64,000 nt of DNA. Source: a virus. The notes beneath the pieces are model-generated. The model was not told where the DNA came from, searched no databases, and worked only from the letters and a program-made list of their open reading frames with translations. The translations under genes were made by a program, and so were the position numbers. Shown here piece after piece: positions 1-64,000 of the stretch. Within the stretch, counting starts at the first letter, position 1. Every line of letters starts with the position of its first letter. The stretch lies in IMG/VR virus record IMGVR_UViG_3300030419_008158, positions 124,001-188,000 of that record. One strand, written 5' to 3'.

Positions 1-278
1 TACCCTTCTACAAAACTTCTGTGCTTTAGAGAACCCCACAGAAAATAAAAAGTGTAGACAAGCCAGTGAAAAAGAAACAACATCTCAATTTGCTGAATGT
101 AATGAATCGTCTCATGGCGCTTTGATGTCTTTGACAAAGACCCTCTAGAAAAAACAAAGCACAAAATATTAACTGCTCCAATTTCAATCGGTGACACCTT
201 TGAAAGCCAAATCGGCACCTTGCTGTTCTCAAAAATCCACGGCGTTCTTCTTGAAAGCCACTTTCTTATGACGGACAT
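1..278 (-). CDS. Partial HExxH-motif protein, runs off the left edge
   Basis: An open frame starts at an ATG sharing one base with the stop codon of the sigma-factor gene (TAATG) and stays open to the window edge, giving 92 codons. A strong Shine-Dalgarno (AAGGAGGT) lies in the end of the sigma gene. The N-terminus is basic. The key stretch is RHETIHYIQQIEML at about residues 53-66, with an HExxH zinc-metallopeptidase-type motif, followed by an aromatic hydrophobic segment (LFHWLVYTFYFLWG) that could be membrane-embedded. HExxH plus a hydrophobic helix would fit a small membrane metallopeptidase, but the third ligand is not visible because the C-terminus is missing. Function is unassigned; that the gene is real is well supported by the overlap and ribosome-binding site. 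Confidence 0.7.
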   Translation of the reverse strand, partial: MSVIRKWLSRRTPWIFENSKVPIWLSKVSPIEIGAVNILCFVFSRGSLSKTSKRHETIHYIQQIEMLFLFHWLVYTFYFLWGSLKHRSFVEG

Positions 279-1021
279 TATAGACCTCCTTTTTCTTTTT
301 CTTCCACCACTAATCTAGAATAAATCTTTCTTATTTTGCTCATTGATTTTGTCAAGTGCTTTTTTTCCAAACCGGAAATCTCGCACAAGTAAATGTAAAT
401 CGACTGTTTATTGATAAAATCAAGCTCTTGAGCATTATCAAACAATTTTTCAACTGCACTAATTGTAATCAGGTCTCTATCGTCAGATAGATGCTCTCTT
501 ACTTTCTTAACTCTAGCTATGTTTTCAGCTCTATTTTCACTGTTAATGATTAGCTCTTCTGTTGACGGAAGCTCAACATATCTATCAATTTGCTGCTTTA
601 TCAGAGAATCGCCCTTGCGTGACGTTACTTCGTCCAAATAAACGTGCTTGAAATACTTTTTTCTATGACTATTTGTCGTATTTATTAGAAAGTTTTTAGC
701 AACTACATTGAAATAGCTGAATGCTTTGGACCCTTTGGCTGGGTCCCACTTATGAAGTGACTTATAAAGAAAAAAGCAACCCTCCTCTATGAGTTCTTGT
801 GTGTTCATAAGCGGAGACTTAAATCCGTAGACGTAGATCAGACTTTCGACCAATTTTTTCATTGCTGGAAGAATTTCCTGACCGTATACTTGTTCTCTCT
901 CTTTTTTCTCTTCAGATGTCAGAAACTTTACAATTGAAACTTCTGTATCTTTGGTAAAATACATCACACTTTTTTGACCAGGGCGCCTCTTTATTCTTTT
1001 TCTGCCTTTTTTTGCCGCCAT
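278..1021 (-). CDS. RNA polymerase sigma factor, T4 gp55-like (late transcription)
   Basis: 247 residues. The central part (about 72-130) has the layout of sigma region 2 in T4 gp55-type factors: a helix ending EEGCFFLYKSLHKWDPAKG, then FSYFNVVAKNFLINTTNSHRKK, comparable to the 'KFDSSKGKAFNYFTTI' segment of the family. In T4, gp55 directs host core polymerase to late promoters, helped by the gp45 clamp and gp33. The N-terminus is very basic. No region 4 is visible; a separate region-4 protein lies at 40087-40284. The ATG directly follows the stop of the next gene, with an AGGAG ribosome-binding site nine bases upstream. Family assignment is by eye; a divergent ECF-like factor is the main alternative. 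Confidence 0.72.
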   Translation of the reverse strand: MAAKKGRKRIKRRPGQKSVMYFTKDTEVSIVKFLTSEEKKEREQVYGQEILPAMKKLVESLIYVYGFKSPLMNTQELIEEGCFFLYKSLHKWDPAKGSKAFSYFNVVAKNFLINTTNSHRKKYFKHVYLDEVTSRKGDSLIKQQIDRYVELPSTEELIINSENRAENIARVKKVREHLSDDRDLITISAVEKLFDNAQELDFINKQSIYIYLCEISGLEKKHLTKSMSKIRKIYSRLVVEEKEKGGL

Positions 1022-1309
1022 TTATTCTGTCTCCTGTTCTATGTTTTCTATATTTTTTGTAAGCGCTAAAGCAACTGAGTGCAGAGAATCTCTTACAGCA
1101 CTTATGTCGTTAACGACAGACTTTACTTCGGCACTGTCATAAAACAGGGGGCGCTTTAGTACATCTGACATCGTATCATACTTTTCATCAATTACATCCA
1201 GGCATTCTTCGATGGTGTCTTCAAGGCGAATAATTGTGATTCCCAACTTTATATTCTTGTAGACTGAAATGCTCAAAAGAATTCCTAGTATTGTAGCTAA
1301 GTAAATCAT
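1022..1309 (-). CDS. Small membrane-anchored coiled-coil protein, conserved phage type
   Basis: 95 residues. Residues 1-17 form a hydrophobic N-terminal anchor (IYLATILGILLSISV). The rest is acidic, helical and probably cytoplasmic, with an EYDTMSDVLKRPLFYDSAEVKSVV-type region at about 43-66. A small protein of this build (helix, 'VL..PLFYDS', helix) commonly sits near the late sigma gene in marine T4-like phages as far as I recall, but no function is known to me. It abuts both neighbours (stop-start contact with the sigma gene, one-base gap to the glycosyltransferase), so it is probably co-transcribed. Confidence 0.65.
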   Translation of the reverse strand: MIYLATILGILLSISVYKNIKLGITIIRLEDTIEECLDVIDEKYDTMSDVLKRPLFYDSAEVKSVVNDISAVRDSLHSVALALTKNIENIEQETE

Positions 1310-2482
1310 CTATAGGTGTTTTCTCACGATACTCTCAAACTTTTCTTGTAATGCTTCCAAAGAGTGAGATTTGATTAGTTTTTCAGAAAGATTTTTCGCA
1401 TGAGCGCTAAACTGATTGGGTTTTTCATACACAGCTTTCATTTTTCTGCAAAAGTTTCCCTCTCTTGGATTTGCCCAAGCTGATCCGGCTACAAATATTT
1501 TTCCGTCAATTCTAGCAGGAGGTACAGGGCACATATCAAACTTTACTTTCTGAAAACTGGCGCCTTCCAAAAACTCTGTATGGGCAGACCAGTCTGTTGC
1601 AACAACTGGAAGTCCAGAAACTGCTGCCTCAAGCAGGGGCAAACCAAACCCTTCCCCACGAGTTGCAGACATATATCCTATAAGTTTCTGACTCTTGTAA
1701 ACATTTTTCATTTCCTCTCGAGTCATTGTGCCGTGCATCATATAGAGTTTTGGTGCTCTGTCTAAATTCACACTTGAAGAAGCCCTCACCTGTCTTAAAG
1801 TTTTTCTGACCAACTCTCTGTCTATTGTAGTGTCTCTTCCTCTAGATGTCTTTACAATCAACCCTACATCTTTTTTCCCTTCAAACGCCTTCAAAAACCA
1901 AAGAATACTCGATAATAAATTTTTTCTATCTGCATCAGGATTATCGCTAGTTAGAGTGCCTACTGTTAGAAAGTTTTTGTCTGTCGGTATGTCTTCTAAA
2001 GGGTCGCTGGATGGCTCCAAAAGAAGCTCACTGAAGTATGCTTCCGGAAGTACTTCTATGGGCGTTTTATTTTGTGAGCCTCCAGTCCTTTCTAGCGTTT
2101 GTTTAGTAAAGTCGCTAGGAACAATCACAAGATTCATTTTTTCTCTTTGCTTGACAGCCCAATCTTGTGAACATTTAGTTGTCTCAACACCTGCTGTAAC
2201 TCCAACATTGTAGTTGGCTAAAGTTTCATCCCACTCATGAGGAAGTTGGACTTGAAATGAAATATCAAATTTTTGTGTAGTCGGTCTAGATGCTGACATT
2301 ATTCTGCCGTATAAGCCGTCCTCATCGGTATCACTCACATTCCAGGGAGTAATTCCCCACGGAAGTATTTGTGTTGTAATATTCCAGCCTTTTTGTGCTT
2401 CACAAAATCTAAAAATTTGTCTAGAGTGAACCCCATAGCCGGATTGTGATAAAAGAGGTGCTCTTACTAAAACATTTTTCAT
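1310..2482 (-). CDS. Glycosyltransferase, GT4 family (GT-B fold)
   Basis: 390 residues. The C-terminal half carries the GT4 donor-site signature RGEGFGLPLLEAAVSGLPVV (about 277-296), where the E-x-E-type acidic pair contacts the sugar-nucleotide phosphate and ribose. The N-terminal PLLSQSGYGVHSRQI is a typical glycine-rich acceptor-domain loop. It would transfer a sugar from a nucleotide donor to a glycan; the specificity cannot be read. It overlaps the next glycosyltransferase (2479-3720) by four bases (ATGA), so the two are translationally coupled. They are separated from the main glycan island by a nuclease gene, yet are very likely part of the same programme. Confidence 0.82.
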   Translation of the reverse strand: MKNVLVRAPLLSQSGYGVHSRQIFRFCEAQKGWNITTQILPWGITPWNVSDTDEDGLYGRIMSASRPTTQKFDISFQVQLPHEWDETLANYNVGVTAGVETTKCSQDWAVKQREKMNLVIVPSDFTKQTLERTGGSQNKTPIEVLPEAYFSELLLEPSSDPLEDIPTDKNFLTVGTLTSDNPDADRKNLLSSILWFLKAFEGKKDVGLIVKTSRGRDTTIDRELVRKTLRQVRASSSVNLDRAPKLYMMHGTMTREEMKNVYKSQKLIGYMSATRGEGFGLPLLEAAVSGLPVVATDWSAHTEFLEGASFQKVKFDMCPVPPARIDGKIFVAGSAWANPREGNFCRKMKAVYEKPNQFSAHAKNLSEKLIKSHSLEALQEKFESIVRKHL

Positions 2483-3720
2483 GAAATTTCCTCGATAACA
2501 AATTTTTGATCTGTTTTGTAATTTTCAGTCAAATTCCACAGTGAATCATGCCACAAGTCTATCGTTTTCTGCAAAGAAAACTCCGACTGGACATAATCTC
2601 TTGCTTTCTGGCCCAGTGCTTTCCTTTCGCTTTTACTCATTTTGTACATCTTGTAAATTGATTCAGCGATAGTGTCAGTGCTTACATAGTCTTCGTAGAT
2701 ATAAGGGACCATTTGTGAACCTACCAAAGATTGCATTTCTACGTCAAGTGCAATTCCATTCTCTGTTCCATCTCTATGATCAACTACTTGACGAGTCAGA
2801 CCACCTGTTTTTACAGCAATTACAGGATTGGCCACCTTCATAGATTCCAGAGTTGCTAATCCAAACCCTTCTGCGTATGCTATGTTAATACAGCAGTCAG
2901 AAATATTATGCAGAATATTCATTCTATCAAATTCAACTCTTTGATTTGAAAAGACAACGCTGTCAACAACGTTCATGGCTTCAACATTCACTAGCAGATT
3001 TGGACCTTCTTGATCAACCGGATCTGTGTGCATAAGAAGCGTCGCATCTGATTTTCCTTCTTTTTCTAACATTTTCACAAACTTGGCCCATGCTTCAATT
3101 AAATCAGCCGGTCTTTTTCGACGAGCATTTCTATTGACCCAAAAAAGAACAAAGTGATCCTGTCTATGCGGTCCTAAAATTTGTATTTTGTTTGTTTTAA
3201 TCTGGTCTTCTGTCATAGGAAAAAATAAATCGTCCGGCAGTGCATGAGGTACAAAATTAGCTTTTCCCGGAACAATCTCATTTACCATTTCATACGAAAG
3301 ATAGCTGTGACAATTTATAAGATCAGTTGCCTCATAGAGGACTTTGTTGTAATAGGGTGCAGGTCGATTGTCCCACACATGCCAATAAGCAATTGGGCAA
3401 ATTTTATTGATCTCATCATGCATTTCCCAGACGTAAATAAAAAACCTAGGGTCTGTGAAAAGAAAAATCACATCAGGTTTTTCTGCGGCTATCGCCTGCA
3501 AAAGCATTTCTCTGTCGCCAAAACCATCTATGGGCTTGATCATAAAGTCCGGATTAACTTGAACAACATCATAATTGTTGTGCTTCATTGCAGCACCGAA
3601 CTGTCGAACTGACCAGCAGCCCTTATCGATTAGCCCGTTTATTAGAAAACGACTTTGACATCCGACCCCCGAAGTGCTGAGTGCGTGGTCGGAGAGCATT
3701 AGTATCTTTTTTTTCTTCAC
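2479..3720 (-). CDS. Glycosyltransferase, GT4 family
   Basis: 413 residues. GT4 signature AYAEGFGLATLESMKVANPV at about 284-303, followed by an AVKTGGLTRQVVDH segment. The N-terminus (KKILMLSDHALSTSGVGCQSRF) is the usual first Rossmann strand plus glycine loop. The annotated start is a GTG (3718-3720) in an AAG-rich stretch with no clear Shine-Dalgarno. A downstream ATG at residue 7 (MLSDHAL) is an alternative. It is translationally coupled to the 1310-2482 glycosyltransferase. A 10-bp near-perfect inverted repeat lies immediately upstream (3721-3764). Confidence 0.8.
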   Translation of the reverse strand: MKKKKILMLSDHALSTSGVGCQSRFLINGLIDKGCWSVRQFGAAMKHNNYDVVQVNPDFMIKPIDGFGDREMLLQAIAAEKPDVIFLFTDPRFFIYVWEMHDEINKICPIAYWHVWDNRPAPYYNKVLYEATDLINCHSYLSYEMVNEIVPGKANFVPHALPDDLFFPMTEDQIKTNKIQILGPHRQDHFVLFWVNRNARRKRPADLIEAWAKFVKMLEKEGKSDATLLMHTDPVDQEGPNLLVNVEAMNVVDSVVFSNQRVEFDRMNILHNISDCCINIAYAEGFGLATLESMKVANPVIAVKTGGLTRQVVDHRDGTENGIALDVEMQSLVGSQMVPYIYEDYVSTDTIAESIYKMYKMSKSERKALGQKARDYVQSEFSLQKTIDLWHDSLWNLTENYKTDQKFVIEEIS

Positions 3721-3797
3721 ATCACACCAATTTTTTTAAAGCTTGTTGCTTATATTAGTGTGATGAAGACACTAGTAAATTCGAATTGAATAATTAT
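3721..3797 (-). promoter_or_regulatory. Intergenic leader with 10-bp inverted repeat
   Basis: The gap between the nuclease stop and the GTG of the glycosyltransferase. Arms ATCACACCAA (3721-3730) and TTAGTGTGAT (3755-3764) pair at 9 of 10 positions around a 24-base AT-rich loop, ending right at the start codon. No U-tract follows on either strand, so it is not a classic terminator. It could be an operator or a leader hairpin hiding the ribosome-binding site of the downstream glycosyltransferase. A T4 TATAAATA late promoter is not present. Confidence 0.35.
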
Positions 3798-4664
3798 CTA
3801 CGTGCAATGCTCTGTCTGGGCGAATTCGCAAAACTTACAAGAAGATCTATTTTTTATCATAAATCCGGTCCTCATACCCTTCAACATACCGCTAACCATT
3901 TTGTTTGCTTTTGATATTGACTTCGGACCTGATGATACTTCGACAATATCTACTGACTTGCCCGGCTTGCTGTCACGCTTGAGAAGAACAAAGCATGCTT
4001 TTACTTGACTACTAGGTTTTCCTGACACTTGCATCCAGTAGTGTTTGTACAGCACAATTTGTGCCTGTGTCAAAAAATCTCTCTTTTTATCTTTTCTCCA
4101 ACCTCGAGGGCCCGCTGTCTTCCAATCAATAACTACGTGCTTTCCACTTGGAAGCTCAAGAACGCAGTCAATGAAGCCCTTGTAGAATCCAATTTCGTCA
4201 CCCGACACAGCCTCATATAGATTGTGCTCAGCAGCAACAGGTTTCCATCCAGGAAACTTTTCATCCAAAAATGATGGTAACTGTTCTAGACTGTTCTTCG
4301 ATGACTCTAGCCACCCTTCTAGATTCACGTGCCTATACTTCCACCCTTGCCCTGCAGCTCGAGATGTCTGCTCTTTTATAAATTTTTCAGAATCGAACCC
4401 ATGTTTACTCCACGCCTCTCTAATTTTATTGTGGGCCGTCGGAATATCCATAGGATTACCGTTTAGAAAATTTTCAACAGCATCATGTACAATGGTCCCG
4501 TATTCCAAGTACGGAGAAGGGACCACTTCCGAAAGGCCGTCGATGTACATCAACTTGTGACGAAAAGGACACTGCTGGTATATGCTTACTTCTGAGTATG
4601 ACACATGGGGTTTGCCATTCTTCAGAAGGGCAGTTTTTGTCTCAAGTTTTTTATAGTCTTCCAT
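3798..4664 (-). CDS. PD-(D/E)XK nuclease, Cas4/RecB-like with Fe-S cysteines
   Basis: 288 residues. N-terminal VSYSEVSIYQQCPFRHKLMY is the start of the Cas4/AddB/PDDEXK_1 fold, with its first cysteine at about 31. Catalytic residues are GTIVHDAVE (His in motif I), GFIDCVLEL and VVIDWKTAG (the D...D-x-K core), then QAQIVLYKHYW. The C-terminal CKFCEFAQTEHC supplies three more cysteines for a 4Fe-4S cluster. Family members are single-strand exonucleases acting in recombination or end processing. The start overlaps the upstream epimerase by 43 bases; no later ATG preserves the domain and no clear Shine-Dalgarno is visible, so the exact start is uncertain. It is the only DNA-metabolism gene between sugar genes. 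Confidence 0.8.
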   Translation of the reverse strand: MEDYKKLETKTALLKNGKPHVSYSEVSIYQQCPFRHKLMYIDGLSEVVPSPYLEYGTIVHDAVENFLNGNPMDIPTAHNKIREAWSKHGFDSEKFIKEQTSRAAGQGWKYRHVNLEGWLESSKNSLEQLPSFLDEKFPGWKPVAAEHNLYEAVSGDEIGFYKGFIDCVLELPSGKHVVIDWKTAGPRGWRKDKKRDFLTQAQIVLYKHYWMQVSGKPSSQVKACFVLLKRDSKPGKSVDIVEVSSGPKSISKANKMVSGMLKGMRTGFMIKNRSSCKFCEFAQTEHCT

Positions 4665-5563
4665 GTATTAATTGTATCACTTTTTTGTACATTTTTACAT
4701 TTTTTCATAAATGATCGAACGTACTTCTTAAGCGACTTCTTTGCATGCCAGCCAGTTTCTTCTTTCATAAACTCCGGCTCTGCCAAAGTAATTCTTACTT
4801 CACCAGGTCGAGCAGGAATTCTGGTTTTGAGACCTCCAAACATGTTTGCCAACTCATTTATAGAATAGTTTGTGCCGGTACCTAAACTAAAAATAGGTGT
4901 TGCGTCAAATTTTGTCCAGTCTTTTATTCCAAGTTCGTATAAACCCCTGACAATGTCATCGACATGTGTAAAGTCTCGTCGTTGTTCTCCATCTCCGACG
5001 ATGGTTAGTGGTTTTTCTTTTTTTGTAAGTTCTTCAAACTTACCAACAACAGTTGCCCAAGGCCCTGTGATTGGCTGCCTAGGACCGTAAACATTGAAAA
5101 ACCTAGCAATGGCTGTGCTCATTCCATAGACTTCGTGATACATTTCACATACTCTTTCACCAGATCTTTTTGCGAAAGCATATGGATTTAAGTACTCATC
5201 TCCAAATGCAGTACTTGATCCTGCATAAACAAATCTCGCACCCACCCTTCTTGAATAATCACATGCAGCTGCAGTTCCCATAATGTCATTGGACAAATAA
5301 TCCAGCGGGTGTTCAAAAGAGGGTTGAATTCTAGCGTGTGCCGCCAAGTGAAACACAATGTCAAATTTTTCTTTTGAGTACTTTGATTTATCTAGATTTC
5401 TAACGTCATCGATCCAGTATGTAGAGTTTTCATTGCTATAACTTCTAGATGATGATTCTGAGCATAGGTTGTCCATTACAGTTACTGTACATCCCTCCCT
5501 TACTAACAAATCAACTAGATTGCTTCCTACAAATCCCAAACCACCTGTAACTAGTACTCTCAT
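4622..5563 (-). CDS. NAD-dependent nucleotide-sugar epimerase/dehydratase
   Basis: 313 residues of the extended short-chain dehydrogenase family. The NAD-binding loop is TGGLGFVGSN (6-15); the catalytic Ser/Tyr/Lys are in AGSSTAFGDE and NPYAFAKRSGE (YxxxK). FFNVYGPRQ and DFTHVDDIVRG are typical of UDP-glucose/galactose 4-epimerase and dTDP-glucose dehydratase relatives. It probably epimerises or dehydrates a UDP- or GDP-sugar; the exact substrate is not readable. The basic C-terminal tail (about 275-313) extends beyond the usual domain end and overlaps the nuclease start. It stands next to gmd and fcl. Confidence 0.82.
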   Translation of the reverse strand: MRVLVTGGLGFVGSNLVDLLVREGCTVTVMDNLCSESSSRSYSNENSTYWIDDVRNLDKSKYSKEKFDIVFHLAAHARIQPSFEHPLDYLSNDIMGTAAACDYSRRVGARFVYAGSSTAFGDEYLNPYAFAKRSGERVCEMYHEVYGMSTAIARFFNVYGPRQPITGPWATVVGKFEELTKKEKPLTIVGDGEQRRDFTHVDDIVRGLYELGIKDWTKFDATPIFSLGTGTNYSINELANMFGGLKTRIPARPGEVRITLAEPEFMKEETGWHAKKSLKKYVRSFMKKCKNVQKSDTINTWKTIKNLRQKLPF

Positions 5564-5578
5564 TTGACACCTTCGAAA

Positions 5579-6550
5579 CTATAATTCTTTTTTTGTCAAA
5601 TCATAATCAGACTCATACATGATTTGAACTAAGTCATGAAATGTTGTTTTTGGTTCCCAAGAAAGCTTATTTTTTGCCTTTGACGAATCACCCAAAAGAT
5701 AAGGTACTTCGTGTGGTCGAAAAAACCTAGGATCAATCTCCACATGATCTTCTACGTTTAGTCCTGCAATTTCAAAAGTATAGTCTAAAAATTCTTTTAC
5801 TGACCTTGTCTCCCCTGTTGAAATCACATAATCATCCGGAATGTCTTGCTGCAGCATCAGCCACATGGCTTCTACGTAGTCTCCAGCGAAACCCCAATCT
5901 CTTTTTGCTGATAGATTGCCTAGGTAGAGCTTGTCTTGAAGGCCCAGCTTAATTTTTGCTGCAGCTCTTGTAATTTTTCTAGTGACAAAAGTTTCACCTC
6001 TACGAGGAGATTCGTGATTAAAAAGAATACCGCTTGAAGCATGAAGATCGTAACTCTCTCTATAGTTTCTGACTAGATTGTGTGCAAAAAGCTTTGCACA
6101 AGCGTACGGAGATGCAGGAAGCATTCTAGATTCTTCATTGAAAGGATAGTCTGGATTGTCACCATACATTTCAGAAGAAGAAGCTTGGTAGAATTTGCAG
6201 TCTGGCATTATGTTTCTTATCGCATCCAAAATTCTCAATGTACCCATTGCAATTCCGTCGACGGTGTTTTCCGGGATGTCGAAAGAAACGCGAACATGAG
6301 ATTGTGCAGCCAAATTATAAAACTCATCGGGCAAATAGTCGTTAAGAAGACGATAAATACATCCAGCATCGTTCAGATCAAAGTAAACAAGATGAAAGTT
6401 AGGATTTTCATAAATTTTATCAACTCGGTCTGTCGTAATAAGTGATGTCCTTCTCTTTGCTCCTACAACTTGGTATCCCTTGTCTAGTAAAAGTTCTGCT
6501 AAATAGGATCCGTCTTGCCCAGTAACTCCTGTAATTAATGCAGTCTTCAA
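5579..6550 (-). CDS. gmd: GDP-mannose 4,6-dehydratase
   Basis: Converts GDP-D-mannose to GDP-4-keto-6-deoxymannose, the first committed step to GDP-L-fucose. The start chosen is TTG at 6548-6550, which overlaps the fcl stop (TTGA) and has AGAGGTG six bases upstream; it yields [19 protein letters not shown], the canonical Gmd N-terminus. Upstream ATGs would intrude 40 bases into fcl. Signatures: GVTGQDG (NADP loop), [31 protein letters not shown] (YxxxK), [14 protein letters not shown] and [16 protein letters not shown]. The 323-residue length fits the family. It is coupled to fcl and consistent with the fucosyltransferase at 22669-23436. GDP-mannose itself would come from the host. Confidence 0.95.
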
Positions 6551-7485
6551 TTTACACCTCTGACATTTGGATAGTTCATTATAAACCAATCACACGTCTT
6601 TTTTATTCCTTTTTCCAAAGGAGTATAGTCAGATTTTTTCCACCCTAAACTAAGAAGTTTTCTATTTGAACTGGGTTTTCTATGTTGCCCTAAGGGCTCA
6701 GATGTTTGCCACTCAATTTTTCCTTCATACTTCAGAGTTTTACAAATTATTTCCACGACCTCTTTGATTGAATACTCGTGGGTATTCCCTATGTTTATAG
6801 GTTCTGGCTCATTGTAGTTTTCCATCAAAAATAAAAGAATTTGTGCAACATCCTCAGAGTATGTGAATTCTCGAAGAGGAGATCCATCCCCCCAACACAG
6901 AACTTTCTCCTGCTTGTTGATTTTTGCTTCCCACACCTTTCTAATGATAGCCGGAATTACATGACTGTTCTCTAGATCAAAATTATCATATTCTCCGTAC
7001 AAGTTATTGGGTATTGCGGTTATAAAGTTGCATCCGTACTGTTGACGATATGCTCTTGACATGACATCAACCATTCTTTTTGAATACGCATAGCCATAAT
7101 TTGAGTTATGGGGTGGGCCTAAGTGAAGCTGGTCTTCTGTAAGCGGATAAGAAATATACTGCGCGTCTGGGTAGACACACGTAGAGAGAAGAGAGACAAC
7201 TTTTTCAACATTTTGAGAATGAGCAAAATTTAGAATTTTTTGGTTGATAATGCTATTTTCTAAATAAAAATCTAGCATGTAAGAAGTATTAGCTTTGATA
7301 CCTCCGACACGTGCTGCCAGATGAATTATATTTTTCCCAGAAACATCTTCTGGTTCAAGATTTTCAAAATCTTTGCGGTTCAAGTAAGTCGCACTTGGTA
7401 AAAATTTTTGAAATGCTGACCCCACCATTCCGGATCCGCCAGTAATCAGCATGTCTTTTTTTGTGTTCGTCTGTCTAGACTTCAT
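6547..7485 (-). CDS. fcl: GDP-L-fucose synthase (3,5-epimerase/4-reductase)
   Basis: Converts the Gmd product to GDP-L-fucose with NADPH. Residues show [12 protein letters not shown] (cofactor loop), [18 protein letters not shown] with the catalytic Ser/Cys region, [14 protein letters not shown] (YxxxK) and the [16 protein letters not shown] segment, all standard for Fcl/WcaG. 312 residues is the usual length. A short basic N-terminal extension ([11 protein letters not shown]) precedes the Rossmann fold. It overlaps the upstream methyltransferase by four bases (ATGA) and gmd downstream by three, so the gmd-fcl pair is a translationally coupled unit. Confidence 0.93.
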
Positions 7486-8084
7486 GATTTTGTCAAAGTA
7501 AAAAATCCGTTACCGTGAGGAAAAACATCAGTCCACTTCTTTTTTATTTCTCCGTACTCGTAAGAAAAATCTTTTAATTCGTATCCGCAATTTTCAAACA
7601 TGTCAATCCACCACTCTTCATCTTTCTTGGTTACATGAGTGATGTCAACTTCATATTCTCTAATTCTAAATCTATTTTTGTCGCCTAAAGGTATCACAAA
7701 AAAGAATTGATCAGACTTGTTTCTCAAAAATTTCAACATTTTTGGTATGTCTTCTTCTTCAATATGCTCCAAGACATCTTTACAGATAACAAGATCATAC
7801 TTCTTGGACGTAGGTTTTCCTATAAATTTTCTTGCCCTGGGATGACAATTCTCTAGTGCGTACTCACTAATGTCTTCGCCATATGCATTGCATCCTAAAA
7901 TTCTAAGTGCTGCAACAAGAAAACCCTTAGCACACCCATAGTCTAAAACGGTGTCAAAATCTAATCTTTTCTTTATCTCAAGTGCCTCAGGTATGGATCT
8001 AGTGGGCATCCATCTGTAGTTTTCATATCCAGATATACCTTTCCTCACACCGTCTTCATAGTAATCTTTATTAAATTGACTCAA
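7482..8084 (-). CDS. SAM-dependent class I methyltransferase
   Basis: 200 residues. Motif I is LDYGCAKGFLVAALRILG with the SAM-binding glycine; motif II region GEDISEYALENC; motif IV YDLVICKDVLEHIEEED is the usual post-I acidic/helical block. In glycan loci such enzymes methylate sugars or form polyketide-like decorations; the acceptor here is unknown. The N-terminus MSQFNKDYYEDGVRKGISGYENYRW resembles a common 'YYE.G...G...Y' substrate-lid found in sugar-locus methyltransferases. It is directly coupled to fcl. Confidence 0.8.
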   Translation of the reverse strand: MSQFNKDYYEDGVRKGISGYENYRWMPTRSIPEALEIKKRLDFDTVLDYGCAKGFLVAALRILGCNAYGEDISEYALENCHPRARKFIGKPTSKKYDLVICKDVLEHIEEEDIPKMLKFLRNKSDQFFFVIPLGDKNRFRIREYEVDITHVTKKDEEWWIDMFENCGYELKDFSYEYGEIKKKWTDVFPHGNGFFTLTKS

Positions 8085-8095
8085 TTTTTCTCACC

Positions 8096-9157
8096 TCAAG
8101 CAAAATCATTATGTTCAGTCACTGTGACTACATCATCAATTAGTTCGTTCTGCATTGCGTATTTACAGTAATGGCAAGCATGTGTTCTTTTGTGTGACGG
8201 CTTGCTGTAATAAGCATCTATTCCGTCTATGTCACATACCATAAACTGTGAAGATGGAACATAGTTGTAGTTATTCTCCAGAGATAGTTCAGCTGACGGG
8301 CAGACATATATGTGTCCATCAGTGAAAAGAAATGGTTTTACCATGTGCATGTAGCAATTGCTGTTTCTTCGCTCTCCCTTAAAATTAAAGTCTGAGAGAA
8401 ATGCGTACTCTAGAGTTTTTCCTCTGGCTGTCTCATACTCATTCAAGACCTTTCTAATTACTTCTATGTCTTTTTCTGTCTCTTTTACGTTTTTTATTGC
8501 ATTGAATGCAATTCTTGTCGGAATTTTATTATCTTCTACCCAATCTAACATTCTTTCAAAATTTTGACGATTTTGAAACTTTGTGGCCAGCTTCTTCTTA
8601 GATGCGTCTGTCCACTTTCCTGTGATATTGGGATTACTTGAAGTCGAAAGAGACTCGTCCCAAACGTATGCTGCTGATACTGCTGTGTCTAGTCCTTCAA
8701 ATACAGACAAATCATAATCGTACCCTTCATAAAATCCGTACATTCCTAAACGAACCCATGTAAATAGAGAAACGACGTCTTCTTTTATTTTTCTTTTCTT
8801 GCCGATAAGTGCACCATTTGTACAAACACCCAAAGAAAAGCCCAAGGATTTTGCATACCTAGCTATTTCTTCAAATTGCGGGTGCAGAGTAGGCTCTCCA
8901 CCGCCCGTAAACTCCACCCCTGTTACACCTATTTTGCGAAAAGAATCTAGTGCTTGTTTGACTTTTTCGACAGGTAGCCTATCTTTCATGTCTCTATTTG
9001 CAAAACAACAAAAACTGCATGTCAAGTTACACGCATTGATTAGTGAAATATGAACCATTACAGGTGAAGGAGTTTTTCCTTCTTGAATAATTTTTAGCTT
9101 ATCTAAGTGCTTGAGTAGTTTTGTTGTGTTGCTACTAAAACTTCTTCCCTGTACCAT
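8096..9157 (-). CDS. Radical SAM protein with C-terminal SPASM-like cysteines
   Basis: Start placed at the ATG sharing one base with the upstream stop (TAATG), with AAGGAG ten bases upstream; this gives 353 residues beginning MVQGRSFSS. The radical SAM cluster site is ACNLTCSFC (Cys 43, 47, 50). The glycine-rich GVEFTGGGEPTLHP is the SAM 'GGE' motif. The C-terminus has further cysteines (NSNCYMHM, IYVCPSAE, THACHYCKYAM), as in SPASM/twitch domains binding an auxiliary 4Fe-4S cluster. The reaction is unknown. In glycan islands, radical SAM enzymes can act as sugar epimerases, dehydratases or in peptide modification. Confidence 0.82.
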   Translation of the reverse strand: MVQGRSFSSNTTKLLKHLDKLKIIQEGKTPSPVMVHISLINACNLTCSFCCFANRDMKDRLPVEKVKQALDSFRKIGVTGVEFTGGGEPTLHPQFEEIARYAKSLGFSLGVCTNGALIGKKRKIKEDVVSLFTWVRLGMYGFYEGYDYDLSVFEGLDTAVSAAYVWDESLSTSSNPNITGKWTDASKKKLATKFQNRQNFERMLDWVEDNKIPTRIAFNAIKNVKETEKDIEVIRKVLNEYETARGKTLEYAFLSDFNFKGERRNSNCYMHMVKPFLFTDGHIYVCPSAELSLENNYNYVPSSQFMVCDIDGIDAYYSKPSHKRTHACHYCKYAMQNELIDDVVTVTEHNDFA

Positions 9158-9849
9158 TAGTAGTGCTCCTTGTACTGATGTACTATTGGAAAATTCTCCC
9201 AATTAGCATGCAATCTTTTTTGGGCTAACCATTCTGCATTTTCATAAGGCTTGCCCATTCTATTGAAATGAAATACTAAATTTAGGTCTATTGCTCCAAT
9301 TCCACGAAAGTCTGGATGCTGCAGCAAGTCATCATGATGATTCTCTGTAAACGACAATGCGCTAGAAAATACTTCTAAAAAATCACTCGAACTGTAGACG
9401 CTACCTCCGCAGGCACCGTACCTTCCATGACTCACCCAGCCTTCATTTTCTCTAATAATATTGATAGCAATATTAGGTAGCGGATTGATAGTTGCGCCCT
9501 TGAAGCTAAAATCGTCAAATTCAACTTTATCTTGAACCAAAACGTCGTCTTCCAAAATCATGATATAGTCAGTATTTGCATTTTCTACAGCCAATTTGTG
9601 ACGTCTCCATCCCTCGATCATTCTACTGGAATCATAATACGTGTCATCATTTTTGCCAAAAATATTGTGCAAGTGAACAAAATCAGTATTGTATCTACTT
9701 GCTAAATCACTAAAATCTTCGCCGCCATCAGATATCATCATGATCGGGCTGTCTGGATAGTATTTTCTAAATCTCTCAAGAACAAAGCTAGTCGCCTTTT
9801 TATTATTGTAGACTTGATAATATGCACCCAGTGTTTTAGAGGTATTCAT
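9157..9849 (-). CDS. Putative GT-A-like glycosyltransferase
   Basis: 230 residues. GAYYQVYNNKKATSFVLERFR and PDSPIMMISDGG resemble the first strands of a GT-A nucleotide-binding domain, and NTDYIMILEDDVLVQDK supplies a DxD-like EDD acidic cluster at the expected place for metal and donor binding. The ending with a QHPDFRGIGAIDLNLVFHF segment resembles hypothetical phage and capsule-locus transferases. Exact family unknown. It lies in one operon with the carbamoyltransferase upstream (one-base gap) and the radical SAM gene downstream (TAATG). Confidence 0.6.
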   Translation of the reverse strand: MNTSKTLGAYYQVYNNKKATSFVLERFRKYYPDSPIMMISDGGEDFSDLASRYNTDFVHLHNIFGKNDDTYYDSSRMIEGWRRHKLAVENANTDYIMILEDDVLVQDKVEFDDFSFKGATINPLPNIAINIIRENEGWVSHGRYGACGGSVYSSSDFLEVFSSALSFTENHHDDLLQHPDFRGIGAIDLNLVFHFNRMGKPYENAEWLAQKRLHANWENFPIVHQYKEHY

Positions 9850-9850
9850 T

Positions 9851-11428
9851 TTATCTTTCCTTTGAAAATAAGTAGTTTTCCACTACTACGTAGTCTAACT
9901 CAGTATTATCGAGCACATGAAGAGCATCTGCTATTGTCGTTAAGATTGGAAACCCCCTGATATTGAAAGAAGTATTTAGAAGAACATTAGTATCTGATAT
10001 CTTTCCAAACTCTGTCAACAAATCATAAAATACTTCATGGTCTTCTCTGGTAACAGTCTGGAGTCTAGAAGTTCCGTCAATATGGGTTATTGCTGGAAGA
10101 ACTTCTTGATATTCTTTTTTGACAACAGGTGCGAAACTCATGTACTCCATACTGTCAAAACTACTGGACTCAAAATAATCGCCGGCTTCTTCTTTTTTGC
10201 AAAATGGAGCAAAGGGACGATACCATTCTCTAAATTTTACTTTTGCATTGAGACTGTCTTTCATTTTCTGGTAAGAAGGGTCACATACAATGCTTCTGTT
10301 CCCAAGAGCTCTGGGACCAACTTCAGAGTCGCCATAAACTAGACCTACAATTTTTCCGCTTTTTATGAGCTGCGCGACTTCAGCTAAGTTGACCTTCTTG
10401 GCACCTCTTTCTGAGACGTGCTTTTCTAGATCTTGCTTATCAAGCAATGGTATTCCACTATAGGTCACAATCGGTCTGTTTTCAGGCGGTGATACCAAGA
10501 ATGCAGCCCCAAGAGATAAGCCGCAGTCGTTTGGATTGGGTGGTACGTAAGGTGTCACACCAAATTGATTTTTTACTCTCTCATTCAACAAGACATTTAA
10601 AGATCCGCCACCGGTAAAACATATTCCTGCACTTGGAAATCTGTCTTTCCATCTGGCAAAGACATCTATGAAGGCTTCTTCGTACCCTTTTTGAAGAGTT
10701 GCAGCAAGATCATAAGCTGACTGTCCCGAAAATTTTGCATTAGACATCGGATTTTTCCAGGGATCGTCAGTATTTAAAAGATCTAAACCTGTTAGCTCAG
10801 AAAGTTTTTTATAGTCTCGATCAAAGAAAAATTCCTTAAAGTGGGGAACTAGTTCATCTTTAGCTTCTCCGTAAGCACACAGTCCCATGGATTTTCCTGG
10901 GAGTGCCAACTGGTGGCGACTATTATCACTTATTTCATGCAAAATTGAAGCACCTAGCATGTAACCACCGCCAAAGTCAGACTCTACTTTCTCCAAAAGA
11001 TTGATCTGGTTTTCTTTTGCGTGATAAACATTAAAAAAACCGTCATTTCCTCCACCATCAAAAGAAAATATTAGTGCTTCTTTATGAGGTGAAAGATAGT
11101 AAGCACAGCTAGCGTGACACTCATGGTGATTCTTTACCATGCCGATACTATTTGTCTCAAACACCTCTGCCAGAACGCTCAACGGATTGATTCCTCCGTC
11201 TGCTGTTACAATTACATGATCTGGATTGGAGAAATCCCAGAATTTTTTTGCAATGTCTTTACACTGCAAAAGAATGTTTCTTATAGCCTCTAGGTCGTTA
11301 TCAACGTGCAACCTAAAATATCTCTTTCGAACTAATCTCTCGAGCTCAATAATATGAATTTTTTGCTTTTCTGTGTCGTAGAATGTTATATTCGAATCGT
11401 GGCCGGCAAAAATATTTACTAATTTCAT
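9851..11428 (-). CDS. Carbamoyltransferase, NodU/CmcH/TobZ family
   Basis: 525 residues. The family makes carbamoyl-adenylate from carbamoyl phosphate and ATP (YrdC-like C-terminal domain) and passes the carbamoyl group to a sugar hydroxyl (Kae1-like N-terminal domain). Signatures: AGHDSNITFYD, NHHECHASCAYYLSP (metal-binding histidines, about 99-113), FSFDGGGNDGFF, and near the C-terminus GDSEVGPRALGNRSIVCDP and EWYRPFAPF. Length matches NodU-type proteins. Here it would carbamoylate a sugar made by the island. Host-like enzymes do this in Nod factors and antibiotics; in a phage it suggests glycan disguise or fibre/glycan modification (inference). Confidence 0.9.
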   Translation of the reverse strand: MKLVNIFAGHDSNITFYDTEKQKIHIIELERLVRKRYFRLHVDNDLEAIRNILLQCKDIAKKFWDFSNPDHVIVTADGGINPLSVLAEVFETNSIGMVKNHHECHASCAYYLSPHKEALIFSFDGGGNDGFFNVYHAKENQINLLEKVESDFGGGYMLGASILHEISDNSRHQLALPGKSMGLCAYGEAKDELVPHFKEFFFDRDYKKLSELTGLDLLNTDDPWKNPMSNAKFSGQSAYDLAATLQKGYEEAFIDVFARWKDRFPSAGICFTGGGSLNVLLNERVKNQFGVTPYVPPNPNDCGLSLGAAFLVSPPENRPIVTYSGIPLLDKQDLEKHVSERGAKKVNLAEVAQLIKSGKIVGLVYGDSEVGPRALGNRSIVCDPSYQKMKDSLNAKVKFREWYRPFAPFCKKEEAGDYFESSSFDSMEYMSFAPVVKKEYQEVLPAITHIDGTSRLQTVTREDHEVFYDLLTEFGKISDTNVLLNTSFNIRGFPILTTIADALHVLDNTELDYVVVENYLFSKER

Positions 11429-11454
11429 AAATTACACCTATCGTGAGATAAACC

Positions 11455-12450
11455 TCAGTAGTTTTCGTTTGCTATGTCAACTAGCGACTTTATTCTATTG
11501 ACATAGGTGTGTTTTTCTTTTACTAGCTTTTGTGCATTTTTTATCATCTGCCAGTTCTCTCTATTTGATATACAGTTATGCAAAAGCTCATCTGTTTTTG
11601 GGTTGAATATACAGTTTCCTTCTAGCTCTTTGTATACTGCTTTTGAATTTGTCATTCCTAAGTGACCAAAACTAATGTTCTTAAAGATTCTTTCAGGAAC
11701 CATGTTAGTTCGAACATGTTCGGGCCCTCTTATTTCAACCCCTAAATAAGATTTCTTTGTCGTTTCCACTAGCTTGTCTGTTGTCACGGGAGACCGCCAG
11801 GGATCGTTGTGGTAAAACTCTATTCCTAGTTTTTGACATTCCTCAACAAAGGGCTTAAAGTTGGAAAAATTTTCATGCTGTCCCGCATTTGAAATGGAAC
11901 CTAGAAAATAAATTTTCTTTTCGTCTCGCTCTAAGTAGATATCGCTTTCTAGTATCTCATGAGGCAGAAGGTTGGTTGCCCAATTTATGTAAAGTCGATC
12001 AAAATCATCTATTTCATAAGAGACATATTGATTTGAAATTGTTACTTTTTGATCTTTCTTTTTCTCCATAAGACAGGAGGGACCGATGCTTATTGTGTCT
12101 AAGCTGGAGACGCTATAGTCGTGTATGTGATCCTTATGGTTGTCAACAGGCATTCTAACGTCTACGAACTTCTTAACACCCGCGTTTATGTACTTTGCCG
12201 GATCCGGGCAGTACCAGACAAAATAGCAGCTCGAATCATTCAGGGGAAGTTTTTTATCAGCAAATCCCTCACATAAAAACATTGTATTTGAAAAATCAAA
12301 ATCTTCAGGGAAGTCTTCATCATGAAACCAATAGACATCATAGCCCAAATAACTAAAAGCTTTTTGATAAGCTTCCCACCCATAAGATGCAGTATGAGAA
12401 TAGAGCGGATAACCCCATATTACAACTTTGTCGTAAGCAAAATTTTTCAT
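11455..12450 (-). CDS. Putative GT-B-type glycosyltransferase
   Basis: 331 residues. The N-terminal VVIWGYPLYSHTASYGWEAYQKAFSYLGYDVYWF is a typical first Rossmann strand of a GT-B enzyme. The C-terminal half has KIYFLGSISNAG and NMVPERIFKNISFGHLGMTN, the position where CgeB-like and GT1-type enzymes bind the donor, followed by a short 'YKELEGNC' segment. The signature glutamates of GT4 are not obvious, so this is a distant relative. It overlaps the HAD gene by four bases. Function in glycan assembly is inferred from context. Confidence 0.5.
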   Translation of the reverse strand: MKNFAYDKVVIWGYPLYSHTASYGWEAYQKAFSYLGYDVYWFHDEDFPEDFDFSNTMFLCEGFADKKLPLNDSSCYFVWYCPDPAKYINAGVKKFVDVRMPVDNHKDHIHDYSVSSLDTISIGPSCLMEKKKDQKVTISNQYVSYEIDDFDRLYINWATNLLPHEILESDIYLERDEKKIYFLGSISNAGQHENFSNFKPFVEECQKLGIEFYHNDPWRSPVTTDKLVETTKKSYLGVEIRGPEHVRTNMVPERIFKNISFGHLGMTNSKAVYKELEGNCIFNPKTDELLHNCISNRENWQMIKNAQKLVKEKHTYVNRIKSLVDIANENY

Positions 12451-13127
12451 TCTTGACTCGCATGGTTCATCTTGATATCTTCGAATCCTTCTCCGAAATT
12501 TCTCACAATTTCATTTTTTATCCCAACACGAATTTTATTTTTGTCTCTAAGCGTCAATGTTCTTCTTCCTACTTCTTCTAAGCCCAAAAGACCTTCTTTT
12601 CCTTTTCGTATGTCTGATTCCATGTCCCAACACTCGCCGTTTATCTTGTAGAGTCGATCAACATAAGGTTGTATTCCCTCATACTTGTCGAGTTCTCCCT
12701 TTAGCTGTGCCAGCTGGATAGATAAATCTTCCCCTTCAACTCTTTCATGTTTTAGTTTGCATATTGTGTAGCGATCGGCAACTTCTGCAATCGGATACGG
12801 TAGCGGAGACTTTTTCGGGTTCAACCAATCTGCTACATTTACTGCCTTGTCATCGATGTAAAAGTCTGCTTTAGGCTTTTTGTTCATTATGAGCTGGTGG
12901 TATTTTATTCCAAAATCTTTCATTTGATTTTCTGTAAACTCAGTGTAATCTTTCTTGCTAGTCATACCCCTGGCAGTCATCAAAATAATTTTATGACCTT
13001 TGTCATATAAAGAGTTTGCTTTGGATACTGCTCTTGACACAGGCAAGGCAGCGCTATAATCACCTTGCGTGTCAGTCACTAGTGTTCCATCAATATCAAA
13101 AACATAAGTTTTTATTTTTTCAACCAT
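12447..13127 (-). CDS. HAD-superfamily phosphatase fused to DUF6165-like domain
   Basis: 226 residues. Residues 1-115 are a HAD hydrolase of the capsule-biosynthesis type: VFDIDGTLV (nucleophile and acid aspartates 11 and 13), ILMTARG (motif II Thr), and DFYIDDKAVN (motif IV). Residues from about 118 (VADRYTICKLKHERV) to 210 resemble DUF6165: the 'D.(Y/I)TI..LK.ER' start, then INGECWDMESDIR and LRDKNKIRVGIKNEI, matching the 'NE.LW..ED.IR...RTNDRRA.IK.EI' pattern I recall. Dephosphorylation of a sugar phosphate is likely. It overlaps the transaldolase by 16 bases and belongs with the pentose/heptose-type module. Confidence 0.72.
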   Translation of the reverse strand: MVEKIKTYVFDIDGTLVTDTQGDYSAALPVSRAVSKANSLYDKGHKIILMTARGMTSKKDYTEFTENQMKDFGIKYHQLIMNKKPKADFYIDDKAVNVADWLNPKKSPLPYPIAEVADRYTICKLKHERVEGEDLSIQLAQLKGELDKYEGIQPYVDRLYKINGECWDMESDIRKGKEGLLGLEEVGRRTLTLRDKNKIRVGIKNEIVRNFGEGFEDIKMNHASQE

Positions 13128-13774
13128 TCTGAAAAATCCTTCATGAAGCCGTCTATTGATTTTCTGGTTCCTTCATGTTCTAATCCCATTTCAATAATTG
13201 CCGGGCTGGCAGTAGCAATATGAGCCCCACAATCCCAAGATGTTACAATATCTTCTGGCTTTCGAATACTGCCGGCGATGATTTCACAGTCCAAATTATG
13301 ATATTCAATAAACCTTCTAGTCGTTTCAAGGTGCGACTTTACATCTTCTCCCGAATCGATTGCGCGCCTATAAAAAAGAGAAACATATCTGGCACCGCAT
13401 TTTGCAGCAGCAGTCAGCTGATTTGATGTGTAGCCGCACGTTGCATTAATTTTTATTCCCTCACTGGCAAGCCTAGAAATGACAGGCAAATATTTCATTT
13501 CTATTGGAACTTTTACACTGAGGTTTTCTGAAACGTTTTTTACTAGATTGACTGCATCAGTGTAGACATCTTCCGGGTCTAGAGAGAAAACTTCTACACT
13601 CAGCGGTAAATTACTTTGATTGCAGACTTTAGAAATCTCTCTACACATTTCTAAGAAGTTTCCTTTCGGCTCTTTAGCAAAAAGACTTGGGTTGGTAGTT
13701 ACACCATCTATTAGATTACAAGAAATCAAATTTTTTATCTGGCCTAAGTTTGCAGTATCAGCAAAAACTTTCAT
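13112..13774 (-). CDS. Transaldolase / fructose-6-phosphate aldolase-like
   Basis: 220 residues, the length of the small TalC/FSA subfamily. Core motifs: FADTANL (1-9), DGVTTNPSL with the substrate-binding threonine/asparagine, SVEV, and NLSVKVPI where Lys88 is the Schiff-base lysine. INATCGYTSNQLTAAAKCGARYVSLF and IIAGSIRKPEDI complete the barrel. It would exchange dihydroxyacetone units between sugar phosphates (fructose-6-P, sedoheptulose-7-P). Cyanophages are known to carry TalC to redirect host carbon flow; here it sits inside a sugar-activation operon, so feeding a nucleotide-sugar pathway is as likely. Confidence 0.88.
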   Translation of the reverse strand: MKVFADTANLGQIKNLISCNLIDGVTTNPSLFAKEPKGNFLEMCREISKVCNQSNLPLSVEVFSLDPEDVYTDAVNLVKNVSENLSVKVPIEMKYLPVISRLASEGIKINATCGYTSNQLTAAAKCGARYVSLFYRRAIDSGEDVKSHLETTRRFIEYHNLDCEIIAGSIRKPEDIVTSWDCGAHIATASPAIIEMGLEHEGTRKSIDGFMKDFSEWLKK

Positions 13775-14211
13775 GTGTCCTCCTTGTGAACATATTTTAG
13801 TCCATCCTCAACAATATGTGAATCTCCATCGTCATCTTTTGTGGAGACTTCAATAATAACACAGTCAACAGGCGCAATTCTCATATGCATTAGACCAGGC
13901 TCAATATGAAAAACGTCACCCTGTTTTAACATTACAGATTTATTTTGTGCTCTACCGATTCGAACGCCTACCTTAAGTTGGCCACTCTCAATATAGTACA
14001 TTTCTTTCTTTTTAATGTGAAACTCCATGCTGCTCTGGGAGCCGGCTTTCATAAAAATTCTTTTGACAGAATGCACATCATCTTCAAATATTGTTGTCAT
14101 ATGACCCCAGTACTTTTCGATATGCTTTACCGGTGAAGTAGCTTGAGGCAAATCTTGTCGACCATATTTGATGTCAGTTCCCGTCTTGTCCATACCTTCT
14201 CCCTTTGCCAT
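13771..14211 (-). CDS. Cupin protein, phosphomannose-isomerase type II-like
   Basis: 146 residues forming a single cupin. VKHIEKYWGHMTTIF is the 'E.PWG' edge of type-II mannose-6-P isomerase/GMP cupins; KAGSQSSMEFHIKKKEMYYIESGQ is cupin motif 1 (His and Glu ligands) and GDVFHIEPGLMHMRIA is motif 2. The GMP nucleotidyltransferase domain is absent. It could isomerise mannose-6-P to fructose-6-P or another sugar phosphate. The start shown overlaps araD by 38 bases with AGGA four bases upstream; a second in-frame ATG five codons downstream is also possible. It overlaps the transaldolase start (ATGA). Confidence 0.75.
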   Translation of the reverse strand: MAKGEGMDKTGTDIKYGRQDLPQATSPVKHIEKYWGHMTTIFEDDVHSVKRIFMKAGSQSSMEFHIKKKEMYYIESGQLKVGVRIGRAQNKSVMLKQGDVFHIEPGLMHMRIAPVDCVIIEVSTKDDDGDSHIVEDGLKYVHKEDT

Positions 14212-14857
14212 GCTTCCTGTCCCAGTGAAAACTAGAAATAGTCGAAGATATCTTCATTCTTCCACCCAAAGATTCTGTAATATATGCCATTTTAGCTATC
14301 TCCTCTAAAGCAATGGCAACATCGACAGCATTTTCTTTTTCTGACCACGTGAAGGGTCCATGACTGCTTAGAAGAATTGCACCGCTATCTTTAGAAGTTA
14401 AGTTTTTTGCAATATAAACTCCCAACTCTTTCTCATGCTGGTCTCCTGCTTCATAAATTGAAATAGGAGAATTTATGACCCTAACTGTGTCAACAAACAT
14501 GTCTGCATGGGTTGTTCCATACATTTGTATGTCTCTATTGGCTTGTGCAAAAGATGTCGCATATGTAGAATGATTATGGCAAATTGAACTTATGTGTGTC
14601 ATTGCTCTGTAAATCTCGACATGTATTGGTGTGTCAATAGAACACTTAAGACCCGATAGTTGATTGTAGCTCATATCAATAACTGCTATATCGCTTTCGC
14701 TCATTTTTTCAACATCTACACCACTGGGCTTTATATACACCAAAGAATTTTCTCTGTCTATGCAGCTATAATTTCCCCATGTTAGCTTTGCTAAATTTTC
14801 ACTTTTTATTTTTCTATTTTCTCTCAAACAAAGGGCAAGAAAATTCTTACTTGACAT
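14174..14857 (-). CDS. araD: L-ribulose-5-phosphate 4-epimerase (class II aldolase family)
   Basis: 227 residues. The run TWGNYSCIDRENSLVYIKPSG, SIDTPIHVEIYRA, SICHNHSTYATSFAQANRDI and YGTTHADMF follows AraD almost position by position. Zinc ligands are His94, His96 and His166 (LSSHGPF). AraD-type enzymes interconvert L-ribulose-5-P and D-xylulose-5-P by retro-aldol chemistry; UlaF/SgbE-like relatives do the same. It overlaps the PfkB kinase by 11 bases. Together with transaldolase, RpiB, kinase and nucleotidyltransferase it forms a pentose-phosphate-derived sugar module. Confidence 0.85.
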   Translation of the reverse strand: MSSKNFLALCLRENRKIKSENLAKLTWGNYSCIDRENSLVYIKPSGVDVEKMSESDIAVIDMSYNQLSGLKCSIDTPIHVEIYRAMTHISSICHNHSTYATSFAQANRDIQMYGTTHADMFVDTVRVINSPISIYEAGDQHEKELGVYIAKNLTSKDSGAILLSSHGPFTWSEKENAVDVAIALEEIAKMAYITESLGGRMKISSTISSFHWDRKHGKGRRYGQDGN

Positions 14858-15668
14858 TTTCAGCCCTCCTTAGATAATTGTAAGCTGTGGTGTCTCCGAA
14901 CACGATAGCGTCATGCAAGTTTTTTCCATTGTATGTTGCACAAAAACCTGCAAAAAAGGCATCTCCTGCTCCGTGATAATCGCTAACGTCATCTATCGCC
15001 CTTGGTTTGTGAACAATTTTTTTATTTTCAGAACATGCAATAATTTCATCTTTGCCATCCGTTGCAACACACACATCAAACATATTTTGTCTCAGTATGT
15101 GCTCAATATCTTTTTTTGGTACTTCGTTCTCATTGCCAACAAAACAGTGAAACCCAAGATATTTTTTAATACTTTCGCTGGAATCGCTTACTTGCATTTG
15201 ACATATTGTTTTATTCTTGGGTAATATTTTCAATATTTGATCACTAACAACACCCAATCGATAATCAGAAACCACTATCAAATCATATGTGGGCATCTTT
15301 CTATGCGATGTCCAAACAGTAGTTGGTTCTATGGGCATACAGTCATTTATTTGCAAGTATTTGTAAGAAGCATCTTTTACAAGATAGAACCTTTCTTTGA
15401 TTTGATCTCTTTTTCCAGAGCAAATTACATTAATTCCTGGATTTGTTTCCAAAATCTTGCGATGTTCATCTGAAACTGAGGTTACAAAGTCTACATCGCA
15501 ACCTAGTTGCGACATTTTTATTGCTACATTTGCGGCGCCGCCGAGAGATTGATATTCTCTAATTTTTTGACATTTTATCGTAGGTGTTTCTAGACTAAAA
15601 CCCGTAGGTTGTAGATACACATACTTGTCTATGATTGTGTCACCTATCAGAAGGACTAATTTTTTCAT
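14847..15668 (-). CDS. PfkB-family sugar kinase, RfaE/HldE domain I-like
   Basis: 273 residues. N-terminal LLIGDTIIDKYVYLQPTGFS and ETPTIKCQKIREYQSLGGAANVAIKMSQLG follow the heptose-7-phosphate kinase domain of HldE ('GD...D.Y..G...R.SPEAPVPV....E...GGAANVA'). The C-terminal DVSDYHGAGDAFFAG holds the PfkB anion hole and catalytic Asp (GAGD). In bacteria the HldE kinase and nucleotidyltransferase are usually fused; here the kinase stands alone and the transferase is on the adjacent gene. Substrate could be a heptose or pentose phosphate. The start overlaps the fusion gene by 29 bases. Confidence 0.8.
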   Translation of the reverse strand: MKKLVLLIGDTIIDKYVYLQPTGFSLETPTIKCQKIREYQSLGGAANVAIKMSQLGCDVDFVTSVSDEHRKILETNPGINVICSGKRDQIKERFYLVKDASYKYLQINDCMPIEPTTVWTSHRKMPTYDLIVVSDYRLGVVSDQILKILPKNKTICQMQVSDSSESIKKYLGFHCFVGNENEVPKKDIEHILRQNMFDVCVATDGKDEIIACSENKKIVHKPRAIDDVSDYHGAGDAFFAGFCATYNGKNLHDAIVFGDTTAYNYLRRAENVK

Positions 15669-16521
15669 GTGTTCTTAGCTCTCGTATTCTTCTGAGTTGG
15701 TCTGTTGTAGAAAAACCAGATGTTAGTGGCAGTGTCATGATCTTTACTTGATCTGGAATTTTGTCTCTTTTTCTAACTTCTTCTGCAGTCCACTCCCCTC
15801 CTTTTACAACAATTTCTGGCACTAGGCTTTCAATAATATTTCGTAGCTCTTCCTCTGTGTTAAAAACTATTACTTCATCGACATTTTTCATCGACAGCAG
15901 TATTTCTCTTCTAAAGCTTTGATTATTAATAGGTCTGTCTGGGCCCTTCAAGTGTTTTACTCTATCATCAGAGTCTATTGCAATTATAAGTTTTCCACCA
16001 CAACTCTTGGCGAAATTTAGCAAGTCCAAATGACCCTTGTGAAGCACATCAAATACACCGTTTGCAATTACTAAACCAGGAACAGGATCTATTTTTGCTA
16101 TTCGCTTATTGTGACGACCTTCTCCGTACGGAGTTTTTAGCCATGTTTTGACAATATCGATATTTTTTTTCTCACTATTAATCCAAGCTCCCAAGCAAAG
16201 GACATTTGAATCATTATGCTCCCTAGTTTTTTCTGATGTTGTTAGATTGTGGACTAAAGATGCTCTGGCTCCTGTAATTCTATTAGCAACAATAGACATT
16301 CCTACTCCAGTACCACAAATCAATATTCCTTTATTGTTCGGATTGTCTGAGACGATTTGTGCTACTTGGTATGCATAATCTACATAGTCAACTTTTCCAT
16401 GCTCATCATATGGTCCCAAGTCTATCGGAAGAAATCCTAGGGATTTCAAATTTTCAACGACACGCTTTTTTAGCTTTACACCGTTGTGATCAGATGCTAT
16501 TACAACTGTTTTTTCGCTCAT
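15640..16521 (-). CDS. RpiB/LacAB isomerase fused to RfaE-type nucleotidyltransferase
   Basis: 293 residues in two domains. Residues 1-143 are ribose-5-phosphate isomerase B: IASDHNGVKLK (phosphate loop), ICGTGVGMSIVANR with catalytic Cys69, and GARASLVHNLTTSEKTREHNDSN. Residues 149-293 are the cytidylyltransferase-like domain of HldE: NGVFDVLHKGHLDLL (HxGH at 161-164), AIDSDDRVKHLKGPDRPIN and VPEIVVKGGEWTAEEVR. This places sugar-phosphate isomerisation and NDP activation on one polypeptide. I do not recall this fusion as a common arrangement. The neighbouring kinase completes an isomerase-kinase-nucleotidyltransferase series similar in logic to GmhA-HldE. Confidence 0.85.
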   Translation of the reverse strand: MSEKTVVIASDHNGVKLKKRVVENLKSLGFLPIDLGPYDEHGKVDYVDYAYQVAQIVSDNPNNKGILICGTGVGMSIVANRITGARASLVHNLTTSEKTREHNDSNVLCLGAWINSEKKNIDIVKTWLKTPYGEGRHNKRIAKIDPVPGLVIANGVFDVLHKGHLDLLNFAKSCGGKLIIAIDSDDRVKHLKGPDRPINNQSFRREILLSMKNVDEVIVFNTEEELRNIIESLVPEIVVKGGEWTAEEVRKRDKIPDQVKIMTLPLTSGFSTTDQLRRIRELRTHEKISPSDR

Positions 16522-17289
16522 CTAAAACCTCGGAAGTGTAACATTGATTGGAAGATTGACACACTGAATTCCATGCCGGGCCAAATTTATTGCCAAAGCC
16601 ATCTCATTACAAATTGGGTGAGAATTTGGAGTTTTTTCAATGTCTGAATAGATCTTCTTGTAAGATAAGAATGTAGTACCATAAATCATCATATTTTCAA
16701 AACTTGAAAAATTTAACCAATCTGAAATGTGTCCATATTTTTTGGACATGTCGATTGCGTACATGTAGCTTTGATCAAATTGAGACATAATCAGGGGTGT
16801 CATTACATTAATGTCAAATCGACACCTTATCACGGCGTCATACTCCTGACCTGTTTTGAGACAGTGATGATACATCATTTGTGTCGACTCGTAAATAGAT
16901 GACCACATGCTAAGATTATTTGAAAGAATAAACTTTTCGTAGTCTCTATGTGTCATTCCTGCTTCTTCAGCTTCTTTTTCTGTTCCCGGAGAATAAACAT
17001 CAAATGTTCTTTTCAAAGACACACTTGGCATTAGAAATTTTCTAGTGGGTTCAACTTTACTGGCTAAGGGTGCATAGAGTTGTATAGCTTTTTCGTGAGA
17101 ATTAGAATCTATTCTCTTTTTCTTCCACCCACCATCTCCTCCGTATTTATAAGGCTCATTTTCATCTTCATAAGACCAGGCATGTAAAAATATATCTGGA
17201 TTGTTCGGTTCAATAATGTTTTTTAGAATGCTTTCGTAGCACTCATCAAGAAATCTAGGTTGGCCGGACATGCACAATGCAACTTTCAC
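16522..17289 (-). CDS. Putative polysaccharide-biosynthesis transferase, unknown family
   Basis: 255 residues. MKVALCMSGQPRFLDECYESI and NPDIFLHAWSYED form a recognisable N-terminus seen in capsule and LPS loci ('SGQ.R......S....I......DIF.HTW'), and EYDAVIRCRFDINV sits where a GT-A enzyme keeps its acidic donor site (RxRxD). I do not know the reaction. It begins four bases inside the upstream epimerase (ATGA) and abuts the RpiB fusion, so it is in the same transcript. Confidence 0.55.
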   Translation of the reverse strand: MKVALCMSGQPRFLDECYESILKNIIEPNNPDIFLHAWSYEDENEPYKYGGDGGWKKKRIDSNSHEKAIQLYAPLASKVEPTRKFLMPSVSLKRTFDVYSPGTEKEAEEAGMTHRDYEKFILSNNLSMWSSIYESTQMMYHHCLKTGQEYDAVIRCRFDINVMTPLIMSQFDQSYMYAIDMSKKYGHISDWLNFSSFENMMIYGTTFLSYKKIYSDIEKTPNSHPICNEMALAINLARHGIQCVNLPINVTLPRF

Positions 17290-18305
17290 TTTGTCTCCTT
17301 TGAGTCTATCTGTGATTTTGCATATTCCACGACTGCTTCAACACCCTTGACAAGACCAACTTTTGTCTTCCAACCTAAAATATTTTCTACCTTTTTAGAA
17401 GACCCTAAGCTAAATTTGTTCACCTCAGAAACTACTCTTTCTTGCGGAAGAGGTAGAGGGCCACTAAATAGTTCTGGGTATTTGTCCCAAAACTTTTCTG
17501 CACTTTCAAAAGATGGCTCAATATAAGTTCCGAAACTTTCACAAAATATTTTGTATATTTCTTTTACAGAATATGCCGTGCCGGACGAAACATTGAAGAT
17601 TTCTCCCGGAACATCACTTCGCTTTAAACACATTTCTACCAAATCAACCAGATCGCTTATATAGACATAGTCTCTCTTTTGATCTCCGCTGGAGAAGAAT
17701 GTGGGCTTTTCACCCTGAAGGAGGCATTTTGTAATGTATCCCATTAGTGGGGGATGTTTTCTTCTAAAATCTTGATGTGGTCCGTAAACATTAAAGAATC
17801 TAAGGGTAATAACATCCATTTTGTATGTGGAAGCATATGCTTTACACAGTGATTCACACTGTAATTTACTGACTGCGTAAACGAGGTCAGGATTGGACTC
17901 GAGTCTATCTTCCACAAAGGGAGTAATTTTACAATTTTCATAAATTGCACTAGTGCTGGCAAAAATAAACTTCTTAATTCCCTTTTTTCTGCATGCTTCT
18001 AGCATATTGGCAGTTCCAGTAACGTTATTATCGATTGTCTTGCTAGGGTTTAGCTGACAATCTGGCAAAGGGGCAATTCCCGCCATGTGTATTACAGCAT
18101 CAACTCCCTCTAAGTGCTGTCCTATGTCTTTGTCTCTAACGTCTGCATGTATAAACTCACCTACTTTTTTACCGTCGACTGTGAGATTATCTTCATGGCC
18201 ATAGCTCATATTATCTAAAAGGACAACGTAGTGTCCGTTTTCTTCAAGATGATGTCCTATTTGTGAACCAATAAATCCGGCTCCACCTGTTATAAGAATT
18301 TTCAC
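17286..18305 (-). CDS. NAD-dependent nucleotide-sugar epimerase (GalE-like)
   Basis: 339 residues. MKILITGGAGFIGSQIGHHL is the NAD loop, VIHMAGIAP the second Rossmann signature, ASTSAIYEN plus DLVYAVSKLQCE the Ser/YxxxK catalytic triad, and LRFFNVYGPHQDF and KRDYVYISDLVDLV the C-terminal UDP-sugar region. A UDP-glucose or UDP-GlcNAc 4-epimerase is most likely, and would supply UDP-Gal or UDP-GalNAc, the donor class used by the GT6 enzyme at 21947-22672 (inference). It is coupled to both neighbours by four-base overlaps. Confidence 0.83.
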   Translation of the reverse strand: MKILITGGAGFIGSQIGHHLEENGHYVVLLDNMSYGHEDNLTVDGKKVGEFIHADVRDKDIGQHLEGVDAVIHMAGIAPLPDCQLNPSKTIDNNVTGTANMLEACRKKGIKKFIFASTSAIYENCKITPFVEDRLESNPDLVYAVSKLQCESLCKAYASTYKMDVITLRFFNVYGPHQDFRRKHPPLMGYITKCLLQGEKPTFFSSGDQKRDYVYISDLVDLVEMCLKRSDVPGEIFNVSSGTAYSVKEIYKIFCESFGTYIEPSFESAEKFWDKYPELFSGPLPLPQERVVSEVNKFSLGSSKKVENILGWKTKVGLVKGVEAVVEYAKSQIDSKETK

Positions 18306-19375
18306 GTAATGTATTCTCCTAGAAGTTCATTTCTTTTTATTGATATTGATTGACAGGATGGGTGTGGGTTTGTTGGAGCAAAATCATTTATAATAATTCG
18401 TCTGCTGTGATTGCATCCTGAGATTATTTGTTTGTATTGAATATCATTATCTTTTAGTAATTGCCTAAACTCTAGAAGAAATTCTTCTGTTCTAGCTGTC
18501 ATAAAAATTATCTCATTCCCTTCCTTCGACAGCCTTTTGACAGTGTCAATATTTTCTTGAATGGGTTCAAAATAGTTTGACCAGTTATTTTTACCAAATC
18601 TTCCACTATTTTTCAAAAGAACACCATCAATATCAAAGATGTATGTTTTGTAACGCCCTAGTTCTTCATACCAATCTTCTTTAGTGCCCCAGTCTATAAA
18701 TTCATCTGCCTCGACATATTCAAAAATAGCCTCTTCACATACTATTAGATAAGAAATTACATGACTAACATATACTTCACTTAGATTTTTGTAGACTTCA
18801 TGATCTCGTATTTTTTCATACGCTCGACAAAATTCATTGGCATCCGATGAATATACACCCAAACAAATAATGTTAGAAACCATCTCTTTTTCGATGATGT
18901 CTGTTATAATGTCGTCGTCATTTTTAATGATAAAGCTTTTTTGCTGCACTCTATCAATATTTGATTTAGCAGATACACTCAAACCAACGATATGATTTGA
19001 GCTACTAGGAAGCTTTGAACGAACAAGACAGTCGGTATCTTTTATAGTTATTTTTCCTGTCACAGAAAGCTGCTTTAAAGTCTCGTATACAGTCTCAGAT
19101 GCAGAGGATGTCGGATTTTTTAGAGATAGAACTTCTACTTTTTTTCCAAAAACCTGATTTAGAATCGTATCAGCATCATACTTTTCACAATGATCATTTA
19201 GGACTGTGACTATAATTCTGTCAAATGAATTTGGATTCTCTTCAAGAAAAGACGAAATCACCTTGTCAATCATAAGTCGGCCATCTGGGTGTGTCAAAAG
19301 CCACTTGGGTCTCATGCCGGGATATCTACTTGATTTTCCAGCTGCTGGTACTATTAATGTTGATTTATTTTTCAA
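18302..19375 (-). CDS. Sugar-phosphate nucleotidyltransferase fused to HAD phosphatase
   Basis: 357 residues. Residues 1-225 are an NTP-transferase: TLIVPAAGKSSRYPGMRPKWL contains the G-x-G-x-R...PK nucleotide-binding signature, and the middle (IITDIIEKEMVSNIICLGVY) is a typical substrate-side segment. Residues about 240-357 are a HAD domain: TYIFDIDGVLLKNSGRFG (nucleophile DxD), IIFMTARTEEFL, then a motif-IV-like IINDFAP. Pairing of these two activities with the APH-like kinase upstream (19365-20162) is seen in capsule clusters. The product sugar or polyol is unknown. Confidence 0.75.
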   Translation of the reverse strand: MKNKSTLIVPAAGKSSRYPGMRPKWLLTHPDGRLMIDKVISSFLEENPNSFDRIIVTVLNDHCEKYDADTILNQVFGKKVEVLSLKNPTSSASETVYETLKQLSVTGKITIKDTDCLVRSKLPSSSNHIVGLSVSAKSNIDRVQQKSFIIKNDDDIITDIIEKEMVSNIICLGVYSSDANEFCRAYEKIRDHEVYKNLSEVYVSHVISYLIVCEEAIFEYVEADEFIDWGTKEDWYEELGRYKTYIFDIDGVLLKNSGRFGKNNWSNYFEPIQENIDTVKRLSKEGNEIIFMTARTEEFLLEFRQLLKDNDIQYKQIISGCNHSRRIIINDFAPTNPHPSCQSISIKRNELLGEYIT

Positions 19376-20162
19376 AATGATTTTCCATATGAGCTAATCT
19401 TTCTTCTAGAATCTTTAAAGTATGTGTATCTGCGTATGGGATTATTCTTATGATATTCATAACCAAAAGTCTTTTGACTGCTTCCATTTCGTCATTATTT
19501 AGTCTTTCACACATTTTATTATAGAGAAACATGCACTTTATTACAGGCGGAGATGTGCTATTTCTCCACGACCACATCGATATGATGTCTTGAAAAACTT
19601 TGGCGCAGTCAATGTATTTTGTCTCAGCAAATGAATCTAAAAAATCGATAAGATAGACATCAGAGTTGTAGATAATAATATTTTCAAATGTTAGGTCGCC
19701 ATGACACATCGATGATGTCATTTTTGTCCAATCATAGTCTAAACAATATTGAAAGTATTTTTCAAATTTTGAAGAGACATGACTTCTGAGGTCATCTACT
19801 TTTTTCTCAACTAACGATGCTAGATTACTTTTATCTTCTTTGCGAAATAAAAAATTAGTAATTTTTTCAAAAATATGAAGAATATCATTTGAACTACTAG
19901 AGGAAACATAGTTGCTAAATGTACAGCCACTTATGTACTCCATGTCGAAATAAAACATGTTGTCATGTGTGCCAAAGTTATATATTTTTGGCGTTTTTAG
20001 GACAGAATCTCTAAAAAGAAGCTGTTTTTTCATTTGACTTTTTAGTCGATTGTTGTATTCAATACTAGGTGATATTTTTCTTACAAACTTTCTTTCTAAT
20101 TCTTTGTCAATATGAAGCTCAACTTTGCAACCTGAGTGTCCTTTGAGTTTCTTTACAAACAT
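19365..20162 (-). CDS. APH/choline-kinase-like phosphotransferase
   Basis: 265 residues. Protein-kinase-like small-molecule kinase: MEYISGCTFSNYVS in the hinge, SSMCHGDLTFENIII as the catalytic loop (H-G-D-x-x-x-x-N) and VYLIDFLDSF as the Mg-binding D-F-x-D. The N-lobe is short with basic lysines. Family members phosphorylate aminoglycosides, choline or sugars. It overlaps the nucleotidyltransferase-HAD fusion by 11 bases, so a kinase plus NTP-transferase pair for an unusual glycan substituent is suggested (compare LicA/LicC for phosphocholine). Antibiotic resistance is unlikely in this context. Confidence 0.72.
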   Translation of the reverse strand: MFVKKLKGHSGCKVELHIDKELERKFVRKISPSIEYNNRLKSQMKKQLLFRDSVLKTPKIYNFGTHDNMFYFDMEYISGCTFSNYVSSSSSNDILHIFEKITNFLFRKEDKSNLASLVEKKVDDLRSHVSSKFEKYFQYCLDYDWTKMTSSMCHGDLTFENIIIYNSDVYLIDFLDSFAETKYIDCAKVFQDIISMWSWRNSTSPPVIKCMFLYNKMCERLNNDEMEAVKRLLVMNIIRIIPYADTHTLKILEERLAHMENHFEK

Positions 20163-20187
20163 GTTTTTCTATCAATTCTCACCCTCG

Positions 20188-20994
20188 CTAGCGAAATATT
20201 TGATACATTATTTCAAAATTTCTATGCTGGTGTGCATTACACTGAAGAACTAGAAATGAGGTTGGTATTTTCTTTGCTAAATACCCAATAGCTAGCTGTT
20301 CATTATTCATTCTTCCAGCGCCAATCATCAAGTTTTGTAAAACATCATCACACCATGCTCTAAGAGCAATGCTTCCGAATTTATCTACTCCGAAAAGGCC
20401 GCCCCACATAAAAGATCTATTGTCCCAAAAATAGTCTTCTGTCATATCTCCGTTGATAAGATCCGGATAGGGCGAAACATACATCTGATATAGTATTTTT
20501 GCTGTATGTTCTTTTATTTGATTTTCAAAAGTTGGTCCCGGTAAGGGTTGAGTAAAATCAATGTCAGGCGCGTGTCGAGAAATACCGGCGTCCATCCAGA
20601 AAAAATAGTCGCTATTAAAGTGATTCTCTAATGCAGCTCTTTCGACCCAAGCAAATTTAGAATATTGAATTATGGAGTAAAGACTAGTCTTGCATTCTAT
20701 CCTACCTGGATCTTTAATCCTGTCCTGGTATTCCTCGCTGGATAGAACTGCATCAATTTTTTCTTTCAAATGATAACACGGAACTTCATCAAGTTTTTGA
20801 TTGATTATTTTTGTTTCTCTACCAGGAGGTCTGTTTTCTTCAATAAACGAATTCAAACTCTCATCACAGTAGATAACCATCGGGGCACCCATTTTAAGAG
20901 TGTCCGCAAACCACTCATAATACTGCTCCATTCCGCGGCCGTCGACATCTTTTCTTCCAATATCAAATAAAGCTGTTACCACTGTTGCTTTCAT
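20188..20994 (-). CDS. HtrL/YibB family protein (glycan-locus, putative glycosyltransferase)
   Basis: 268 residues. MKATVVTALFDIGR, the EQYYEWFADTLKM segment, PMVIYCDE, YSKFAWVERAALENHFNSDYFFWMDAG and AWCDDVLQ match the HtrL/YibB (WlaTC) family found in LPS and capsule loci. The WMDAG stretch may be the DxD-like donor site of a GT-A fold. E. coli YibB lies in the LPS-core region; the biochemical role remains unclear to my knowledge. It overlaps the next gene by four bases. Confidence 0.75.
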   Translation of the reverse strand: MKATVVTALFDIGRKDVDGRGMEQYYEWFADTLKMGAPMVIYCDESLNSFIEENRPPGRETKIINQKLDEVPCYHLKEKIDAVLSSEEYQDRIKDPGRIECKTSLYSIIQYSKFAWVERAALENHFNSDYFFWMDAGISRHAPDIDFTQPLPGPTFENQIKEHTAKILYQMYVSPYPDLINGDMTEDYFWDNRSFMWGGLFGVDKFGSIALRAWCDDVLQNLMIGAGRMNNEQLAIGYLAKKIPTSFLVLQCNAHQHRNFEIMYQIFR

Positions 20995-21950
20995 GTGTTC
21001 TCCTTGTCACATACTTTCTTTACATTCTTTAGATAAATTTGACTAACTATATTTTTCCAATCAAAAGTCTCTGCGTATCTTCTTATTTCGCTTCTCATCT
21101 CAATAGAAACTTCTCTATTTTTTGATATCACACTTTTCACATAGTCAGCATCATCAATTTTGCTTTCCGGTATTATATCAATAAAGGGAAGATCAGCATC
21201 TAAATTGGCTGCTGAAAACTCCGATATAACCAACCCTAGACCGGCTGACATGGCTTCCAAGCAAACTAGTGGGTGTGCTTCTCCGTCGCTGAGCAGTACT
21301 AAGTTAGCAAAATTAGTAAGACCATCGTAAAGTTCATTTTTTGTCCACTCGCCCAAATATCTATCAGATGATGTATCAAACTGTGGCTCGATACAGTTAC
21401 CAACAAAGTAAAGATTTTCTATATCTTGAAACTTTATTTGCCTTTTTCGAAAGTCAATCTTTGCCAGATAAATAGAATCATTGGGGCGCAAACATGTCGG
21501 TTCGTATCTAAAAAGATCAGTTCTTACTCCGTTGGGAACTACATAAAGTCTGTCTTCTGGAATTCCTGATTTTTTATAAATTTCTTTTATTCCCGGTGAG
21601 AGACAAAATACATTCCAGTTACTGTTGACAAATGCCCAAAAGACGTTTCTATAGCCGGCGTCCCACCGGTGTGTCTGTTCTAGATAGCCATAGTGACTAG
21701 TCACAACAACATTTTTCTTTCTTATGTGGGGAGCCAGATGTGCCCATTCATCATACTGAAAGTGGATAAAATCAGCATCTGATGCATTTACTAGTTCGAC
21801 TATTAGACTGTGATCTTTTGTGTTTATAATTTCCACTTCGTGACACATGGAAATTAGTGTCTTTCTGTAGTCATCAATTAATATCTCTACTGCGCCCCAA
21901 CCCTTTGGAGGTATTGGCATTTCCCCGGGACCTACTATACAAAATTTCAT
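20991..21950 (-). CDS. Glycosyltransferase, GT4 family
   Basis: 319 residues. N-terminal MKFCIVGPGEMPIPPKGWGAVEILIDDY is a typical GT4 start with the G-W-G-A-V/E-x acceptor loop. YVVPNGVRTDLF and LLSDGEAHPLVCLEAMSAGLGLVISE (E-x(7)-E-like) mark the donor domain. It is shorter than usual for GT4 (about 370) because the linker is compact. Part of the coupled string from 26016 to 20188. Confidence 0.8.
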   Translation of the reverse strand: MKFCIVGPGEMPIPPKGWGAVEILIDDYRKTLISMCHEVEIINTKDHSLIVELVNASDADFIHFQYDEWAHLAPHIRKKNVVVTSHYGYLEQTHRWDAGYRNVFWAFVNSNWNVFCLSPGIKEIYKKSGIPEDRLYVVPNGVRTDLFRYEPTCLRPNDSIYLAKIDFRKRQIKFQDIENLYFVGNCIEPQFDTSSDRYLGEWTKNELYDGLTNFANLVLLSDGEAHPLVCLEAMSAGLGLVISEFSAANLDADLPFIDIIPESKIDDADYVKSVISKNREVSIEMRSEIRRYAETFDWKNIVSQIYLKNVKKVCDKENT

Positions 21951-22672
21951 TTTACACCTGCGAATCTAGGGAATTCACTCATGTCTTTATGAAGATGAAC
22001 AAACTTAGTTGGATAGTTTTCTCTAATATTATTATAGCCATTTTGAGGCTGGGCATAGCCCGGATGAAGTGTTCTCACTAGACTGCTATTTTCTAAAAAG
22101 TATTTGTTTGTGTGTGATTCATCATGCCAAACTGCCACGATTTCGTCTTCTAAATCTTCATCCACTCTTCGCTCCAAAACACTTATCATTTCTAAAAACT
22201 CTAATGTCTTTCCGCCCCAAAAACACCCTTGCCTGTATTGAGATAGATCATATTGATCATCGTATATATTAGCTCGAGATCTAGTGTCGGTTTCGAACGC
22301 TCCAATTTTCCCCAAAAAACCTGGATGTTGCACACCAATCAAAGGCTCATTTCCAAAAAGATCGTCTGGGTCTACCTTCCCAACACACCACATGTCTGCG
22401 TCGACAAAAAAAGAATAATCAAATTTAGAAATTTGTTTTCTCATCTGATTCATGTACTTAAATCGATAGAGGGTAATATAAGGCCAACCCTGGTGATCTA
22501 TTTTCATGCACGTAACGTTTTCTTTATTGAATAATTCATAGTCAATATCGTCTGTGTACACAAAATAATGTTTCTCGATGCCTGGTAGAAAGTTCTTCTG
22601 TAGGCCTTCATAATAGCCCTCAAAAAAGCCTTTATATCTGCCAGTTCCGATAAAATTAATTGCTACTTTCAT
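21947..22672 (-). CDS. GT6 family alpha-1,3-Gal/GalNAc transferase (ABO-type)
   Basis: Start placed at the ATG inside the GT11 stop (ATGA overlap); 241 residues starting MKVAINFIGTGRYKGFFEGY. GT6 hallmarks: KHYFVYTDD, GWPYITLYRFKYM, FFVDADMWCV with a true DxD (DAD 91-93), and WHDESHTNKYFL (183-194), the 'HDESH.N.Y' acceptor/donor motif of ABO transferases. GT6 enzymes add Gal or GalNAc in alpha-1,3 linkage, commonly to fucosylated galactose (H antigen). GT6 genes in cyanophage P-SSM2 and in some bacteria are known. DxD, as in vertebrate and P-SSM2 enzymes, differs from the NxN of most bacterial ones (from memory). Confidence 0.88.
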   Translation of the reverse strand: MKVAINFIGTGRYKGFFEGYYEGLQKNFLPGIEKHYFVYTDDIDYELFNKENVTCMKIDHQGWPYITLYRFKYMNQMRKQISKFDYSFFVDADMWCVGKVDPDDLFGNEPLIGVQHPGFLGKIGAFETDTRSRANIYDDQYDLSQYRQGCFWGGKTLEFLEMISVLERRVDEDLEDEIVAVWHDESHTNKYFLENSSLVRTLHPGYAQPQNGYNNIRENYPTKFVHLHKDMSEFPRFAGVK

Positions 22673-23436
22673 ATTGTCACCCAATTGCTTCTGTAAATAG
22701 AAGACCAATCTGAGGGTCCTTCACTAGAAAACCATTTTTTTGGAGCTATGACTCCACTAGAATTGCTAAGCCATGCACCCCACCAGCTAAACGAAGAATT
22801 CGCAATAATATGCGAGGTACACATGGACATCATGCACATTTCTGTTGCATCGTCACCATCCTCAGCAAAATAAAATCTATCGTCGCTAAAAATATTCTTA
22901 CACCACTCTATGTCGTCACTAAAAACCAGAAAAATACAGTCAGGAATATTTTGAATTACTATGTTGATCGCTTCTTGATAGTAGTCAGTGCCTAGATTTG
23001 TATGATATCCCGACAAGCTAAGATAATCACCTCTTCTGACATGTAGAGAGCAAATATTTTTTCCCTCAAATGGTGTCATTAGGTTTTTAGCGTTTTCTTG
23101 TATTTTTTTGTGAAATGTGAACTCTTTTCTAAGTGATTTTTCACAGTGATTAAAATATCCTGGTGATTGAAAATAGCCGTGTATGTCAGTTTTGTCAGGT
23201 GCCATAAAAATATTAGGAGAGAATAAAAAATTTGGCTCTTCATACCGGTACTTAGGCGCATAATTTTCCGGAATTATTTCGGCATTAGTCATAGAAAACA
23301 CGCTAAAAAGCTGATGGTTATTTTTAGGAATTGCTATTTTTTGTCCTCTCAAGAATCCTACGGAAAACAATGTTGCGTATTGAAACATTTGATTTCCTAG
23401 TCTTCCATTTTTTCCTAGCTCACTATAAGTTATCAT
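22669..23436 (-). CDS. GT11 family alpha-1,2-fucosyltransferase
   Basis: Start at the ATG two bases after the upstream stop, with GGAG ten bases upstream; 255 residues starting MITYSELGKNGRLGNQMFQYA. The first motif is the GT11 N-terminus (GRLGNQ(M/L)FQ). LHVRRGDYLSLSGYH (131-145) is the GDP-fucose-binding HxRRGDY. IIANSSFSWWGAWLS is the conserved C-terminal motif. It transfers L-fucose from GDP-fucose in alpha-1,2 linkage, usually to galactose. The donor is made by gmd and fcl in the same island and the product is the normal acceptor of the adjacent GT6 enzyme. Confidence 0.9.
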   Translation of the reverse strand: MITYSELGKNGRLGNQMFQYATLFSVGFLRGQKIAIPKNNHQLFSVFSMTNAEIIPENYAPKYRYEEPNFLFSPNIFMAPDKTDIHGYFQSPGYFNHCEKSLRKEFTFHKKIQENAKNLMTPFEGKNICSLHVRRGDYLSLSGYHTNLGTDYYQEAINIVIQNIPDCIFLVFSDDIEWCKNIFSDDRFYFAEDGDDATEMCMMSMCTSHIIANSSFSWWGAWLSNSSGVIAPKKWFSSEGPSDWSSIYRSNWVTI

Positions 23437-23437
23437 T

Positions 23438-24124
23438 TTATCCCACTCCGTAAAAGGATCTAAAGACACTACTTAGAAATGCTGGTGCTTTATGGTTATA
23501 GTTGGGATTATCCTTGTATGTGTAATCTAGCAAGATCTCGTCAACAATTCCAAATTTATACCACTGCATAGCTCTAAGCCACAAACTATAATCTTCTGCC
23601 ATCCAAAATGTATCATCGTATCCGCCCAGCTTTTCCATAATCTTTTTTCTAAAAACGACACCTGGGTGTGGTATGACATTCCACCCTCTAAGAAGAGCTG
23701 CTTTTATATCCATGTCTTTGGTGGGGCGAAGTGGTTCTTGCTTTGTAGGTAAAAAATTTTCATCTACCAATCTGATTTGTGTACTACAAATGTCGATATC
23801 AGAATTTTCAGACAAATATTTTATCTGCTTTTCTAGCTTTTCAGGGTACCATAAATCATCTGCATCTTGTCGACCGATGAGATCAAATTTAGAAACTGAT
23901 AGGCCCTTATTAAGGGCCGGAACTAATCCGGGCGAAGAATGTTCCACCACAACTCTATTATCCTTCGAAGCAAAATCTAAAAGTATTTTTTCAGTTTTGT
24001 CAGAACTATCATTAACAACACAAATTAGCTCAAAATTCGAATATGTTTGTGATAAAACTGACTTTACTGCTCTCTCAAGAGTCTTTTCAGCATTTCTTGC
24101 CGGAAGAATAATAGATATTTTCAA
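23438..24124 (-). CDS. Glycosyltransferase, GT2 family
   Basis: 228 residues. ISIILPARNAEKTLERAVKSVLSQTYSNFELICVVNDSSDKT is the GT2 nucleotide-binding start; LNKGLSVSKFDLIGRQDADDLWYPEKL contains the DxD (DAD) metal site. GYDDTFWMAEDYSLWLRAM is the catalytic-base ED region. Typical GT-A inverting enzyme, short form. Coupled to the bifunctional gene upstream (ATGA). Confidence 0.87.
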   Translation of the reverse strand: MKISIILPARNAEKTLERAVKSVLSQTYSNFELICVVNDSSDKTEKILLDFASKDNRVVVEHSSPGLVPALNKGLSVSKFDLIGRQDADDLWYPEKLEKQIKYLSENSDIDICSTQIRLVDENFLPTKQEPLRPTKDMDIKAALLRGWNVIPHPGVVFRKKIMEKLGGYDDTFWMAEDYSLWLRAMQWYKFGIVDEILLDYTYKDNPNYNHKAPAFLSSVFRSFYGVG

Positions 24125-26016
24125 AACTCGATCCGTATACTGGGGGTGGGATTTTTCCAGTCTACCTTAGAATGAAATACATGCCCTCCGGTTTCCTTTG
24201 AAAGCTTTTTAGCCAATGTCTCTATTTCATCGTCTGTCACTTCTGACCACGGTTTATCAAAGAACTTGTTATTTTCTGACGTGTCTTCATGTGTTATGTT
24301 ATACAAGCTTTCCCAATGTCTTTGCCAAAAATTTTTGTAAGTCTTGATTTTTCTAGAAATGTCCATCCAGGAAAAATGTTCTACTGCTGGCAGAAGATTT
24401 ACGCAGTTTTGAAGCCATTGCTCGTATGCTTTCAGTGCTTCATTGTTTCCGTTTAAAGCCTGGTGTCTGGCAATATGTGCCGGTTCATTGTAAAAATTAG
24501 CATGCGGAATTATTTCGAACGTCTCAGCATGCACATAATCACACCCATCTGTCCCTTGTGACGCATAAAGATCTCCATTTTCATCCTGCATTCTCATTTG
24601 CTTTGGAATTCCATGGGTAATGTGAGGTAGATTTTTACTAAGCCGCCACTTCCATGGATTTACGTCGACTCTAACTTTATTTTTAGATCCCCAGTATTCT
24701 ACTACAGGAAATGAAACTAAGTCCACAGTTTGTGGCCATGATCGACAAAAAGATCTAACTTTTTCTAAAGTACCTTCCGGTACAACTTCATCAGCATCCA
24801 TTTGCCAGCAATATTCCATCGTACATCTTTTTCTAGACTCAGCTTTTTGTGCCCCATCGAAGACTGCAGACCTTGGGTGATCCCAATCTCTTTCAACTAA
24901 AAAGACTTTGAGCTTATCTTCCTTTTCTGACCACTCCAAAAGCTTTTCCCACGTCCCATCAGATGAACCACCGTCGACGACAACAACCTCGTCACAAAAA
25001 TTTATCATCGAGCTAATACACTCTTCAAAAGGATATTTTTGCTCAACACAGTTTAGTGTAGTTGTATAGCCTGAAATTGTCGGCTGATAGTTAGCATTTT
25101 TCATCTCTTGACGCCAAAATAAATCTCTACTGCCGTATAAATACTCTTCTATTTCCTGGATATTCTCAGTTACAAACCACTCCTCGTCTTTGTGCTGAAC
25201 GTATTCATTGAGTTCTAATTTGCACCCTAGAAGCTTGGCCTCTATTACCATTCTAGGACATGTATCATTGCCCATGGGAAGATATACAAATCCTTCTGCA
25301 GTTGAAAGTTTTTCTAATAGATCTGCATACGGAAGGCCCCAAACTACTTCATATTCTAAGTTGTTTTGTTTGCACCATGCTTCTGCTTGTTCAGCTCCTT
25401 TTATCCATGAGTTAGATCCTAAAACTATCCATCCTTTTCTTTTCTTAGATTTAGAGTCTACTCTTAGCTTCTTTACAGTCACAAAAAACTCATCATTAAA
25501 GACTGAACTTAGAACTGTATTATTCTTGTCTTGTAAGAATGGAAATTTTTCGAAATATACGCTTTGTTGCTTTTCACCCATCCAATAGAGTGTTTTGGCA
25601 CCGTAATAGAAAGCAGAAATCATTTTTCCATGCTGTGATTGATCACAGTCGCACTCTGAACCTTCTGCAAATAGGTGTTTTTCTGCAGATCTATACTTAC
25701 AGTACTTATAATCATACTCTAGAACTGAATAGCTTATATTGGCAACAATTGTAGGAATCAATTCTGGGTTCATTCCGGAAAAGTTTCCAAATATCCAATG
25801 TTTACCATGACCTTGCTCTAAAAGTTCAACAGAAACCCTTTTAGAGTGTACTTTCTGATATTTTACTGGGCACTTCTCGATAAGCGCTTCAGTAGTAAGC
25901 TCAGCTCCGCCCACATAATCATCTACGAACATGTCTGAGACGAATATTATTTCTGCATCTTCTTCTAGCGAGAATGTGTCTACATTTTTAGCTGAGAAAG
26001 GACTGTTTAAGTTCAT
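24121..26016 (-). CDS. Two-domain glycosyltransferase (GT-B-like N-domain, GT2 C-domain)
   Basis: 631 residues. Residues 1-310 resemble a GT-B donor half: EIIFVSDMFVDDYVGGAELTTEAL at the start and VYLPMGNDTCPRMVIEAKLLGC at about 252-273, the GT4 'P.E..P..V.EA...G' region. Residues about 320-631 are GT2: TTTLNCVEQKYPFEECISSMINFCDEVVVVDGGSSDGT, then CWQMDADEVVPEG (DAD metal site). It is the first gene of the glycan string after the fibre genes. AGAGGTG lies seven bases before the ATG. Two different transfers by one polypeptide are plausible; order and donors are unknown. Confidence 0.75.
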   Translation of the reverse strand: MNLNSPFSAKNVDTFSLEEDAEIIFVSDMFVDDYVGGAELTTEALIEKCPVKYQKVHSKRVSVELLEQGHGKHWIFGNFSGMNPELIPTIVANISYSVLEYDYKYCKYRSAEKHLFAEGSECDCDQSQHGKMISAFYYGAKTLYWMGEKQQSVYFEKFPFLQDKNNTVLSSVFNDEFFVTVKKLRVDSKSKKRKGWIVLGSNSWIKGAEQAEAWCKQNNLEYEVVWGLPYADLLEKLSTAEGFVYLPMGNDTCPRMVIEAKLLGCKLELNEYVQHKDEEWFVTENIQEIEEYLYGSRDLFWRQEMKNANYQPTISGYTTTLNCVEQKYPFEECISSMINFCDEVVVVDGGSSDGTWEKLLEWSEKEDKLKVFLVERDWDHPRSAVFDGAQKAESRKRCTMEYCWQMDADEVVPEGTLEKVRSFCRSWPQTVDLVSFPVVEYWGSKNKVRVDVNPWKWRLSKNLPHITHGIPKQMRMQDENGDLYASQGTDGCDYVHAETFEIIPHANFYNEPAHIARHQALNGNNEALKAYEQWLQNCVNLLPAVEHFSWMDISRKIKTYKNFWQRHWESLYNITHEDTSENNKFFDKPWSEVTDDEIETLAKKLSKETGGHVFHSKVDWKNPTPSIRIEF

Positions 26017-26237
26017 TTACTTCACCTCTTCTCTATAATAGAGATACTAATACATAAAGTACAAAAGTAAATGAACTTTCTTATAGATGATTCTTTAAGA
26101 AAATAATCTCTATAGAGATAGAAGATATCTTAAGAATCTCAGTCTCTTTCCCCGAGTCCAGGTTCATTTAAAGAATAGAAGCATTTCTATAAATGTTCAA
26201 AAAAAAATAATTATTTTCTAGAAATGATGAAAATTAC
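26017..26237 (-). promoter_or_regulatory. Palindrome-rich intergenic region between fibre genes and glycan island
   Basis: 221 bases with no ORF of note. Visible structures: TCTCTATAATAGAGA (26030-26044, 7-bp arms); GTTCATTTAC (26011-26020) pairing with GTAAATGAAC (26067-26076); GATTCTTTAAG pairing with CTTAAGAATC around a perfect 14-bp palindrome ATCTCTATAGAGAT (26106-26119); and short hairpins near 26175-26195. Transcription from the fibre genes enters here and the glycan string starts here, so a combined terminator and promoter or leader is likely. No GC-rich stem with U-tract is seen. AGAGGTG before the ATG is the ribosome-binding site for 24121-26016. Confidence 0.45.
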
Positions 26238-27683
26238 CTATGAAACTACTTGATAACCTTTCATTGGATCAAAATCGATTAGGACATCGCCCGATGATGA
26301 ATCTATGGAAAGAGCATATCCAACAACTCTTACGTACTCGCCGGCGCTTGAGGGGGCTGCTGCATCAAATTGTCCTGCGGTACCTTCTGATACATAGACA
26401 GCTGAGCCTGTCACAAATGTTCCATTGAATTGACCAGAAGGAATTCTATAATACCCCTTGGTGAAAACACCATAGTATTGAGAAGGTCCGCCCAATCCAA
26501 TGCCTAATTTTGCTGTTGCACCGGTTGATACTGATGAAGCATCTGCCAGATTCCACGTGCCGTCTGTGTGCAAGTAGTATAATGCACCTGCAGTAAGCAT
26601 CTCATTAGCACCCGGGGAGAAAACAAGAAAGTCTCCTCTTCCCCACCCACTTTGGAACTGTCCGGTAAATGAATAATTCTGAATATCAAGCCAGTCTTCT
26701 TCCCCTCCAAACTTTTTAAAGCCCCCAGACACAATTAAATCGCCCTGGGAGACTGCGGCTCCATAAGACCCGGGCTGGCCGTTGGATCCTGCTGTTCCGG
26801 AAATGAAAAGAACAACATCAGTCCCCACACCGGTTACACGCCCACCACCTATAATGTTTTGAGTTGATCTGAGATGAAGAGAATCGACTTCAGAGTGATG
26901 ATTGTACCCACCATACAAATTTCCTGATACAACTAGATCACCACCGAATATTGAAACTCCTTCGTTATTTTTACCACCTTCTGATCCGGACACAAAGAAG
27001 TTAGTATCGGACGGTGCTTCGTCGGAGAGGACTAAAACTTGACCCTCGTTGCTGCTTTCAACCATCGTGAGCATATCAACTCCGCCGGCCTGGAAGTTAA
27101 TTTTGTCTGCAGCAGGAAAATCCATGAAAGTATTGCTATCACCCAGATGCTGCAACCTCTTTGAGATGGCAATATCAGATGTATGACCTCCATCAATCCC
27201 TACAACAAAAGTTCCAGCGCCCATTGAGCTTACGCCATTTGGTCCGAATCCAAAACGACCATCAGCCCGAGCTCTAAATAGTACATCACCGTCACCATCT
27301 TCCATCTCTAGAATGTGGGTACCAGATCCGTTGCCATCTGCTAATAGCTTTAAAACATGGCCTGAATCGCTTTGATCGTTATGTAATTTGGCAGCGAAAC
27401 CCTCATGAACATTTGCCTTAGATTCTAGTGCACCTGTTAAAATAAGAGTTGTACCATTATATGTAAGATTAGATTCTACAGAAGCCTCGTCTGAGTCTTT
27501 ATAGGTCAGCACCCCGTTAGATGTTGATCCGTCAAAAGATATTCCGCCCCCACCACCAGATGCAGCTATAGTAACATTATCTCCGGAGCCACTAGATATT
27601 GTAATGTTAGATCCGGCGATTAAAAATGATGATCCATCAGAAAGTTTTGTATGTGAACCTGAAACTGGCCCTATTAACGGCAT
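26238..27683 (-). CDS. Virion fibre-like repetitive protein
   Basis: 481 residues, rich in Gly, Ser, Asp. It begins with the module GSHTKLSDGSSFLIAGSNIT shared with the two larger fibre proteins, includes two copies of the 'FGG-D-L-V-x-S-G-x-L' repeat, and ends in a beta-rich region (GEYVRVVGYALSIDSSSGDVLIDFDP), a frequent C-terminal piece of phage surface proteins. No enzymatic motif. Likely a tail- or head-fibre subunit in the virion surface; assigned by repeat sharing and position. GGGAGGG is the ribosome-binding site; the gap to the 1085-residue fibre is only 14 bases. Confidence 0.75.
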   Translation of the reverse strand: MPLIGPVSGSHTKLSDGSSFLIAGSNITISSGSGDNVTIAASGGGGGISFDGSTSNGVLTYKDSDEASVESNLTYNGTTLILTGALESKANVHEGFAAKLHNDQSDSGHVLKLLADGNGSGTHILEMEDGDGDVLFRARADGRFGFGPNGVSSMGAGTFVVGIDGGHTSDIAISKRLQHLGDSNTFMDFPAADKINFQAGGVDMLTMVESSNEGQVLVLSDEAPSDTNFFVSGSEGGKNNEGVSIFGGDLVVSGNLYGGYNHHSEVDSLHLRSTQNIIGGGRVTGVGTDVVLFISGTAGSNGQPGSYGAAVSQGDLIVSGGFKKFGGEEDWLDIQNYSFTGQFQSGWGRGDFLVFSPGANEMLTAGALYYLHTDGTWNLADASSVSTGATAKLGIGLGGPSQYYGVFTKGYYRIPSGQFNGTFVTGSAVYVSEGTAGQFDAAAPSSAGEYVRVVGYALSIDSSSGDVLIDFDPMKGYQVVS

Positions 27684-27697
27684 TTAGCCCTCCCAGA

Positions 27698-30600
27698 TTA
27701 GTCGGTGATTTCTTCCATAAGAAGTCTGAAAAGTTTTCCGTTGTTGTTATTTCTAAGAGTGAGATAATTCTCTTCCTCTATGACTGTCCAGTTTCCTCTA
27801 TCATTCTGTAAGTGGAGGTCACCGGTGTATATGTTTGCCCATCTGTTAGTTGCACTGCCTAGATTTAGAGAGTTGTCTACACCCGGTAAAAGGTTACCGG
27901 AAGTAATCAAGCGCCCACCGAAAACGGAAACTCCTGAAGAACCGGTTTTAGATCCTGAAACGAACATGCTAGTATCTGATCCAGGGCCACCGTATTGGCC
28001 TCCCAGCATAACTGTACTGGATCCAAGTACTGTTAGATCGGCTCTAAGGTTAAGCATAGATCCACCCGTGGGTGAAGTATAACCACCTCTAACAGTACCT
28101 GACATAACAACATCACTGTCGAAAATAGCTCGAGCTTTTTCTCCTTCCTCTTGATATCCAAATTGCATCCCTCCGTAGAGAGGAGTTCGAACTCCTGAAA
28201 CGAAAAGTATTGCATCACTTACTGGATTAGTATTGGCAATTGAATCCGGAGATGCCATAACCAAGGGCGAACCGGCCATGTGAAGTTCGGATCCACCGGT
28301 GTATCCTTGGCTCCATCCTCCCAACAAAGAACCTGATATTACTACGTCTCCACCAAAGAGAGCTGCTCCGTGAGATTCTCCGTTATGCTTTGAATCGACA
28401 GATCCCGAAACGTAAAAATAGACGTCTTCCGGATTTGTAACATTTCCCACCGCAACATTTCGATCGGAATCAACACCAATAACAGTGGTTCCGTCCTCTT
28501 GAATCTGAACGCCTGTTTGACCATCCAGTTTTAGAGGTCCTCCAGAAGTTGTCACTGTAGAAGAAGCTGTACCAGCAATATTAAAGGCACCAGATGTAGC
28601 ATCAATGTCCAGAGTTTCTCCTGCAAGTGTCAGTGCGCCTGAAGATGTAGAAAGATTAGTGGCACCTGCACCATCAATAGAAATAGTGCTTTCAGAATCT
28701 ATGGCAATTGAACCGTGTGCATCTATGTCGATGGCATCATCAGAATTGATATCTAAATCTCCGGTACCTGCTGTGATTGTGATACCACCGGCAGCATGCG
28801 AAGATGTTAGAAGAAGAACACCAGCACCGGTCTTTCCTGCGTTAATGATAACGCCGCCAGCAGTTGAAGTTAGCTTGAGAGAGTCATTACCCGTTCCGTC
28901 ATTATTAATGACCTCAAGATCTCCATCAGATTCAGACCAGATGTAGTTTCCAGCGTCTCTAAAGAACAACTTAGCATCACCTGTACTGGCTCCGACTGTA
29001 GAATCTCCTGTAGAGTCATTAAAGGTGAGGTCAGCCGCGGCTCCGAAGGATCCACCGTTATTATATTGATATTGTGTATCTGATCCCGCAACTGATCCGC
29101 CCCCGCCAGAAGCAGAAATTGTAACAGCACCCGAAGAACCGGTTGTGATTGTTATGTTAGACCCAGCGATAAATGCTGAAGTACCGTCAGTCAACTTTGT
29201 ATGTGACCCAGACATTTTAGTTGCAAAAACCTGTCCCGTGTATAAGACACCCGAAACAAATGTATCACCTCTAAACGTCGCGACACCGGAGCCTGTATAT
29301 TTTCCACCAATAGACCCGGAAACAGCAAAATATTCATCGCTAGCTAGAGTAACCCCACCAATAGCAACCTCTCTATCATTAGTGACTGCTATGACTGTGG
29401 TTCCGTCTTCCTGGATGTTTACTCCAACTTGTCCATCTAAGTTTAGTGCACCGCCAGAAGTTGTCACTGTGGAGGCAGATGTGCCTGCGATGTTGAATGC
29501 CCCGGAAGTGGCATCAATATCCAGAGATTCTCCTGCCAGAGTTAGAGCCCCAGAAGATGTCTGAAGATCTGTCGCGCCGCCACCTTGAATAGAAACTGTC
29601 GAAGCACCATCAATTGTTAATGCACCTGAAGCGTCGATATCGAGAGTAGAAGCATCAACATCAATAGCAACATCAGATGTTGTACCGATATTGATACCGC
29701 CGGCTCCATGAACAGTAAGAGCACCGGCTGAAGTTGACAAGTTTGAAGCCGCACCGGCATCTATAGAGATACCCGCTTCTGAATCGATTGTCATAGCACC
29801 TACTGAATCGATATCTAATGTGTTACCGAACTGTAAGTTACCAGCTGCTGAACCTGATATAGTGAGAGCACCAGATGTTGTAGTAAGGTTTGTGGCACCT
29901 GCCGCGTCAATAGAAACAGTTGAAGAACCATCGATGGTAATAGCACCAGAAGCATCGATATCGAGAGCTGCTGAATTAAGATCAACAGTCTCACCGGTTC
30001 CGTCTAGAGTAAGTGTACCGCCCAATGATTTTATAGTAACAGTACTGTCAGCTGCTTCACCAATAGTAATGGTACGCGTACCGTCAGTACCGATGTTGAT
30101 AGCTTGGTCTACGTCATCATTACCAATATTAATGGCGGCCGCGGATGAGTTGAGTGAAATAGCACCCGAACCGTCAATGTCCACTGTTGTTGCATTAGCA
30201 ACTGCGACCGCTCTTGCATCTGAAATGGTAATAACTGAAGTTCCATTCTCTTGAATATTTACGCCTGTTTGACCGTCTAGACTTAGTGCACCACCAGAAG
30301 TTGTTACTGTGGAGGCAGATGTACCAGCAATATTAAAGGCACCACCCGTTGCGTCGACATCTAGGGATTCTCCAGCAAGAGTTAGTGCACCAGCACTAGT
30401 CGTAAAATTAGATGCTGCACCTGCATCGATTGATATCGCACCTACAGCATCAACAGTCACAGCATCGTCAGAATTAATGTCTACATCACCCGTACCTGCG
30501 GCTACCTTGACACCACCATCAGCATGTGAAGCAGACAAAAGAAGCACACCAGCGCCTGATTTTCCTGCTTTAATGATCACCCCACCCGCTGTTGAGGTGA

Positions 30601-30955
30601 CTTTAACTGAATCTGCTGCTGTTCCGTCGTTGTTTATGACTTCAAGATCTCCATCAGACTCAGACCAGATGTAGTTTCCAGCATCTCTAAAAAATAGTTT
30701 AGCGTCTCCGGTCGAAGCGCCTACTGTCGTGTCGCCTGTGGAGTCATTAAAAGTAAGATCAGCCGCACCTCCAAATGCGCCCCCGTTATTGTACTGGTAT
30801 TGTGTGTCTGACCCTGCAACGCTTCCTGCGGAAGATGCAATTGTAATAGAATCACCAGAGCCGCTTGTAAGCGTAATTCCAGACCCAGCAATCAAGTATG
30901 ATGATCCATCTGTTAAGTGGGTCAAAGAACCCGACATACTTCCGATTAGTGCCAT
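27698..30955 (-). CDS. Large repetitive virion fibre protein
   Basis: 1085 residues. It starts with the fibre module MSGSLTHLTDGSSYLIAGSG and has a second copy near residue 620. Between are many imperfect beta-repeats of the type LTLAGESLDIDATSGAF, STVTTSGGAL-LDGQ and 'VDIDGSGAISLNSS', as in long trimeric fibres. A block of about 230 residues (including FRDAGNYIWSESDGDLEVIN) is duplicated. The last 60 residues (NIYTGDLHLQNDRGNWTVIE) are nearly the same as the end of the 2356-residue protein, suggesting a common tip or trimerisation domain. Virion surface role inferred; GGAGAGA ribosome-binding site. Confidence 0.8.
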   Translation of the reverse strand: MALIGSMSGSLTHLTDGSSYLIAGSGITLTSGSGDSITIASSAGSVAGSDTQYQYNNGGAFGGAADLTFNDSTGDTTVGASTGDAKLFFRDAGNYIWSESDGDLEVINNDGTAADSVKVTSTAGGVIIKAGKSGAGVLLLSASHADGGVKVAAGTGDVDINSDDAVTVDAVGAISIDAGAASNFTTSAGALTLAGESLDVDATGGAFNIAGTSASTVTTSGGALSLDGQTGVNIQENGTSVITISDARAVAVANATTVDIDGSGAISLNSSAAAINIGNDDVDQAINIGTDGTRTITIGEAADSTVTIKSLGGTLTLDGTGETVDLNSAALDIDASGAITIDGSSTVSIDAAGATNLTTTSGALTISGSAAGNLQFGNTLDIDSVGAMTIDSEAGISIDAGAASNLSTSAGALTVHGAGGINIGTTSDVAIDVDASTLDIDASGALTIDGASTVSIQGGGATDLQTSSGALTLAGESLDIDATSGAFNIAGTSASTVTTSGGALNLDGQVGVNIQEDGTTVIAVTNDREVAIGGVTLASDEYFAVSGSIGGKYTGSGVATFRGDTFVSGVLYTGQVFATKMSGSHTKLTDGTSAFIAGSNITITTGSSGAVTISASGGGGSVAGSDTQYQYNNGGSFGAAADLTFNDSTGDSTVGASTGDAKLFFRDAGNYIWSESDGDLEVINNDGTGNDSLKLTSTAGGVIINAGKTGAGVLLLTSSHAAGGITITAGTGDLDINSDDAIDIDAHGSIAIDSESTISIDGAGATNLSTSSGALTLAGETLDIDATSGAFNIAGTASSTVTTSGGPLKLDGQTGVQIQEDGTTVIGVDSDRNVAVGNVTNPEDVYFYVSGSVDSKHNGESHGAALFGGDVVISGSLLGGWSQGYTGGSELHMAGSPLVMASPDSIANTNPVSDAILFVSGVRTPLYGGMQFGYQEEGEKARAIFDSDVVMSGTVRGGYTSPTGGSMLNLRADLTVLGSSTVMLGGQYGGPGSDTSMFVSGSKTGSSGVSVFGGRLITSGNLLPGVDNSLNLGSATNRWANIYTGDLHLQNDRGNWTVIEEENYLTLRNNNNGKLFRLLMEEITD

Positions 30956-30970
30956 TTTATCTCTCCAATG

Positions 30971-33900
30971 TTATTCATTTTCGTCTAGCGGTATGAGTGC
31001 CATTTTGAATTTTTTCCCTGTAAGGTTGTTGACTACGCAAAGATAATCAGCTTCCTCAACTATTGTCCAGTCTCCCCTATCATTCCTCAAGTGGAGGTCT
31101 CCAGTGTAAATATTACCGAATCGTCGACTTGGTGCACCTAAATTCGATCCTAAATCTGCACCCGGTAATATTGTTCCGCTAGCAACGACATCGCCACCAA
31201 ATAATGATGTACCTCTTGTGGACGTTGATGCAGAAGAAGTCGATCCTGACACATAGAATGCTACATCAGATCCTACTGCTTCGTTAGTAGAGGAAGCCGC
31301 TCCTCCAGAAAGGATGAGAACTTGGTCTGTTGAACCATCAACCAAAAGAGCGTTTGCTTTAAGTCTAGACTCAACTCTAAAATCTGTTGCTGCACCAATT
31401 TCATTCACTACCACACCTGAGCTGGAAATATCAAGTGCGCTTCCATAGCGATTATTGATCAACATTCGTGAATTAGGACTTCCGCCTCCAAACCAGCTAA
31501 CTCTATCAGTTGTATGGTCTACTGATAATGCCAAAGGATCGCTATTAGTTGCCAAGTAAAATCCACCGGAGACGTATAAATCACCCCCAAAGACTGATGT
31601 CCCTCTATTAGCAGATCCAGCATTATCTGCTGTACCTGAAACGTAGAAGTTGACGTCAGCTCCAGCTGCTTCATTATAAGATGTTGCCCCTCCACCCGAC
31701 AGTATCAGAACCTGGTCTGATGATCCGTCAACTAAGAGAGCGTTTTCTTTAAGGTTAGACTCAACTCTAAAGTCGACACTAGCTCCTTGCTCGTTGAAAA
31801 CAGCAGCACCGTTAGATGCAAAGAATATGTCAGCATCTCCCGGAGTTGCCGAAGTTGTTCCAATAGTAAGCGAACCAGAAGTTGCAATAACTTGATTTGC
31901 AGGTCCGCTCCACCCTACCGCATCTGCGACCCCTCCTCCAGATGAAGCTATCGTCACAGCTCCGGAGGATCCGGTTGTTATGGTTACATTCGAACCAGCA
32001 ATAAGATAGGATGTGCCGTCACTTAGGTGGGTGAGAGATCCCGAAAGAGCTGGAGCAGTAACAGCTCCGGAAAATGTAGATCCAGTAAGAGTTGCGATTA
32101 CCGTATTGTCAACTGCCAGCTCTGTTGAATCTATTTTCAGCCCGCCGCCAGACTTCAGATCAGTGCTAAATGTAGTCCCACTTAGATCTAGACCATCACC
32201 AGCAGTGTACTCCGTGTTAGTGTCTGCTGAGGTGATCGTCACAGCTCCAGATGATCCGGTTGTTATTGTAACATTAGATCCGGCAATCAGGTATGAAGTT
32301 CCGTCTGAAAGCTTAGTTAGTGATCCTGAAACGGCGGCACTGGTGACTGTAGAAGCGTGAACAGTGCTGGCATAAACAGATCCTGAAGAGTATAGATCGC
32401 CTCCAAAAACTGCTGTTCCTTTTGTTGATGTACCTCGAGAACCGATTGCGCCTGAAACAAAGAAGGCAATATCTGCGGCGTTCTTCGGTTGCATTGCTCC
32501 CTCATGAAGCCCTGAACCTGACAGGAATATAATTTGTCTATTTAGAGAACCCCAGTGAGAACCTATTCGGAACATCTCCTCAGGGGCTGATCCGTTGTGA
32601 GTCTTGAAAACTAAGTCGTTGCTGCTGCTTATGTGCATTATGGCGCCGGTGCTACCCTCAGAGCCTATAAATGCTACTGTCGAATCATTTGAGTTACTTT
32701 CTCTCTGTAGTGAAAGCGTTGGAGCTGACTCCTTCAAGTGAAGCAAAGAAGAAGGTGAATTTGTACCAATACCTACCCTGTCTGAACTTCCTTGAACATA
32801 TAGAGTATTGTCATCTCCATCGGTTCTAACTTGGAAGTCAACATCTCCACCATCTCCGATTTTTACGATATCCTGACCGGCCTCAGATACTGTAATAAGT
32901 TGTTCACCACCTGCAGTAATCCCAATAGAATCTTCAGCAAATTGTATGAATGTATTGGAGTCAGTATCGCCACTGTGGTAGATGTACTCGCTTACATGTA
33001 TATCTTGTCCATGCAGTGTACCTGAAATAACGACATCACCACCAAATACCGCGGCCCCTCTAGTAGAAGTACCTCGTGATCCAACTGTACCTGAAACGTA
33101 GAAGTTGACGTCATCGCCGGTTGCCTCATTGTAAGATGTTGCTCCTCCACCCGAAAGTATTAGGACCTGATCGGTAGAGGCATCAACCTTTATGGCATTA
33201 GCTCCGGACCCACCGCTAGAATTGACAACAAAATCTACATTTGCAAAATCACCATTGACGATTAGTTGACCACTGTTATCACTTCCCTCCGAAACGGTAA
33301 TGACAGCATTTCCGCTGTCTTCCTGAATTTCTAAAGAACCTCCCCCAGCACCTCCAGTTTGAAGAGCTTTTAGAATTACACTTTTGTCACCCGATTTTGA
33401 AATACTAAGAACGTCGTCAAGATGTATAGTTCCCGATGATAATAGATCGCCTCCAAAAACAGCAGTCCCCGCTGTGGAAGAATCTTTAGAACCTATTGTT
33501 CCGGAAACAAAGAAGAACGCGTCAGACCCAACCGAATCTGCAGTATAAGTCATCCCTTTTCCGCCGGCAACTGAAAGTGATGCTGTCGTAACAAACTCTG
33601 CGGGAGAAGGAACGTTAAAGCTACCTGATGTTACAGTGCCACCAGTTGAAGCAATTGTAAGAGCTCCACCGGCACCAGCATCACTTAGAGAAATACCAGA
33701 CCCAGCTGTAAGAACTCTTTCATTATTTAGCGAACCTGTGGCTGAAAGAACAATGTATGTTGCACTTGGGTCACCTGATCCACCCCCAGATCCAGCAGCT
33801 GCATTAATAGTCACAGCACCCGACGATCCAGTAGAAATCGTAATGTTATCGCCGGCGATTAGATATGGTGTGCCGTCTGTCAACTGTGTAAGAGATCCAC

Positions 33901-36900
33901 TTATACCATCATCTGCTCTAATCTGTCCCTTGAAGTGTGTTCCGCCGGTGGCACCGGTCATGAACAGTGTACCGGGGGTGTTTAGTGATATTGATCTATT
34001 TGCTACACCACCGCTACCTGTTAGCCACATTGCGCCGGCTGCACCATCATCTAAGTCTAAAAAGTCTATTTGCCCAATGCTGGAACCCAGCTTCAGAGAA
34101 GAGCTGGCAAATACTTTTACAGGACCGTGTGGATTTCGAACGATAGCATCGTCACCAGAAGGAGGCTTCAGCTCCATTGTGCCGGTTACTTCCAAACCGC
34201 CGTCAATTTTGAGAGGTGATCCGCCGTGGAGAGTTCCTGATATTACAACATCTCCACCGAATACAGCGACACCTCCTCCGGATCCGTCCTTAGACCCTAT
34301 GGTTCCCGATACAAAGAATGATGTGTCTGTAAAATGTTTGGGATCTACACTAGTGGGCGCGCCGCCAGAAAGTATATAAACCTGGCCCCCGTGTGATGCA
34401 GATGTCATCAAAAAGTTTCGATTGGCCCCGCCAAAACCACTTCCGTAGGTTGGCATAGCCATCTCTGTCACCAAAAATGAAGCAGGACTTTTAGCTAGAG
34501 ATCCGGTCCCTAGACCTATCATTATTGATCCTGCGCCTCTATTTTGAATGTTTACAGAATTAGCACCACCCACAGCCGGCAAAGTATCTTTCGAGCGTAA
34601 ATTGATATGGAAGTAAGCATTACTGTCATCATTATCATTTATAAATTTAATGCCGCGATAATCGGAGGTTGACTGTGCTGAATTGTCTATGAAAAGCGTC
34701 CCGCTGGATAATAAGTCACCTCCAACTACAGTCGTTCCTCTAGCATTTGATGTACCCTTCCAGTCTATTGCGCCTGATATAAAAGTCGAAATATCGGCGC
34801 CCATAGAGGACGGTATGCTACCGCCTTGAATTATGTTGACATCTGCTCTGTGTGCCAGGTGTGTACCCTCTATGACTGAACTGACTCCGCCGTAAAGTGT
34901 TCCAGAAATAACAACATCGCCCCCAAAAGCACTCACGGCTGCTGAGTCTATTACATCTTTTTTCCCTTTTGAACCACTGACAAAGAAATAAAGATCTGAT
35001 CCTTCATGATTTGCAGTGTGTGTAAATCCTTCACCACCCGCTAGTGAAAGGGATGCCGTTGTTACAAACTCTCCCTGCCCAGGAACGTTAAAGGATCCGG
35101 TTGTAACTGTGCCGCCTCCTCCTCCGCTTCCAACTTCAACTTCACCGCTTTCGTTCTTGAAATATAGCTTTGTTACACCGGAGTCGTCTTTACCGTAAAG
35201 CACAACAGCACCATCAGGTATTGTACCTGGTGCGGAAATCTCTTCAAGATACATGGCGCCAGAGACAACAACATCACCACCAAATAATGAAACATTGTGA
35301 TCATCTCCTCCTTTGCCTCCCACGGCGCCTGAGACAAAGAAGTTGACATCCATGTATTCTGATTCGTTAGGAGAATTTATGCCACCTCCTGATAGAATTA
35401 ATACCTGATCCCACCTGTTGTATTGTGAGCTCGGGCCTCCCAAATATATGATGTCACTGTGATCACCCTCTGACTCTGACAAAACAAGTCCGGCCTTGCC
35501 TCCAGCCTCTATGCTGATTTTATCATCAGAAAAATGAATTTTTGTGTTTGAGTCCCCAATTCTACTGACAGTGTTTTGGACTTCTATGCCGTTACCGTTT
35601 GTTATTCTAACTTTCTCACTGCCGTCCACATTGAATAGAATGTAGCCAGTTCCGCTGTTGTCACCAAAATGCATATTGGTGTCATCTGCCAAAGAACTAG
35701 TAATAGCTGTTACATGAAGGGCAGTTTCTGCATAAAGCGCGCCGGAGACAACAGTATCGCCTCCAAAAACTGCTGTTTTGCCAGTTGCCTCTCCCTTTTG
35801 ACCAACTGACCCGCTAACAAAGAAAAACGCATCTGCTCCGGATGCGTCTGCTGTATGACTGAAACCAAGACCACCAGCAACTGATAGAGATGCAGTGGTC
35901 ACAAACTCTCCCGGTGATGGAACGTTAAAGCTACCTGTCGTGCTACTTCCACCGCCACCGCCACTACCTATTGGATTTCCGTTCCCATCATACAGGGTTC
36001 CGCTAACAACAACATCTCCACCAAAGACCGCAGTCCCTCTATCTGTAGCAGAATTTTTTGACCCCCTAGATCCAGAAATATAAAAGTTGGTATCATCGCC
36101 TGTTGAAGCGGATCTTCCATTTCTGTTCTGGAACCTTAGTTGATCAGCAGTAAAATCAAGTACTGTTTTACTGCCTGATTCTTGTGTTCCCCAAATAGAG
36201 CCAGAAATAACAACGTCACCACCAAAGACCGCGACTCCCGTGCTATCTTTGCCCCCAGAAGTTCCTGATACGTGAAAGAATGTGTCACCACCAGGTGAAA
36301 GCTCGCCAGAAGAGTCTGATGTTTGAAACTGAATATAGTTGTGTTGTCCGCTGACCTTTATAATTCCTGCGGAGTCTTTTGAGTTTACAACAAAATCTTG
36401 CAGTGATCCGTCAGCAGAATCTGTGGGAGGTGTTCCGACAACCATTGCACCGCTGACCATTACATCGCCACCGAAAATCGATGTACCCCTAGTTGATGTA
36501 TTTCTAGATCCCATAGACCCGGATACCCATACATGAGCATCTAGGCCCAATCCGGTTGCACCGGCAGTTTCACCAATAGCAGCTGCAGCAACTCCGGAAT
36601 TTGATCCCAAAGCATAGAGCGTGCCACTTATGACTGTGTCGCCGCCGAATAGCGATGTAACATGTGAATCTGTATGTTTAGCGCCGGCGCTTCCAGAAAC
36701 AAAAAATGCTACATCTTCTCCACTTGACTGATCAGCAGAATGCCCACTACCACCGGAAAGAATTAGAACCTGCTCGTTCCCTGATTGTGCGATTCCCTTG
36801 ATCAACTGTTTACCCAGAGCATCTGCATAAACAATAAAATCAACATCATTTGCGTTGTTGTTTATGTTGATAGACTTTTGACCAGAATCTCCATCTAATT

Positions 36901-38041
36901 GTATAACTACAGTCCCATCAGCTTGTATTTTTACATCATTATCTTGAAAATCAATTCTTGTGTTAGAATCAGATAAGTGAGAAACATACTGTGAAACTAT
37001 TAGTTCACCTCGAACTGTGAGGTCATCGCCAACGTCTAGATCATCTGTAATGGTGAGATCATCAGTATAAAGTGCGCCGGAAACTACGACGTCACCCCCG
37101 AAGACCGCAGTCCCTTTTGTGGAGGATCCCTTGGAGCCTTGCGATCCAGAAACATAGAATGCAACATCAGATTGAGCGGCTTCGTTAAAAGATGTAGCTC
37201 CGCCACCAGACAGGACTAAGACTTGATCAAATTTATATGGATTGCCTGAACCTAGCCCGTAGCTCCCTAGCCATACTTTTTGATTCGGACCATCGGCAGA
37301 AAGAGCTGTAAGTGACTCTGCGTCTAAGAAAAATTGACCATCTGCAGGAAATGCTATTTGTGTAGTCAGATCTCCGATGTGTCTGACGCTTCTAGCAATA
37401 TCGATTGAAGCCGCCCCTGCCCCGTAAACCTCCAAGACACCGCTTGTTACAACATCACCACCAAAAACTGATGTTCCTCTAGTTGATGTTCCTTTAGAGC
37501 CTACAGCCCCAGAAACATAGAATGCAACATCATTTTGGGAACCTTCATCAAAAGATGTAGCTCCGCCGCCCGATAGAATTAAAACCTGGTCTTTGCTAGC
37601 ATCAACAAAAAGTGCATGTGTTTTATTTTCTGACTCGACCCTAAGATCATTTTCTGGATCTCCCTCGCCCGATTCATTGACAATTAGTCCTTCATGAATC
37701 GTGGCACTCTGAGAAACAATAAGTGATCCGGATACAGAAAGAGATCCTGTGGCGCTAAGATCAACCTCGACGACCTGTCTTTCCGCATACATTGTACCAG
37801 AAATGACTACGTCTCCACCAAAAAGCGTGACATCTGTTCGTGTGTTTTTACTTCCTGTCACAAACATAAAAACGTCTGTGCCGACATTTGCGAGAAGTGC
37901 AGAGTTGCTTAGAGCTTCTCCCTCATAGCCAGAAGAATCAGATGCACTAACAACCAGAATGCTGGGCTTTCCAGATTCAGATCCGGATCCGATTATTTGT
38001 GTAAGCCTGACCTGACTAGCTCTAAAATCTTTAGTTGCCAT
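30971..38041 (-). CDS. Giant repetitive virion fibre protein (2356 residues)
   Basis: I count 17 copies of an about 20-residue unit of the form 'GTAVFGGDVVVSGALY', most preceded by 'FFVSG..GSKG.ST'. There are three copies of the LTxLSDGTSYLIAGSNVTITTG module and several 'NVPSPGEFVTTASLSVAGG' linkers. The C-terminus (RRFGNIYTGDLHLRNDRGDW) matches the 1085-residue fibre. Composition (Gly, Ser, Val, Asp; hardly any Cys) and periodicity fit a very long fibrous beta-structure on the virion. No catalytic or peptidase motif is seen. GAGGG precedes the ATG. DNA repeats make it a likely site for recombination and length change. Confidence 0.82.
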   Translation of the reverse strand: MATKDFRASQVRLTQIIGSGSESGKPSILVVSASDSSGYEGEALSNSALLANVGTDVFMFVTGSKNTRTDVTLFGGDVVISGTMYAERQVVEVDLSATGSLSVSGSLIVSQSATIHEGLIVNESGEGDPENDLRVESENKTHALFVDASKDQVLILSGGGATSFDEGSQNDVAFYVSGAVGSKGTSTRGTSVFGGDVVTSGVLEVYGAGAASIDIARSVRHIGDLTTQIAFPADGQFFLDAESLTALSADGPNQKVWLGSYGLGSGNPYKFDQVLVLSGGGATSFNEAAQSDVAFYVSGSQGSKGSSTKGTAVFGGDVVVSGALYTDDLTITDDLDVGDDLTVRGELIVSQYVSHLSDSNTRIDFQDNDVKIQADGTVVIQLDGDSGQKSININNNANDVDFIVYADALGKQLIKGIAQSGNEQVLILSGGSGHSADQSSGEDVAFFVSGSAGAKHTDSHVTSLFGGDTVISGTLYALGSNSGVAAAAIGETAGATGLGLDAHVWVSGSMGSRNTSTRGTSIFGGDVMVSGAMVVGTPPTDSADGSLQDFVVNSKDSAGIIKVSGQHNYIQFQTSDSSGELSPGGDTFFHVSGTSGGKDSTGVAVFGGDVVISGSIWGTQESGSKTVLDFTADQLRFQNRNGRSASTGDDTNFYISGSRGSKNSATDRGTAVFGGDVVVSGTLYDGNGNPIGSGGGGGSSTTGSFNVPSPGEFVTTASLSVAGGLGFSHTADASGADAFFFVSGSVGQKGEATGKTAVFGGDTVVSGALYAETALHVTAITSSLADDTNMHFGDNSGTGYILFNVDGSEKVRITNGNGIEVQNTVSRIGDSNTKIHFSDDKISIEAGGKAGLVLSESEGDHSDIIYLGGPSSQYNRWDQVLILSGGGINSPNESEYMDVNFFVSGAVGGKGGDDHNVSLFGGDVVVSGAMYLEEISAPGTIPDGAVVLYGKDDSGVTKLYFKNESGEVEVGSGGGGGTVTTGSFNVPGQGEFVTTASLSLAGGEGFTHTANHEGSDLYFFVSGSKGKKDVIDSAAVSAFGGDVVISGTLYGGVSSVIEGTHLAHRADVNIIQGGSIPSSMGADISTFISGAIDWKGTSNARGTTVVGGDLLSSGTLFIDNSAQSTSDYRGIKFINDNDDSNAYFHINLRSKDTLPAVGGANSVNIQNRGAGSIMIGLGTGSLAKSPASFLVTEMAMPTYGSGFGGANRNFLMTSASHGGQVYILSGGAPTSVDPKHFTDTSFFVSGTIGSKDGSGGGVAVFGGDVVISGTLHGGSPLKIDGGLEVTGTMELKPPSGDDAIVRNPHGPVKVFASSSLKLGSSIGQIDFLDLDDGAAGAMWLTGSGGVANRSISLNTPGTLFMTGATGGTHFKGQIRADDGISGSLTQLTDGTPYLIAGDNITISTGSSGAVTINAAAGSGGGSGDPSATYIVLSATGSLNNERVLTAGSGISLSDAGAGGALTIASTGGTVTSGSFNVPSPAEFVTTASLSVAGGKGMTYTADSVGSDAFFFVSGTIGSKDSSTAGTAVFGGDLLSSGTIHLDDVLSISKSGDKSVILKALQTGGAGGGSLEIQEDSGNAVITVSEGSDNSGQLIVNGDFANVDFVVNSSGGSGANAIKVDASTDQVLILSGGGATSYNEATGDDVNFYVSGTVGSRGTSTRGAAVFGGDVVISGTLHGQDIHVSEYIYHSGDTDSNTFIQFAEDSIGITAGGEQLITVSEAGQDIVKIGDGGDVDFQVRTDGDDNTLYVQGSSDRVGIGTNSPSSLLHLKESAPTLSLQRESNSNDSTVAFIGSEGSTGAIMHISSSNDLVFKTHNGSAPEEMFRIGSHWGSLNRQIIFLSGSGLHEGAMQPKNAADIAFFVSGAIGSRGTSTKGTAVFGGDLYSSGSVYASTVHASTVTSAAVSGSLTKLSDGTSYLIAGSNVTITTGSSGAVTITSADTNTEYTAGDGLDLSGTTFSTDLKSGGGLKIDSTELAVDNTVIATLTGSTFSGAVTAPALSGSLTHLSDGTSYLIAGSNVTITTGSSGAVTIASSGGGVADAVGWSGPANQVIATSGSLTIGTTSATPGDADIFFASNGAAVFNEQGASVDFRVESNLKENALLVDGSSDQVLILSGGGATSYNEAAGADVNFYVSGTADNAGSANRGTSVFGGDLYVSGGFYLATNSDPLALSVDHTTDRVSWFGGGSPNSRMLINNRYGSALDISSSGVVVNEIGAATDFRVESRLKANALLVDGSTDQVLILSGGAASSTNEAVGSDVAFYVSGSTSSASTSTRGTSLFGGDVVASGTILPGADLGSNLGAPSRRFGNIYTGDLHLRNDRGDWTIVEEADYLCVVNNLTGKKFKMALIPLDENE
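30971..38041 (-). repeat. Tandem imperfect coding repeats in the giant fibre gene
   Basis: At the DNA level the unit shows as a recurring plus-strand sequence close to CCACCAAAGACCGCAGT, spaced irregularly by 250-500 bases, e.g. near 37100, 36025, 36210, 35765, 33450 and 31595. Copies are diverged, so these are protein-level repeats maintained by function rather than a recent tandem array. Six copies of the longer 'SDGTSYLIAGSN' module are spread over the three fibre genes: one, two and three copies in the 481-, 1085- and 2356-residue genes. Confidence 0.75.
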
Positions 38042-38048
38042 ACTACCC

Positions 38049-38363
38049 TCAATAATTTGTTTCTACTACAAAAATATTATGTGACTGAACTACAAAATGA
38101 GAACCGCCGTCGTTGGTTTCCCTAGGCACAGCACTGACTGAGCCTGTGTGCGCTAACACTGTTGATGTGTTCATAACGCCGGAAGTAAATACGTTTATGT
38201 TACCGTATAGATTGCTGCCGTCTTCCAGGATATTTGTAAGAAGAGCAAAATTACCATCAGCTTTCATATCACGATCGGCTTTTAACACTCCTGAGACGAT
38301 TTTGTCGTCTCCCTGGCTAGAGGCTTTTTCTCCAGTATATACTGCAAAATTAAACAATCTCAA
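38049..38363 (-). CDS. Small structural-type protein before the fibre genes
   Basis: 104 residues, no recognised family. It begins with TTG (38361-38363) directly after the upstream stop, with AAGGTGGGA as ribosome-binding site. Sequence is beta-rich, with NINVFTSGVMNTSTVLAHTGS, which resembles pieces of the neighbouring fibres, and an alternative ATG (MKADGNFALL) further in. Position between a 112-residue structural-type protein and the giant fibre suggests a virion role such as a fibre attachment or cap protein; this is inference only. Confidence 0.6.
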   Translation of the reverse strand: MRLFNFAVYTGEKASSQGDDKIVSGVLKADRDMKADGNFALLTNILEDGSNLYGNINVFTSGVMNTSTVLAHTGSVSAVPRETNDGGSHFVVQSHNIFVVETNY

Positions 38364-38364
38364 C

Positions 38365-38703
38365 TTATCCCACCTTTATTGCCAAAACATCTACGTAGCC
38401 TGTGAAAGGTGCACTAGCGTATATTGTGACTGAAGTCGTCTTAATGTCTCCGGTTTTCAAGTACAGGTTGACGTTTGCACTTTCTTCTCCATCTTGTCGA
38501 GCAATTGCTTGCACTGCATAATTGGCAGGAAGCTGATATTCGAACTCAAGCGTTCCTGAATCTGTGTTGTCAAAATATATAGAACCTACTTCTATTGATA
38601 GATCCTGATCTCCTGAGAACGTCAAACGCTTGGGTGCTCGAATAAGTGGATACCTTTTAGAGTATCGATTTCTATCAATCAGTCTAGAACGCAGTTTTGC
38701 CAT
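38365..38703 (-). CDS. Small beta-rich structural-type protein
   Basis: 112 residues, not recognised. Very basic N-terminus (KLRSRLIDRNRYSKRYPLIRAPKR) followed by a predicted beta-sandwich with alternating hydrophobics (LEFEYQLPANYAVQAIAR). First gene of the fibre transcript: a GATATTTA motif and AGAGGTG ribosome-binding site stand upstream. May be a small virion or fibre-network protein. Confidence 0.6.
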   Translation of the reverse strand: MAKLRSRLIDRNRYSKRYPLIRAPKRLTFSGDQDLSIEVGSIYFDNTDSGTLEFEYQLPANYAVQAIARQDGEESANVNLYLKTGDIKTTSVTIYASAPFTGYVDVLAIKVG

Positions 38704-38719
38704 TGCACACCTCTGCGAC

Positions 38720-38727
38720 TAAATATC
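38720..38727 (-). promoter_or_regulatory. GATATTTA candidate late-promoter motif upstream of the fibre operon
   Basis: On the minus strand the motif reads AAGATATTTAGTCG, 16 bases before the ATG of the 112-residue gene. The same octamer is found upstream of three other genes in this window, with one variant copy before a fifth. No host-type -35/-10 pair is evident. Proposed as the site read by the gp55-like sigma factor. Confidence 0.45.
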
Positions 38728-38742
38728 TTGATGTAAGATTTT

Positions 38743-40044
38743 CTAGAGCAAATGAGATGCCTCTGATGCTATTGTTGATCTTATTCCAACGGGCAAGTTT
38801 ACGTGGCTTGTGTGGAGAGAGTCTCTTAGTTTTTTTGTAACCAGCGAAAGTCCGTTTGTATTTTTGTTGATGTATGGAGTGTCAATTTGATCTGTGTCAC
38901 CCATAAGAATAATTTTTGAACCTTCTCCAACTCTTGTGATAACTGTCTTGAGCTCATGAATTGTAGCATTCTGAGCTTCGTCCAAGATAATGTAGGAATT
39001 AGTAAAAGTTCTGCCCCGAATAAAACTCATGGGGGCAATTTCTATCAACCCATTGACTCTCATGAGATCCCAAGCTGATTTGTCTTTAAAATGATTTCGA
39101 AGATTGTCAATAACTGGCGCCATCCATGGAGTCATCTTTTCTGTCATGTCACCGGGTAAATAGCCTATCTCTCTTCCCACAGGTTGTAGATTTCTGGTTA
39201 TTACAATTCTTTCATATCGATTCTGCTGAACTTCTGAAATTCCCGCAATTAAACTTAAAAATGTCTTTCCGGAGCCCGCTAAGCCTGTCATAGTAAAAAG
39301 CGGGATTTTAGGATTTTGCAGAGCCCACATGGCAAATTTTTGTTCTTTATTTTTTGCCATGACAGGCAAAGGAGATCCACCCAACCTAATGTCATTATCA
39401 GGAACAAGAATCATTTTTCTTTCAAAAGCATCATAAACACAAAGTGCAGACTGCCCCGAAGGACTTTTCATGACGACAAAAGAATTAGGACTAAGATCGC
39501 TGTCGTAGGGAATTTGTTTTTCTTTGTACAGGGCATCTATCATTCCGTCTTCTGGTTGAACTTCAACAATACCAGACCAGTTGTCTTCAGGAAGATCGAT
39601 GTAGTCAGTATAATAATCTTCTGATGATAATCCTACTGCATCGCACTTCACCCTAAGATTGATATCTTTAGAAACAACTACGATTGATTTCTGTGGGCTC
39701 TCTGATTTCATCTGAAGGCCTTCTAGTAAAATCTTATTGTCACTATCATTGGGATTCAAAGGAAAGCTCTGTGGTATCTCTGGATGTACGAGACGAATCG
39801 ACAGCGTGCTATCGTCTCCCATAGGTACACCCTTATGAAGTGGGCCTGCAGACCTAAGATCATCTAACAATCGATTTGCGTATCTTGCGTTTTCTCCTAA
39901 TGATCCTTGCTTTTCCTTGAATCGATCCAGCTCATCTAGGACAACTAGAGGAATAACAACATCACATCCGGAAAAATTTTCGATAGCATTTTTATCGTAT
40001 AAGATCGCGCTAGTATCTAGAATTACAGTTTTTCTTTTTGACAT
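38743..40044 (-). CDS. phoH: PIN-PhoH protein (PhoH2-type ribonuclease/ATPase)
   Basis: 433 residues. Residues 1-145 are a PIN nuclease domain: VILDTSAILYD (Asp10), VVLDELDRFK (Glu38-Asp40) and VVVSKDINLRVK (Asp127) give the acidic active site. Residues about 225-433 are the PhoH ATPase: TGLAGSGKTFLS (Walker A, 253-264), YLPGDMTEKM, SYIILDEAQNAT (Walker B, 350-361) and ILMGDTDQID (sensor). PIN-PhoH proteins unwind and cleave RNA; phoH is a common auxiliary gene of marine phages. GGGAGAAAA serves as ribosome-binding site. It diverges from the small region-4 protein with only 42 bases between. Confidence 0.92.
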   Translation of the reverse strand: MSKRKTVILDTSAILYDKNAIENFSGCDVVIPLVVLDELDRFKEKQGSLGENARYANRLLDDLRSAGPLHKGVPMGDDSTLSIRLVHPEIPQSFPLNPNDSDNKILLEGLQMKSESPQKSIVVVSKDINLRVKCDAVGLSSEDYYTDYIDLPEDNWSGIVEVQPEDGMIDALYKEKQIPYDSDLSPNSFVVMKSPSGQSALCVYDAFERKMILVPDNDIRLGGSPLPVMAKNKEQKFAMWALQNPKIPLFTMTGLAGSGKTFLSLIAGISEVQQNRYERIVITRNLQPVGREIGYLPGDMTEKMTPWMAPVIDNLRNHFKDKSAWDLMRVNGLIEIAPMSFIRGRTFTNSYIILDEAQNATIHELKTVITRVGEGSKIILMGDTDQIDTPYINKNTNGLSLVTKKLRDSLHTSHVNLPVGIRSTIASEASHLL

Positions 40045-40086
40045 TGAAAATTTTTCTCCCGTATGTTACATTTTCCATCATAAGTA

Positions 40087-40284
40087 ATGAGTTCCGCTAT
40101 GAAAAAAAATGATTTTGATCAAAACAGTGAAAAAGATAAGTCTCCAATAAAGAAAAAAATGAGAGAAGCATCTCTTCAAGAGATTGGAGAAAAACTAGGT
40201 CTTACAAGAATGAGAATATGTCAACTCGAAAAAATAATACTAAGAAAGATTCGAGAAAGCAAAGATTTAGATGAATTTAAATAA
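40087..40284 (+). CDS. Orphan sigma-70 region 4-like HTH protein
   Basis: 65 residues, one of only two well-supported plus-strand genes. Residues 29-59 (SLQEIGEKLGLTRMRICQLE... ) match sigma-70 region 4.2 ('tLeEIG..lgvTReRiRQIE.kALrkLR'), the helix-turn-helix that reads the -35 element and touches the beta flap. The charged N-terminus (about 1-27) is low complexity. There is no region 2, so it cannot be a full sigma factor. It could act together with the gp55-like factor, which lacks region 4, in the manner of T4 gp33. A second ATG at residue 5 is possible; no strong ribosome-binding site is seen. Confidence 0.78.
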   Translation: MSSAMKKNDFDQNSEKDKSPIKKKMREASLQEIGEKLGLTRMRICQLEKIILRKIRESKDLDEFK

Positions 40285-40312
40285 AAAAAGGCGGTGGATA
40301 AATCCACCGCCC
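40283..40312 (-). terminator. Rho-independent terminator after the histone H1-like gene
   Basis: Perfect 9-bp GC-rich stem GGCGGTGGA/TCCACCGCC with a four-base loop (40290-40311). On the minus strand the stem is followed by seven T (40289-40283), a classic intrinsic terminator for the leftward operon ending at 40342. On the plus strand it lies just after the stop codon of the region-4 gene but has a poor U-tract there. It separates two converging transcripts. Confidence 0.85.
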
Positions 40313-40341
40313 AAAAACCATTTTACTTATGTTTTTAGAGT

Positions 40342-40545
40342 TTAGCTTTTTCTAGCCTTTTCTTCCGAAATGGTCAGTTTGACAAGATCAGCTGATCTTC
40401 CCTTGAGAAGCCTTAGGGCTCTACGTGCTCTTACTCCTGCAGCAGAATTTCCTTTTGCATTCTTGACGACATCTGTCTCTGCTGCATCAACTAGAGCCTT
40501 TACTTCGGCCCATGCCTCCAAGATTGTGCTATTTCCATTACTCAT
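40342..40545 (-). CDS. Histone H1-like (Hc1-type) DNA-binding protein
   Basis: 67 residues. LEAWAEVKALVDAAETDVVKNAKGNSAAGVRARRALRLLKGRS fits the small bacterial histone H1 family (Hc1-like: '..E.....KGN..AG.RARK.L..L....'). Helical and basic in the second half, with conserved GNSAAGVRARRAL at about 31-43. Relatives compact nucleoid DNA. In a phage it may coat incoming or packaged DNA, or alter host chromatin. Last gene of the long leftward operon, ahead of a strong terminator. Confidence 0.7.
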   Translation of the reverse strand: MSNGNSTILEAWAEVKALVDAAETDVVKNAKGNSAAGVRARRALRLLKGRSADLVKLTISEEKARKS

Positions 40546-40553
40546 AATTACTC

Positions 40554-40826
40554 CTAGGTGTAAATCTTAACATTTGGATTTTTTTCCATAGCATCAGCGC
40601 CAGATTCGATTTTATCGTTCTCATCGAAAAAAGCATTGATTTTGTTCATGATCTGAACGTTTTCTAATTCTAGTGAAAGAAGCTTGATTATGTAAACAAT
40701 TTGTGACTGGGATACACCAAAATCCATAATTTCTCTTACAATTTCTCTTGCTTTCATTCTGCTTAGAACATCGTCCCGCTCATCTTTTGATAAATTTTTA
40801 ACTTTTTCTTTTCCATTCTCACTCAT
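40554..40826 (-). CDS. Hypothetical small helical protein
   Basis: 90 residues, charged and mostly helical (KNLSKDERDDVLSRMKAREIVREI). The segment MDFGVSQSQIVYIIKLLSLELENVQIM suggests a helical protein-interaction surface. No family recognised. Overlaps the next gene by four bases (ATGA) and is eight bases from the H1-like gene, so it shares their operon. Confidence 0.6.
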   Translation of the reverse strand: MSENGKEKVKNLSKDERDDVLSRMKAREIVREIMDFGVSQSQIVYIIKLLSLELENVQIMNKINAFFDENDKIESGADAMEKNPNVKIYT

Positions 40827-41287
40827 GAAATTACCTCTTGCCGACTAAATGATTCGACGCGAAATCTATCGGGACCCAAAAATCTCAATATTTTTCCAGT
40901 AGTTTTTTCGCCCTCGATCTCTGTGTCTAGCGTGAGAACATATTCCCATTTTTTATTTTCCAGAATAAATCTCGCCATTTGATAGTCACAAAGATCTAAA
41001 CTATAGCTTTCCAAGAGTTCAACTATTTGCCCGGGAAGAGAAATAGCAACATCTTTTATTTTTTCAACTGTTACTGACTCTTCTTTGCCCACGATAATTT
41101 CAGACTTGCAAATGTCATAAACTTTATGAACTGTTCCACAATTATTACACTGTGCATGATTAGGAAGCACTGTATCAGATGCGTCAAGCTCGCTAAAGAC
41201 TACAAACTTATGGTAAACGGGATCTTTTCTATCTCTGTATTGAGGAAGAATACAGTGACACTCAACAATATGTTTCGTCCCATTCAT
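40823..41287 (-). CDS. Hypothetical zinc-ribbon-containing protein
   Basis: 154 residues. HIVECHCILPQYRDRKDPVYHKF and HAQCNNCGTVHKVYDIC contain CxC and CxxC pairs that could bind one zinc ion in a ribbon. The second half is alpha/beta with an ILENKKWEYVLTLDTEIEG segment. I recall similar open reading frames in marine T4-like phage genomes but no function. Coupled to genes on both sides by ATGA overlaps. Confidence 0.6.
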   Translation of the reverse strand: MNGTKHIVECHCILPQYRDRKDPVYHKFVVFSELDASDTVLPNHAQCNNCGTVHKVYDICKSEIIVGKEESVTVEKIKDVAISLPGQIVELLESYSLDLCDYQMARFILENKKWEYVLTLDTEIEGEKTTGKILRFLGPDRFRVESFSRQEVIS

Positions 41288-41493
41288 TTTGAAAAAAGAT
41301 TGCTAATAGCTCCAACTGTTCCGTTTGTGCTGGATACTTGCGCTGCTTCAACTTTACCAAAAAGATCCTTAAGTACTTCCTGGTCCAATTGTGATCCTGC
41401 AGCTTCAAGTATCAAATTTTTTACTTGATTTGACAGAACTTCGTTTCTTTCAATAACTAGTCGACAGACATCTCTTTCTTTTGCAGAAGACAT
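41284..41493 (-). CDS. Hypothetical small helical protein
   Basis: 69 residues from an ATG with AAGGAGG six bases upstream (MSSAKERDVCRLVIERNEVL). A longer reading from 41601 would run back into the chaperonin-like gene and has no ribosome-binding site. Sequence is helical in the first two thirds and has a Ser/Thr/Gly-rich tail. No family recognised. Confidence 0.65.
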   Translation of the reverse strand: MSSAKERDVCRLVIERNEVLSNQVKNLILEAAGSQLDQEVLKDLFGKVEAAQVSSTNGTVGAISNLFSK

Positions 41494-41506
41494 TTTTTCC
41501 TCCTTA

Positions 41507-42655
41507 TCATTCGTATGTGACAATTGACCCAATGTTTTGTAAAATATTTTCGATACTCTCAGAGCATCTAACAGCTGCTTTATACGTTGAAATAGGCACA
41601 TAAAAATTGAAATTATTATACTTTAATTTCATAACTCCCGACCTAGATGTAAAACGAGCCAGTGCCAAAAGAGTCTTGACTCTATCAATTGTAACTCCTT
41701 TGAGATAACTTAGGTCGGCTCCAAACTCTACGCTGATCTTTCTATCTTTTGCAGAAGATGCACTTTTAATAAGAATGCTCGACATTTCCATGGAAATTTC
41801 TATTTCGTCTGCTAGTCTTAGATTTGTTAGTTCACTGCCGATATCAGCACTAGCACATACAACACCAGCATTTTCAAAAAATAAAAAATTGGAAATACAC
41901 CATTCGTCAACAACAAATGGAATGCACATAAGTTTGTCGGGGTAATTAGTTGCTAACGTGTTGATCACATCCGGAAGAAATCCCTTCGCAGCAATTACAA
42001 CTGTTTGTCCTTTAGAATGATCTAAAATATTATGAATCTGTGACACTTTTTCTACGAATCCATCGACAGCAAATACAAATGCTTTTCCTGAAAAAGAAAA
42101 GTCACTTTCAAGTTTAGAAGAAAACCCCGGGGCAATATTGCCTTTCTGTGTAATACCTTCAATACATTTTATTTTAGTGCCGAATGAGTTTGCTTCCAAA
42201 AGATTGACTTCACACCCGCAGCCGCCCATATAAAATACTTCTTTTGCTATTTTACTGGATAGTCCGGAACCGCCCCAAGAGCTCACAACATTAATTACAT
42301 CATTTTCGTAGACTTTTCTTTCTTCTGTAATTTTTTCAACTTCACCAACAAGCATCATGCAGGAAAGCAACGCAGAACCTCCCTGCTTAGCTTCTGATGA
42401 AAAGAAAGAACTAAGCATGATGTTTCGTATGGATTTATCTAGAGAGTTGTTTCTAGACCACTCTGATAATATCCTAGGAAATTCTAAGGGCGTGCATGTA
42501 GACACTCTATCACCCAGCATTATGGTTCCGTTTCCAGAAATGCATTGGGATAAAAAATCTGACAGTTCTTTCTTTGCTTTTTTTATGGATGAGCTAACAT
42601 CACGTGAAAAATGAATAGATGAACTAGTGTATTTCTTTTGAGAAGGCTGATACAT
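41507..42655 (-). CDS. Divergent chaperonin (GroEL/Cpn60)-like protein, ATPase motif lost
   Basis: 382 residues against about 540 for GroEL. Residues 148-260 resemble a GroEL apical domain: IEGITQKGNIAPGF lines up with 'VEGM.FDRGYLSPYF', FVFAVDGFVEKVSQIHNIL with 'LL.DKKIS.I...LPVLE', and GQTVVIAAKGFLPDVINTLATN with '[21 protein letters not shown]'. Before it, KQGGSALLSCMML stands where GroEL has its ATP-hydrolysing GDGTTTA, which is not conserved. After it, RSGVMKLKYNNFNFYVP resembles 'AGGVAVIKVGA.TEVE'. So a reduced, probably non-ATPase chaperonin-fold protein. Start overlaps the upstream gene by 32 bases with no clear ribosome-binding site. Confidence 0.5.
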   Translation of the reverse strand: MYQPSQKKYTSSSIHFSRDVSSSIKKAKKELSDFLSQCISGNGTIMLGDRVSTCTPLEFPRILSEWSRNNSLDKSIRNIMLSSFFSSEAKQGGSALLSCMMLVGEVEKITEERKVYENDVINVVSSWGGSGLSSKIAKEVFYMGGCGCEVNLLEANSFGTKIKCIEGITQKGNIAPGFSSKLESDFSFSGKAFVFAVDGFVEKVSQIHNILDHSKGQTVVIAAKGFLPDVINTLATNYPDKLMCIPFVVDEWCISNFLFFENAGVVCASADIGSELTNLRLADEIEISMEMSSILIKSASSAKDRKISVEFGADLSYLKGVTIDRVKTLLALARFTSRSGVMKLKYNNFNFYVPISTYKAAVRCSESIENILQNIGSIVTYE

Positions 42656-42866
42656 CGAAGTGATTGGGTGCCTCGACTAACTTATTTATGAAAGTACATG
42701 CAGAATCATAAAGTGCTTCTTTTTTGGACATTCTATTCAATTCAACCGCGTATCTAACGATGCCGCTTATAGTGCCTAGAGAAAGCAAAACTATGGAAAG
42801 TGTAACACTTTGAGAAAAAGAAAGTGCTCCACATGCAATTAGAGTTTCTGAAACAAACCCTTTCAT
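42624..42866 (-). CDS. Small membrane-associated hypothetical protein
   Basis: 80 residues from the ATG sharing one base with the prkA stop (TAATG), with GGAGAGAC upstream. Residues 1-35 hold a hydrophobic stretch (LSFSQSVTLSIVLLSLGTISGIV) probably spanning a membrane; the rest is amphipathic and acidic. Not recognised. It sits between prkA and the chaperonin-like gene in the same transcript. Confidence 0.6.
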   Translation of the reverse strand: MKGFVSETLIACGALSFSQSVTLSIVLLSLGTISGIVRYAVELNRMSKKEALYDSACTFINKLVEAPNHFDVSAFSKEIH

Positions 42867-44797
42867 TAGCTGTCTCTCCATAAGTTGTTGCTGGCATACG
42901 TAAGAATTTCTTCTGCAGAATCTTCGTTGTATCCATATTGTTCTATCATAACTTTCACCATTTCGTTATATTTCTTCTGTTGATCTTTGTCTCTAGTTTT
43001 GGACTTGGTAACAATTCTAGAAATATCTCGTACAGAGTTAATCAAGTATGACTCAATCGCTTCCTTGAGCGGTTCGTAAGATCTAAAGTCTACTTTTTCT
43101 CCTCTTCTCATTTTGGCGAACATATAAGCAGTGACATCCGACCTAAAGCCATCCCTAGAAGATCCTGTAACTCCAATTTGCTCTTCTATTGAAGCCATAA
43201 ATCGATCATCAGGCTTTCGAGTCTCTTTTGTGACTCTATCTTTCATCTTTTGTTTTGTTGTGTAGGCTTCTGCGTTGTCAAGATAGGTGTCAAAGAGTGA
43301 CTGTGCCTGTTCTTCGTAGGCGGAAATAAATGCTTTTGCAATTTCTGAATCCAGCATTTTCAAATACTCTTCCCGAAGAACTTTTCCAATAAGCTCGAGA
43401 CATTTTTGCTTGAATTCTTCGTCGGAAATTTGTTCTTTAACAGAATTTGTCAAGGATTCCATTAGTGATACCGGCGTAATCATATTTTTATCACTTTTGG
43501 CCAGTGCACCGTCCAAAGCCTTGGTTATAAATCTAGTCGATATGCCGCTCATCCCTTCTCTTCGAGCTTCTTCCTTTAGATCTTTGATGTCAATTTTTTT
43601 AACTCTGCCTTTTTCTACAACTTCTTCTCCATTGTAGATCTTCATTTTAGTGACTAGATCACACTTAGCAGACTGTTTAAGTCTAGACATGATGCTAAAC
43701 ATTGAAGCAATTCGCAGCGTGTGGGGCGCAATGTGTGCATCAAAATCTGATTGGCCTAGCATTTTTTCGTAAATTTTAATTTCTTGATCTAGTTCTAGGC
43801 AATAAGGTACATCTACTTTTACAACTCTGTCTAAAATTGCTTCGTTTGTGTGTTCACTTTGGAACCTATTCCACTCTGCTTCATTGCAATGAGCTAAAAT
43901 TACACCATCGAAGTGAAGCATATCACTTTTTCCGGGCGAAGGAATTCTTTTTTCTTGAGTCGCTGTAATAATTGTATGAAGAAATTCTATTTCATTTTTG
44001 AAAACTTCTACTAGCTCAACAATACCCCTGTTACCGACATTGAATGCACCGTTTAGAGAAAGAGCACGAGGGTCATCTTCTGCATATTTGTCAAGTTTTG
44101 ATATATCAACTGATCCTATCAAAACAGAAGTATCTTGACTGTTGGCATCCATGGGAGGGACAGAGGCTACGCCACGACGACCGCGCTGGGAAAATGTCGT
44201 CTCTTCAACCTCAAAATCCTCATATTTTCCATCCAACTGCTGAAGAAGGAGGTGGCGTGCAATAGGACTAATATCGCCATGGATTCTCACCCCTAGCTCT
44301 TTTTCAAACGTATCTCTTAGTGCTCTTGGAACCAGCTGTAATGGCTCTCCTCGATGAGGATCACCTTTCAAGTGGTAATATTTGTGTCCTTCTAGTGCAC
44401 TTTTTATATGCTCAGTAAGCGCAGATTTACCAGCCCCGACAGGCCCCATAAGAAGTAAAACTTGTCTACTTTCTTCTCCGTTGTGAGCCGAGCTGTGCAT
44501 AAAGCTCATGAGTTTTTCTAGCACTAATTCCATGCCAAAAAAATGCTCTTCAAAGTACTTGTAAACTTTGACTGAATTATTGTCAAAGATTCTACTTTTT
44601 CGCGGGTTGCTATCTGGCATTTTTTCAACACCGTACTCAATAATAGCATCGTAAAGTCGTCTATGTGCAGACTTTACAACACTAGGATCTTTGGCAACTT
44701 TTTCCAAGTAATCGCTAAAAGTACCTTCAAACTTTTTCTTTTTGGAACCTTCTTCTCTCTGTTCCTTTATTGCATCTAATAGTGTGTTTACAGACAT
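42866..44797 (-). CDS. prkA: PrkA-family serine protein kinase with AAA+ domain
   Basis: 643 residues from the ATG at 44795-44797, chosen because GGAG lies nine bases upstream; an ATG seven codons earlier has no ribosome-binding site. N-terminal AAA+ part: FEGTFSDYLEKV, the SRIFDNNSVKVYKYFEEHFFGME region, Walker A GPVGAGKSAL (about 118-127), LKGDPHRGEPLQLVP and the NRGIVELVEVFKNEIEFLHT segment typical of PrkA. The C-terminal kinase-like part contains RREGMSGISTRFI and a YNGEEVVE...KIDIKDLKEEA block. PrkA phosphorylates or possibly cleaves substrates during stress and sporulation; E. coli YeaG is the homologue. Encoded with SpoVR and YhbH. Confidence 0.93.
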   Translation of the reverse strand: MSVNTLLDAIKEQREEGSKKKKFEGTFSDYLEKVAKDPSVVKSAHRRLYDAIIEYGVEKMPDSNPRKSRIFDNNSVKVYKYFEEHFFGMELVLEKLMSFMHSSAHNGEESRQVLLLMGPVGAGKSALTEHIKSALEGHKYYHLKGDPHRGEPLQLVPRALRDTFEKELGVRIHGDISPIARHLLLQQLDGKYEDFEVEETTFSQRGRRGVASVPPMDANSQDTSVLIGSVDISKLDKYAEDDPRALSLNGAFNVGNRGIVELVEVFKNEIEFLHTIITATQEKRIPSPGKSDMLHFDGVILAHCNEAEWNRFQSEHTNEAILDRVVKVDVPYCLELDQEIKIYEKMLGQSDFDAHIAPHTLRIASMFSIMSRLKQSAKCDLVTKMKIYNGEEVVEKGRVKKIDIKDLKEEARREGMSGISTRFITKALDGALAKSDKNMITPVSLMESLTNSVKEQISDEEFKQKCLELIGKVLREEYLKMLDSEIAKAFISAYEEQAQSLFDTYLDNAEAYTTKQKMKDRVTKETRKPDDRFMASIEEQIGVTGSSRDGFRSDVTAYMFAKMRRGEKVDFRSYEPLKEAIESYLINSVRDISRIVTKSKTRDKDQQKKYNEMVKVMIEQYGYNEDSAEEILTYASNNLWRDS

Positions 44798-44850
44798 ATT
44801 ACAAATCTCCAGCGCCATGGCATCTTATAAAACATAGGAAGACGATAAAA

Positions 44851-46152
44851 TCAAATCTCCCATGGCTCTCCCTCTATTATAGTATTTAAGACTACATTTT
44901 TACCCCATAAACATTTTGAATGTTCGACAGTATGATCTGCGTAGTCTAAATCAAGATCTCTTCCGTCGTGCTCATGCCGAAGCATAAGCGTACCATCCAT
45001 ATCGATATCATCTACTTTAATGACAGGAAGACGAGAATCAGCAATAGAGTCACACATGTGTGCTTTAACTTTTTTCCACCCATCATCATCTGAAATTTCA
45101 TCAATTGTAAATGCGTCTTTTTTTTCACTCCAGCTAAACAGATTTAGCTCATTGCAAAGCTCTTCGGTCAAATACTGTCTAACAAAACTAATGTCATTTC
45201 CTGACTCTCTTGCGACAAAGCATTCTTCTAGGCCGTGCTTTTCTTTGATGTCTTGAAAAATTACAAACCCCAAATGATACGGATTTAACCTTCCAATATG
45301 AGGCCTAATAACAGCATTGTGCATTCGCAAAAATGGAATATGATACTTGTCTGGTAAATTCAAATCGTGACATATTGTATAGTGCCAAAAAGAAGCCCAC
45401 CCCTCGTTCATTATTTTAGTTTGTATTTGTGGCATAAAATAATAAGCTTCATCTCTAACAATCTCTATTACATCACGTTTCCAGTCGGGCATTCTTGCAT
45501 GTTCTGAAATAAATCCCATAATATCACAGTCCGGCTCAAGAGGTGGACTGTCTAAGTCTAATAGAATTAAATTCCCTTCTTTGTCATGCTCTCTTAGCCC
45601 TTTATAATATTCGACCAATTCTTTGTGTGTTTTTCGCTCCGATCCGTCTCTATAGATCTGATACTGGAGAGCGTGACATGCATCAATTATTTCTTCGACT
45701 TTTTCTATTCCAATATAGGGATCTTCGACGTACTCTTGAATTCTTTTTTTAGCCTGTCTAAATCTACCGATCACAGAATCTGCTCTTGTATTTTTAAACA
45801 TTCGATTGTTTTTGAAAAAATCAGAGTGTCCGACACAATGAGCCATGATAAGAATTTGCAAGTAAAGAGGGTTTTCTCGCATAAGATATGCGATAGAAGG
45901 GTTGGAATTGATAATAAGCTCGTATGGAAGGCCTTCGGCACCCAAGTTATACATTTGATGTGTTCTTTCAAAAGACTTTCCGTAAGACCAATGATCGTAA
46001 TGTGTGGGCATGCCGTGATAAGACATATGACCAATCATTGAGTAATAGTCACAAACTTCATAGCTTATTGGGTACCAATCCAGCCCATACCCATTTGCGA
46101 TTTCAATAATTTTGTCATCCCATTCTTTCAAATCATCTACAGACCAGCTCAT
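44851..46152 (-). CDS. spoVR: SpoVR/YcgB family protein
   Basis: 433 residues. LKEWDDKIIEIANGYGLDWYPISYEVCD at the N-terminus, MSYHGMPTHYDHWSYGKSFERT, GLPYELIINSNPSIAYLMRENPLYLQILIMAHC-GHSDFF and NEGWASFWHYTICHDL are diagnostic of SpoVR. Conserved His and Glu residues suggest a metal or nucleotide site; B. subtilis SpoVR affects spore cortex, and its role in non-sporulating bacteria is tied to PrkA and YeaH. It overlaps the yhbH stop region by four bases (ATGA), so the two are coupled; a 53-base gap separates it from the chosen prkA start. Confidence 0.93.
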   Translation of the reverse strand: MSWSVDDLKEWDDKIIEIANGYGLDWYPISYEVCDYYSMIGHMSYHGMPTHYDHWSYGKSFERTHQMYNLGAEGLPYELIINSNPSIAYLMRENPLYLQILIMAHCVGHSDFFKNNRMFKNTRADSVIGRFRQAKKRIQEYVEDPYIGIEKVEEIIDACHALQYQIYRDGSERKTHKELVEYYKGLREHDKEGNLILLDLDSPPLEPDCDIMGFISEHARMPDWKRDVIEIVRDEAYYFMPQIQTKIMNEGWASFWHYTICHDLNLPDKYHIPFLRMHNAVIRPHIGRLNPYHLGFVIFQDIKEKHGLEECFVARESGNDISFVRQYLTEELCNELNLFSWSEKKDAFTIDEISDDDGWKKVKAHMCDSIADSRLPVIKVDDIDMDGTLMLRHEHDGRDLDLDYADHTVEHSKCLWGKNVVLNTIIEGEPWEI

Positions 46153-47321
46153 TTTTCTTCTCCGTAGTTTCCAAACATTATCTTAAATGACTTCCATACA
46201 TCTTCTTTTTCTTTAATAGAGGTACATTTCATTGACCTTCCGACCAATTGTTTTAGGTGATTTGAAATTTTTTGTTCCTGAAACCATTCGGGTTCTGCTC
46301 CCGGTGTTATTTCACAGTAACCAAATAGTTGACAAATATCTCTAAGTTTCGTTGCAGCAGACAACATATCTTCCGTATCATGACCAAAGTTGTCCCCATC
46401 TGATGCATGGAACGCGTAGACATTCCAAGCAGACGGATGGTATCTTTGATTAATCACATCAAGTGCTTCATTGTAAGCAGTAGAGACTATAGTTCCTCCG
46501 GAGGATCCTCTTGTAAAAAATTGTTCTTCACTTACTTCTCGTGCTTCCATGTCGTGTGAAATAAAGACTATTTCTGTTTGATCGTATTTTGATCGAATAA
46601 ACTGATATAAAAGAAAAAAGAAGCTTCTTGCAAGAAATTTTTTCGGTTTGCCCATAGAGCCTGAAACATCCATCATCATCACAATGACAGCATTTGTATT
46701 TTCTTTCATTTTGGGCTTATAGTGTCGATATGTCAGATCATCGTTGTGAAAACTACCTTCTAGCTCTTCTATTTCTTCTCCGCCCTCTCTTTGTTTTGCC
46801 TTGAGTCTTTTTATTCGATTGATAGCTGATTTTTTCTTGTCTAGGCGTGGAATAATTCCTTGAGGTCTATAGCCAGTTCTTTTTAGTTTTTCTGATTTGC
46901 TTTGAGTAAAAGCTTTGCGCTCCATGTCAGGAAGCTCTAATTCATCAAAAAGATATTTTGCTAATTCGTCGAGTGATATTTCAACCTCGTAAAACTCATC
47001 GCCTCTTTTGTCACCGGCTTTTTGGGGCTTACCGTCTTTTGATTTATTTTTTTCTCTTATAATCTGGTCTCTTGCAAGATCTTTTCCAGGTGCTGATCCT
47101 ACATTTTTATTAGCCTCGCCACTACCGTAGACAAAACGATATTCCTTTATCCCTCTAACGGGTATTCGAAACTTCTTTTTTCCGTCTTGACCAATAATAG
47201 ATTCATCGGCAACAATATCATGAATTCCTTCACGAATTGCCTTTTCGATCTTGTGTTTGTGTCGTCGACGATCAGAAGCAGATCGATCTGCTGTAGTCTT
47301 ATGGTGAGAAAATCCTGACAT
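46149..47321 (-). CDS. yhbH: YeaH/YhbH family protein (DUF444), VWA-like
   Basis: 390 residues. The N-terminal SASDRRRHKHKIEKAIREGIHDIVADESIIG, FRIPVRGIKEYRFVYG and the DEFYEVEISLDELAKYLFDELELP segment are diagnostic. A VWA-like region follows: VIVMMMDVSGSMG (MIDAS DxSxS at 218-222), IVFISHDMEAREVSEEQFF and SGGTIVSTAYNEAL. It is co-regulated with prkA (yeaG) in enterobacteria. First gene of the trio, preceded by a 76-base gap with an 8-bp inverted repeat. Confidence 0.93.
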   Translation of the reverse strand: MSGFSHHKTTADRSASDRRRHKHKIEKAIREGIHDIVADESIIGQDGKKKFRIPVRGIKEYRFVYGSGEANKNVGSAPGKDLARDQIIREKNKSKDGKPQKAGDKRGDEFYEVEISLDELAKYLFDELELPDMERKAFTQSKSEKLKRTGYRPQGIIPRLDKKKSAINRIKRLKAKQREGGEEIEELEGSFHNDDLTYRHYKPKMKENTNAVIVMMMDVSGSMGKPKKFLARSFFFLLYQFIRSKYDQTEIVFISHDMEAREVSEEQFFTRGSSGGTIVSTAYNEALDVINQRYHPSAWNVYAFHASDGDNFGHDTEDMLSAATKLRDICQLFGYCEITPGAEPEWFQEQKISNHLKQLVGRSMKCTSIKEKEDVWKSFKIMFGNYGEEK

Positions 47322-47322
47322 T

Positions 47323-47355
47323 ATCTTCCTGTGATTATAACTATCCTAGGAAGAT
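47323..47355 (-). other. Inverted repeat upstream of the yhbH-spoVR-prkA operon
   Basis: Perfect 8-bp arms ATCTTCCT (47323-47330) and AGGAAGAT (47348-47355) with a 17-base loop, just upstream of the yhbH ATG. On the minus strand the first-read arm is AGGAAGAT, and the second arm with AGGAAGA lies two bases before the start codon, so the hairpin could hide the yhbH ribosome-binding site. Regulatory role is inferred. The rest of the 47322-47397 gap shows no other feature. Confidence 0.35.
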
Positions 47356-47397
47356 TGTATGTCATATCCAGGAAAAAGAAACATAATATAAATGCCT

Positions 47398-49005
47398 TTA
47401 GCCAAATTCTGGTCCAAACATTTTTTTATTTTTTTGAAAAAATCTTTCCCACGAAGAATCAAGTATGTAAGTAACAGCTGTATCCGTTTCACTTCTAACG
47501 GATCTTCCTATGCTTTGTATGACAGTTTTTGCTGTTTGTAAGTCGTACCACCAGTCCCACTTATTCATTTTTTTTCTTACTAGTCTGTCACCCAAATATG
47601 GAAATGGAACCTTGCAGATAATCTGAAATCTGGACAAGTCTTCCTTAAGATCAACACCTTCTGTCATAGATGGCGAAAGAAGCACAGTGGGCTCTTTTGA
47701 TCGAATATGTTTTTGAAGTATTTCGTCTCTATTGGTTGAATCATGAATAAGCAGTCTAGAACTTCTAATGTTCTTCTTTAAGTGCCAAGCGATTTTATAA
47801 GAATGGCAGTGAATAATTCCTTTTTCATTTTTATGACCTTTGAGTATTTCTTTGACAGCAGCTGTAAGCTTTGGAAGCGTTGAATTTATTTCATTGGCAG
47901 ACATTTTTCCAATACCGCTGTAGATGATTGGTCGATTCTCAGTAGGAAATGGGCACGGAATAGAAAGGGTCTTATAATTTTTTCCCTCTGATATTCCTGA
48001 GATTTTTGCAAATTTTTCCATATCGACAATTGTTGCTGACATCATTAGAACATGCTGTCCCATCTTAAGCATGTAATCATATGCATACGGTGCGACATCG
48101 ATGGGTTTGAATTCTACCTTTCTACTAGATTTTTCTTGGGCCGGTATTTCTGTCATGACCCAGTTATCTTTGTCGTAAAGGGCTATAAAAGTAAGAACTT
48201 TTTGTTCATGACTCGTTAGAATTTCAATCTGCCTTGATAGTTTAGAAAATTCTCCGCTTTTCATGCGAGACTTAATTGATGTGTATTTCTCTAAACCTCT
48301 ATTGAATTCTTTGACTTTCTTTGCAAGTGCTGGATGATATTCGTTTTTTACCCATCTGACAAACATTCCAGGCGTTATCTTTTCCGGAAGGGTTATGCCT
48401 ACAAACGACTTTGCAAATCTATCAGAAAAAGTTACTTCAATAAACTTGCTAAGCTCTTCTGGTGCATTGTGTGCTTCATCAATCACAAGAAGCGTCTTTT
48501 TAGGAATTTTGCCGCTATAGCGAGTCTCAGTCAAAAAGTAAGAAAAGTTTGTAACACCGTGAGGATCTTCGATAAACTTGTCTTTTGCCTGTTTGTAGGT
48601 GCACTTAAAAGCACATCTTTTGAAAAATGGATCGCTGCGATCAGTTGTTTTTAGCATCTTCCTTGATTCATTACAGTTTTGGTGCTTGTGATACGTGCAC
48701 TGATAGTTTGAAGATGACTTGAGAGAATTAATGTCGGGATAATCCCGTTTATATTGTTCTTGTAGTAATTTTTGTGTAGTAAGGATGTTGCTTCCGCGAA
48801 CAAATTCATCGACCGCCGGAATATGATGAGCAACATAGCGTGCTACAGTTGATGCAATTGCAGACTTCCCTACACCGGTACCCGCATCGAGTACAAAATA
48901 TTTTTTTCCTGACTCGAAAGCATCAATAATTTCATCGATTGCTTTCTTTTGTCCGGGTCGTACTTCTGGGTACGGAAAGTATCCTTTCCAATCAAATTTA
49001 GGCAT
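47398..49005 (-). CDS. Superfamily 2 DNA helicase, DinG/XPD-like with Fe-S cluster
   Basis: 535 residues. YPEVRPGQKKAID (Q-motif-like), LDAGTGVGKSAIAS (Walker A, 39-52), four cysteines at 103, 111, 131 and 135 forming the iron-sulfur domain, LLVIDEAHNAPEEL (DEAH box, 176-179), MSATIVD (motif III), PSMTEGVDLKEDL (motif V) and QSIGRSVRSETD (motif VI). Such enzymes are 5'-3' DNA helicases in repair. It could resolve R-loops or recombination intermediates during phage replication. The start is the ATG one base inside the nucleotidyltransferase stop (TAATG). Confidence 0.9.
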   Translation of the reverse strand: MPKFDWKGYFPYPEVRPGQKKAIDEIIDAFESGKKYFVLDAGTGVGKSAIASTVARYVAHHIPAVDEFVRGSNILTTQKLLQEQYKRDYPDINSLKSSSNYQCTYHKHQNCNESRKMLKTTDRSDPFFKRCAFKCTYKQAKDKFIEDPHGVTNFSYFLTETRYSGKIPKKTLLVIDEAHNAPEELSKFIEVTFSDRFAKSFVGITLPEKITPGMFVRWVKNEYHPALAKKVKEFNRGLEKYTSIKSRMKSGEFSKLSRQIEILTSHEQKVLTFIALYDKDNWVMTEIPAQEKSSRKVEFKPIDVAPYAYDYMLKMGQHVLMMSATIVDMEKFAKISGISEGKNYKTLSIPCPFPTENRPIIYSGIGKMSANEINSTLPKLTAAVKEILKGHKNEKGIIHCHSYKIAWHLKKNIRSSRLLIHDSTNRDEILQKHIRSKEPTVLLSPSMTEGVDLKEDLSRFQIICKVPFPYLGDRLVRKKMNKWDWWYDLQTAKTVIQSIGRSVRSETDTAVTYILDSSWERFFQKNKKMFGPEFG

Positions 49006-49442
49006 TATAGTTCTAGTTCCATCATTTTCTGCACCATAGACTTAGAAATGTTAATCTTAAGCTCTGTGGTAGAGAAATTATGATTTCTTTCAATAAAATA
49101 GACAGGTTTTTCGTAGTGTGCTCCAGTGTAATCTTCTCTGTCGCGATAGTCACTACCTAAAATTCTGACGTCGTAATTTTCCTGTCCCAGGACTTTGTCT
49201 AATTCTTTCTCTGTGTTATATGTGACAATCTTATCAACATAGCGAATTGACTCCAATATTTCAATTCTATCACTCAGGGATTGTACTGGCTTGCATTTTT
49301 CAGGCCTGTCGATAGTGGGATCCCCTTGAAGAGCAACAGTAACATTTTCACAAACGCTTTTTGCCTCTTTAAACATTCTAATATAGCCTGGATGAATTAC
49401 ATCAAACGAGCCACAAATAATTCCGCATGTATAAATTTTCAT
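49005..49442 (-). CDS. Cytidylyltransferase-like nucleotidyltransferase (TagD/RfaE type)
   Basis: Start at the ATG inside the clpP stop (ATGA); 145 residues starting MKIYTCGIICGSFDVIHPGYIRM. Rossmann-type nucleotidyltransferase: GSFDVIHPGYIRMFKEAK is motif 1 with HPGY instead of the usual H-x-G-H (the second histidine replaced by tyrosine). SLSDRIEILESIRYVD and NHNFSTTELK (ISSTxIR-like) are motif 2 and the C-terminal substrate loop. It would couple a sugar or glycerol phosphate to CMP or AMP. Whether the Tyr change lowers activity is not known to me. Confidence 0.8.
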   Translation of the reverse strand: MKIYTCGIICGSFDVIHPGYIRMFKEAKSVCENVTVALQGDPTIDRPEKCKPVQSLSDRIEILESIRYVDKIVTYNTEKELDKVLGQENYDVRILGSDYRDREDYTGAHYEKPVYFIERNHNFSTTELKINISKSMVQKMMELEL

Positions 49443-50059
49443 ATTATTGCATCCACCAGCCCTAGCTCCAAACATCTTTCAGAGGGTAACCAAAGCTCAT
49501 GCTTCAATAGCTCTTCAAGAGATTCTTCGTCAATCTTTGATGTTTCAAGATAAATTTTCTTTATTGTATCAAATATAACTTTTTGATTTTCTATTTCGTC
49601 AATAAACTCGTCATGCTTACCAGCCCATAAAATTTGAGGCTGATGGATTAGCATAAATGATCTTTTGCTAATATAACGTTTTTTACCTCTTGAAGATATC
49701 AATGTTGCCGCAGATGCAGCTGAGCCCTCAACGTATGTGTAAACATCAGTCTTGCATCTATCAATTGCATCACAAATATTTAGTCCAGAAAATACATCTC
49801 CGCCCGGACTTTGTATATGCAAATGAATGGGTGGATTCTTTCTAAGACCAATTCTTGCTGCTAAATAAGACATTTCTATGTCTAGACGTCTTATGATTCG
49901 AACTAATTCGAATGCTTCTTTATCTGTTACAGCTGCATAAAAATATATGTGGTTCTCTTCAACATCAATGCCGCTAGGTTTTCCTTTTTCTTCTGACATT
50001 AGCAAGGACGCAATGTTCTCACTCATCTCATCAGAAATCACTGCTTGATCTTCGTTCAT
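49439..50059 (-). CDS. clpP: ClpP-family serine protease
   Basis: Start at the ATG within the upstream stop (ATGA), 206 residues, the usual ClpP length; a longer reading adds 22 residues that overlap the previous gene. Motifs: IHLHIQSPGGDVFSGL (oxyanion segment), YTYVEGSAASAATLISS with nucleophile Ser116, and RSFMLIHQP with His139. The Asp of the triad is not clearly placed by eye. Phage ClpP-type proteins can be prohead proteases or host-like Clp peptidases. No AAA+ Clp partner is in the window. Neighbouring head-type proteins with L-x-E cut sites raise the prohead role as an option, although T4-type sites are normally cut by a gp21-type protease. Confidence 0.88.
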   Translation of the reverse strand: MNEDQAVISDEMSENIASLLMSEEKGKPSGIDVEENHIYFYAAVTDKEAFELVRIIRRLDIEMSYLAARIGLRKNPPIHLHIQSPGGDVFSGLNICDAIDRCKTDVYTYVEGSAASAATLISSRGKKRYISKRSFMLIHQPQILWAGKHDEFIDEIENQKVIFDTIKKIYLETSKIDEESLEELLKHELWLPSERCLELGLVDAII

Positions 50060-50502
50060 TCGGTAGAATCGTCGTCTATTTTCAGAAGAGGATAATCTCC
50101 GAATGACGTTTTTACTATTGCGCATTTTACTCCTTCAAAAGCGTTATTAGGTAGACTTTTTGCATTAATAATCAAAATTTCAAATTTAGCTGTAGTTGAA
50201 ATGTGATTTCTGTCATTATCTAGATTTGAAATTTTTGGAATACAAGTCGCCCGATAATAGTTCATCATTCCATCTTTCCAGATATTTGATGTTTCGTCTA
50301 CTTTTTCTCCTTGAAAGACTTTCCACACAGATGGATTTCTGTCAGAATAGTCACCGCAGCATAAAAAAAACCTTAGGTCATCGTAGAGATCATCTGGGAC
50401 ATCTGGAACATCGCCTACAGGTGTCATATATTGATACTCTTTTTCAACGACTAAAAGATCCAGCGGAGAAAATAAGTTTCGTATTTTTTCTAATTCGTTC
50501 AT
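50056..50502 (-). CDS. Hypothetical protein
   Basis: 148 residues, no recognised family. The middle is acidic (VGDVPDVPDDLYDDLRFFLCCGDYSDR), and the end alpha/beta. Coupled to clpP by a four-base overlap. It diverges from the plus-strand lipoprotein protease with 25 bases between; that short gap must hold both start signals. Confidence 0.55.
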   Translation of the reverse strand: MNELEKIRNLFSPLDLLVVEKEYQYMTPVGDVPDVPDDLYDDLRFFLCCGDYSDRNPSVWKVFQGEKVDETSNIWKDGMMNYYRATCIPKISNLDNDRNHISTTAKFEILIINAKSLPNNAFEGVKCAIVKTSFGDYPLLKIDDDSTE

Positions 50503-50527
50503 CAGTTTATACTTAAAAATCGGGGTT

Positions 50528-51316
50528 ATGAAAAAAAACTATATCAGTCTAATTCTATTACTAATGTGTCTTTTTTTCACACAATGTGGTGTACATGGAA
50601 AATACACAGGTCCCACTCCAGCAATTTACAAGCTTGTTGAAACCCAGACAGTACTTGTTGAAGTCACAAATACGATTACACCAACGCGGTGTGAAAATAA
50701 ATCTAATTTTGCAAAGAAAGAAGACCTTTGCTCAAAAGTTTTGCCCGAACTTCCACCCATACACGGATCACATGTGGGAACAGGAACATTTATCAAGTTG
50801 AACGATGAAATAGTTGTTTTGACTGCAGAGCATGTATGTGCCCCAGACGAAGTTCCGAAAAAAGTAGAAAAAGATGACGTAGTCGTTTATCCGACAATTG
50901 AAACAAAAATTGAAATTAAGTCGAGAATTTATACGGGTGTTGGCTCTGTGTTAAAAATGAGCAAACCTCTGGACATATGTGTTTTGTCGCTAGACGTCCA
51001 GCCTAATGTTTCTGTTCCTAACTTTTCAAGAAAACCACCCGAAAGAGGTGCTAGAATATACTACGCCGGAGCGCCGCAGGGGTTCATGTCGGATACTGCC
51101 CTAATGATGTTTGATGGAAGATATGCGGGAACCATGGGGAAAATGCTAGCATTTTCAATGCCCTGTGAGCACGGAACCTCAGGTGCCAGTGTTAGAAATA
51201 GTAAAAATCAAATATTTTCGATAGTGCAAAGAGTGAACGGTCAGTTCAAGCATATGTGTTACGGTGTTAGCACAGAAGAGATGATAAAATTCTTAAGTAC
51301 TATAAAGCCTAAGTAA
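50528..51316 (+). CDS. Secreted lipoprotein with trypsin-like serine protease domain
   Basis: 262 residues, plus strand. Signal peptide MKKNYISLILLLMCLFFTQC with a lipobox-like LFFTQC ending in Cys20, so the mature protein is probably lipid-anchored outside the cytoplasmic membrane. The chymotrypsin fold is indicated by GTGTFIKLNDEIVVLTAEHVC (His102), KPLDICVLSLD (Asp149) and EHGTSGASVRN (Ser218). Several extra cysteines could form disulfides. A phage-encoded lipoprotein protease would act in the host periplasm or envelope, for instance in lysis or superinfection exclusion (inference). It overlaps the convergent 51309-51599 gene by eight bases. Opposite orientation to almost all neighbours suggests its own promoter and timing. 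Confidence 0.82.
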   Translation: MKKNYISLILLLMCLFFTQCGVHGKYTGPTPAIYKLVETQTVLVEVTNTITPTRCENKSNFAKKEDLCSKVLPELPPIHGSHVGTGTFIKLNDEIVVLTAEHVCAPDEVPKKVEKDDVVVYPTIETKIEIKSRIYTGVGSVLKMSKPLDICVLSLDVQPNVSVPNFSRKPPERGARIYYAGAPQGFMSDTALMMFDGRYAGTMGKMLAFSMPCEHGTSGASVRNSKNQIFSIVQRVNGQFKHMCYGVSTEEMIKFLSTIKPK

Positions 51317-51599
51317 TTTCTTTGGACGTAGAATTCATATAGTCAACTCGATGCTTGTCTATGATCATTCTTGCCATGTGCTTAGCGTCACTTTCTGATG
51401 CGTGTCTAGATGTGTGCATTAGTTTTTTATCCTTAAAAGAAATATCCATAAGGTAAGAACCGTCTGCTTGTGGGTAATATTCTATTTCGTAATCCTGAAA
51501 ATTGTCCCATGTATTGGGATCCGGATCAACTGTGTGATAGTTTCTTCCAATTTCTTCTAGAATAATCTCTCTAATTGTAGCCAAGAGAACTTTTTTCAT
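51309..51599 (-). CDS. Small protein with helical N-terminal peptide, possible internal head protein
   Basis: 96 residues. MKKVLLATIREIILEEIGRNY at the N-terminus is a basic/hydrophobic helix ending in I-L-E-E, like the targeting-type helices of the genes further right (L/I-x-E cut pattern). The rest (EIEYYPQADGSYLMDISFKDKK) is a short alpha/beta domain of unknown function. It abuts the 149-residue structural-type gene. Confidence 0.6.
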   Translation of the reverse strand: MKKVLLATIREIILEEIGRNYHTVDPDPNTWDNFQDYEIEYYPQADGSYLMDISFKDKKLMHTSRHASESDAKHMARMIIDKHRVDYMNSTSKEIT

Positions 51600-52048
51600 T
51601 ATGTACTCGCGACAAAGAGTTCAATGTCAACAGCCGAAGAGTCAGCTGATGCTTTCATTGATGTAAAATCTACAAAGCTGTCAAAAGCTGCACCAGCTGC
51701 ACTGCCCGAAACAGACGGGGATGTAAAGATCGCAGATCTTTTTGCAGGAAGTTTCATGTCGTATCGATTAAGGGCACCACTTACAAATGCTATTCTTACA
51801 AAATTTGTATCATCTAGGTTTGTAATTCTGACATACTGCAAGTTAGAAGTAACATAAGTTCCGGCTCCTGCCGACGAACTCAAAGCCAAGATTTCTGTTT
51901 CGTAGGTGGGTACTGTGAAAACACGTCGAGATGCTTCGTTGACATTGGGAATCGAATGAGTAACTCTACTTCCTACTTGATGTCCATTGAGCTTTACGTC
52001 TTCGTTGACTGTGACAGTCAGTGTTGCATCATCTATTGTTGTCGCCAT
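51599..52048 (-). CDS. Beta-rich virion-type protein
   Basis: 149 residues. TVTVNEDVKLNGHQVGSRVTHSIPNVNEASRRVFTVPTYETEILALSS and LQYVRITNLDDTNFVRIAFVSG read as a beta-sandwich, as in head-decoration or tail-tip proteins of T4-like marine phages. Gly/Ala/Ser-rich loops support a virion location. The exact role is unknown. Ribosome-binding site GGAGAT. Overlaps the 79-residue gene by 20 bases. Confidence 0.6.
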   Translation of the reverse strand: MATTIDDATLTVTVNEDVKLNGHQVGSRVTHSIPNVNEASRRVFTVPTYETEILALSSSAGAGTYVTSNLQYVRITNLDDTNFVRIAFVSGALNRYDMKLPAKRSAIFTSPSVSGSAAGAAFDSFVDFTSMKASADSSAVDIELFVAST

Positions 52049-52268
52049 CTTTTATCTCCAAAATTTTTTCTAGAATTACTTCCAGCAGAGCTTCTGCTTC
52101 TTTGTCATCGGATTCCATTTCTATAGCAGCTATTTGCCCTTGTGCTCTTTTTTTAGATGTATGACAAGCAGAATGTTTTTTACCTTTTTTGTCTGTGTAT
52201 GAAAGTGTGTAACTACCACTGTCTCCATCTGCTTGTTTACACTTGTTTTTTCGAACTGTGTAGGGCAT
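52029..52268 (-). CDS. Small conserved phage protein, 'CKQ...YTDKKGKKHSACHTSKKRA' type
   Basis: 79 residues. MPYTVRKNKCKQADGDSGSY, LSYTDKKGKKHSACHTSKKRAQGQIAAIE is a pattern I have seen repeatedly in marine phage proteins; two cysteines (10 and 35) and a His may bind zinc. A helical acidic tail (EALLEVILEKILEIKDG) follows. Function unknown; basic core suggests nucleic-acid contact. Confidence 0.65.
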   Translation of the reverse strand: MPYTVRKNKCKQADGDSGSYTLSYTDKKGKKHSACHTSKKRAQGQIAAIEMESDDKEAEALLEVILEKILEIKDGDNNR

Positions 52269-52271
52269 GGT

Positions 52272-53561
52272 CTATGCTCCACCACTGCACGACTCAGTTG
52301 ATAGATCGCTATCGTCGACTTCTATAAACTTTTCACTCTCGTGCTCTTCATCATCTTCTCTCATTCCCGAAACTTTGCTAATCATATCAGGAATCGGACA
52401 ATCACCAACATCAACTTCAAGAAACTTTTTTGCAGTTGCAGCACGTGCCATGGGAGCTGTCATCGACTTGTGTACAACAGTTGCAGCTGCAATTTTCCCC
52501 GGGTCACTATTTTTTTCTGCTTCCAGCAAAACTTTTCTTATAATTTTTCTAAGAACAGATTCAGACAGCATAAGATTTCTTTTCATAGTTTTTGTCTCTC
52601 CAATTGTACAGCTATGTGTGGGCTGGGTTGGCAATTCTCCTTTGGAAAATTCGTAGTTATATATTTCCAGCTCAGTACCTTCTGCGTTCTCAGAAGCCTC
52701 ATTATCACAAAGTTGAGCAACTCTTCGAGCATTTTCTGGATCGTCATCATAAAAGTGTATGTTATCGATGGAAGGATTGTGAATCTTACCAATTAGATCT
52801 CTCTTCGCTGATGCAGGATCACTGGGATTGAAATCAGCTGCGCCATAGACGACGTCAGCATTCGATCCGATTTCTGACGCCAAAAAATCCTGTATATCAG
52901 ATGCGTTAGTTGCAGGAACTTTACCTCCACCTAGTGTATCTAGATCGGTCTTTCCTTTTCTTGCTGTAACAACAGCGGTCATGTCGCCTGATGCTTCAGC
53001 ATCTAGGAACACATCTAGCATACTGTCTATTGGTTCTACTTCTGTGCCAATTGTACTTGATGGACTAAAGTCAGCAATGTGTATTTCGCCTGTTTTACCC
53101 TGGTCAAACATCTCTCGCCCGGCGCTTCGAATATCGTTGCTTATGTTGGGATTTACAACCAAACGAACATGTTCACCAGAAGGTATATACTTTTCTTTCC
53201 AGTCTCTATACTGCTCTGTGTCTAGAACAATCGCTTCAGCGTCATCTAGTTCATCATTGCTTCTAACAGTATTTCCTGATAGCCCTGGAGAGTTTACGTT
53301 TTTTTGAGCCGGCGTGCTGAGGTTTTTTACTTTTGATCCCACACGCGAATTTAGATTTTTTATGGGAATATACGATGAAGGGTCATCAGGGTCTCCACCG
53401 TTATATTCGACAGCTGCGACAAGTGTCGGTGAGGTGGTTACACCCAAAGTATCATCGAAATCAAAGACATGCAAATCTCTCTCCGGACTTTTTACTTGAT
53501 CCTCGTCCTGTTCTTGTAAAATTCCAGCTAGTTTACACCATCGATTGATAACTGCATCCAT
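52272..53561 (-). CDS. HAD-like phosphatase domain protein with internal targeting-type helix
   Basis: 429 residues. Residues 1-20 contain INRWCKLAGILQEQ, the motif that ends the two genes upstream. Residues 29-305 hold HAD motifs: LHVFDFDDTLGVT (nucleophile), MTAVVTARKGK and NIHFYDDDPENARRV (motif IV). After about residue 320 comes MKRNLMLSESVLRKIIRKVLLEAEK, a targeting-type helix with L-L-E, preceded by GGAGAG eleven bases before its ATG (52584-52586), so a second translation start inside the gene is possible. The tail is acidic. Likely packaged or structural rather than a simple enzyme (inference). GGAGAA and GATATTTA stand upstream. Confidence 0.65.
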   Translation of the reverse strand: MDAVINRWCKLAGILQEQDEDQVKSPERDLHVFDFDDTLGVTTSPTLVAAVEYNGGDPDDPSSYIPIKNLNSRVGSKVKNLSTPAQKNVNSPGLSGNTVRSNDELDDAEAIVLDTEQYRDWKEKYIPSGEHVRLVVNPNISNDIRSAGREMFDQGKTGEIHIADFSPSSTIGTEVEPIDSMLDVFLDAEASGDMTAVVTARKGKTDLDTLGGGKVPATNASDIQDFLASEIGSNADVVYGAADFNPSDPASAKRDLIGKIHNPSIDNIHFYDDDPENARRVAQLCDNEASENAEGTELEIYNYEFSKGELPTQPTHSCTIGETKTMKRNLMLSESVLRKIIRKVLLEAEKNSDPGKIAAATVVHKSMTAPMARAATAKKFLEVDVGDCPIPDMISKVSGMREDDEEHESEKFIEVDDSDLSTESCSGGA

Positions 53562-53590
53562 GAATAATTCTCCGAGTCACTTATGTTTGC

Positions 53591-53598
53591 TAAATATC
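53591..53598 (-). promoter_or_regulatory. GATATTTA motif upstream of the HAD-like gene
   Basis: Minus strand reads GAGATATTTAGCAAAC, 29 bases before the ATG at 53561. It overlaps a palindrome TCTCCGGAGA. Same octamer as before the fibre operon, the 494-residue gene and the cysteine-rich gene. Confidence 0.45.
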
Positions 53599-53687
53599 TC
53601 TCCGGAGATAAATTTGACACGGCGAACGAGAATTTATTTAGTGACAACTCTGTGAAAACAGACAGCAGCCAAAATAATCACGGTGAA

Positions 53688-53801
53688 TCATTCGCTTCTT
53701 TTATGAGTGTTTCTATATATTGTCGCAAACAATGAACCAGAGAGCTTTTTAGCAGCCTCTGTGATCAATTCTATGAAAGCGTTCCTGCTAGCTTGTTCCA
53801 T
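53688..53801 (-). CDS. Possible 37-residue helical peptide
   Basis: An ATG 28 bases inside the 3' end of the 354-residue gene opens a frame of 37 codons, MEQASRNAFIELITEAAKKL... ending in the 53562-53770 gap. The peptide is an amphipathic helix with an I-T-E-A site, resembling the targeting helices of neighbours. The ribosome-binding site is weak, so it may be non-coding. The rest of this 209-base gap holds the promoter motif, a 10-bp palindrome and nothing else I can identify. Confidence 0.3.
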   Translation of the reverse strand: MEQASRNAFIELITEAAKKLSGSLFATIYRNTHKRSE

Positions 53802-54835
53802 CTTTCAAGAAGAATATTTCCGCTGTTTCTTGTTCGCGACTCAGTTTTAGTCTTATTACCCAAAGCGTTGCCGATGGCAGTCAAGAATTTAAGAGTCTTC
53901 TGGGGATCTCCTAAAGCTTGCAAGTTTACTTGCCCGGCAGTTCCCATTGAAGCAGATGGATCATTGAACATGGTGGCAGCCCATCGATGGTGACCATCAA
54001 GAATCTCTCCGTTGGTGCCTGCCCAGGCGTCTAGATCTCCACCTGCTATTTGATTTTTAGGGTTCATTGCCATACCCAAAGCTTTGTAAATAAGAATATT
54101 AGACTGTGTAGGAATAGCGTCAGAAGCATTAAGCGATCCCCCCGCTTTTATTTCGATCTTGTCGTCTGTGTCATCTCCGTCATCAAGACCTGCAGTCATA
54201 AACTCTTTTGCACCTGGCGCATCCATGCCGACAAATTTATTTGGCGGAGGGGGCTCACCACCTTTGAGGTTAGAACTTTCTTCTTTTTCCTCTTCTTGCT
54301 CCATGAGAGCGCGCGCGCCCACCTTCCATGCTGCCTCCTTGAACGGAGCAGTAACATCAATATTATAGTCTCCGCCCGGTGTAAGAGCGTCTTCAACGTC
54401 AGAAACTTCCCCCTTAGCATCTTCGGGCCCGGGTAAGAAAGGCATGACACTTTTTGGTAATCCAGTGGAAGGAATTTTGGAAGCTAATGTGTTTAGGCGC
54501 TTGACAAACGTTTCAGGGCCAATCTTTTCAATCCATTCCTTAGCTTGCGCACCGTTAGTTTCATACCACTCGCCTTTCGTAATAGCTACGATTGGTGCGT
54601 CATCATCCCCAGAAAGAAGTTGGTTTGCGATTTCAACAGCATCTACATCTTTTACATTCGTCGTCTTATCAACCGAGGTTCCCTTAGGAGCATCTCCAAT
54701 TTTTCCAGATGCTTCTTTTTTCTCCTGGCCTTCCTCTTCTTGCTCAAAAAGAATCTTACTTAATTTCGGCAATTGGCTTGATGTGTCTTCATTTATGACA
54801 TGTCTTACTATTCTTCTTAGGTCGCTTTTCTTCAT
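53771..54835 (-). CDS. ParB/sulfiredoxin-like DGHHR protein with targeting-type N-terminus (paralogue 1)
   Basis: 354 residues. N-terminal KKSDLRRIVRHVINEDTSS is a basic amphipathic helix followed by an I-N-E site and an acidic spacer. The core has DDKIEIKAGGSLNASDAIPTQSN and ILDGHHRWAATMF (about 279-291), the 'DGHHR' motif of ParB-, SerK- and sulfiredoxin-fold proteins that bind nucleotide. The C-terminus is LLERWNKLAGTLS. The following gene to the right is a paralogue over the DGHHR region. AGGGAGAAAA is the ribosome-binding site. Possibly an enzyme carried in the head and injected, as T4 Alt is (inference). Confidence 0.65.
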   Translation of the reverse strand: MKKSDLRRIVRHVINEDTSSQLPKLSKILFEQEEEGQEKKEASGKIGDAPKGTSVDKTTNVKDVDAVEIANQLLSGDDDAPIVAITKGEWYETNGAQAKEWIEKIGPETFVKRLNTLASKIPSTGLPKSVMPFLPGPEDAKGEVSDVEDALTPGGDYNIDVTAPFKEAAWKVGARALMEQEEEKEESSNLKGGEPPPPNKFVGMDAPGAKEFMTAGLDDGDDTDDKIEIKAGGSLNASDAIPTQSNILIYKALGMAMNPKNQIAGGDLDAWAGTNGEILDGHHRWAATMFNDPSASMGTAGQVNLQALGDPQKTLKFLTAIGNALGNKTKTESRTRNSGNILLERWNKLAGTLS

Positions 54836-54866
54836 TTTTCTCCCTAGGGATTTACGTTGTGATGAC

Positions 54867-54874
54867 TAAGTATC
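54867..54874 (-). promoter_or_regulatory. GATACTTA variant of the GATATTTA motif
   Basis: Minus strand reads AAGATACTTAGTCATC, 31 bases before the ATG at 54835, with flanks (AAGATA-TTAGTC) matching the copy before the fibre operon. One mismatch in the octamer, so weaker evidence than the other four. Confidence 0.35.
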
Positions 54875-54876
54875 TT

Positions 54877-56361
54877 CTAGTCCTGAAAAATTCCTGCCAG
54901 CTTTTGCCAGCGTTCAACAATCAAGTTATCTTTTTCTAGATTTGATTCTTTCTTAAAGGGCGGGACAACATTATACTCACCGGCAGGAAGCCCTTTTTCA
55001 ATTTTTGCCAAACCTGAGGAGCCTCCAATAGACTCGTGATCTAACTGCGGCATATCTTCTCTAGATTTTGGCGCGCCATCTAGCGGTTGAGGCAGAGATC
55101 CTAAATTTTCTCCCACTTTGCTGGCAATTGCTTTTCTGATGGGGTCGTTTTCAAATCCTGTTCCTGAGTCTGCCAAAGAGACAAACTCTTCATCTCCTGT
55201 TAGACCGGCCCACTCATTTATTTTAGGGTGCTTTCCGTCTGCAATTGACTTAATCATAGCATCATTCAGCAGCGGCCCCGGGGCCTTTTCATCAGTCTGC
55301 TTACCTTTGTTTGCGTCTATCATGGCAACAATTGCATCTTTGCTTTTTCCGATGATGTCAGTTGCTGCTCCACCTCCTTTTGATGGATGCTGTCCGCTAT
55401 CATTGACAGCGGCAACTGCAAGCTGCGCTGCTGCCAGCTTATCAGCCACACTCCCGGGAAAACCAAAATCTTTTGCATTTATCGATCCGTCCGGCGTAAT
55501 AGCAAAAACGCCCGACCAGCGATGATGTCCGTCCAAAACAGCATTTCCGGAAATAGATATCGCTCCTGGTGCACCAGAAGTCTTGCTGGTAATTGCACTT
55601 TCTAGAACTTTTGCACTTCCTAAAGGAAATGAAACAGATTGCATCAAATCAATGAACTGCTGCGTAGGTCCTAGACTGCTTACGCTCACAGGAGTAGCAC
55701 TCCCTACTGTAATCTTATCATCCGGCTCTGCACCGTCATCAGCTTCAGCAGCTTTGACAAGAACATCCTGAACACCCGGGTCTTTATTTCCTTGTGCATC
55801 CATGAATGCTCGAACCCCCTCAGGTCCTGCTTTATATGCTGTTTCAAGATCTTTTCCTGGATCGCCAGTGACCTCTGGAGATTCTTTTTCTTCTTTGTCT
55901 TCTTGTTCAAAAAGGTTTCTCATTTCTGAGAGAATTATTTTTCGCAAGTCTTTGCTGTCAATTTTCTTAGTAGGTTTTGTAAAACCCAATGCTTCAGAAA
56001 GTGTAATTTTTCCCATGAATTTATTCTCCATTCTTCTTCCCATACCCGACCTTGTTGGCAACTCAATGTCATACTCACCTGGCATTAAATCTTGAATTCT
56101 ACGTTCCATTTCAATGTATTCTAGGTCTTGTATCACTTGTTCTTCTCGGGCACGATTAACAGCAGCGTATTCTTCCCAAATTTCATCTACAGCGGATTCT
56201 GCCTCTTCCATTGTTTCGAACATTGGAATTTTAGGTCGACGACCGTACAATTCTTTGTACATGTCAGAATACATGCCACCCAAATCTTGCAACTTTTGAT
56301 CATACTCGGCGTCTGCTGTGTCTCTAGGGTGCAATTCTCTAATAAGTTTGCTCAGGTGCAT
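54877..56361 (-). CDS. DGHHR protein with N-terminal extension and internal targeting-type helix (paralogue 2)
   Basis: 494 residues from the ATG with AAGGAG six bases upstream (MHLSKLIRELHP); a GTG five codons earlier lies within the Shine-Dalgarno region. Residues 1-115 are a helical charged domain. Near 116 is MGKITLSEALGF, then IDSKDLRKIILSEMRNLFEQED, a targeting-type helix with L-S-E and L-F-E sites. Its ATG (56013-56015) has GGAG nine bases upstream, so internal initiation is possible. The rest parallels the 354-residue gene: DDKITVGSATPVSVSSLG, AVLDGHHRWSGVF and a terminal IVERWQKLAGIFQD. A fused pair of genes is suspected. Confidence 0.65.
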   Translation of the reverse strand: MHLSKLIRELHPRDTADAEYDQKLQDLGGMYSDMYKELYGRRPKIPMFETMEEAESAVDEIWEEYAAVNRAREEQVIQDLEYIEMERRIQDLMPGEYDIELPTRSGMGRRMENKFMGKITLSEALGFTKPTKKIDSKDLRKIILSEMRNLFEQEDKEEKESPEVTGDPGKDLETAYKAGPEGVRAFMDAQGNKDPGVQDVLVKAAEADDGAEPDDKITVGSATPVSVSSLGPTQQFIDLMQSVSFPLGSAKVLESAITSKTSGAPGAISISGNAVLDGHHRWSGVFAITPDGSINAKDFGFPGSVADKLAAAQLAVAAVNDSGQHPSKGGGAATDIIGKSKDAIVAMIDANKGKQTDEKAPGPLLNDAMIKSIADGKHPKINEWAGLTGDEEFVSLADSGTGFENDPIRKAIASKVGENLGSLPQPLDGAPKSREDMPQLDHESIGGSSGLAKIEKGLPAGEYNVVPPFKKESNLEKDNLIVERWQKLAGIFQD

Positions 56362-56382
56362 GATTTTCTCCTTCACTAGCAG

Positions 56383-56390
56383 TAAATATC
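56383..56390 (-). promoter_or_regulatory. GATATTTA motif upstream of the 494-residue gene
   Basis: Minus strand reads GCATGATATTTACTGC, 21 bases before the ATG at 56361, with AAGGAG between. It lies in the short gap after the MopE/VWA lipoprotein gene. Confidence 0.45.
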
Positions 56391-56405
56391 ATGCAAAGAA
56401 AAAAG

Positions 56406-58499
56406 CTACTCAGGATTGCAAATCTCAGAAAGAATTTGCATTAAAGAGCCGTACATTTGTGTAGCGTTGCTAGACAGTTGAAAATACTCACCTGAACATG
56501 TGGAAGCAATTTCATCCCACTCCCATGATTCGTTAGTAGAAAAAGTGTATATCTTGGTTTTGGGCGCACTGATACAAGCATTTTTTATCTGCTCTACAGA
56601 AATCTCAGGTATCATGTAGCTTTGCTCTTCTTCATCGCTGAACACGATAATGATTTTATCAGCAGTCGGTCTCCAGCCAATTGTAAACACGTCTTTTGGT
56701 GGGATTGACTCACCGACATCTGTGTCCCACTCTGTTGCACTCATATCCATGTTTGCACCAGAAGAAATATTATGCAAAGACAAGTATATTCCATCAAGAA
56801 GCATCTCACTTCCTGTGTTCATTCCGTCGCTTCCAAGCGCAGCAAATGCTGCTAGAAAGTCCGGAAAGGGTGCAATATCTGACACTAGAATTAATCTTTC
56901 TTCAAATTCTCCTGCAAGTTGTTTCGGACCAACAATAAGACCCCAGTGTAACTTATCTTCAAGGGAATAGTAGGCAGCAAATTGATTTAATGCAATTAGA
57001 ACAGCTTCGATTTCATCAATCATCGAGCCAGACCAATCGATAACAAAAAGAATATCAGTTTCTGGTACTTCTTTTCCCCAGTCAACTTGTCCATCACAGT
57101 CATCATCAATTCCGTTACATTCTTCCGGCTTGGGTAGTACTTGATCTGCGCACATATTATCGATAAAGATATTATCTGACGTGTATGAACCCCAGGATCC
57201 CATATTGCACGTCATATTGCCTGCTTCGCAGATTCCTATGCCTAAAGTACCCTCTGGGCCTGTGTAACAATCTGCAATAAGACCCTCATCAATAAGAGTG
57301 TTGCAGTTGTCATCAAAGTTATTACACTTCTCTTCATTTAGAGGCATACCGACCAAGGAGTCACAAGCTGGGTCTGAGCCGGGAGGATCAACTAGCCAGT
57401 GGCAAATAGCGTAGCAAGGTGATAGAACAATCTCTTCACACCCAGGATCATTACAAAGACATGTCTTATATCCCTGGCCGCACAAGAGTGGCGGCTCAAA
57501 ACAGGGTAGAAGCTTTCCAACGTCTTGCACTGTGCATAGACACTCTATTCCATCGTCTATCAAGCCGTTACAATCGTCATCAAACCCGTTGCAAATCTCA
57601 GGCATTGGTTGCTTGGCTGTGCAACCACTCCAGTTTCCTGCGACGCAGACTTTGACCCCGACACCACATGCCGTGCTACACTCTTCTATTAGCTCATCAT
57701 CAACAAACCCATTGCAATCATTGTCGATCCCGTCGCATTCTTCAGCCGGAACTGCTCCGCACTCATCGCATGCGTTTCTTTGACCTTCGTCAATTTCACC
57801 ATCACAGTCATTGTCTGCATAATCACAAATTTCTTCTTGAGGTATGGGCCCGTAACAGACAAAGACACCGTCTTCACATATGGCATTCCCAGGCCCACAC
57901 TCATTTTCACAGGGTTCCACACCGATATCTTCGTCTGTAAGGCTATCACAGTCATTATCTTGTCCGTCACAAATTTCTTCTGTGCAGTCTTGACAGTCTG
58001 AAAAGTAAAGCTTGCCCTTGTCACAAACAACGTTTTGTTTACCGAGGGACCCATCTTCCATTTCACAATACTGCCACCCATAATCTAATGTCTGTGCACC
58101 TGGAGGACACTCGTATGCTTCGTAACATTCTCCCATAAAAAGAATTTGAGGTGGATCACATTCGTTTATTCCTAGAGGTTTACAAGGAACGTCTGAATCG
58201 TGACAAAAGTTTAGAACGACCTGCTTCTTCTCCATTGTAGGTTCACCGAATACAGGTGGACAAAACCATTCTTGTGTTTCACAACACTGAGGTTTGCAGC
58301 TGCACCACATAAACTGATCCTCTATTGTGATAGTTGCACAGGGATCTACATCTTCGGGAGGTGTGTCTGGTGTGTCGACATTCCTGGGATCTGTATCTAT
58401 TACAACTTGTGTGCTAGAAACATCTACCGGACTGCCACGGTCGTCGGCACAACCAACAACAAATAATAACGTAAGCGCCAGTGAGACAATTTTATTCAT
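56406..58499 (-). CDS. MopE-like calcium-repeat lipoprotein with C-terminal VWA domain
   Basis: 697 residues. Signal peptide and lipobox MNKIVSLALTLLFVVGC (Cys17). Six repeats of the MopE/'CDGxDNDCDGxxDE' type: EEICDGQDNDCDSLTDE, EEICDYADNDCDGEIDE, EECDGIDNDCNGFVDDE, PEICNGFDDDCNGLIDD, EKCNNFDDNCNTLIDE and EECNGIDDDCDGQVD, presumably calcium-binding and disulfide-rich. A VWA domain starts near residue 480 with DILFVIDWSGSMIDE (MIDAS DxSxS). These proteins are frequent in Myxococcota and relatives. In a phage, an exported adhesin or host-surface mimic is plausible. No Shine-Dalgarno is obvious; TATAAT lies 12-17 bases upstream. Confidence 0.85.
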   Translation of the reverse strand: MNKIVSLALTLLFVVGCADDRGSPVDVSSTQVVIDTDPRNVDTPDTPPEDVDPCATITIEDQFMWCSCKPQCCETQEWFCPPVFGEPTMEKKQVVLNFCHDSDVPCKPLGINECDPPQILFMGECYEAYECPPGAQTLDYGWQYCEMEDGSLGKQNVVCDKGKLYFSDCQDCTEEICDGQDNDCDSLTDEDIGVEPCENECGPGNAICEDGVFVCYGPIPQEEICDYADNDCDGEIDEGQRNACDECGAVPAEECDGIDNDCNGFVDDELIEECSTACGVGVKVCVAGNWSGCTAKQPMPEICNGFDDDCNGLIDDGIECLCTVQDVGKLLPCFEPPLLCGQGYKTCLCNDPGCEEIVLSPCYAICHWLVDPPGSDPACDSLVGMPLNEEKCNNFDDNCNTLIDEGLIADCYTGPEGTLGIGICEAGNMTCNMGSWGSYTSDNIFIDNMCADQVLPKPEECNGIDDDCDGQVDWGKEVPETDILFVIDWSGSMIDEIEAVLIALNQFAAYYSLEDKLHWGLIVGPKQLAGEFEERLILVSDIAPFPDFLAAFAALGSDGMNTGSEMLLDGIYLSLHNISSGANMDMSATEWDTDVGESIPPKDVFTIGWRPTADKIIIVFSDEEEQSYMIPEISVEQIKNACISAPKTKIYTFSTNESWEWDEIASTCSGEYFQLSSNATQMYGSLMQILSEICNPE

Positions 58500-58563
58500 G
58501 CTATGTTAAACATTATAAAATTGTCGAAACAGTAAAAAGAAAAATTATCTAATAGTCAAATGA
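58500..58563 (-). promoter_or_regulatory. Intergenic region with host-like -10 element before the MopE/VWA gene
   Basis: 64 bases. On the minus strand TTTTATAATG provides a consensus -10 (TATAAT) just upstream of the lipoprotein start; TTGACT occurs further up but with unsuitable spacing. AGATAATTTTTC resembles a degenerate GATATTTA. It may be a bacterial-type promoter, different from the late motif of neighbours. Confidence 0.3.
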
Positions 58564-59967
58564 TTACACTTTGATTCTATCAATTGTCTGTGGATAGCTT
58601 ACAGCAATATCTTTGTAAAGCTTCTTCATCACTGCTTTCGTAATATTTGCCAGCTCTTCTTTTGTTGCTTTGTTCTTAAGAATTTTCTCTACTTCTGTCT
58701 TGATGGTTTTTTGCAGATCTTTTCCAACAACTTTTGTAATTTCTTTTTGTGCTTCTTTTCTAGAAATCCTTTCGATTTCTTTCATGTCTGTTTTGGTAAA
58801 TTTTTCTACCAAAAGTATCTCTCTTACATGTCTTCTAAAGCGAAGCTCTTCTTGGATATAGCTTTGAGCAATTCGACTATATCCTGCTGCAAGCCTAAGC
58901 TTTTGTTCGGGAGGTTGTTCTCTAGACAACCCTAGTTTATCAATGATAAGGGAGATCACTTCTTGCATGTCATCTCTAGTCAGACCCCTAACATACGCTT
59001 TTACTTGCTGCATAAATTGTTTTCTGTCAGCCGGCTCAGCAAACGCTCGATCCTCAGACCCAACTGTTTTCATTAGATTTTTTGCAGTTTTTTCGAAAAG
59101 TTGATCCGGATCCATAACTTCCAAAGATGCTATTTGAGATCCTGCGCCCTCAGTTTGACCACCTTCAGAGTTTTGACCATCCGACCCTAAAATTATCTCC
59201 ATATTCTTCTTGTTTAGGCGCCCATCAGACATGCCAAGTTTTTTTACTAGCTGCTTCTTGACTGCTTTAATAAGATCGTCAGCATCAGCCGGCTTTTTTG
59301 TAAGAGCATCTAAAAGTCTGTTTCGAAGATTTTCTAAAGGTTTACCCTGGGTTATCTCTACGGGTTCTTGTGGAAGATGTTTTACGATATTGTTTACAAC
59401 TCCCTCTCTGCTGATTGGTGCAGTCACGTGCCCCCAACGAATTATAACATTTTCGTCGTTTCCAGTTTTTATGACCCCGATATTACCTAGCATTTTCTTA
59501 TCAGGTTCTTTTATGATAAGTGCAAGAATAGATTCAATTTTTGGCGAGGAGCTTGATGTGGCTGCAGAAAAATTATCGTCTGCACGATATGAAGAAAAAG
59601 AAGACTTGACAGAATAGTAAACACCGTCCTTATCAGCATCATAAAAAGTTGTGACACCTGCACTACCTTGATCTTCTACACCAAAACCCCAAAACTGGAG
59701 CATTTTTTCGGCAATTGACTGCCACGCATTTTTATTCCCGCTCTCAGTCGCAACAGAGTGAACTAATTCATTGAATACCAGAACCTCTGAAAGCAGCTTA
59801 TCAGCGTCACCAGCTCGGGCAATATTCTCAGCGTATTTTGGTATATTGATATCGTATGCTACTGGAATATCAACACTGACACTCCCAGCAGCGCCTGCAT
59901 CCATTTTCAATACTTTTTCGGATAAGATTACATTTCTTATCCAAGACTTTAAGAGCCTCTTTTTCAT
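58564..59967 (-). CDS. Large protein with targeting-type N-terminus, function unknown
   Basis: 467 residues from the ATG ten bases after GAAGAG, giving MKKRLLKSWIRNVILSEKVLK; the longer reading intrudes into the upstream gene. The N-terminal helix and I-L-S-E site resemble the other targeting peptides. Residues 30-250 are alpha/beta with a FYDADKDGVYYSVKSSFSSY segment; 'D..K.G..YSVKSS' recalls PD-(D/E)XK-type cores (D...VKSS) but this is only suggestive. Residues 330-467 are long charged helices (coiled-coil). Probably a packaged or scaffold-like head protein. Confidence 0.55.
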   Translation of the reverse strand: MKKRLLKSWIRNVILSEKVLKMDAGAAGSVSVDIPVAYDINIPKYAENIARAGDADKLLSEVLVFNELVHSVATESGNKNAWQSIAEKMLQFWGFGVEDQGSAGVTTFYDADKDGVYYSVKSSFSSYRADDNFSAATSSSSPKIESILALIIKEPDKKMLGNIGVIKTGNDENVIIRWGHVTAPISREGVVNNIVKHLPQEPVEITQGKPLENLRNRLLDALTKKPADADDLIKAVKKQLVKKLGMSDGRLNKKNMEIILGSDGQNSEGGQTEGAGSQIASLEVMDPDQLFEKTAKNLMKTVGSEDRAFAEPADRKQFMQQVKAYVRGLTRDDMQEVISLIIDKLGLSREQPPEQKLRLAAGYSRIAQSYIQEELRFRRHVREILLVEKFTKTDMKEIERISRKEAQKEITKVVGKDLQKTIKTEVEKILKNKATKEELANITKAVMKKLYKDIAVSYPQTIDRIKV

Positions 59968-59968
59968 T

Positions 59969-60565
59969 TTAGAAAAGCTCTTCATTTTTTGGGTCATGCT
60001 TGACCAGAATCTTCTTCATAACAGCAACTTGTTTATCTGACATGCGTCTGCCGGATTTCATTTGATCTGCGAGGCTTTGCAAGAAATTATTGGTCTTAAC
60101 AGACAGGTAATCTTCGATAGCTGCTAATTGTTTCCCTCTTACAGAGCCGGCCATTGGAGGTATATTTTTTCTTCGCCTCCATGGCGGACTAGTCCCGAGA
60201 TAAGTCTCACCACCATATTTTTGACCAAAGGCTGCACCTCTGCGCGATACGTTACCTTCATCATCGTAGATATTACCCTCGGCGTCGACGTATTGTTCGT
60301 ATTCCAGCAGCATTAATTCACGACGAACAATGCGTCGAAGTTCATTCTCAGAAAGAAGTGGTTCTTGAGCTGGAAGAGACTCCGGAGATTTTGTAGTAGC
60401 TTCAGACCCTACAGCCTTTGAGTGATCTATGTCTAACTCTAGATTTTTTGCTGTACCCTCAATGTCTCCGGACCACGCATCTTCAACGGGCTCCACATCA
60501 GAAGGGTGTTCTTCATCTAGCATTTCTAAGATAATTTTTTTGAGCTGCTTTTTTGTAATTTTCAC
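59969..60565 (-). CDS. Targeting-peptide protein, unknown function
   Basis: 198 residues. The start is the GTG at 60563-60565 with GGAG eight bases upstream, giving MKITKKQLKKIILEMLDEE, a clear member of the shared N-terminal peptide series (I-L-E-M cut site). A second such helix, SENELRRIVRRELMLLEYEQY, follows near residue 75-95 with L-L-E-Y. The C-terminal 60 residues (LAAIEDYLSVKTNNFLQSLADQM) are helical. Packaged head protein suspected. Confidence 0.65.
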   Translation of the reverse strand: MKITKKQLKKIILEMLDEEHPSDVEPVEDAWSGDIEGTAKNLELDIDHSKAVGSEATTKSPESLPAQEPLLSENELRRIVRRELMLLEYEQYVDAEGNIYDDEGNVSRRGAAFGQKYGGETYLGTSPPWRRRKNIPPMAGSVRGKQLAAIEDYLSVKTNNFLQSLADQMKSGRRMSDKQVAVMKKILVKHDPKNEELF

Positions 60566-60581
60566 TTTAGAATCTCCATTC

Positions 60582-60920
60582 TTAAATAAAGGCACCTAGT
60601 TCTATTTCGGTTGCTCTGTCTTCTGCCCACTCCTCTATGTCGAGTGGACCGATAAAGCCGTTCTGCGGGGGTGTGTAGTCAAGCCATGTTCGATTCGGGG
60701 CACCGGCGCGCTGTGCTAGGTCGTCTAGATCTTCAAATCCAAGACCTCTCTGGTCCAGCCACTCTCCCCAACCATGCATGAGCTTCTCGTCCGTTTTTTG
60801 TTCACCCTCCCCACCGGGTGCATAGTAATCTTCTTCACCGGGAGGAGCAGAGAAATCTCTATCATCATCGGCCCATGCTTCCCTGATGATTCGCCTGAGC
60901 TGTCGCTTAGTGATTCTCAT
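60582..60920 (-). CDS. Targeting-peptide protein, unknown function
   Basis: 112 residues starting MRITKRQLRRIIREAWADDD. The rest is acidic (GEEDYYAPGGEGEQKTDEK) with aromatic residues, and no family is recognised. SD GAGGCAG before the ATG. The shared peptide and position put it in the internal head-protein series. Confidence 0.65.
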   Translation of the reverse strand: MRITKRQLRRIIREAWADDDRDFSAPPGEEDYYAPGGEGEQKTDEKLMHGWGEWLDQRGLGFEDLDDLAQRAGAPNRTWLDYTPPQNGFIGPLDIEEWAEDRATEIELGAFI

Positions 60921-60924
60921 ATGA

Positions 60925-61149
60925 TCATCTGCCTCTGCGCAAGACTTTAACAGTTACGCCCTTGACATCACCGGTCATAATATAAAGTTCGCCGGGTGCA
61001 TCACCTTTTTCAACAGTTGCCACCCCTTTGTTTATTCTATTCTGTAAATCAGCTGCCAATCTTTCTGGAGTCTCCTCCAGATCAGGTAAGTGACTTGCAT
61101 CTAGCATTTCCTGAATGATTTGTTTTAGCTTTTTCTTTGAGATTTTCAT
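60925..61149 (-). CDS. Targeting-peptide protein, unknown function
   Basis: 74 residues from the ATG sharing one base with the upstream stop (TAATG), MKISKKKLKQIIQEMLDASHL. The reading from 61251 would overlap the upstream gene by 100 bases. A short beta-rich C-terminal region (GELYIMTGDVKGVTVKVLRRGR) follows. Unknown function. Confidence 0.65.
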   Translation of the reverse strand: MKISKKKLKQIIQEMLDASHLPDLEETPERLAADLQNRINKGVATVEKGDAPGELYIMTGDVKGVTVKVLRRGR

Positions 61150-61412
61150 TATCTCATCCTCTGAATTTTTTCTAACATTAGATTCTTGCATTCTCTCTTG
61201 ATTCCGGGTGAGCGAAAGCTGCCACCAATACGCACAGCCTCGCTGATACAATGCTGGATCAGTTCGTCGATGGACATTTCAACATGTGCTAAGAGGTCTG
61301 ATCTTGCTTCATCTTCATCAGCAGAGATTGTGCCATCAGGATTCATTTCATTGAGAATCTTGACTTTCTCTTCTTTAATAATTCTTCTGAGTTGCTTCTT
61401 TGTGATTTTCAT
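61149..61412 (-). CDS. Targeting-peptide protein, unknown function
   Basis: 87 residues, MKITKKQLRRIIKEEKVKILNEMNPDG; the helix is followed by I-L-N-E-M, an L-x-E site. The remaining part is helical with three cysteines (HCISEAVRIGG, ECKNLM). SD GGGAG before the ATG. Confidence 0.65.
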   Translation of the reverse strand: MKITKKQLRRIIKEEKVKILNEMNPDGTISADEDEARSDLLAHVEMSIDELIQHCISEAVRIGGSFRSPGIKRECKNLMLEKIQRMR

Positions 61413-61414
61413 TG

Positions 61415-62140
61415 TTATCTCCCGCTAACCTTTCTATACATCGCCTTATGAAGAGAATTAACCATAGGTTCAAGGTCTGTCCCGTACAACACAGGCATAA
61501 CCCTGTCTTCAAGATCATAAATGGCTTGTTGTATTTTTGCGTTATTTTGAAGTTCGTATTGCTCTGCGTTGGCGTCTTCTTGTAGCTCTTCTTTGATAAT
61601 TCTTCTGAGTTGTCGTTTTGTGATCTTCATTCTGTTTTTTCCTTCAATCTTATATTCGTCGCGACCTACTTCAAAATCTTCATCATCTGGCTCTTCGATG
61701 CCAGCGGCTATAGCCTTTTTGTTTTCTACATCCGCTACGGGGGAATCATCAGCGACGTAACCCACACCAGTATTACTTGCAGGTGAAACGTCGTATGGAG
61801 GTTTCGGTGCCGGATTCTTACTGAGTGACGGGTGTCCGGCATAGAGGCTCCAGTCGATTGGCTCGTCGACAGGCACCTCTACTTTTGGGCCGAACCTTTG
61901 ATTATCCGGATGGTAGTTATCCTCCGCGACGCCTCGGGCCGCCTGGTCAGCGGTTTGAAACATATGATTTAGAGACCCAACTCCCATAAACGGCCGGCCC
62001 TGCGCCTTGCCCAGCCAGTCGGTGGCCGCTTGTTTTGACCCCTTTGCCGGCCAGAATGGTGCGTGCTTATCTCGCCTCTCGAGAAGACGGGCCTTCTCTT
62101 CTTTGATGATTCTTCTGAGTTGTCGCTTTGAGATTCTCAT
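61415..62140 (-). CDS. Double targeting-peptide protein (apparent in-frame fusion of two genes)
   Basis: 241 residues. Starts with MRISKRQLRRIIKEEKARLLERRDKH. A complete second copy, MKITKRQLRRIIKEELQED, begins at residue 171, and its ATG (61628-61630) has an AAGGA-type site nine bases upstream. The first half has aromatic and proline-rich loops (APFWPAKGSKQ, PAPKPPYDVSPAS), the second is a 70-residue helical domain. It looks like two tandem genes joined by stop-codon loss, with the second start perhaps still used. Confidence 0.65.
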   Translation of the reverse strand: MRISKRQLRRIIKEEKARLLERRDKHAPFWPAKGSKQAATDWLGKAQGRPFMGVGSLNHMFQTADQAARGVAEDNYHPDNQRFGPKVEVPVDEPIDWSLYAGHPSLSKNPAPKPPYDVSPASNTGVGYVADDSPVADVENKKAIAAGIEEPDDEDFEVGRDEYKIEGKNRMKITKRQLRRIIKEELQEDANAEQYELQNNAKIQQAIYDLEDRVMPVLYGTDLEPMVNSLHKAMYRKVSGR

Positions 62141-62143
62141 TAT

Positions 62144-62344
62144 CTATGCTTCTGCCTCTATAGTACCTTGTTCATATCCAGCATCATACGCCTGTGGATA
62201 TGTTGAGCGATCAGCATCGTTTGGATACCCCTGATAAGCATCATCATACCCGCGATCGTACTCTTGATCTTCATCCCTGTTGGGGCTCATCATTCTAATC
62301 TCTTCCTTGATGATCCTTCGCAGTTGTCGCTTGGTGATTCTCAC
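62144..62344 (-). CDS. Targeting-peptide protein rich in Tyr/Asp repeats
   Basis: 66 residues from GTG (SD AGAGGA), MRITKRQLRRIIKEEIRMMSP, then an acidic/aromatic segment with repeated YDxGY units (YDRGYDDAYQGYP, YPQAYDAGYEQG). No family known. Same N-terminal peptide series. Confidence 0.65.
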   Translation of the reverse strand: MRITKRQLRRIIKEEIRMMSPNRDEDQEYDRGYDDAYQGYPNDADRSTYPQAYDAGYEQGTIEAEA

Positions 62345-62357
62345 GGTTTATCCTCTT

Positions 62358-62966
62358 TTAAGCTCTAAAGGCATCTCGAACATAGTCGGTTGCGTAGTCA
62401 ACGGCAGATTCCTTTTCGCCCTCAGACTCGGCGTACTCAATATTAGCAAGGGCATCGAGTGCCTCATCAACCTCAAACCCCGTACCCAAGTTTCGAACCA
62501 TGTCTTCCAATTGAGCCAATGTTGCTGAATCGTTAGGGTTTCGTGATAGCTTGCTCAGCAGATCACTAGCTTGATCGTAAGTTGCTCGGCCACCAGATCG
62601 ATTGTCGTCTACTACGTCCTGCACAAATGCGATCATTTGGTCAATAGGTTGTGATGGAGTATCAGAGTCTTCTTCGGAAACTGTGTGATAGCCTGCAGCT
62701 TTAAGAGTGTTTAGCGACTGCAACTGTGCTTCAACACCGTCACGGGGCACCGGGCCGCCACCAAACTGCCTAGCAACATCATCATCGGTCATTGCGACGT
62801 TATTTCCGTCTAGATACCAAAAACCCTGTGCTAAATCAGCATGACCCTTTTTGTCCATCTGCTCCATCAATCTTCTGCGCACAATTCTACGAATCTTCTG
62901 CTCAGCCAGAACTTTGGCTTTCTCTTCTTTGATGATTTGTCTTAGTTGTCGCTTGGAGATTTTCAT
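62358..62966 (-). CDS. Targeting-peptide protein, unknown function
   Basis: 202 residues, MKISKRQLRQIIKEEKAKVL followed by A-E-Q-KIRRIVRRRLMEQ; two L-x-E-Q sites (L-A-E-Q and L-M-E-Q) are seen. The remainder is a helical acidic domain (DQMIAFVQDVVDDNRSGGRA, SDLLSKLSRNPNDSATL). Unknown function; SD AAGGA. Confidence 0.65.
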   Translation of the reverse strand: MKISKRQLRQIIKEEKAKVLAEQKIRRIVRRRLMEQMDKKGHADLAQGFWYLDGNNVAMTDDDVARQFGGGPVPRDGVEAQLQSLNTLKAAGYHTVSEEDSDTPSQPIDQMIAFVQDVVDDNRSGGRATYDQASDLLSKLSRNPNDSATLAQLEDMVRNLGTGFEVDEALDALANIEYAESEGEKESAVDYATDYVRDAFRA

Positions 62967-62981
62967 GTTGTTTTTTCCTTC

Positions 62982-63371
62982 TTACGTCATCTCGACAAAT
63001 TCGTCAAAGTCACCAGCTGCGTAAGGATCACCCCCTGCATACCAGTTGACAAACCAGTCCTTGAGCATTCCAACATCACCCGCGACGTCGAGCATGCTGT
63101 ACCCGCTTGGGCCGGTCCCCCTGTCTGTAAATCTCAGACCACGATATCGGGGGTTTCTTGTCATCTGCTTGAATGGACCACTCTCATCACGTATTTCCCC
63201 GTGTTCGTCCATCATGTCTAGGCCTCGAATTATTCCCTGTTGACCGGTTGGCTCAGCTGGTCCTCGCATCTTGATAGCTTGTTCAGCGATACGACGGACC
63301 TTCTGTTCAGCCAGGACCTTGGCTTTCTCTTCTTTGATAATTCTTCGAAGCTGTTTCTTTGTGATTCTCAT
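62982..63371 (-). CDS. Targeting-peptide protein, unknown function
   Basis: 129 residues from the ATG overlapping the upstream stop (TAATG), MRITKKQLRRIIKEEKAKVL, with L-A-E-Q then KVRRIAEQAIKMRG. AGGAG lies ten bases upstream. The C-terminal half is aromatic and glycine-rich (MLKDWFVNWYAGGDPYAAGD). The longer reading from 63401 lacks support. Confidence 0.65.
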   Translation of the reverse strand: MRITKKQLRRIIKEEKAKVLAEQKVRRIAEQAIKMRGPAEPTGQQGIIRGLDMMDEHGEIRDESGPFKQMTRNPRYRGLRFTDRGTGPSGYSMLDVAGDVGMLKDWFVNWYAGGDPYAAGDFDEFVEMT

Positions 63372-63784
63372 TAGAAAAAAGCTCCTATTATGTTTAGCCA
63401 TGTGTCAAGGGTAAATCTGTCGCCGGCATCTGGGTCCATTTCGTCCGCAAGCTCATCGTCCCTGACATGCGTTACACCGTATGTGGATCTAAGCCAGTTG
63501 GCCAGCGCGACATGATCAGCCTTTGAGTCCAGATCTCCTTCCCACCAGACTGTCTTAATGCCTGGCTTGAGCTCAGGATGTGAGTCTGGGTATTGAATTA
63601 CAATACCGGAATTTTCAAGAGTACCAAGGCCGCTGGGAGGCGATCTGTAGTCTATCACTAGTGTTTCACCACCAGCCTGCTCCAATAGTTTCCTGCGGAC
63701 AATTCGACGGACCTTCTGCTCAGCCAGAACTTTGGTCTTCTCTTCTTTGACTATTCTTCTAAGTTGTCTTTTTGTGATTTTCAT
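63371..63784 (-). CDS. Targeting-peptide protein, unknown function
   Basis: 137 residues starting MKITKRQLRRIVKEEKTKVL, followed by L-A-E-Q and RRKLLEQ (L-L-E-Q). A compact alpha/beta domain follows (TLVIDYRSPPSGLG, TVWWEGDLDSKADHVALANW) ending in a hydrophobic LDTWLNIIGAFF. The ATG is chosen because AAAGGA lies seven bases upstream; the longer reading would overlap the cysteine-rich gene. Confidence 0.65.
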   Translation of the reverse strand: MKITKRQLRRIVKEEKTKVLAEQKVRRIVRRKLLEQAGGETLVIDYRSPPSGLGTLENSGIVIQYPDSHPELKPGIKTVWWEGDLDSKADHVALANWLRSTYGVTHVRDDELADEMDPDAGDRFTLDTWLNIIGAFF

Positions 63785-63795
63785 TCTGTATCCTT

Positions 63796-63912
63796 TTATG
63801 CTACGTTGCACTTGCCCAGGCAGCTCTCACACGAGCAACAACCGCAGCAGCAGCAGCAGTGTGAAGATTTAAATAAGTTGCGTAGACGATGAAAAAATAG
63901 ATTTGCTGACAT
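63796..63912 (-). CDS. 38-residue cysteine-rich microprotein
   Basis: ATG (63910-63912) with AGGAG eight bases upstream and a GATATTTA motif 33 bases upstream. The protein is MSANLFFHRLRNLFKSSH then CCCCCGCCSCESCLGKCNVA: ten cysteines in the last 20 residues, five of them in a row (19-23). The N-terminal half is a short basic amphipathic helix. No known family; possible metal-binding (zinc or iron-sulfur), disulfide-linked or lipidated product. Its stop precedes the next gene's Shine-Dalgarno. Too short for most gene finders. Confidence 0.65.
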   Translation of the reverse strand: MSANLFFHRLRNLFKSSHCCCCCGCCSCESCLGKCNVA

Positions 63913-63945
63913 GGCGTCATCTCCTGTGGTTTGTATTACGAGATG

Positions 63946-63953
63946 TAAATATC
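63946..63953 (-). promoter_or_regulatory. GATATTTA motif upstream of the cysteine-rich gene and head-protein cluster
   Basis: Minus strand reads TGTGATATTTACATC, next to a 10-bp-stem hairpin on its upstream side (63959-63999). First promoter-like element of the leftward run of targeting-peptide genes. Confidence 0.45.
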
Positions 63954-63958
63954 ACAGT

Positions 63959-63999
63959 GCGGAGAAAATGCCGCTTGCGGCGAGATCATTTTTCTCCGC
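63959..63999. terminator. Large GC-rich nested hairpin at the right edge
   Basis: Outer arms GCGGAGAAAA (63959-63968) and TTTTCTCCGC (63990-63999) pair perfectly. Inside, GCCG...CGGC (63970-63981) forms a second short hairpin. No U-tract follows on the minus strand before the window's next motif; the plus-strand side is cut by the window end. It probably ends the transcript entering from the right, or is an RNA-processing element. Confidence 0.5.
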
Positions 64000-64000
64000 G

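Follow-up and report, generated by a model that had tools for sequence, protein, structure and literature searches.

In a large phage, a GT11 fucosyltransferase gene runs directly into a gene for a GT6 (ABO-family) glycosyltransferase, and we consider it fairly likely that the pair forms a two-step capping cassette within a larger phage glycan assembly line. The best evidence for GT6 using the GT11 product is the one-way linkage of viral GT6 genes to GT11, together with GT6–GT11 fusions in bacteria. The window analysed here is a stretch of 64,000 nucleotides from an IMG/VR virus record of 284,429 bases, in which GT11 and GT6 each occur once. Both genes belong to a cluster of 27 glycan genes on one strand, listed with its relevant members in the table.

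In the pathway that we propose, the products of gmd and fcl would convert GDP-mannose to GDP-L-fucose. GT11 would add fucose, probably in alpha-1,2 linkage, to a galactose-type residue set by an upstream transferase, for which the GT2 enzyme encoded by the adjoining gene is the natural candidate. GT6, probably a metal-dependent and retaining enzyme, would then add a second sugar onto the fucosylated residue, presumably in alpha-1,3 linkage. The product would be a branched cap containing fucose and laid out like the A and B antigens, X-alpha-1,3-[Fuc-alpha-1,2]-Gal, where X is not readable from sequence, and the acceptor would most likely be made in the cytosol, either as a virion protein or as host LPS core. 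If this holds, the two-enzyme chemistry behind ABO-like glycans would be carried by many phages.

The phage itself is large and T4-like, and none of its cultured relatives is close. A T4-type terminase is present in the record and is 42% identical to that of Microcystis phage Mel-JY01, 40% to those of Flavobacterium phages and about 32% to those of cyanophages; PhoH and PrkA have counterparts in known phages at about 29–35%. A psbA search of the 284,429-base record gave no match. T4-type late promoters (TATAAATA) gave 2 matches against 3.3 expected, and sigma-70-like sites occurred at chance frequency. A regulatory RNA ahead of the cluster was considered and dropped, since that region has no Rfam match and its RNA fold is ordinary (z −0.92).

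Table. Positions of the glycan cluster, its principal genes and the GT6 sites discussed in the text (window coordinates)
Feature	Position	Strand	Basis
Glycan cluster, 27 genes, one strand	1310..26016	-	ORFs and family matches
SDR epimerase 1	4622..5563	-	galE 98.9 bits; PDB 'UDP-glucose 4-epimerase related protein' 2e-34
gmd, GDP-mannose 4,6-dehydratase	5579..6562	-	TIGR01472 458 bits, equivalog cut-off 415 passed
fcl, GDP-L-fucose synthase	6547..7485	-	human GDP-L-fucose synthase 7e-77
SDR epimerase 2	17286..18305	-	galE 155.5 bits; best PDB match GalE-1 4e-42
HtrL_YibB-family protein	20188..20994	-	PF09612 62.6 bits
GT4-type transferase (GT4c), overlaps GT6	20991..21950	-	PF13439 42.7 bits
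GT6 ABO-family glycosyltransferase, 241 aa	21947..22672	-	PF03414, PHROG 3317, NF041524
Donor-specificity triad Q148-G149-C150 of GT6 (GTA 266–268)	22223..22231	-	profile and MAFFT alignments
DXD metal site, D91-A92-D93 of GT6	22394..22402	-	alignments
GT11 fucosyltransferase, 255 aa, HVRRGDY	22669..23436	-	PF01531, PHROG 2644
GT2 transferase, adjoins GT11	23438..24124	-	PF00535 104.9 bits
GT2b, 631-aa protein with GT2 domain, first cluster gene	24121..26016	-	PF00535 45.8 bits
Long repetitive proteins (three), immediately upstream of the cluster	26238..38041	-	ORFs; fibre-like by eye only

Identity and predicted structure of the cluster products

The GT6 protein scored 67.4 bits against PF03414 (cut-off 25) and matched PHROG 3317 at 7e-70; its score against NCBIfam NF041524 was 192.7 bits, under the cut-off of 250. 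GT11 scored 124 bits against PF01531 (cut-off 23.9) and had no NCBIfam match; its PHROG, 2644, is like PHROG 3317 a glycosyltransferase family. The positions (both genes read from the ATG), families and motifs that an earlier note on this DNA had given for the two genes (HVRRGDY in GT11, DAD and HDESHTNKYF in GT6) were all recovered. In GT11, H132, R134, R135 and D137 are invariant and make up the HxRRxD motif of the family, which is typical of alpha-2 and alpha-6 fucosyltransferases (PMC4202792). The GT11 enzyme HhFT2 forms an alpha-1,3 linkage, and linkage within GT11 is thus not uniform (PMC4202792). The structure model of GT11 (pLDDT 93.7) has a predicted GT-B fucosyltransferase fold, its best PDB matches being the fucosyltransferases NodZ, POFUT1 and FUT8 (E 3e-7 to 2e-6).

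The AlphaFold model of GT6 (pLDDT 93.6) has a predicted GT-A fold like that of human GTA (TM 0.84) and of BoGT6a from Bacteroides ovatus (4ayj), the closest solved structure (TM 0.85–0.86, 28–29% identity). Among the donor-contact and catalytic residues described for BoGT6a (PMC3961637), Y13, W66, T70, R73, W189-H190-D191-E192 and K231 are conserved in the phage protein, where E185 and K229 align with the catalytic Glu of WHDE (E192) and the diphosphate-contacting Lys (K231). Taken together, most donor and catalytic residues are kept, with DXD replacing NXN and with the uracil contact Asn69 being Ile in phage GT6 and Val in ABO. On the acceptor side the contact His is kept (H116), whereas the residue opposite Thr134 of BoGT6a is Ala125, within a loop whose alignment is poor; Thr is found here in 7 of 88 other viral members. 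A DXD site is present in all 89 viral GT6 members compared, as DAD in 88. This motif is tied to metal dependence in GT6 (PMC3961637), and bacterial GT6 enzymes as a class carry NXN instead (PMC4202792). BoGT6a differs from phage GT6 in its NXN, its independence of metal and its AGG triad, and uses GalNAc as donor (PMC3961637). The phage enzyme is probably metal-dependent and retaining.

The cluster is predicted to encode a GDP-fucose pathway of GMD and GDP-fucose synthase, in agreement with the role that the earlier note gave to gmd and fcl. In fcl the catalytic Ser/Cys, Tyr/Lys and His positions align with those of the human synthase, and its best family is GDP-L-fucose synthase NF047922 (245 bits, under the equivalog cut-off of 500). 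The two SDR epimerases, put forward in the same note as a source of UDP-Gal and UDP-GalNAc, lie far under the NCBIfam GalE cut-off of 262.3 bits, so that this supply is not established.

Among the neighbouring transferases, GT4c is a conserved partner of GT6: a relative is found in 32 of 36 long viral GT6 loci, and GT4 and GT6 are fused in single ORFs in two phage loci (L050 and L083). The GT2 gene is a candidate for the step preceding GT11. GT2b has no relatives in the phage collection and is 51–57% identical to proteins of seven IMG/VR contigs (L023–L029), which share with the window the gene order GT2b-GT2-GT11-GT6-GT4c.

Linkage of GT6 to GT11 in viruses and bacteria

The start of GT6 overlaps the end of GT11 by 4 nt (ATGA), which the earlier note read as translational coupling. 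The overlap is there, but 18 of the 26 junctions in the cluster overlap too; taken alone it is a weak argument for the pair, and we ruled it out as a special sign of coupling. We therefore rely on linkage across genomes. The phage collection held 71 records with a GT6 relative and 102 with a GT11 relative, nearly all of them cyanophage or marine. In IMG/VR, where a single-sequence query gave no matches, a query with an alignment recovered GT6 relatives from 327 stretches, of which the top 80 were retained. The resulting set comprised 89 viral GT6 genes, from the window, nine phage records and 79 IMG/VR loci.

A same-strand GT11 gene lay within 1.5 kb of 86 of these 89 genes, and within 150 nt of 72. 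In the three exceptions (L035, L037 and L088) the stored sequence runs out at GT6. Clustering the viral GT6s at 75% identity gave 35 groups, and the linkage to GT11 held in every one. In IMG/VR, GT11 was adjacent in 64 of 76 loci, against about 12.5 expected from random placement among the genes of each stretch (gene count approximate). The reverse test found GT6 in 16 of 80 viral GT11 loci, and in 6 of 24 long ones. Such one-way dependence is what would be predicted if the GT11 product is the substrate of GT6. The genes form one pathway-like cluster, and the presence of GT11 beside nearly all viral GT6 genes fits a fucose-containing acceptor, as proposed in the earlier note.

We find it quite improbable that the adjacency reflects only inherited order in a mobile glycan cassette, with a GT6 acceptor unrelated to GT11. 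Viral GT6s do form one clade (99% SH-aLRT in a quick tree), so that the linkage is partly inherited and its events are not independent, and the overlap of most cluster genes would fit this explanation as well. However, GT11 stays near GT6 despite flips of order (upstream in 73 viral loci, downstream in 13), fusions and inserted genes, which argues that something more than descent keeps the two genes close. The one-way dependence also speaks against simple inheritance. Moreover, the association and two fusions recur among bacterial GT6s of the NXN clade, which is distant from the viral one. Of 72 bacterial GT6 genes, 33 have a same-strand GT11 within 1.5 kb, and in two of these 33 (L144 and L152) GT11 and GT6 are fused in a single ORF. 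The GT6 of one Omnitrophota contig (L103) joins the viral clade; the idea that this contig is a misfiled virus was dropped, as its other ORFs resemble, by eye, a sensor kinase and transporters and it looks bacterial. Both gmd and fcl were found in only 11 of the 36 long viral GT6 loci, and GDP-fucose must therefore often come from elsewhere.

GT11–GT6 coupling in phages is not new. At least eight cyanophage genomes already deposited carry GT11 and GT6 as overlapping genes in this order, with an overlap of 4 nt in Bellamy, B23, S-8S53, S-CAM9, S-PRM1 and SynMITS9220M01 and of 1 nt in DSL-LC02 and DSL-LC03, which rules out a cassette exclusive to our phage record. The eight cassettes share families, order and overlap with ours, at 41–47% GT6 identity (tblastn). 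They belong to Kyanoviridae, several of which have psbA near the cassette, unlike the phage record. In DSL-LC02 the cluster also includes gmd and fcl beside the pair, as well as relatives of GT4c, the HtrL_YibB protein and a GT1_2-like protein, and the earlier view that no coupled full pathway was known does not survive this comparison. Nor does P-SSM2 serve as an example of lone GT6 genes in cyanophages: it resembles our phage in having viral GT6 and GT11 in one cluster and differs in the two genes that lie between them, GT11 being 1.5 kb upstream. Two genes likewise separate GT11 from GT6 in ACG-2014f. In the tree, the GT6 of the window branches with those of L023–L029, and what the phage record adds is a cassette outside the cyanophage GT6 clade. 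Published accounts describe GT6 in two cyanophages (PMC3961637); S-SCSM1 has genes for GDP-fucose and an alpha-1,2-fucosyltransferase (PMC9602691), and S-SRM01 has a fucosyltransferase of the NodZ type (PMC8557907). No paper that reports GT11 together with GT6 in a phage was found in the open-access literature, where absence weighs little. If the capping pathway is correct, Bellamy, S-CAM9 or another cultured carrier of the cassette would be a possible test phage.

Donor site of the viral GT6 enzymes

The donor-specificity triad reads LGG in GTA but MGA in GTB, the A/B split being set by Leu266/Gly268 versus Met266/Ala268 (PMC4202792), and aligns as AGG in BoGT6a. Phage GT6 has neither the A nor the B triad. 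Its QGC differs from every compared GT6 of known specificity and is found in 89 of 89 viral GT6 proteins versus 5 of 72 bacterial ones, the latter including that of the Omnitrophota contig. Given this triad and the change from Thr134 to Ala125, the donor sugar cannot be read from sequence, and "A/B-like" is to be understood as the layout of the predicted product, with identity as A or B not established.

A biochemically characterised precedent for the capping cassette is that of E. coli O86, in which WbwK (GT11) and WbnI (GT6) make a blood-group B structure (PMC4202792). At the level of families it matches the phage pair, but it lies in a chromosomal O-antigen cluster. BoGT6a, matched by the GT6 model, acts on 2'-fucosyl-lactose (PMC3961637), which likewise favours the capping reading. 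A true A/B-type synthase pair, whose GT6 moves Gal or GalNAc and whose product is the actual A or B trisaccharide of the blood groups, seems unlikely to us in the phage. The GT6 fold and catalytic residues match, and the GT11 partner is in place beside 86 of the 89 viral genes, but QGC replaces the very residues that discriminate A from B, and the cluster has no confident GalE. The triad, Ala125 (in its poorly aligned loop) and epimerases not assignable to GalE leave the A/B-like epitope of the earlier note as a possibility only.

We tentatively suggest, as a possibility to be taken seriously, that viral GT6s are a separate subfamily, marked by DXD, a QGC donor site and a tie to GT11. Such enzymes would build a branched cap that carries fucose and a sugar different from those of A and B, would have spread in cyanophages and other large phages, and would decorate virions or the host surface. 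If the capping pathway is correct, they would be GT6 enzymes of the DXD type whose donor site is still unexplored. This site and the one-way dependence of GT6 on GT11 are the points worth following. Counted against the capping-cassette reading are the shared viral clade, QGC, Ala125, the alpha-1,3 linkage of HhFT2 and the occurrence of gmd with fcl in 11 of 36 long loci.

Target of the glycan

Searches of the record, which may be a fragment, for four families gave no match: PF02397 and PF00953 (phosphoglycosyltransferases), PF01943 (flippase) and PF04932 (polymerase/ligase). A phage-made O-antigen is disfavoured by the absence of initiation and export genes in these families. As lipid-linked initiation and export genes were not found, the acceptor is probably cytosolic, either a virion protein or host LPS core. 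The LPS core is assembled in the cytosol, and phage export genes would not be needed.

One reading, plausible but held tentatively, is that the cluster remodels the host surface, acting on LPS core or another lipid-linked glycan on host carriers, for example in a block to superinfection or in altered grazing. With no phage initiation or export genes among the four families, it would demand full reliance on host machinery. Cyanophage LPS gene clusters are usually read in this way, with host LPS and cell wall favoured as the target (PMC9602691). If the proposed pathway is correct, it would offer a route to decide whether phage 'LPS' clusters target host or virion.

A second reading, held just as tentatively and in our view equally plausible, is that virion proteins of the phage itself receive the glycan in the cytosol; the fibre-like proteins encoded just upstream would be possible acceptors. 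The lack of matches to the four families is consistent with such a target. PBCV-1 offers a precedent, having its own GMD and GDP-fucose synthase and fucose in its glycan (PMC4691112); it resembles our phage in this virus-encoded pathway but is a eukaryotic virus whose hosts are algae. The cyanophage cassette argues against a virion target, since it sits between nucleotide-metabolism/tRNA and hli/psbA genes, with a fibre gene only sometimes near. In the window, the cluster comes directly after genes of its own strand for the three long proteins with repeats; their PHROG matches are weak and do not identify them as fibres. Similar repeats precede the cluster in four of the related contigs (L025–L028).

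Fused and dispersed GT6–GT11 loci

Single ORFs in which GT6 and GT11 are fused were found on bacterial MAG contigs (Kuenenia, Magasanikbacteria). On another bacterial contig, from Omnitrophota, GT6 is instead fused to a methyltransferase and GT11 adjoins the fusion. The GT6 of this contig groups with the viral GT6 clade in our tree, and phage–bacterium gene exchange possibly lies behind it. In a 635-kb uncultured phage record, a GT6 relative lies ~11 kb from GT11; the same record also encodes a PrkA relative.

Coordinates of features in the window and of GT6 loci in other records
Feature	Record	Position	Strand	Remarks
NodU-type carbamoyltransferase	window	9851-11428	-	within glycan cluster
Transaldolase, cupin, AraD-like protein, PfkB kinase, RpiB-HldE-type fusion	window	13112-16521	-	within glycan cluster
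AT-rich gap with T-run	window	26017-26237	-	221 nt; separates repetitive proteins from cluster
PrkA, SpoVR, DUF444/YeaH	window	42866-47321	-	grouped
Proteins with common stretch	window	58564-63811	-	
Methyltransferase-GT6 fusion, GT11 adjoining	L103	284-2602		Omnitrophota
GT6-GT11 fusion	L144	2008-3738		bacterial MAG contig
GT6-GT11 fusion	L152	1223-2803		bacterial MAG contig
GT6 relative	L259	11992-12678		635-kb phage record

Other genes of the glycan cluster and its upstream gap

Cyanophage S-SCSM1 has an annotated carbamoyl transferase near its GT11, and the window cluster likewise carries a carbamoyltransferase, of the NodU type. The genes at 13112-16521 look like a nucleotide-sugar sub-pathway, perhaps a heptose-like one. 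Here an RpiB domain is joined in one protein to an HldE-type nucleotidyltransferase. For the gap upstream of the cluster, an Rfam search gave no match and folding showed nothing unusual.

Genes outside the cluster

The PrkA–SpoVR–DUF444/YeaH grouping of this phage is the same as that of a bacterial stress operon. Phage matches to its PrkA came from Thermus phages, Enterobacter phage LAU1 and ~600 kb uncultured phages, at 29-35% identity. Elsewhere, several different proteins have in common a stretch resembling MKITKRQLRRIIKEE, located N-terminally or internally.

Follow-up and report, generated by a model that had tools for sequence, protein, structure and literature searches.

A predicted envelope lipoprotein with MopE-type repeats and a VWA head, encoded by large uncultured phages

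Why would a large phage carry a gene built like that of a bacterial surface protein? The question is raised by a 64-kb stretch of viral DNA (hereafter the window), comprising bases 124001–188000 of a linear IMG/VR record of 284,429 bases, in which a minus-strand gene at 56406..58499 encodes a lipoprotein signal, six MopE-type repeats and a von Willebrand factor A-like (VWA) domain. As judged from its sequence and that of its relatives, the product is almost certainly an envelope lipoprotein encoded by a long-standing phage gene, whose family extends over hundreds of phage contigs.

The gene has an ATG start and encodes 697 aa, matched by relatives over the full length. The protein opens with a signal peptide and lipobox (58449..58499, minus strand; residues 1–17) consisting of the hydrophobic MNKIVSLALTLLFVVG and a lipobox-type cysteine, Cys17 (58449–58451), as recognized by pattern only. 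In an alignment of 30 phage relatives, this cysteine is invariant and follows a hydrophobic stretch in 30 of 30, and the next position holds S, A, T or N in 28 sequences and Asp in none. In E. coli, Asp following the lipoprotein cysteine is the inner-membrane signal, so by that rule these proteins would be sorted to the outer membrane. An N-terminal cysteine-rich domain follows (57984..58352, minus strand; about residues 50–172), in which C72, C80, C99, C125, C131, C145, C159, C169 and C172 are invariant across the 30-relative alignment, as are dozens of cysteines elsewhere. The total of 55 cysteines points to an oxidizing compartment, that is, to a location outside the cytoplasm. Between this domain and the C-terminal head lies a cysteine-rich stalk of six MopE-type (D-x-D-x-D-G-like) repeats (57072..57977, minus strand; residues 175–476) of the form CDGxDNDCDGxxDE. 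The pattern C[DN]xxD[DN][DN]C[DN]xxxD matches six times (residues 177, 225, 255, 303, 392 and 461) and not once in 2000 shuffles of the protein, and the stalk reaches 61.6 bits (cut-off 27) for PF11617 (MopE), a repeat family that includes Methylococcus capsulatus MopE and MopE-related proteins from Myxococcota. MopE is reported as calcium-stabilized, and the copper site of MopE* is formed by His132, His203 and kynurenine130 (PMC3423442).

The C-terminal VWA domain (56409..57071, minus strand; residues 477–697) was delimited from a structural model, structural alignment and a 32-sequence phage alignment. Its MIDAS motif, DWSGS (57024..57038, minus strand; residues 488–492), contains D488, S490 and S492 (D-x-S-x-S), which are invariant in the alignments of 30 and 32 phage relatives; D622 and E565/D569, as sequence positions only candidates for the metal ligands of the other loops, are also invariant among the 30. 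Pfam VWA scores 14.6 bits, under its cut-off of 23.8, and a sequence-profile search of the PDB gave no match. AlphaFold2, supplied with the 30-row phage alignment, returned a mean pLDDT of 83, about 95 in the VWA domain, with a pTM of 0.41 that makes the arrangement of stalk and head in the model unreliable. Structural alignment of the modelled head to VWA domains of integrins and TFIIH gives Z 15.6–17.5 over 174–191 residues, with 8–17% sequence identity to solved VWA structures, and its neighbours in Foldseek and VIA-align searches are integrin I-domains, ANTXR/CMG2-type VWA domains, pilus adhesins (PilB and SpaC of bacteria among the Foldseek matches) and TFIIH p44. The invariant DxSxS, the confident model and these Z scores make the VWA assignment firm despite the sub-cut-off Pfam score. 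Fold and DxSxS are thus shared with adhesive integrin I-domain and VWA proteins (Z about 16 over about 188 residues), whereas the low identity, the MopE-type stalk and the nature of a phage-encoded lipoprotein set the protein apart from integrin beta subunits and pilus adhesins. The best structural match among viral models is BFVD A0A516KYY5 (E 5e-19, 25% identity, 318 columns), which differs in being an unannotated viral protein of only 266 aa. An earlier note on this DNA had described an exported 697-residue lipoprotein with six repeats and a MIDAS-bearing VWA domain, and the open reading frame, lipobox pattern, PF11617 score and intact DxSxS all bear this out.

The family is large and diverse among phages. 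A single-protein search yielded 10 related viral loci, of which seven match across most of the protein or all of it, and a profile built from eight members found 444 confirmed IMG/VR relatives. Among the best 80 of these 444, which were retained, nearly all are near full-length, and the order is lipobox, cysteine-rich N-domain, 5–8 repeats and VWA. Our own gene calls gave 89 homologues with a lipobox N-terminus, usually 5–8 repeats and a C-terminal VWA with D-x-S-x-SM, a few being shorter or incomplete. Identity among the highly diverged phage relatives is 37–54%. No match was found when 50,697 GenBank phages were queried with three diverged members, no PHROGs family matches the protein, and we found no description of a phage MopE-VWA protein in the open-licence literature; the family appears absent from GenBank phages and PHROGs, and hence has been invisible to annotation so far. 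Twelve of the 14 long records with the gene (11 of 13 when the window's own record is set aside) encode a T4-type gp23 and a gp21 (S77) protease, and the remaining two (L007 and L008) have neither. The protein has no full-length counterpart in the GenBank phages or bacteria searched and is known from uncultured environmental phage contigs, mostly T4-type among the long ones.

Its distribution is uneven. In one clade, defined by a single-stranded DNA-binding protein (SSB) identity of at least 68% and tested at loci with at least 9.9 kb of downstream DNA, the gene is present in 8/8 testable loci, six of which were seen directly while two (L309 and L358) are contigs already scored as L144 and L116. 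Among the viral loci found with the gp32-like SSB nearest to the window's, 0/80 show the gene within the flank, and a whole-record search of 15 records with an SSB similar to the window's gave a strong match in one. The gene is therefore fixed in one clade and patchy elsewhere, and SSB-related long records without it show that it is not universal. Phage surface lipoproteins are usually regarded as small accessory genes; here, one of adhesin-like build is found at every testable locus of a clade and across hundreds of contigs.

The window's record belongs to a large T4-type phage, as indicated by a T4-type gp23 (215 bits), a gp21-type S77 prohead protease (91.8 bits) and a gp32-type SSB (39.4 bits). 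The earlier note had placed the MopE-VWA gene among head genes, a placement that does not hold, as its flanking open reading frames match no head family and gp23 and gp21 lie about 100 kb away. The flanking frames resemble leader-peptide proteins of the same phage. Upstream, across a gap of 64 nt, is a 477-aa protein (58564..59997, minus strand) with no Pfam family above cut-off, and downstream is a 499-aa protein (54877..56376, minus strand) with a DGHHRW motif. DGHHRW also occurs in the protein adjacent to the latter (53771–54835, minus strand) and recalls ParB/sulfiredoxin-type enzymes, with no Pfam match. A leader like MKITKRQLRRIIKEE opens 23 proteins of the phage and MKLLREYIRxLL opens six, compared with 2/171 and 0/171 proteins in a control using an internal stretch of the same proteome. 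Leader-peptide proteins also lie at 59969–63811 (minus strand) and elsewhere in the record, and L005 is among the relatives with a similar series. Given the T4 gp21-type protease in the genome, the leaders look like capsid-targeting peptides cut after I/L-x-E, in which case many of these proteins would be packaged.

In the record, the coding strand holds 21 copies of the motif GATATTTA and the opposite strand two, mostly 7–45 nt ahead of start codons (including 53591–53598 and, ahead of the downstream neighbour, 56383–56390), and copies precede several probable structural genes. We consider it a candidate phage promoter motif, unlike the T4 late promoter TATAAATA, which stands ahead of 1/240 genes and so is not in use here. 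Many other genes here are preceded by GATATTTA, which is absent upstream of the MopE-VWA gene.

In one phage clade, the gene has a different, fixed setting. About 43–53 loci share a fixed one-strand block of SSB, RecA-like, helicase, ribonucleotide reductase, GroES-like, thyX and MopE-VWA genes, with thyX overlapping MopE-VWA by about 3 nt, followed by an unknown protein of 262–273 aa, dnaE and, further on, dUTPase and guaB; Pfam supports the names SSB, GroES and ThyX, and the remaining names are our reading of the sequences. A setting between thyX and dnaE, among replication rather than lysis or tail genes, fits action before lysis.

Several co-located genes encode exported proteins. An exported, lipoprotein-like HExxH protein with a HELVH-type motif is encoded near the MopE-VWA gene in 11 loci and in L207, beginning at or just past its end in several (including L129, L149, L172, L178 and L207). 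This HELVH...DxDHEG family (record positions 240223–240846, plus strand; L129:12124-12741; L207:12749-13504) has no Pfam match and is possibly a metallopeptidase family; the homologue in the window's genome lies about 58 kb from the MopE-VWA gene on the other strand. A secreted lytic transglycosylase (SLT, 65.6 bits) is encoded just upstream of MopE-VWA in 13 loci. Within the window, an exported trypsin-like protein with a lipoprotein-like N-terminus (50528..51316, plus strand; Trypsin_2, 34.6 bits) has its His, Asp and Ser motifs present, and homologues occur in six other MopE-VWA loci, giving seven with the window.

Locus L024 of the same record encodes a second VWA lipoprotein (418 aa; record positions 224785–226041, minus strand, outside the window). 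This copy has no MopE repeats, but its lipoprotein-type N-terminus, N-terminal cysteine domain and VWA head are all retained. Among the aligned relatives, the L179 protein is closest to it (43% identity), it too sits among leader-peptide proteins, and further two-copy genomes were seen (L006, L012 and L112). Retention of N-domain and head in a repeat-free copy marks the head as probably the working part, and suggests that head and N-domain do the work while the repeats would set reach or stiffness.

What might such a protein do? Surface display, as suggested by the earlier note, is plausible, and the protein may be a receptor mask or an adhesin. We tentatively favour, at somewhat short of even confidence, a protein that would sit on the surface of the infected cell and bind in a metal-dependent way, its purpose probably being superinfection exclusion or a remodelling of that surface; a superinfection-exclusion or surface-masking function, taken by itself, is a similarly provisional assignment. 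The infected cell would make the lipoprotein, acylate it and sort it to the outer membrane, where a stalk made rigid by metal ions (calcium) and disulfides would keep the VWA head clear of the membrane, leaving its MIDAS metal to engage a ligand. That ligand would most likely be a structure on the surface either of the infected cell or of a phage arriving there, in which case the gain would lie chiefly in superinfection exclusion or in some related alteration of the cell surface. Such binding at the surface is consistent with the lipobox cysteine in 30/30 relatives, never followed by Asp at +2, with the invariant MIDAS D-x-S-x-S, with a confident VWA model akin to ligand-binding integrin I-domains and with 55 cysteines suited to an oxidizing compartment. 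Conservation of the protein at 37–54% identity and in 8/8 loci of one clade, the replication-gene setting, the second copy that keeps N-domain and head, and the export of co-located gene products argue in the same direction. Against it, the window's gene lies among leader proteins resembling capsid cargo rather than in a host-takeover block, several SSB-related long phage records do without the gene, and a VWA domain can be a pure assembly scaffold, TFIIH p44 being among the best structural matches. Size is a further objection, the protein having about 700 aa while superinfection-exclusion lipoproteins are generally small; T5 Llp is a phage-encoded example, and proteins of its type would be alike in proposed role only, as phage-made envelope lipoproteins acting on receptors. 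A bolder and somewhat unlikely version sees an integrin-like, phage-encoded surface receptor with a metal-switched head on a stalk, whose ligand would decide who binds or enters, which would work with the phage-made exported peptidases and transglycosylase and would be a core gene of a widespread uncultured T4-type clade rather than an occasional moron. If displayed on infected cells, the protein would offer a handle on host-surface control by large uncultured T4-type phages and a marker for finding their hosts.

Other roles at the cell surface would use the same architecture. The protein could be a plain adhesin, attaching infected cells to one another, to particles or to prey and shifting where progeny are released, and its build is like that of metal-dependent adhesins, with integrin I-domains, PilB and SpaC as Foldseek neighbours. 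CglB of Myxococcus xanthus, an outer-membrane surface VWA lipoprotein, is an adhesin (PMC12288465), its likeness to the phage protein being by description alone, as a surface VWA lipoprotein; Myxococcota VWA lipoproteins of about 400–430 aa share only the MIDAS segment with the phage protein, at 22–28 bits. We regard this role as unlikely, the thyX–dnaE position in the main clade not suggesting a late dispersal function. Less likely still is a scaffolding role in breaking down or remodelling the envelope, in which the VWA head would recruit the exported transglycosylase, HExxH peptidase and trypsin-like peptidase at the outer membrane: the genes do adjoin or overlap, with the transglycosylase just upstream in 13 loci and the HExxH gene at or after the end in several, but each partner occurs in a fraction of loci, and the window's HExxH homologue is distant and on the other strand.

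The two readings that would take the protein away from the infected cell's surface, or deny it a phage function, fare worse. A virion component or packaged protein would suit the capsid-targeting-like leaders of the neighbouring proteins, both in the window and near the second copy, but a signal peptide and lipobox stand in place of such a leader and 55 cysteines need an oxidizing compartment, making this reading very improbable. The least credible is recent capture of a host (Myxococcota) gene with no special phage role, close to the earlier note's view of a probable origin in the host lineage. Myxococcota are rich in MopE repeats, and VWA and MopE do occur there in one protein, although such cellular proteins are mostly far larger and mostly have the VWA ahead of the repeats. 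Across 84,980 bacterial and archaeal species genomes, the cellular relatives kept (the best 80 matches of a single-protein scan, which alone covered phyla beyond Myxococcota) match mainly the repeats and are mostly from Myxococcota. No full-length orthologue was found in the bacterial genomes searched, matches being to the repeats or to the opening portion of a generic VWA domain; a 'MopE-related protein' encoded on a Sandaracinus plasmid aligns with residues 175–497, and no MopE-type cellular protein was found to combine N-domain, repeats and such a C-terminal VWA. Most phage members score 190–325 bits with the VWA profile, whereas 379 genomes from the Myxococcota phylum, which holds the Myxococcales MAG of L084, give no more than 38.5 bits. 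That maximum is itself locus L207 (G236:C1:15001-34863), whose 34.9-kb contig otherwise has genes like those of the phages studied here and is thus probably phage DNA binned with a bacterial genome; outside this contig, no cellular VWA match in the 379 genomes exceeds 36 bits. Repeat searches centred on G011 and G017 cover largely the same genomes of the same phylum with the same three matches and add nothing independent. In codon use and GC3 the gene is typical of its phage genome, which argues against recent capture, and 34 of 36 phage rows cluster in one group of a VWA tree with modest support and long branches. With two changes the phage group is not strictly single, so we claim strong clustering rather than monophyly.

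These comparisons bear on the host as well. The earlier note took the architecture to be typical of Myxococcota and relatives and the best clue to the host; the repeats are indeed common in that phylum, but full-length relatives were found only in phage contigs, an outcome that the note itself had named as weakening the clue, and the clue is accordingly weak. With the SSB profile, a host search gave one weak match in the 379 Myxococcota-phylum genomes and no match among 380 from the Magasanikbacteria phylum (the latter without a positive control), which is too little to assign a host. Two faint hints of Myxococcota come from the repeats and from the single phage-like contig binned in a genome of that phylum.

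Some features of the window stand apart from the MopE-VWA gene. A tRNA scan of its 64 kb found none, and GC content at about 26000–39000 is about 45% versus about 38% on both sides. Beside the gp21-type protease, the phage encodes two ClpP-like proteases (window 49439–50125 and record 36505–37107, both minus strand), and in about 27 other loci the MopE-VWA gene is followed, about 9 kb further downstream, by a ClpP-like gene.

Follow-up and report, generated by a model that had tools for sequence, protein, structure and literature searches.

The window we analysed is a stretch of 64,000 nucleotides (bases 124001-188000) of a 284,429 bp record, IMG/VR IMGVR_UViG_3300030419_008158, which comes from an uncultured giant T4-like virus of bacteria. 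Close to the end of the window, on the minus strand, nine consecutive ORFs (window 59969-63811) carry ten copies of a short N-terminal peptide, which we call the tag. The initial annotation had described at least nine consecutive genes that share the start M(K/R)I(T/S)K(R/K)QLRRIIKEE, and the observation is in fact larger than first noted. Five copies match this pattern exactly, in ORFs 61149, 61415 (twice), 62144 and 62982. The remaining copies deviate at one to several positions (RQII in 62358, RRIV in 63371, IIREA in 60582), and deviating tags are also found in ORF 60925 (MKISKKKLKQIIQEM) and ORF 59969 (VKITKKQLKKIILEM).

The ORFs are given here in window coordinates, all on the minus strand, with a caret at each candidate cut. 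In ORF 59969..60595 (208 aa) the tag lies near 60497-60565, and the ORF contains a further tag-like helix, LSENELRRIVRRELMLLE. ORF 60582..60920 (112 aa) has its tag at 60855-60920 with I-R-E^A at residue 14. At 61149, 63371 and 63784 the tag Met lies within the longest ORF, so the true start is probably there; this applies to ORFs 60925..61251 (Met 61149), 62982..63401 (Met 63371) and 63371..63811 (Met 63784). In ORF 61149..61412 (87 aa) the tag at 61344-61412 is followed by ILNE^M. ORF 61415..62140 (241 aa) has two tags, at 62069-62140 and 61565-61630, and the internal one has its own Met and a Shine-Dalgarno-like sequence. ORF 62144..62344 (66 aa, GTG start) was picked up by the profile search. 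The tag is followed by VLAE^Q in 62358..62966 (202 aa), which has a second helix RIVRRRLME^Q, in 62982..63401, and in 63371..63811, which continues with RIVRRKLLE^Q. The T4-like late promoter TATAAATA was not enriched in the window (2 seen vs 3.3 expected).

Searching the whole record with a profile of the tag, MKITKRQLRRIIKE, gave 41 copies with E-values down to 6e-14, far beyond chance. These copies belong to about 35 array genes and two head-module genes. The array genes lie mainly in two clusters, one at record 183969-189226, so that the first array extends past the end of the window, and one at record 270719-284375 plus 43-586, with a single array gene outside both at record 226571. In the tag alignment L8, I11 and E14 are invariant columns, and the tag core has a high hydrophobic moment (0.64). 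The codons vary freely (all six possible codons are used for Leu8, and different codons also for Arg, Thr/Ser and Ile) while the residues are kept, so it is the peptide and not the DNA that is conserved.

Behind the tag the proteins are unrelated, just as the initial annotation said: 457 distinct tagged ORFs (median protein length 104 aa) gave 474 cargo segments, which fell into 243 clusters, with 162 singletons. The cargo is acidic, with a median of -0.075 charge per residue vs 0 for other ORFs, a background that is a mechanical ORF set and thus approximate. For 116 representatives of the cargo, Pfam returned 7 matches, isolated and mostly weak, and PHROGs returned 22, nearly all without a function; by these searches the cargo appears to be nearly all orphan. 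One family, with the motif HWPRVDW, is conserved across phages and is unrelated to its neighbours. AlphaFold models it with good confidence (pLDDT 81) as a small, helical protein that follows the N-terminal helix of the tag (residues 5-26), and fold searches of PDB and BFVD gave no match (E above 0.6). In two loci, L156 and L198, nearly the same cargo is found with different tag versions.

There are 26 distinct multi-tag ORFs, with two to four tags each. Some of them must be true fusions, since 12 of 28 internal tags have no start codon. A hydrophobic-x-E occurs within the eight residues preceding an internal tag in 19 of 47 cases, compared to 13.9% in cargo at large (p 7e-6), an excess to which relics of Shine-Dalgarno sequences may contribute. 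As a suggestion only, cleavage of such fusions might occur both before and after the tag.

The initial annotation had pointed to a gp21-like protease to be sought outside the window, and one is present. The record has a T4-type head module at 76443-87416, with matches to Gp23 capsid (E 9e-76) and Portal_T4 (E 2e-74) and, beside these genes, a Peptidase_S77 of the T4 gp21 family (E 3.6e-26; PHROG head maturation protease, 1e-50). The interval from protease to capsid holds a 134-aa gene, p153, p97, two more genes and a 543-aa scaffold candidate that is acidic, with a net charge of -57. The N-end of p153 is AKITKRMLKGIVKECLVEILSE^G, p97 carries RKITPNFLKRIVVEEARKLQAE, and the scaffold candidate carries ITPQIRKMINNRILFE^Q. 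The L-x-E^G of p153 at 21-24 is kept in nearly all orthologues; no clear [LI]xE is kept in p97. A search for p153 in cultured phages found no match.

The likeness of p153 and p97 to the tag is that of a short basic amphipathic helix and is weak for each protein taken singly. An earlier profile (A1) included both head proteins, and the tests we rely on used a profile of 29 array tags only, which avoids circularity. Against the phage's own 1775 ORFs, this profile placed all but the weakest array genes at the top, with p153 (E 0.02) and p97 (E 1.3) next. Against 6655 ORFs from 80 related head loci, the matches with E<=1 were further array-type genes, p97 (11), p153 (8) and 2 scaffolds, and with E<=10 p97 and p153 made up 40 of the matches. 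Column-permuted profiles of the same composition reached neither p97/p153 count in 1000 attempts (maxima 11 and 19), and therefore the tag is specifically like the N-ends of the genes beside the head protease. At the level of sequence, then, the tag resembles the N-termini of p153 and p97 in register, and that of the scaffold more loosely.

The tag also carries the likely site of this protease. An [LI]xE ends at E14 in 136 of 153 non-redundant tags, with a sharp loss of conservation at the next position, residue 15 (E 76, A 34, S 13). E14 is one inherited motif, so this 89% should not be counted as 136 independent events. More independent evidence comes from another [LI]xE further on, whose P1 falls within residues 17-26; it is present in 75 of the 153 tags vs 17.5 +/- 3.9 in shuffles (max 34). 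The initial annotation had placed [LI]xE after the tag; that site is real, but the nearly universal candidate is the I-x-E at residues 12-14, inside the tag. The capsid proteins of the related group have an invariant [LI]58-x-E60 (54 of 54), and the capsid protein of this phage keeps the motif too. The next residue is in most cases A, Q, S or V, and we take the position to be the counterpart of the T4 gp23 cleavage site.

Among viral contigs, the tag pattern was found in 62 stretches. Sixteen tag-found records carry 2-38 copies, so relatives of the phage have up to 38, and related records found via the protease carry up to 32. S77 is present in all six tag-found virus records of >=178 kb and on one MAG contig, seven of seven by count; it was not found in the shorter tag-found fragments (60-135 kb). 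Among 84,980 prokaryote genomes the pattern occurs on two contigs only. One of them is a 305 kb contig of a Methylococcaceae MAG, an assembly with the S77 protease and tag arrays together on one contig. We did not find the array in any cultured relative. We considered Flavobacterium phage immuto, where a small gene behind the protease has a 23-residue N-end, and rejected it as an array since this N-end is not repeated in that phage. A literature search for the peptides RRIIKEE, RQLRRII and KLAGIIK gave no match.

The initial annotation proposed that the tag is capsid-targeting-like and is cleaved. Judged by comparison, this is the best explanation, because of the S77 protease, the invariant [LI]xE of the capsid, the register with p153 and p97, and a conserved block that ends at [LI]xE. 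We consider it probable that the tag serves to target proteins to the capsid core of a T4-type phage: it would dock, be cut by S77 and leave its cargo in the head. It is unlikely that the tag is instead a docking helix for a partner other than the capsid (a membrane, the replisome, another phage structure or a host protein), with the likeness to head proteins a coincidence. Basic amphipathic helices do have many docking roles, and the hydrophobic moment of the tag core would suit one; however, none of the 1000 permuted profiles matched p97 and p153 as often, the conserved block finishes with a sequence that fits the site rule of the protease, and S77 co-occurs with the tag. Even less probable is a single duplicated family with diverged C-terminal parts, whose N-end is the last conserved remnant and has no separate role. 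The tandem arrangement, the similar lengths around the median of 104 aa and several cargo families with more than one member would fit such a family, but cargo families such as HWPRVDW are conserved across phages on their own, nearly identical cargo comes with different tag versions, and the tag also starts head-region genes. Least credible is a recombination or regulatory element in the DNA at gene starts with the peptide as a by-product, which agrees with tandem co-directional genes, cassette-like cargo exchange and internal tags suggestive of fusion between once-neighbouring genes, but is largely refuted by the varying synonymous codons and by tags within ORFs that lack a start codon.

Variants of the tag had also been reported at 51309, 52272, 53771, 54877 and 58564. 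None is significant by the array profile (51309 comes in at E=10), and we regard them as looser look-alikes. Three of the five (52272, 53771 and 54877) carry a second tag, [LI]xE-RWxKLAGI, which marks the scaffold and large window proteins at their C-ends, and the listed variants are a related but different, two-tag set. All 59 occurrences of [RK]WxxLAG in ORFs of the fetched loci are within 25 residues of the C-end, mostly in scaffolds and also in other proteins. ERWxKLAGI occurs 66 times in viral contigs, 63 times at the C-end, three times at the N-end and never internally. Among cultured phages, a Flavobacterium phage has a scaffold candidate that ends in ERWxKLAGI, and a Microcystis phage has a looser version. 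The capsid propeptide is similar, with L-x-E-K-W and then G-L-L. An [LI]xE stands directly before [RK]W in 7 of 9 non-scaffold carriers. T4 Alt offers a precedent, since its C-terminal propeptide is removed by gp21, the prohead protease (PMC9026906). Unlike Alt, the C-terminal tag is common to the C-end of the scaffold and resembles the capsid propeptide, and its cleavage is putative.

Two of the proteins with this second tag are paralogues with a DGHHRW motif, again on the minus strand. The 354-aa protein at 53771..54835 has LFE^Q near its N-end and the C-terminal tag LLERWNKLAG; the 499-aa protein at 54877..56376 has an internal DLRKIILSEMRNLFE^Q and the C-terminal tag IVERWQKLAGIF. Immediately behind the capsid gene, L217 has a homologue of 53771, and L027, L040 and L061 have more distant relatives; in L216 a homologue lies inside a tag array. 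DGHHR is found in 13 of the 66 ERWxKLAGI carriers, and several of these 13 start with a core-type tag. AlphaFold gave no confident model of the DGHHRW protein (mean pLDDT 37). A very weak match to 1vk1 (E 0.26) together with the motif hints at the ParB/sulfiredoxin superfamily. The 429-aa protein at 52272..53561 (minus) has NRWCKLAGIL at its N-terminus and a core-tag-like helix near its C-end; it weakly matches a polynucleotide kinase PHROG (E 0.0014), and a search for relatives found none. The 477-aa protein at 58564..59997 (minus) starts with LLKSWIRNVILSE^K, a loose look-alike whose membership is uncertain.

Residues 4 and 7 of the T4 capsid-targeting sequence (CTS) are important for targeting, and residues 8 and 10 for its processing at an L/I-x-E site (PMC9026906). 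T4 IPII starts with MKTYQEFIAE in annotated records. By spacing, Y4, F7, I8 and E10 of the CTS fall on L8, I11, I12 and E14 of the tag. The tag form MKITKRQLRRIIKE differs from MKTYQEFIAE in its letters (only M-K, I and E are common) and is four residues longer, and the peptides are too short for a homology test; from the sequences, what we propose is the same way of working as the CTS rather than proven homology. The internal proteins of T-even phages are highly diverse, with the CTS alone conserved (PMC3012670). In T4 IPI-III and Alt as here, a short N-terminal peptide that ends at [LI]xE is common to otherwise unrelated proteins, and both genomes encode a gp21-family protease, a Gp23 capsid and a T4 portal. 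In contrast to T4, there are about 35 tagged genes instead of a handful, the cargo is acidic where T4 internal proteins are basic, there are multi-tag ORFs and a second, C-terminal tag, and packaging and cleavage of the tagged proteins are putative.

Prohead proteases also remove N-terminal propeptides from inner-head proteins in phiKZ and the phiKZ-like SPN3US, as we propose here, and SPN3US gp53 and gp54 have an identical 15-residue N-end (PMC5694885). However, the phiKZ and SPN3US propeptides are mostly over 100 residues and are cut at A/S/G-x-E, while the tag, a 14-residue block that ends at I-x-E, shows neither feature. The capsid, portal and protease of our phage are T4-type, unlike those of phiKZ-like phages.

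Our best reading is therefore a T4-type capsid-targeting system that appears to be greatly expanded and to use a new tag of its own. We infer docking, cutting, packaging and delivery from the tag and its register with head-module proteins, the protease with its likely site rule, and the diversity of the cargo. During prohead assembly, the basic amphipathic N-terminal helix would dock on the acidic scaffold core, like the phage's own core-region N-ends. The S77 (gp21-type) protease would then cut after I-x-E at residue 14, and often again after a second L-x-E at residues 17-26. With the tag removed, the mature cargo, acidic for the most part, would stay in the head and would probably be delivered together with the DNA. 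If the tag alone suffices for loading, arrays could for that reason collect and swap unrelated cargo genes. For injection and effector roles, the line of evidence is the T4 precedent (PMC3012670), by analogy with which the cargo may have them.

More tentatively, and with a little less than even confidence, we suggest a head-sorting code with two addresses: a core-type tag at the N-terminus (MKITKRQLRRIIKE^) and, at the C-terminus, one that resembles the capsid propeptide ([LI]xE^RWxKLAGI), each with a built-in protease site. The two would be used singly, together, or repeated in polyproteins that are cut into several cargoes, so that one virion could carry dozens of swappable proteins.

If we are right, a signature of about 14 residues would tell from sequence which of the hundreds of orphan proteins in uncultured giant T4-like phages travel in the virion, and would yield a list of proteins that are candidates for early host takeover or counter-defence. 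It would also offer a short natural tag with which large phage heads could be loaded, and the arrays would be a test case for how cassette exchange builds the set of proteins that a phage delivers.

On a contig from outside the record (locus L261, 1984-3492), we found a 502-aa protein that carries both tags, a core-type one at the N-terminus (MKITAKQLRSLIMEE) and ERWQKLAGIIK at the C-terminus. It contains a P-loop-like GPPAAGKG and had no match in a Pfam search. Judged from its sequence, it is a candidate two-tag packaged enzyme. Elsewhere in our own record, a 457-aa acidic protein (record positions 15200-16573, minus strand) has a C-terminal end of STLNE, the candidate cut site, and then NSQLFRWQKLAGIK; this C-terminal tag would mark it as a candidate further head protein.

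In the 697-aa protein at window positions 56406-58499 (minus strand), the MopE-type metal-binding motif (PF11617, E 8e-17) occurs four times; the protein also matches VWA weakly, and its N-terminal end resembles that of a lipoprotein. Such a protein is unusual in a phage. A trypsin-like protease (50528-51316, plus strand; PF13365, E 4e-8) has a lipoprotein-like signal and lies on the strand opposite to its neighbours. By eye, we also noted a candidate ClpP-like protease (49439-50125) and a candidate helicase with a Walker motif (47398-49005), both on the minus strand and adjoining the studied region.

The record start cuts a tagged gene (1-111) whose cargo (EAYEYNPLDEMYLMLDH) is nearly identical to that of the tagged gene at 283844-284119, although the two differ in tag. 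We found no exact terminal repeat in the record. The near-same cargo at both ends may stem from a gene that was duplicated recently, or from a circular end left unresolved in the record.

Tag arrays are also present (loci L141 and L143) on a 305,838 bp contig of a Methylococcaceae MAG, NHDW01000006.1; in this assembly, an S77 protease and tag arrays share one contig, C5. NHDW01000006.1 is probably a phage genome that was binned together with the bacterium, and its presence there is a possible hint of the host.
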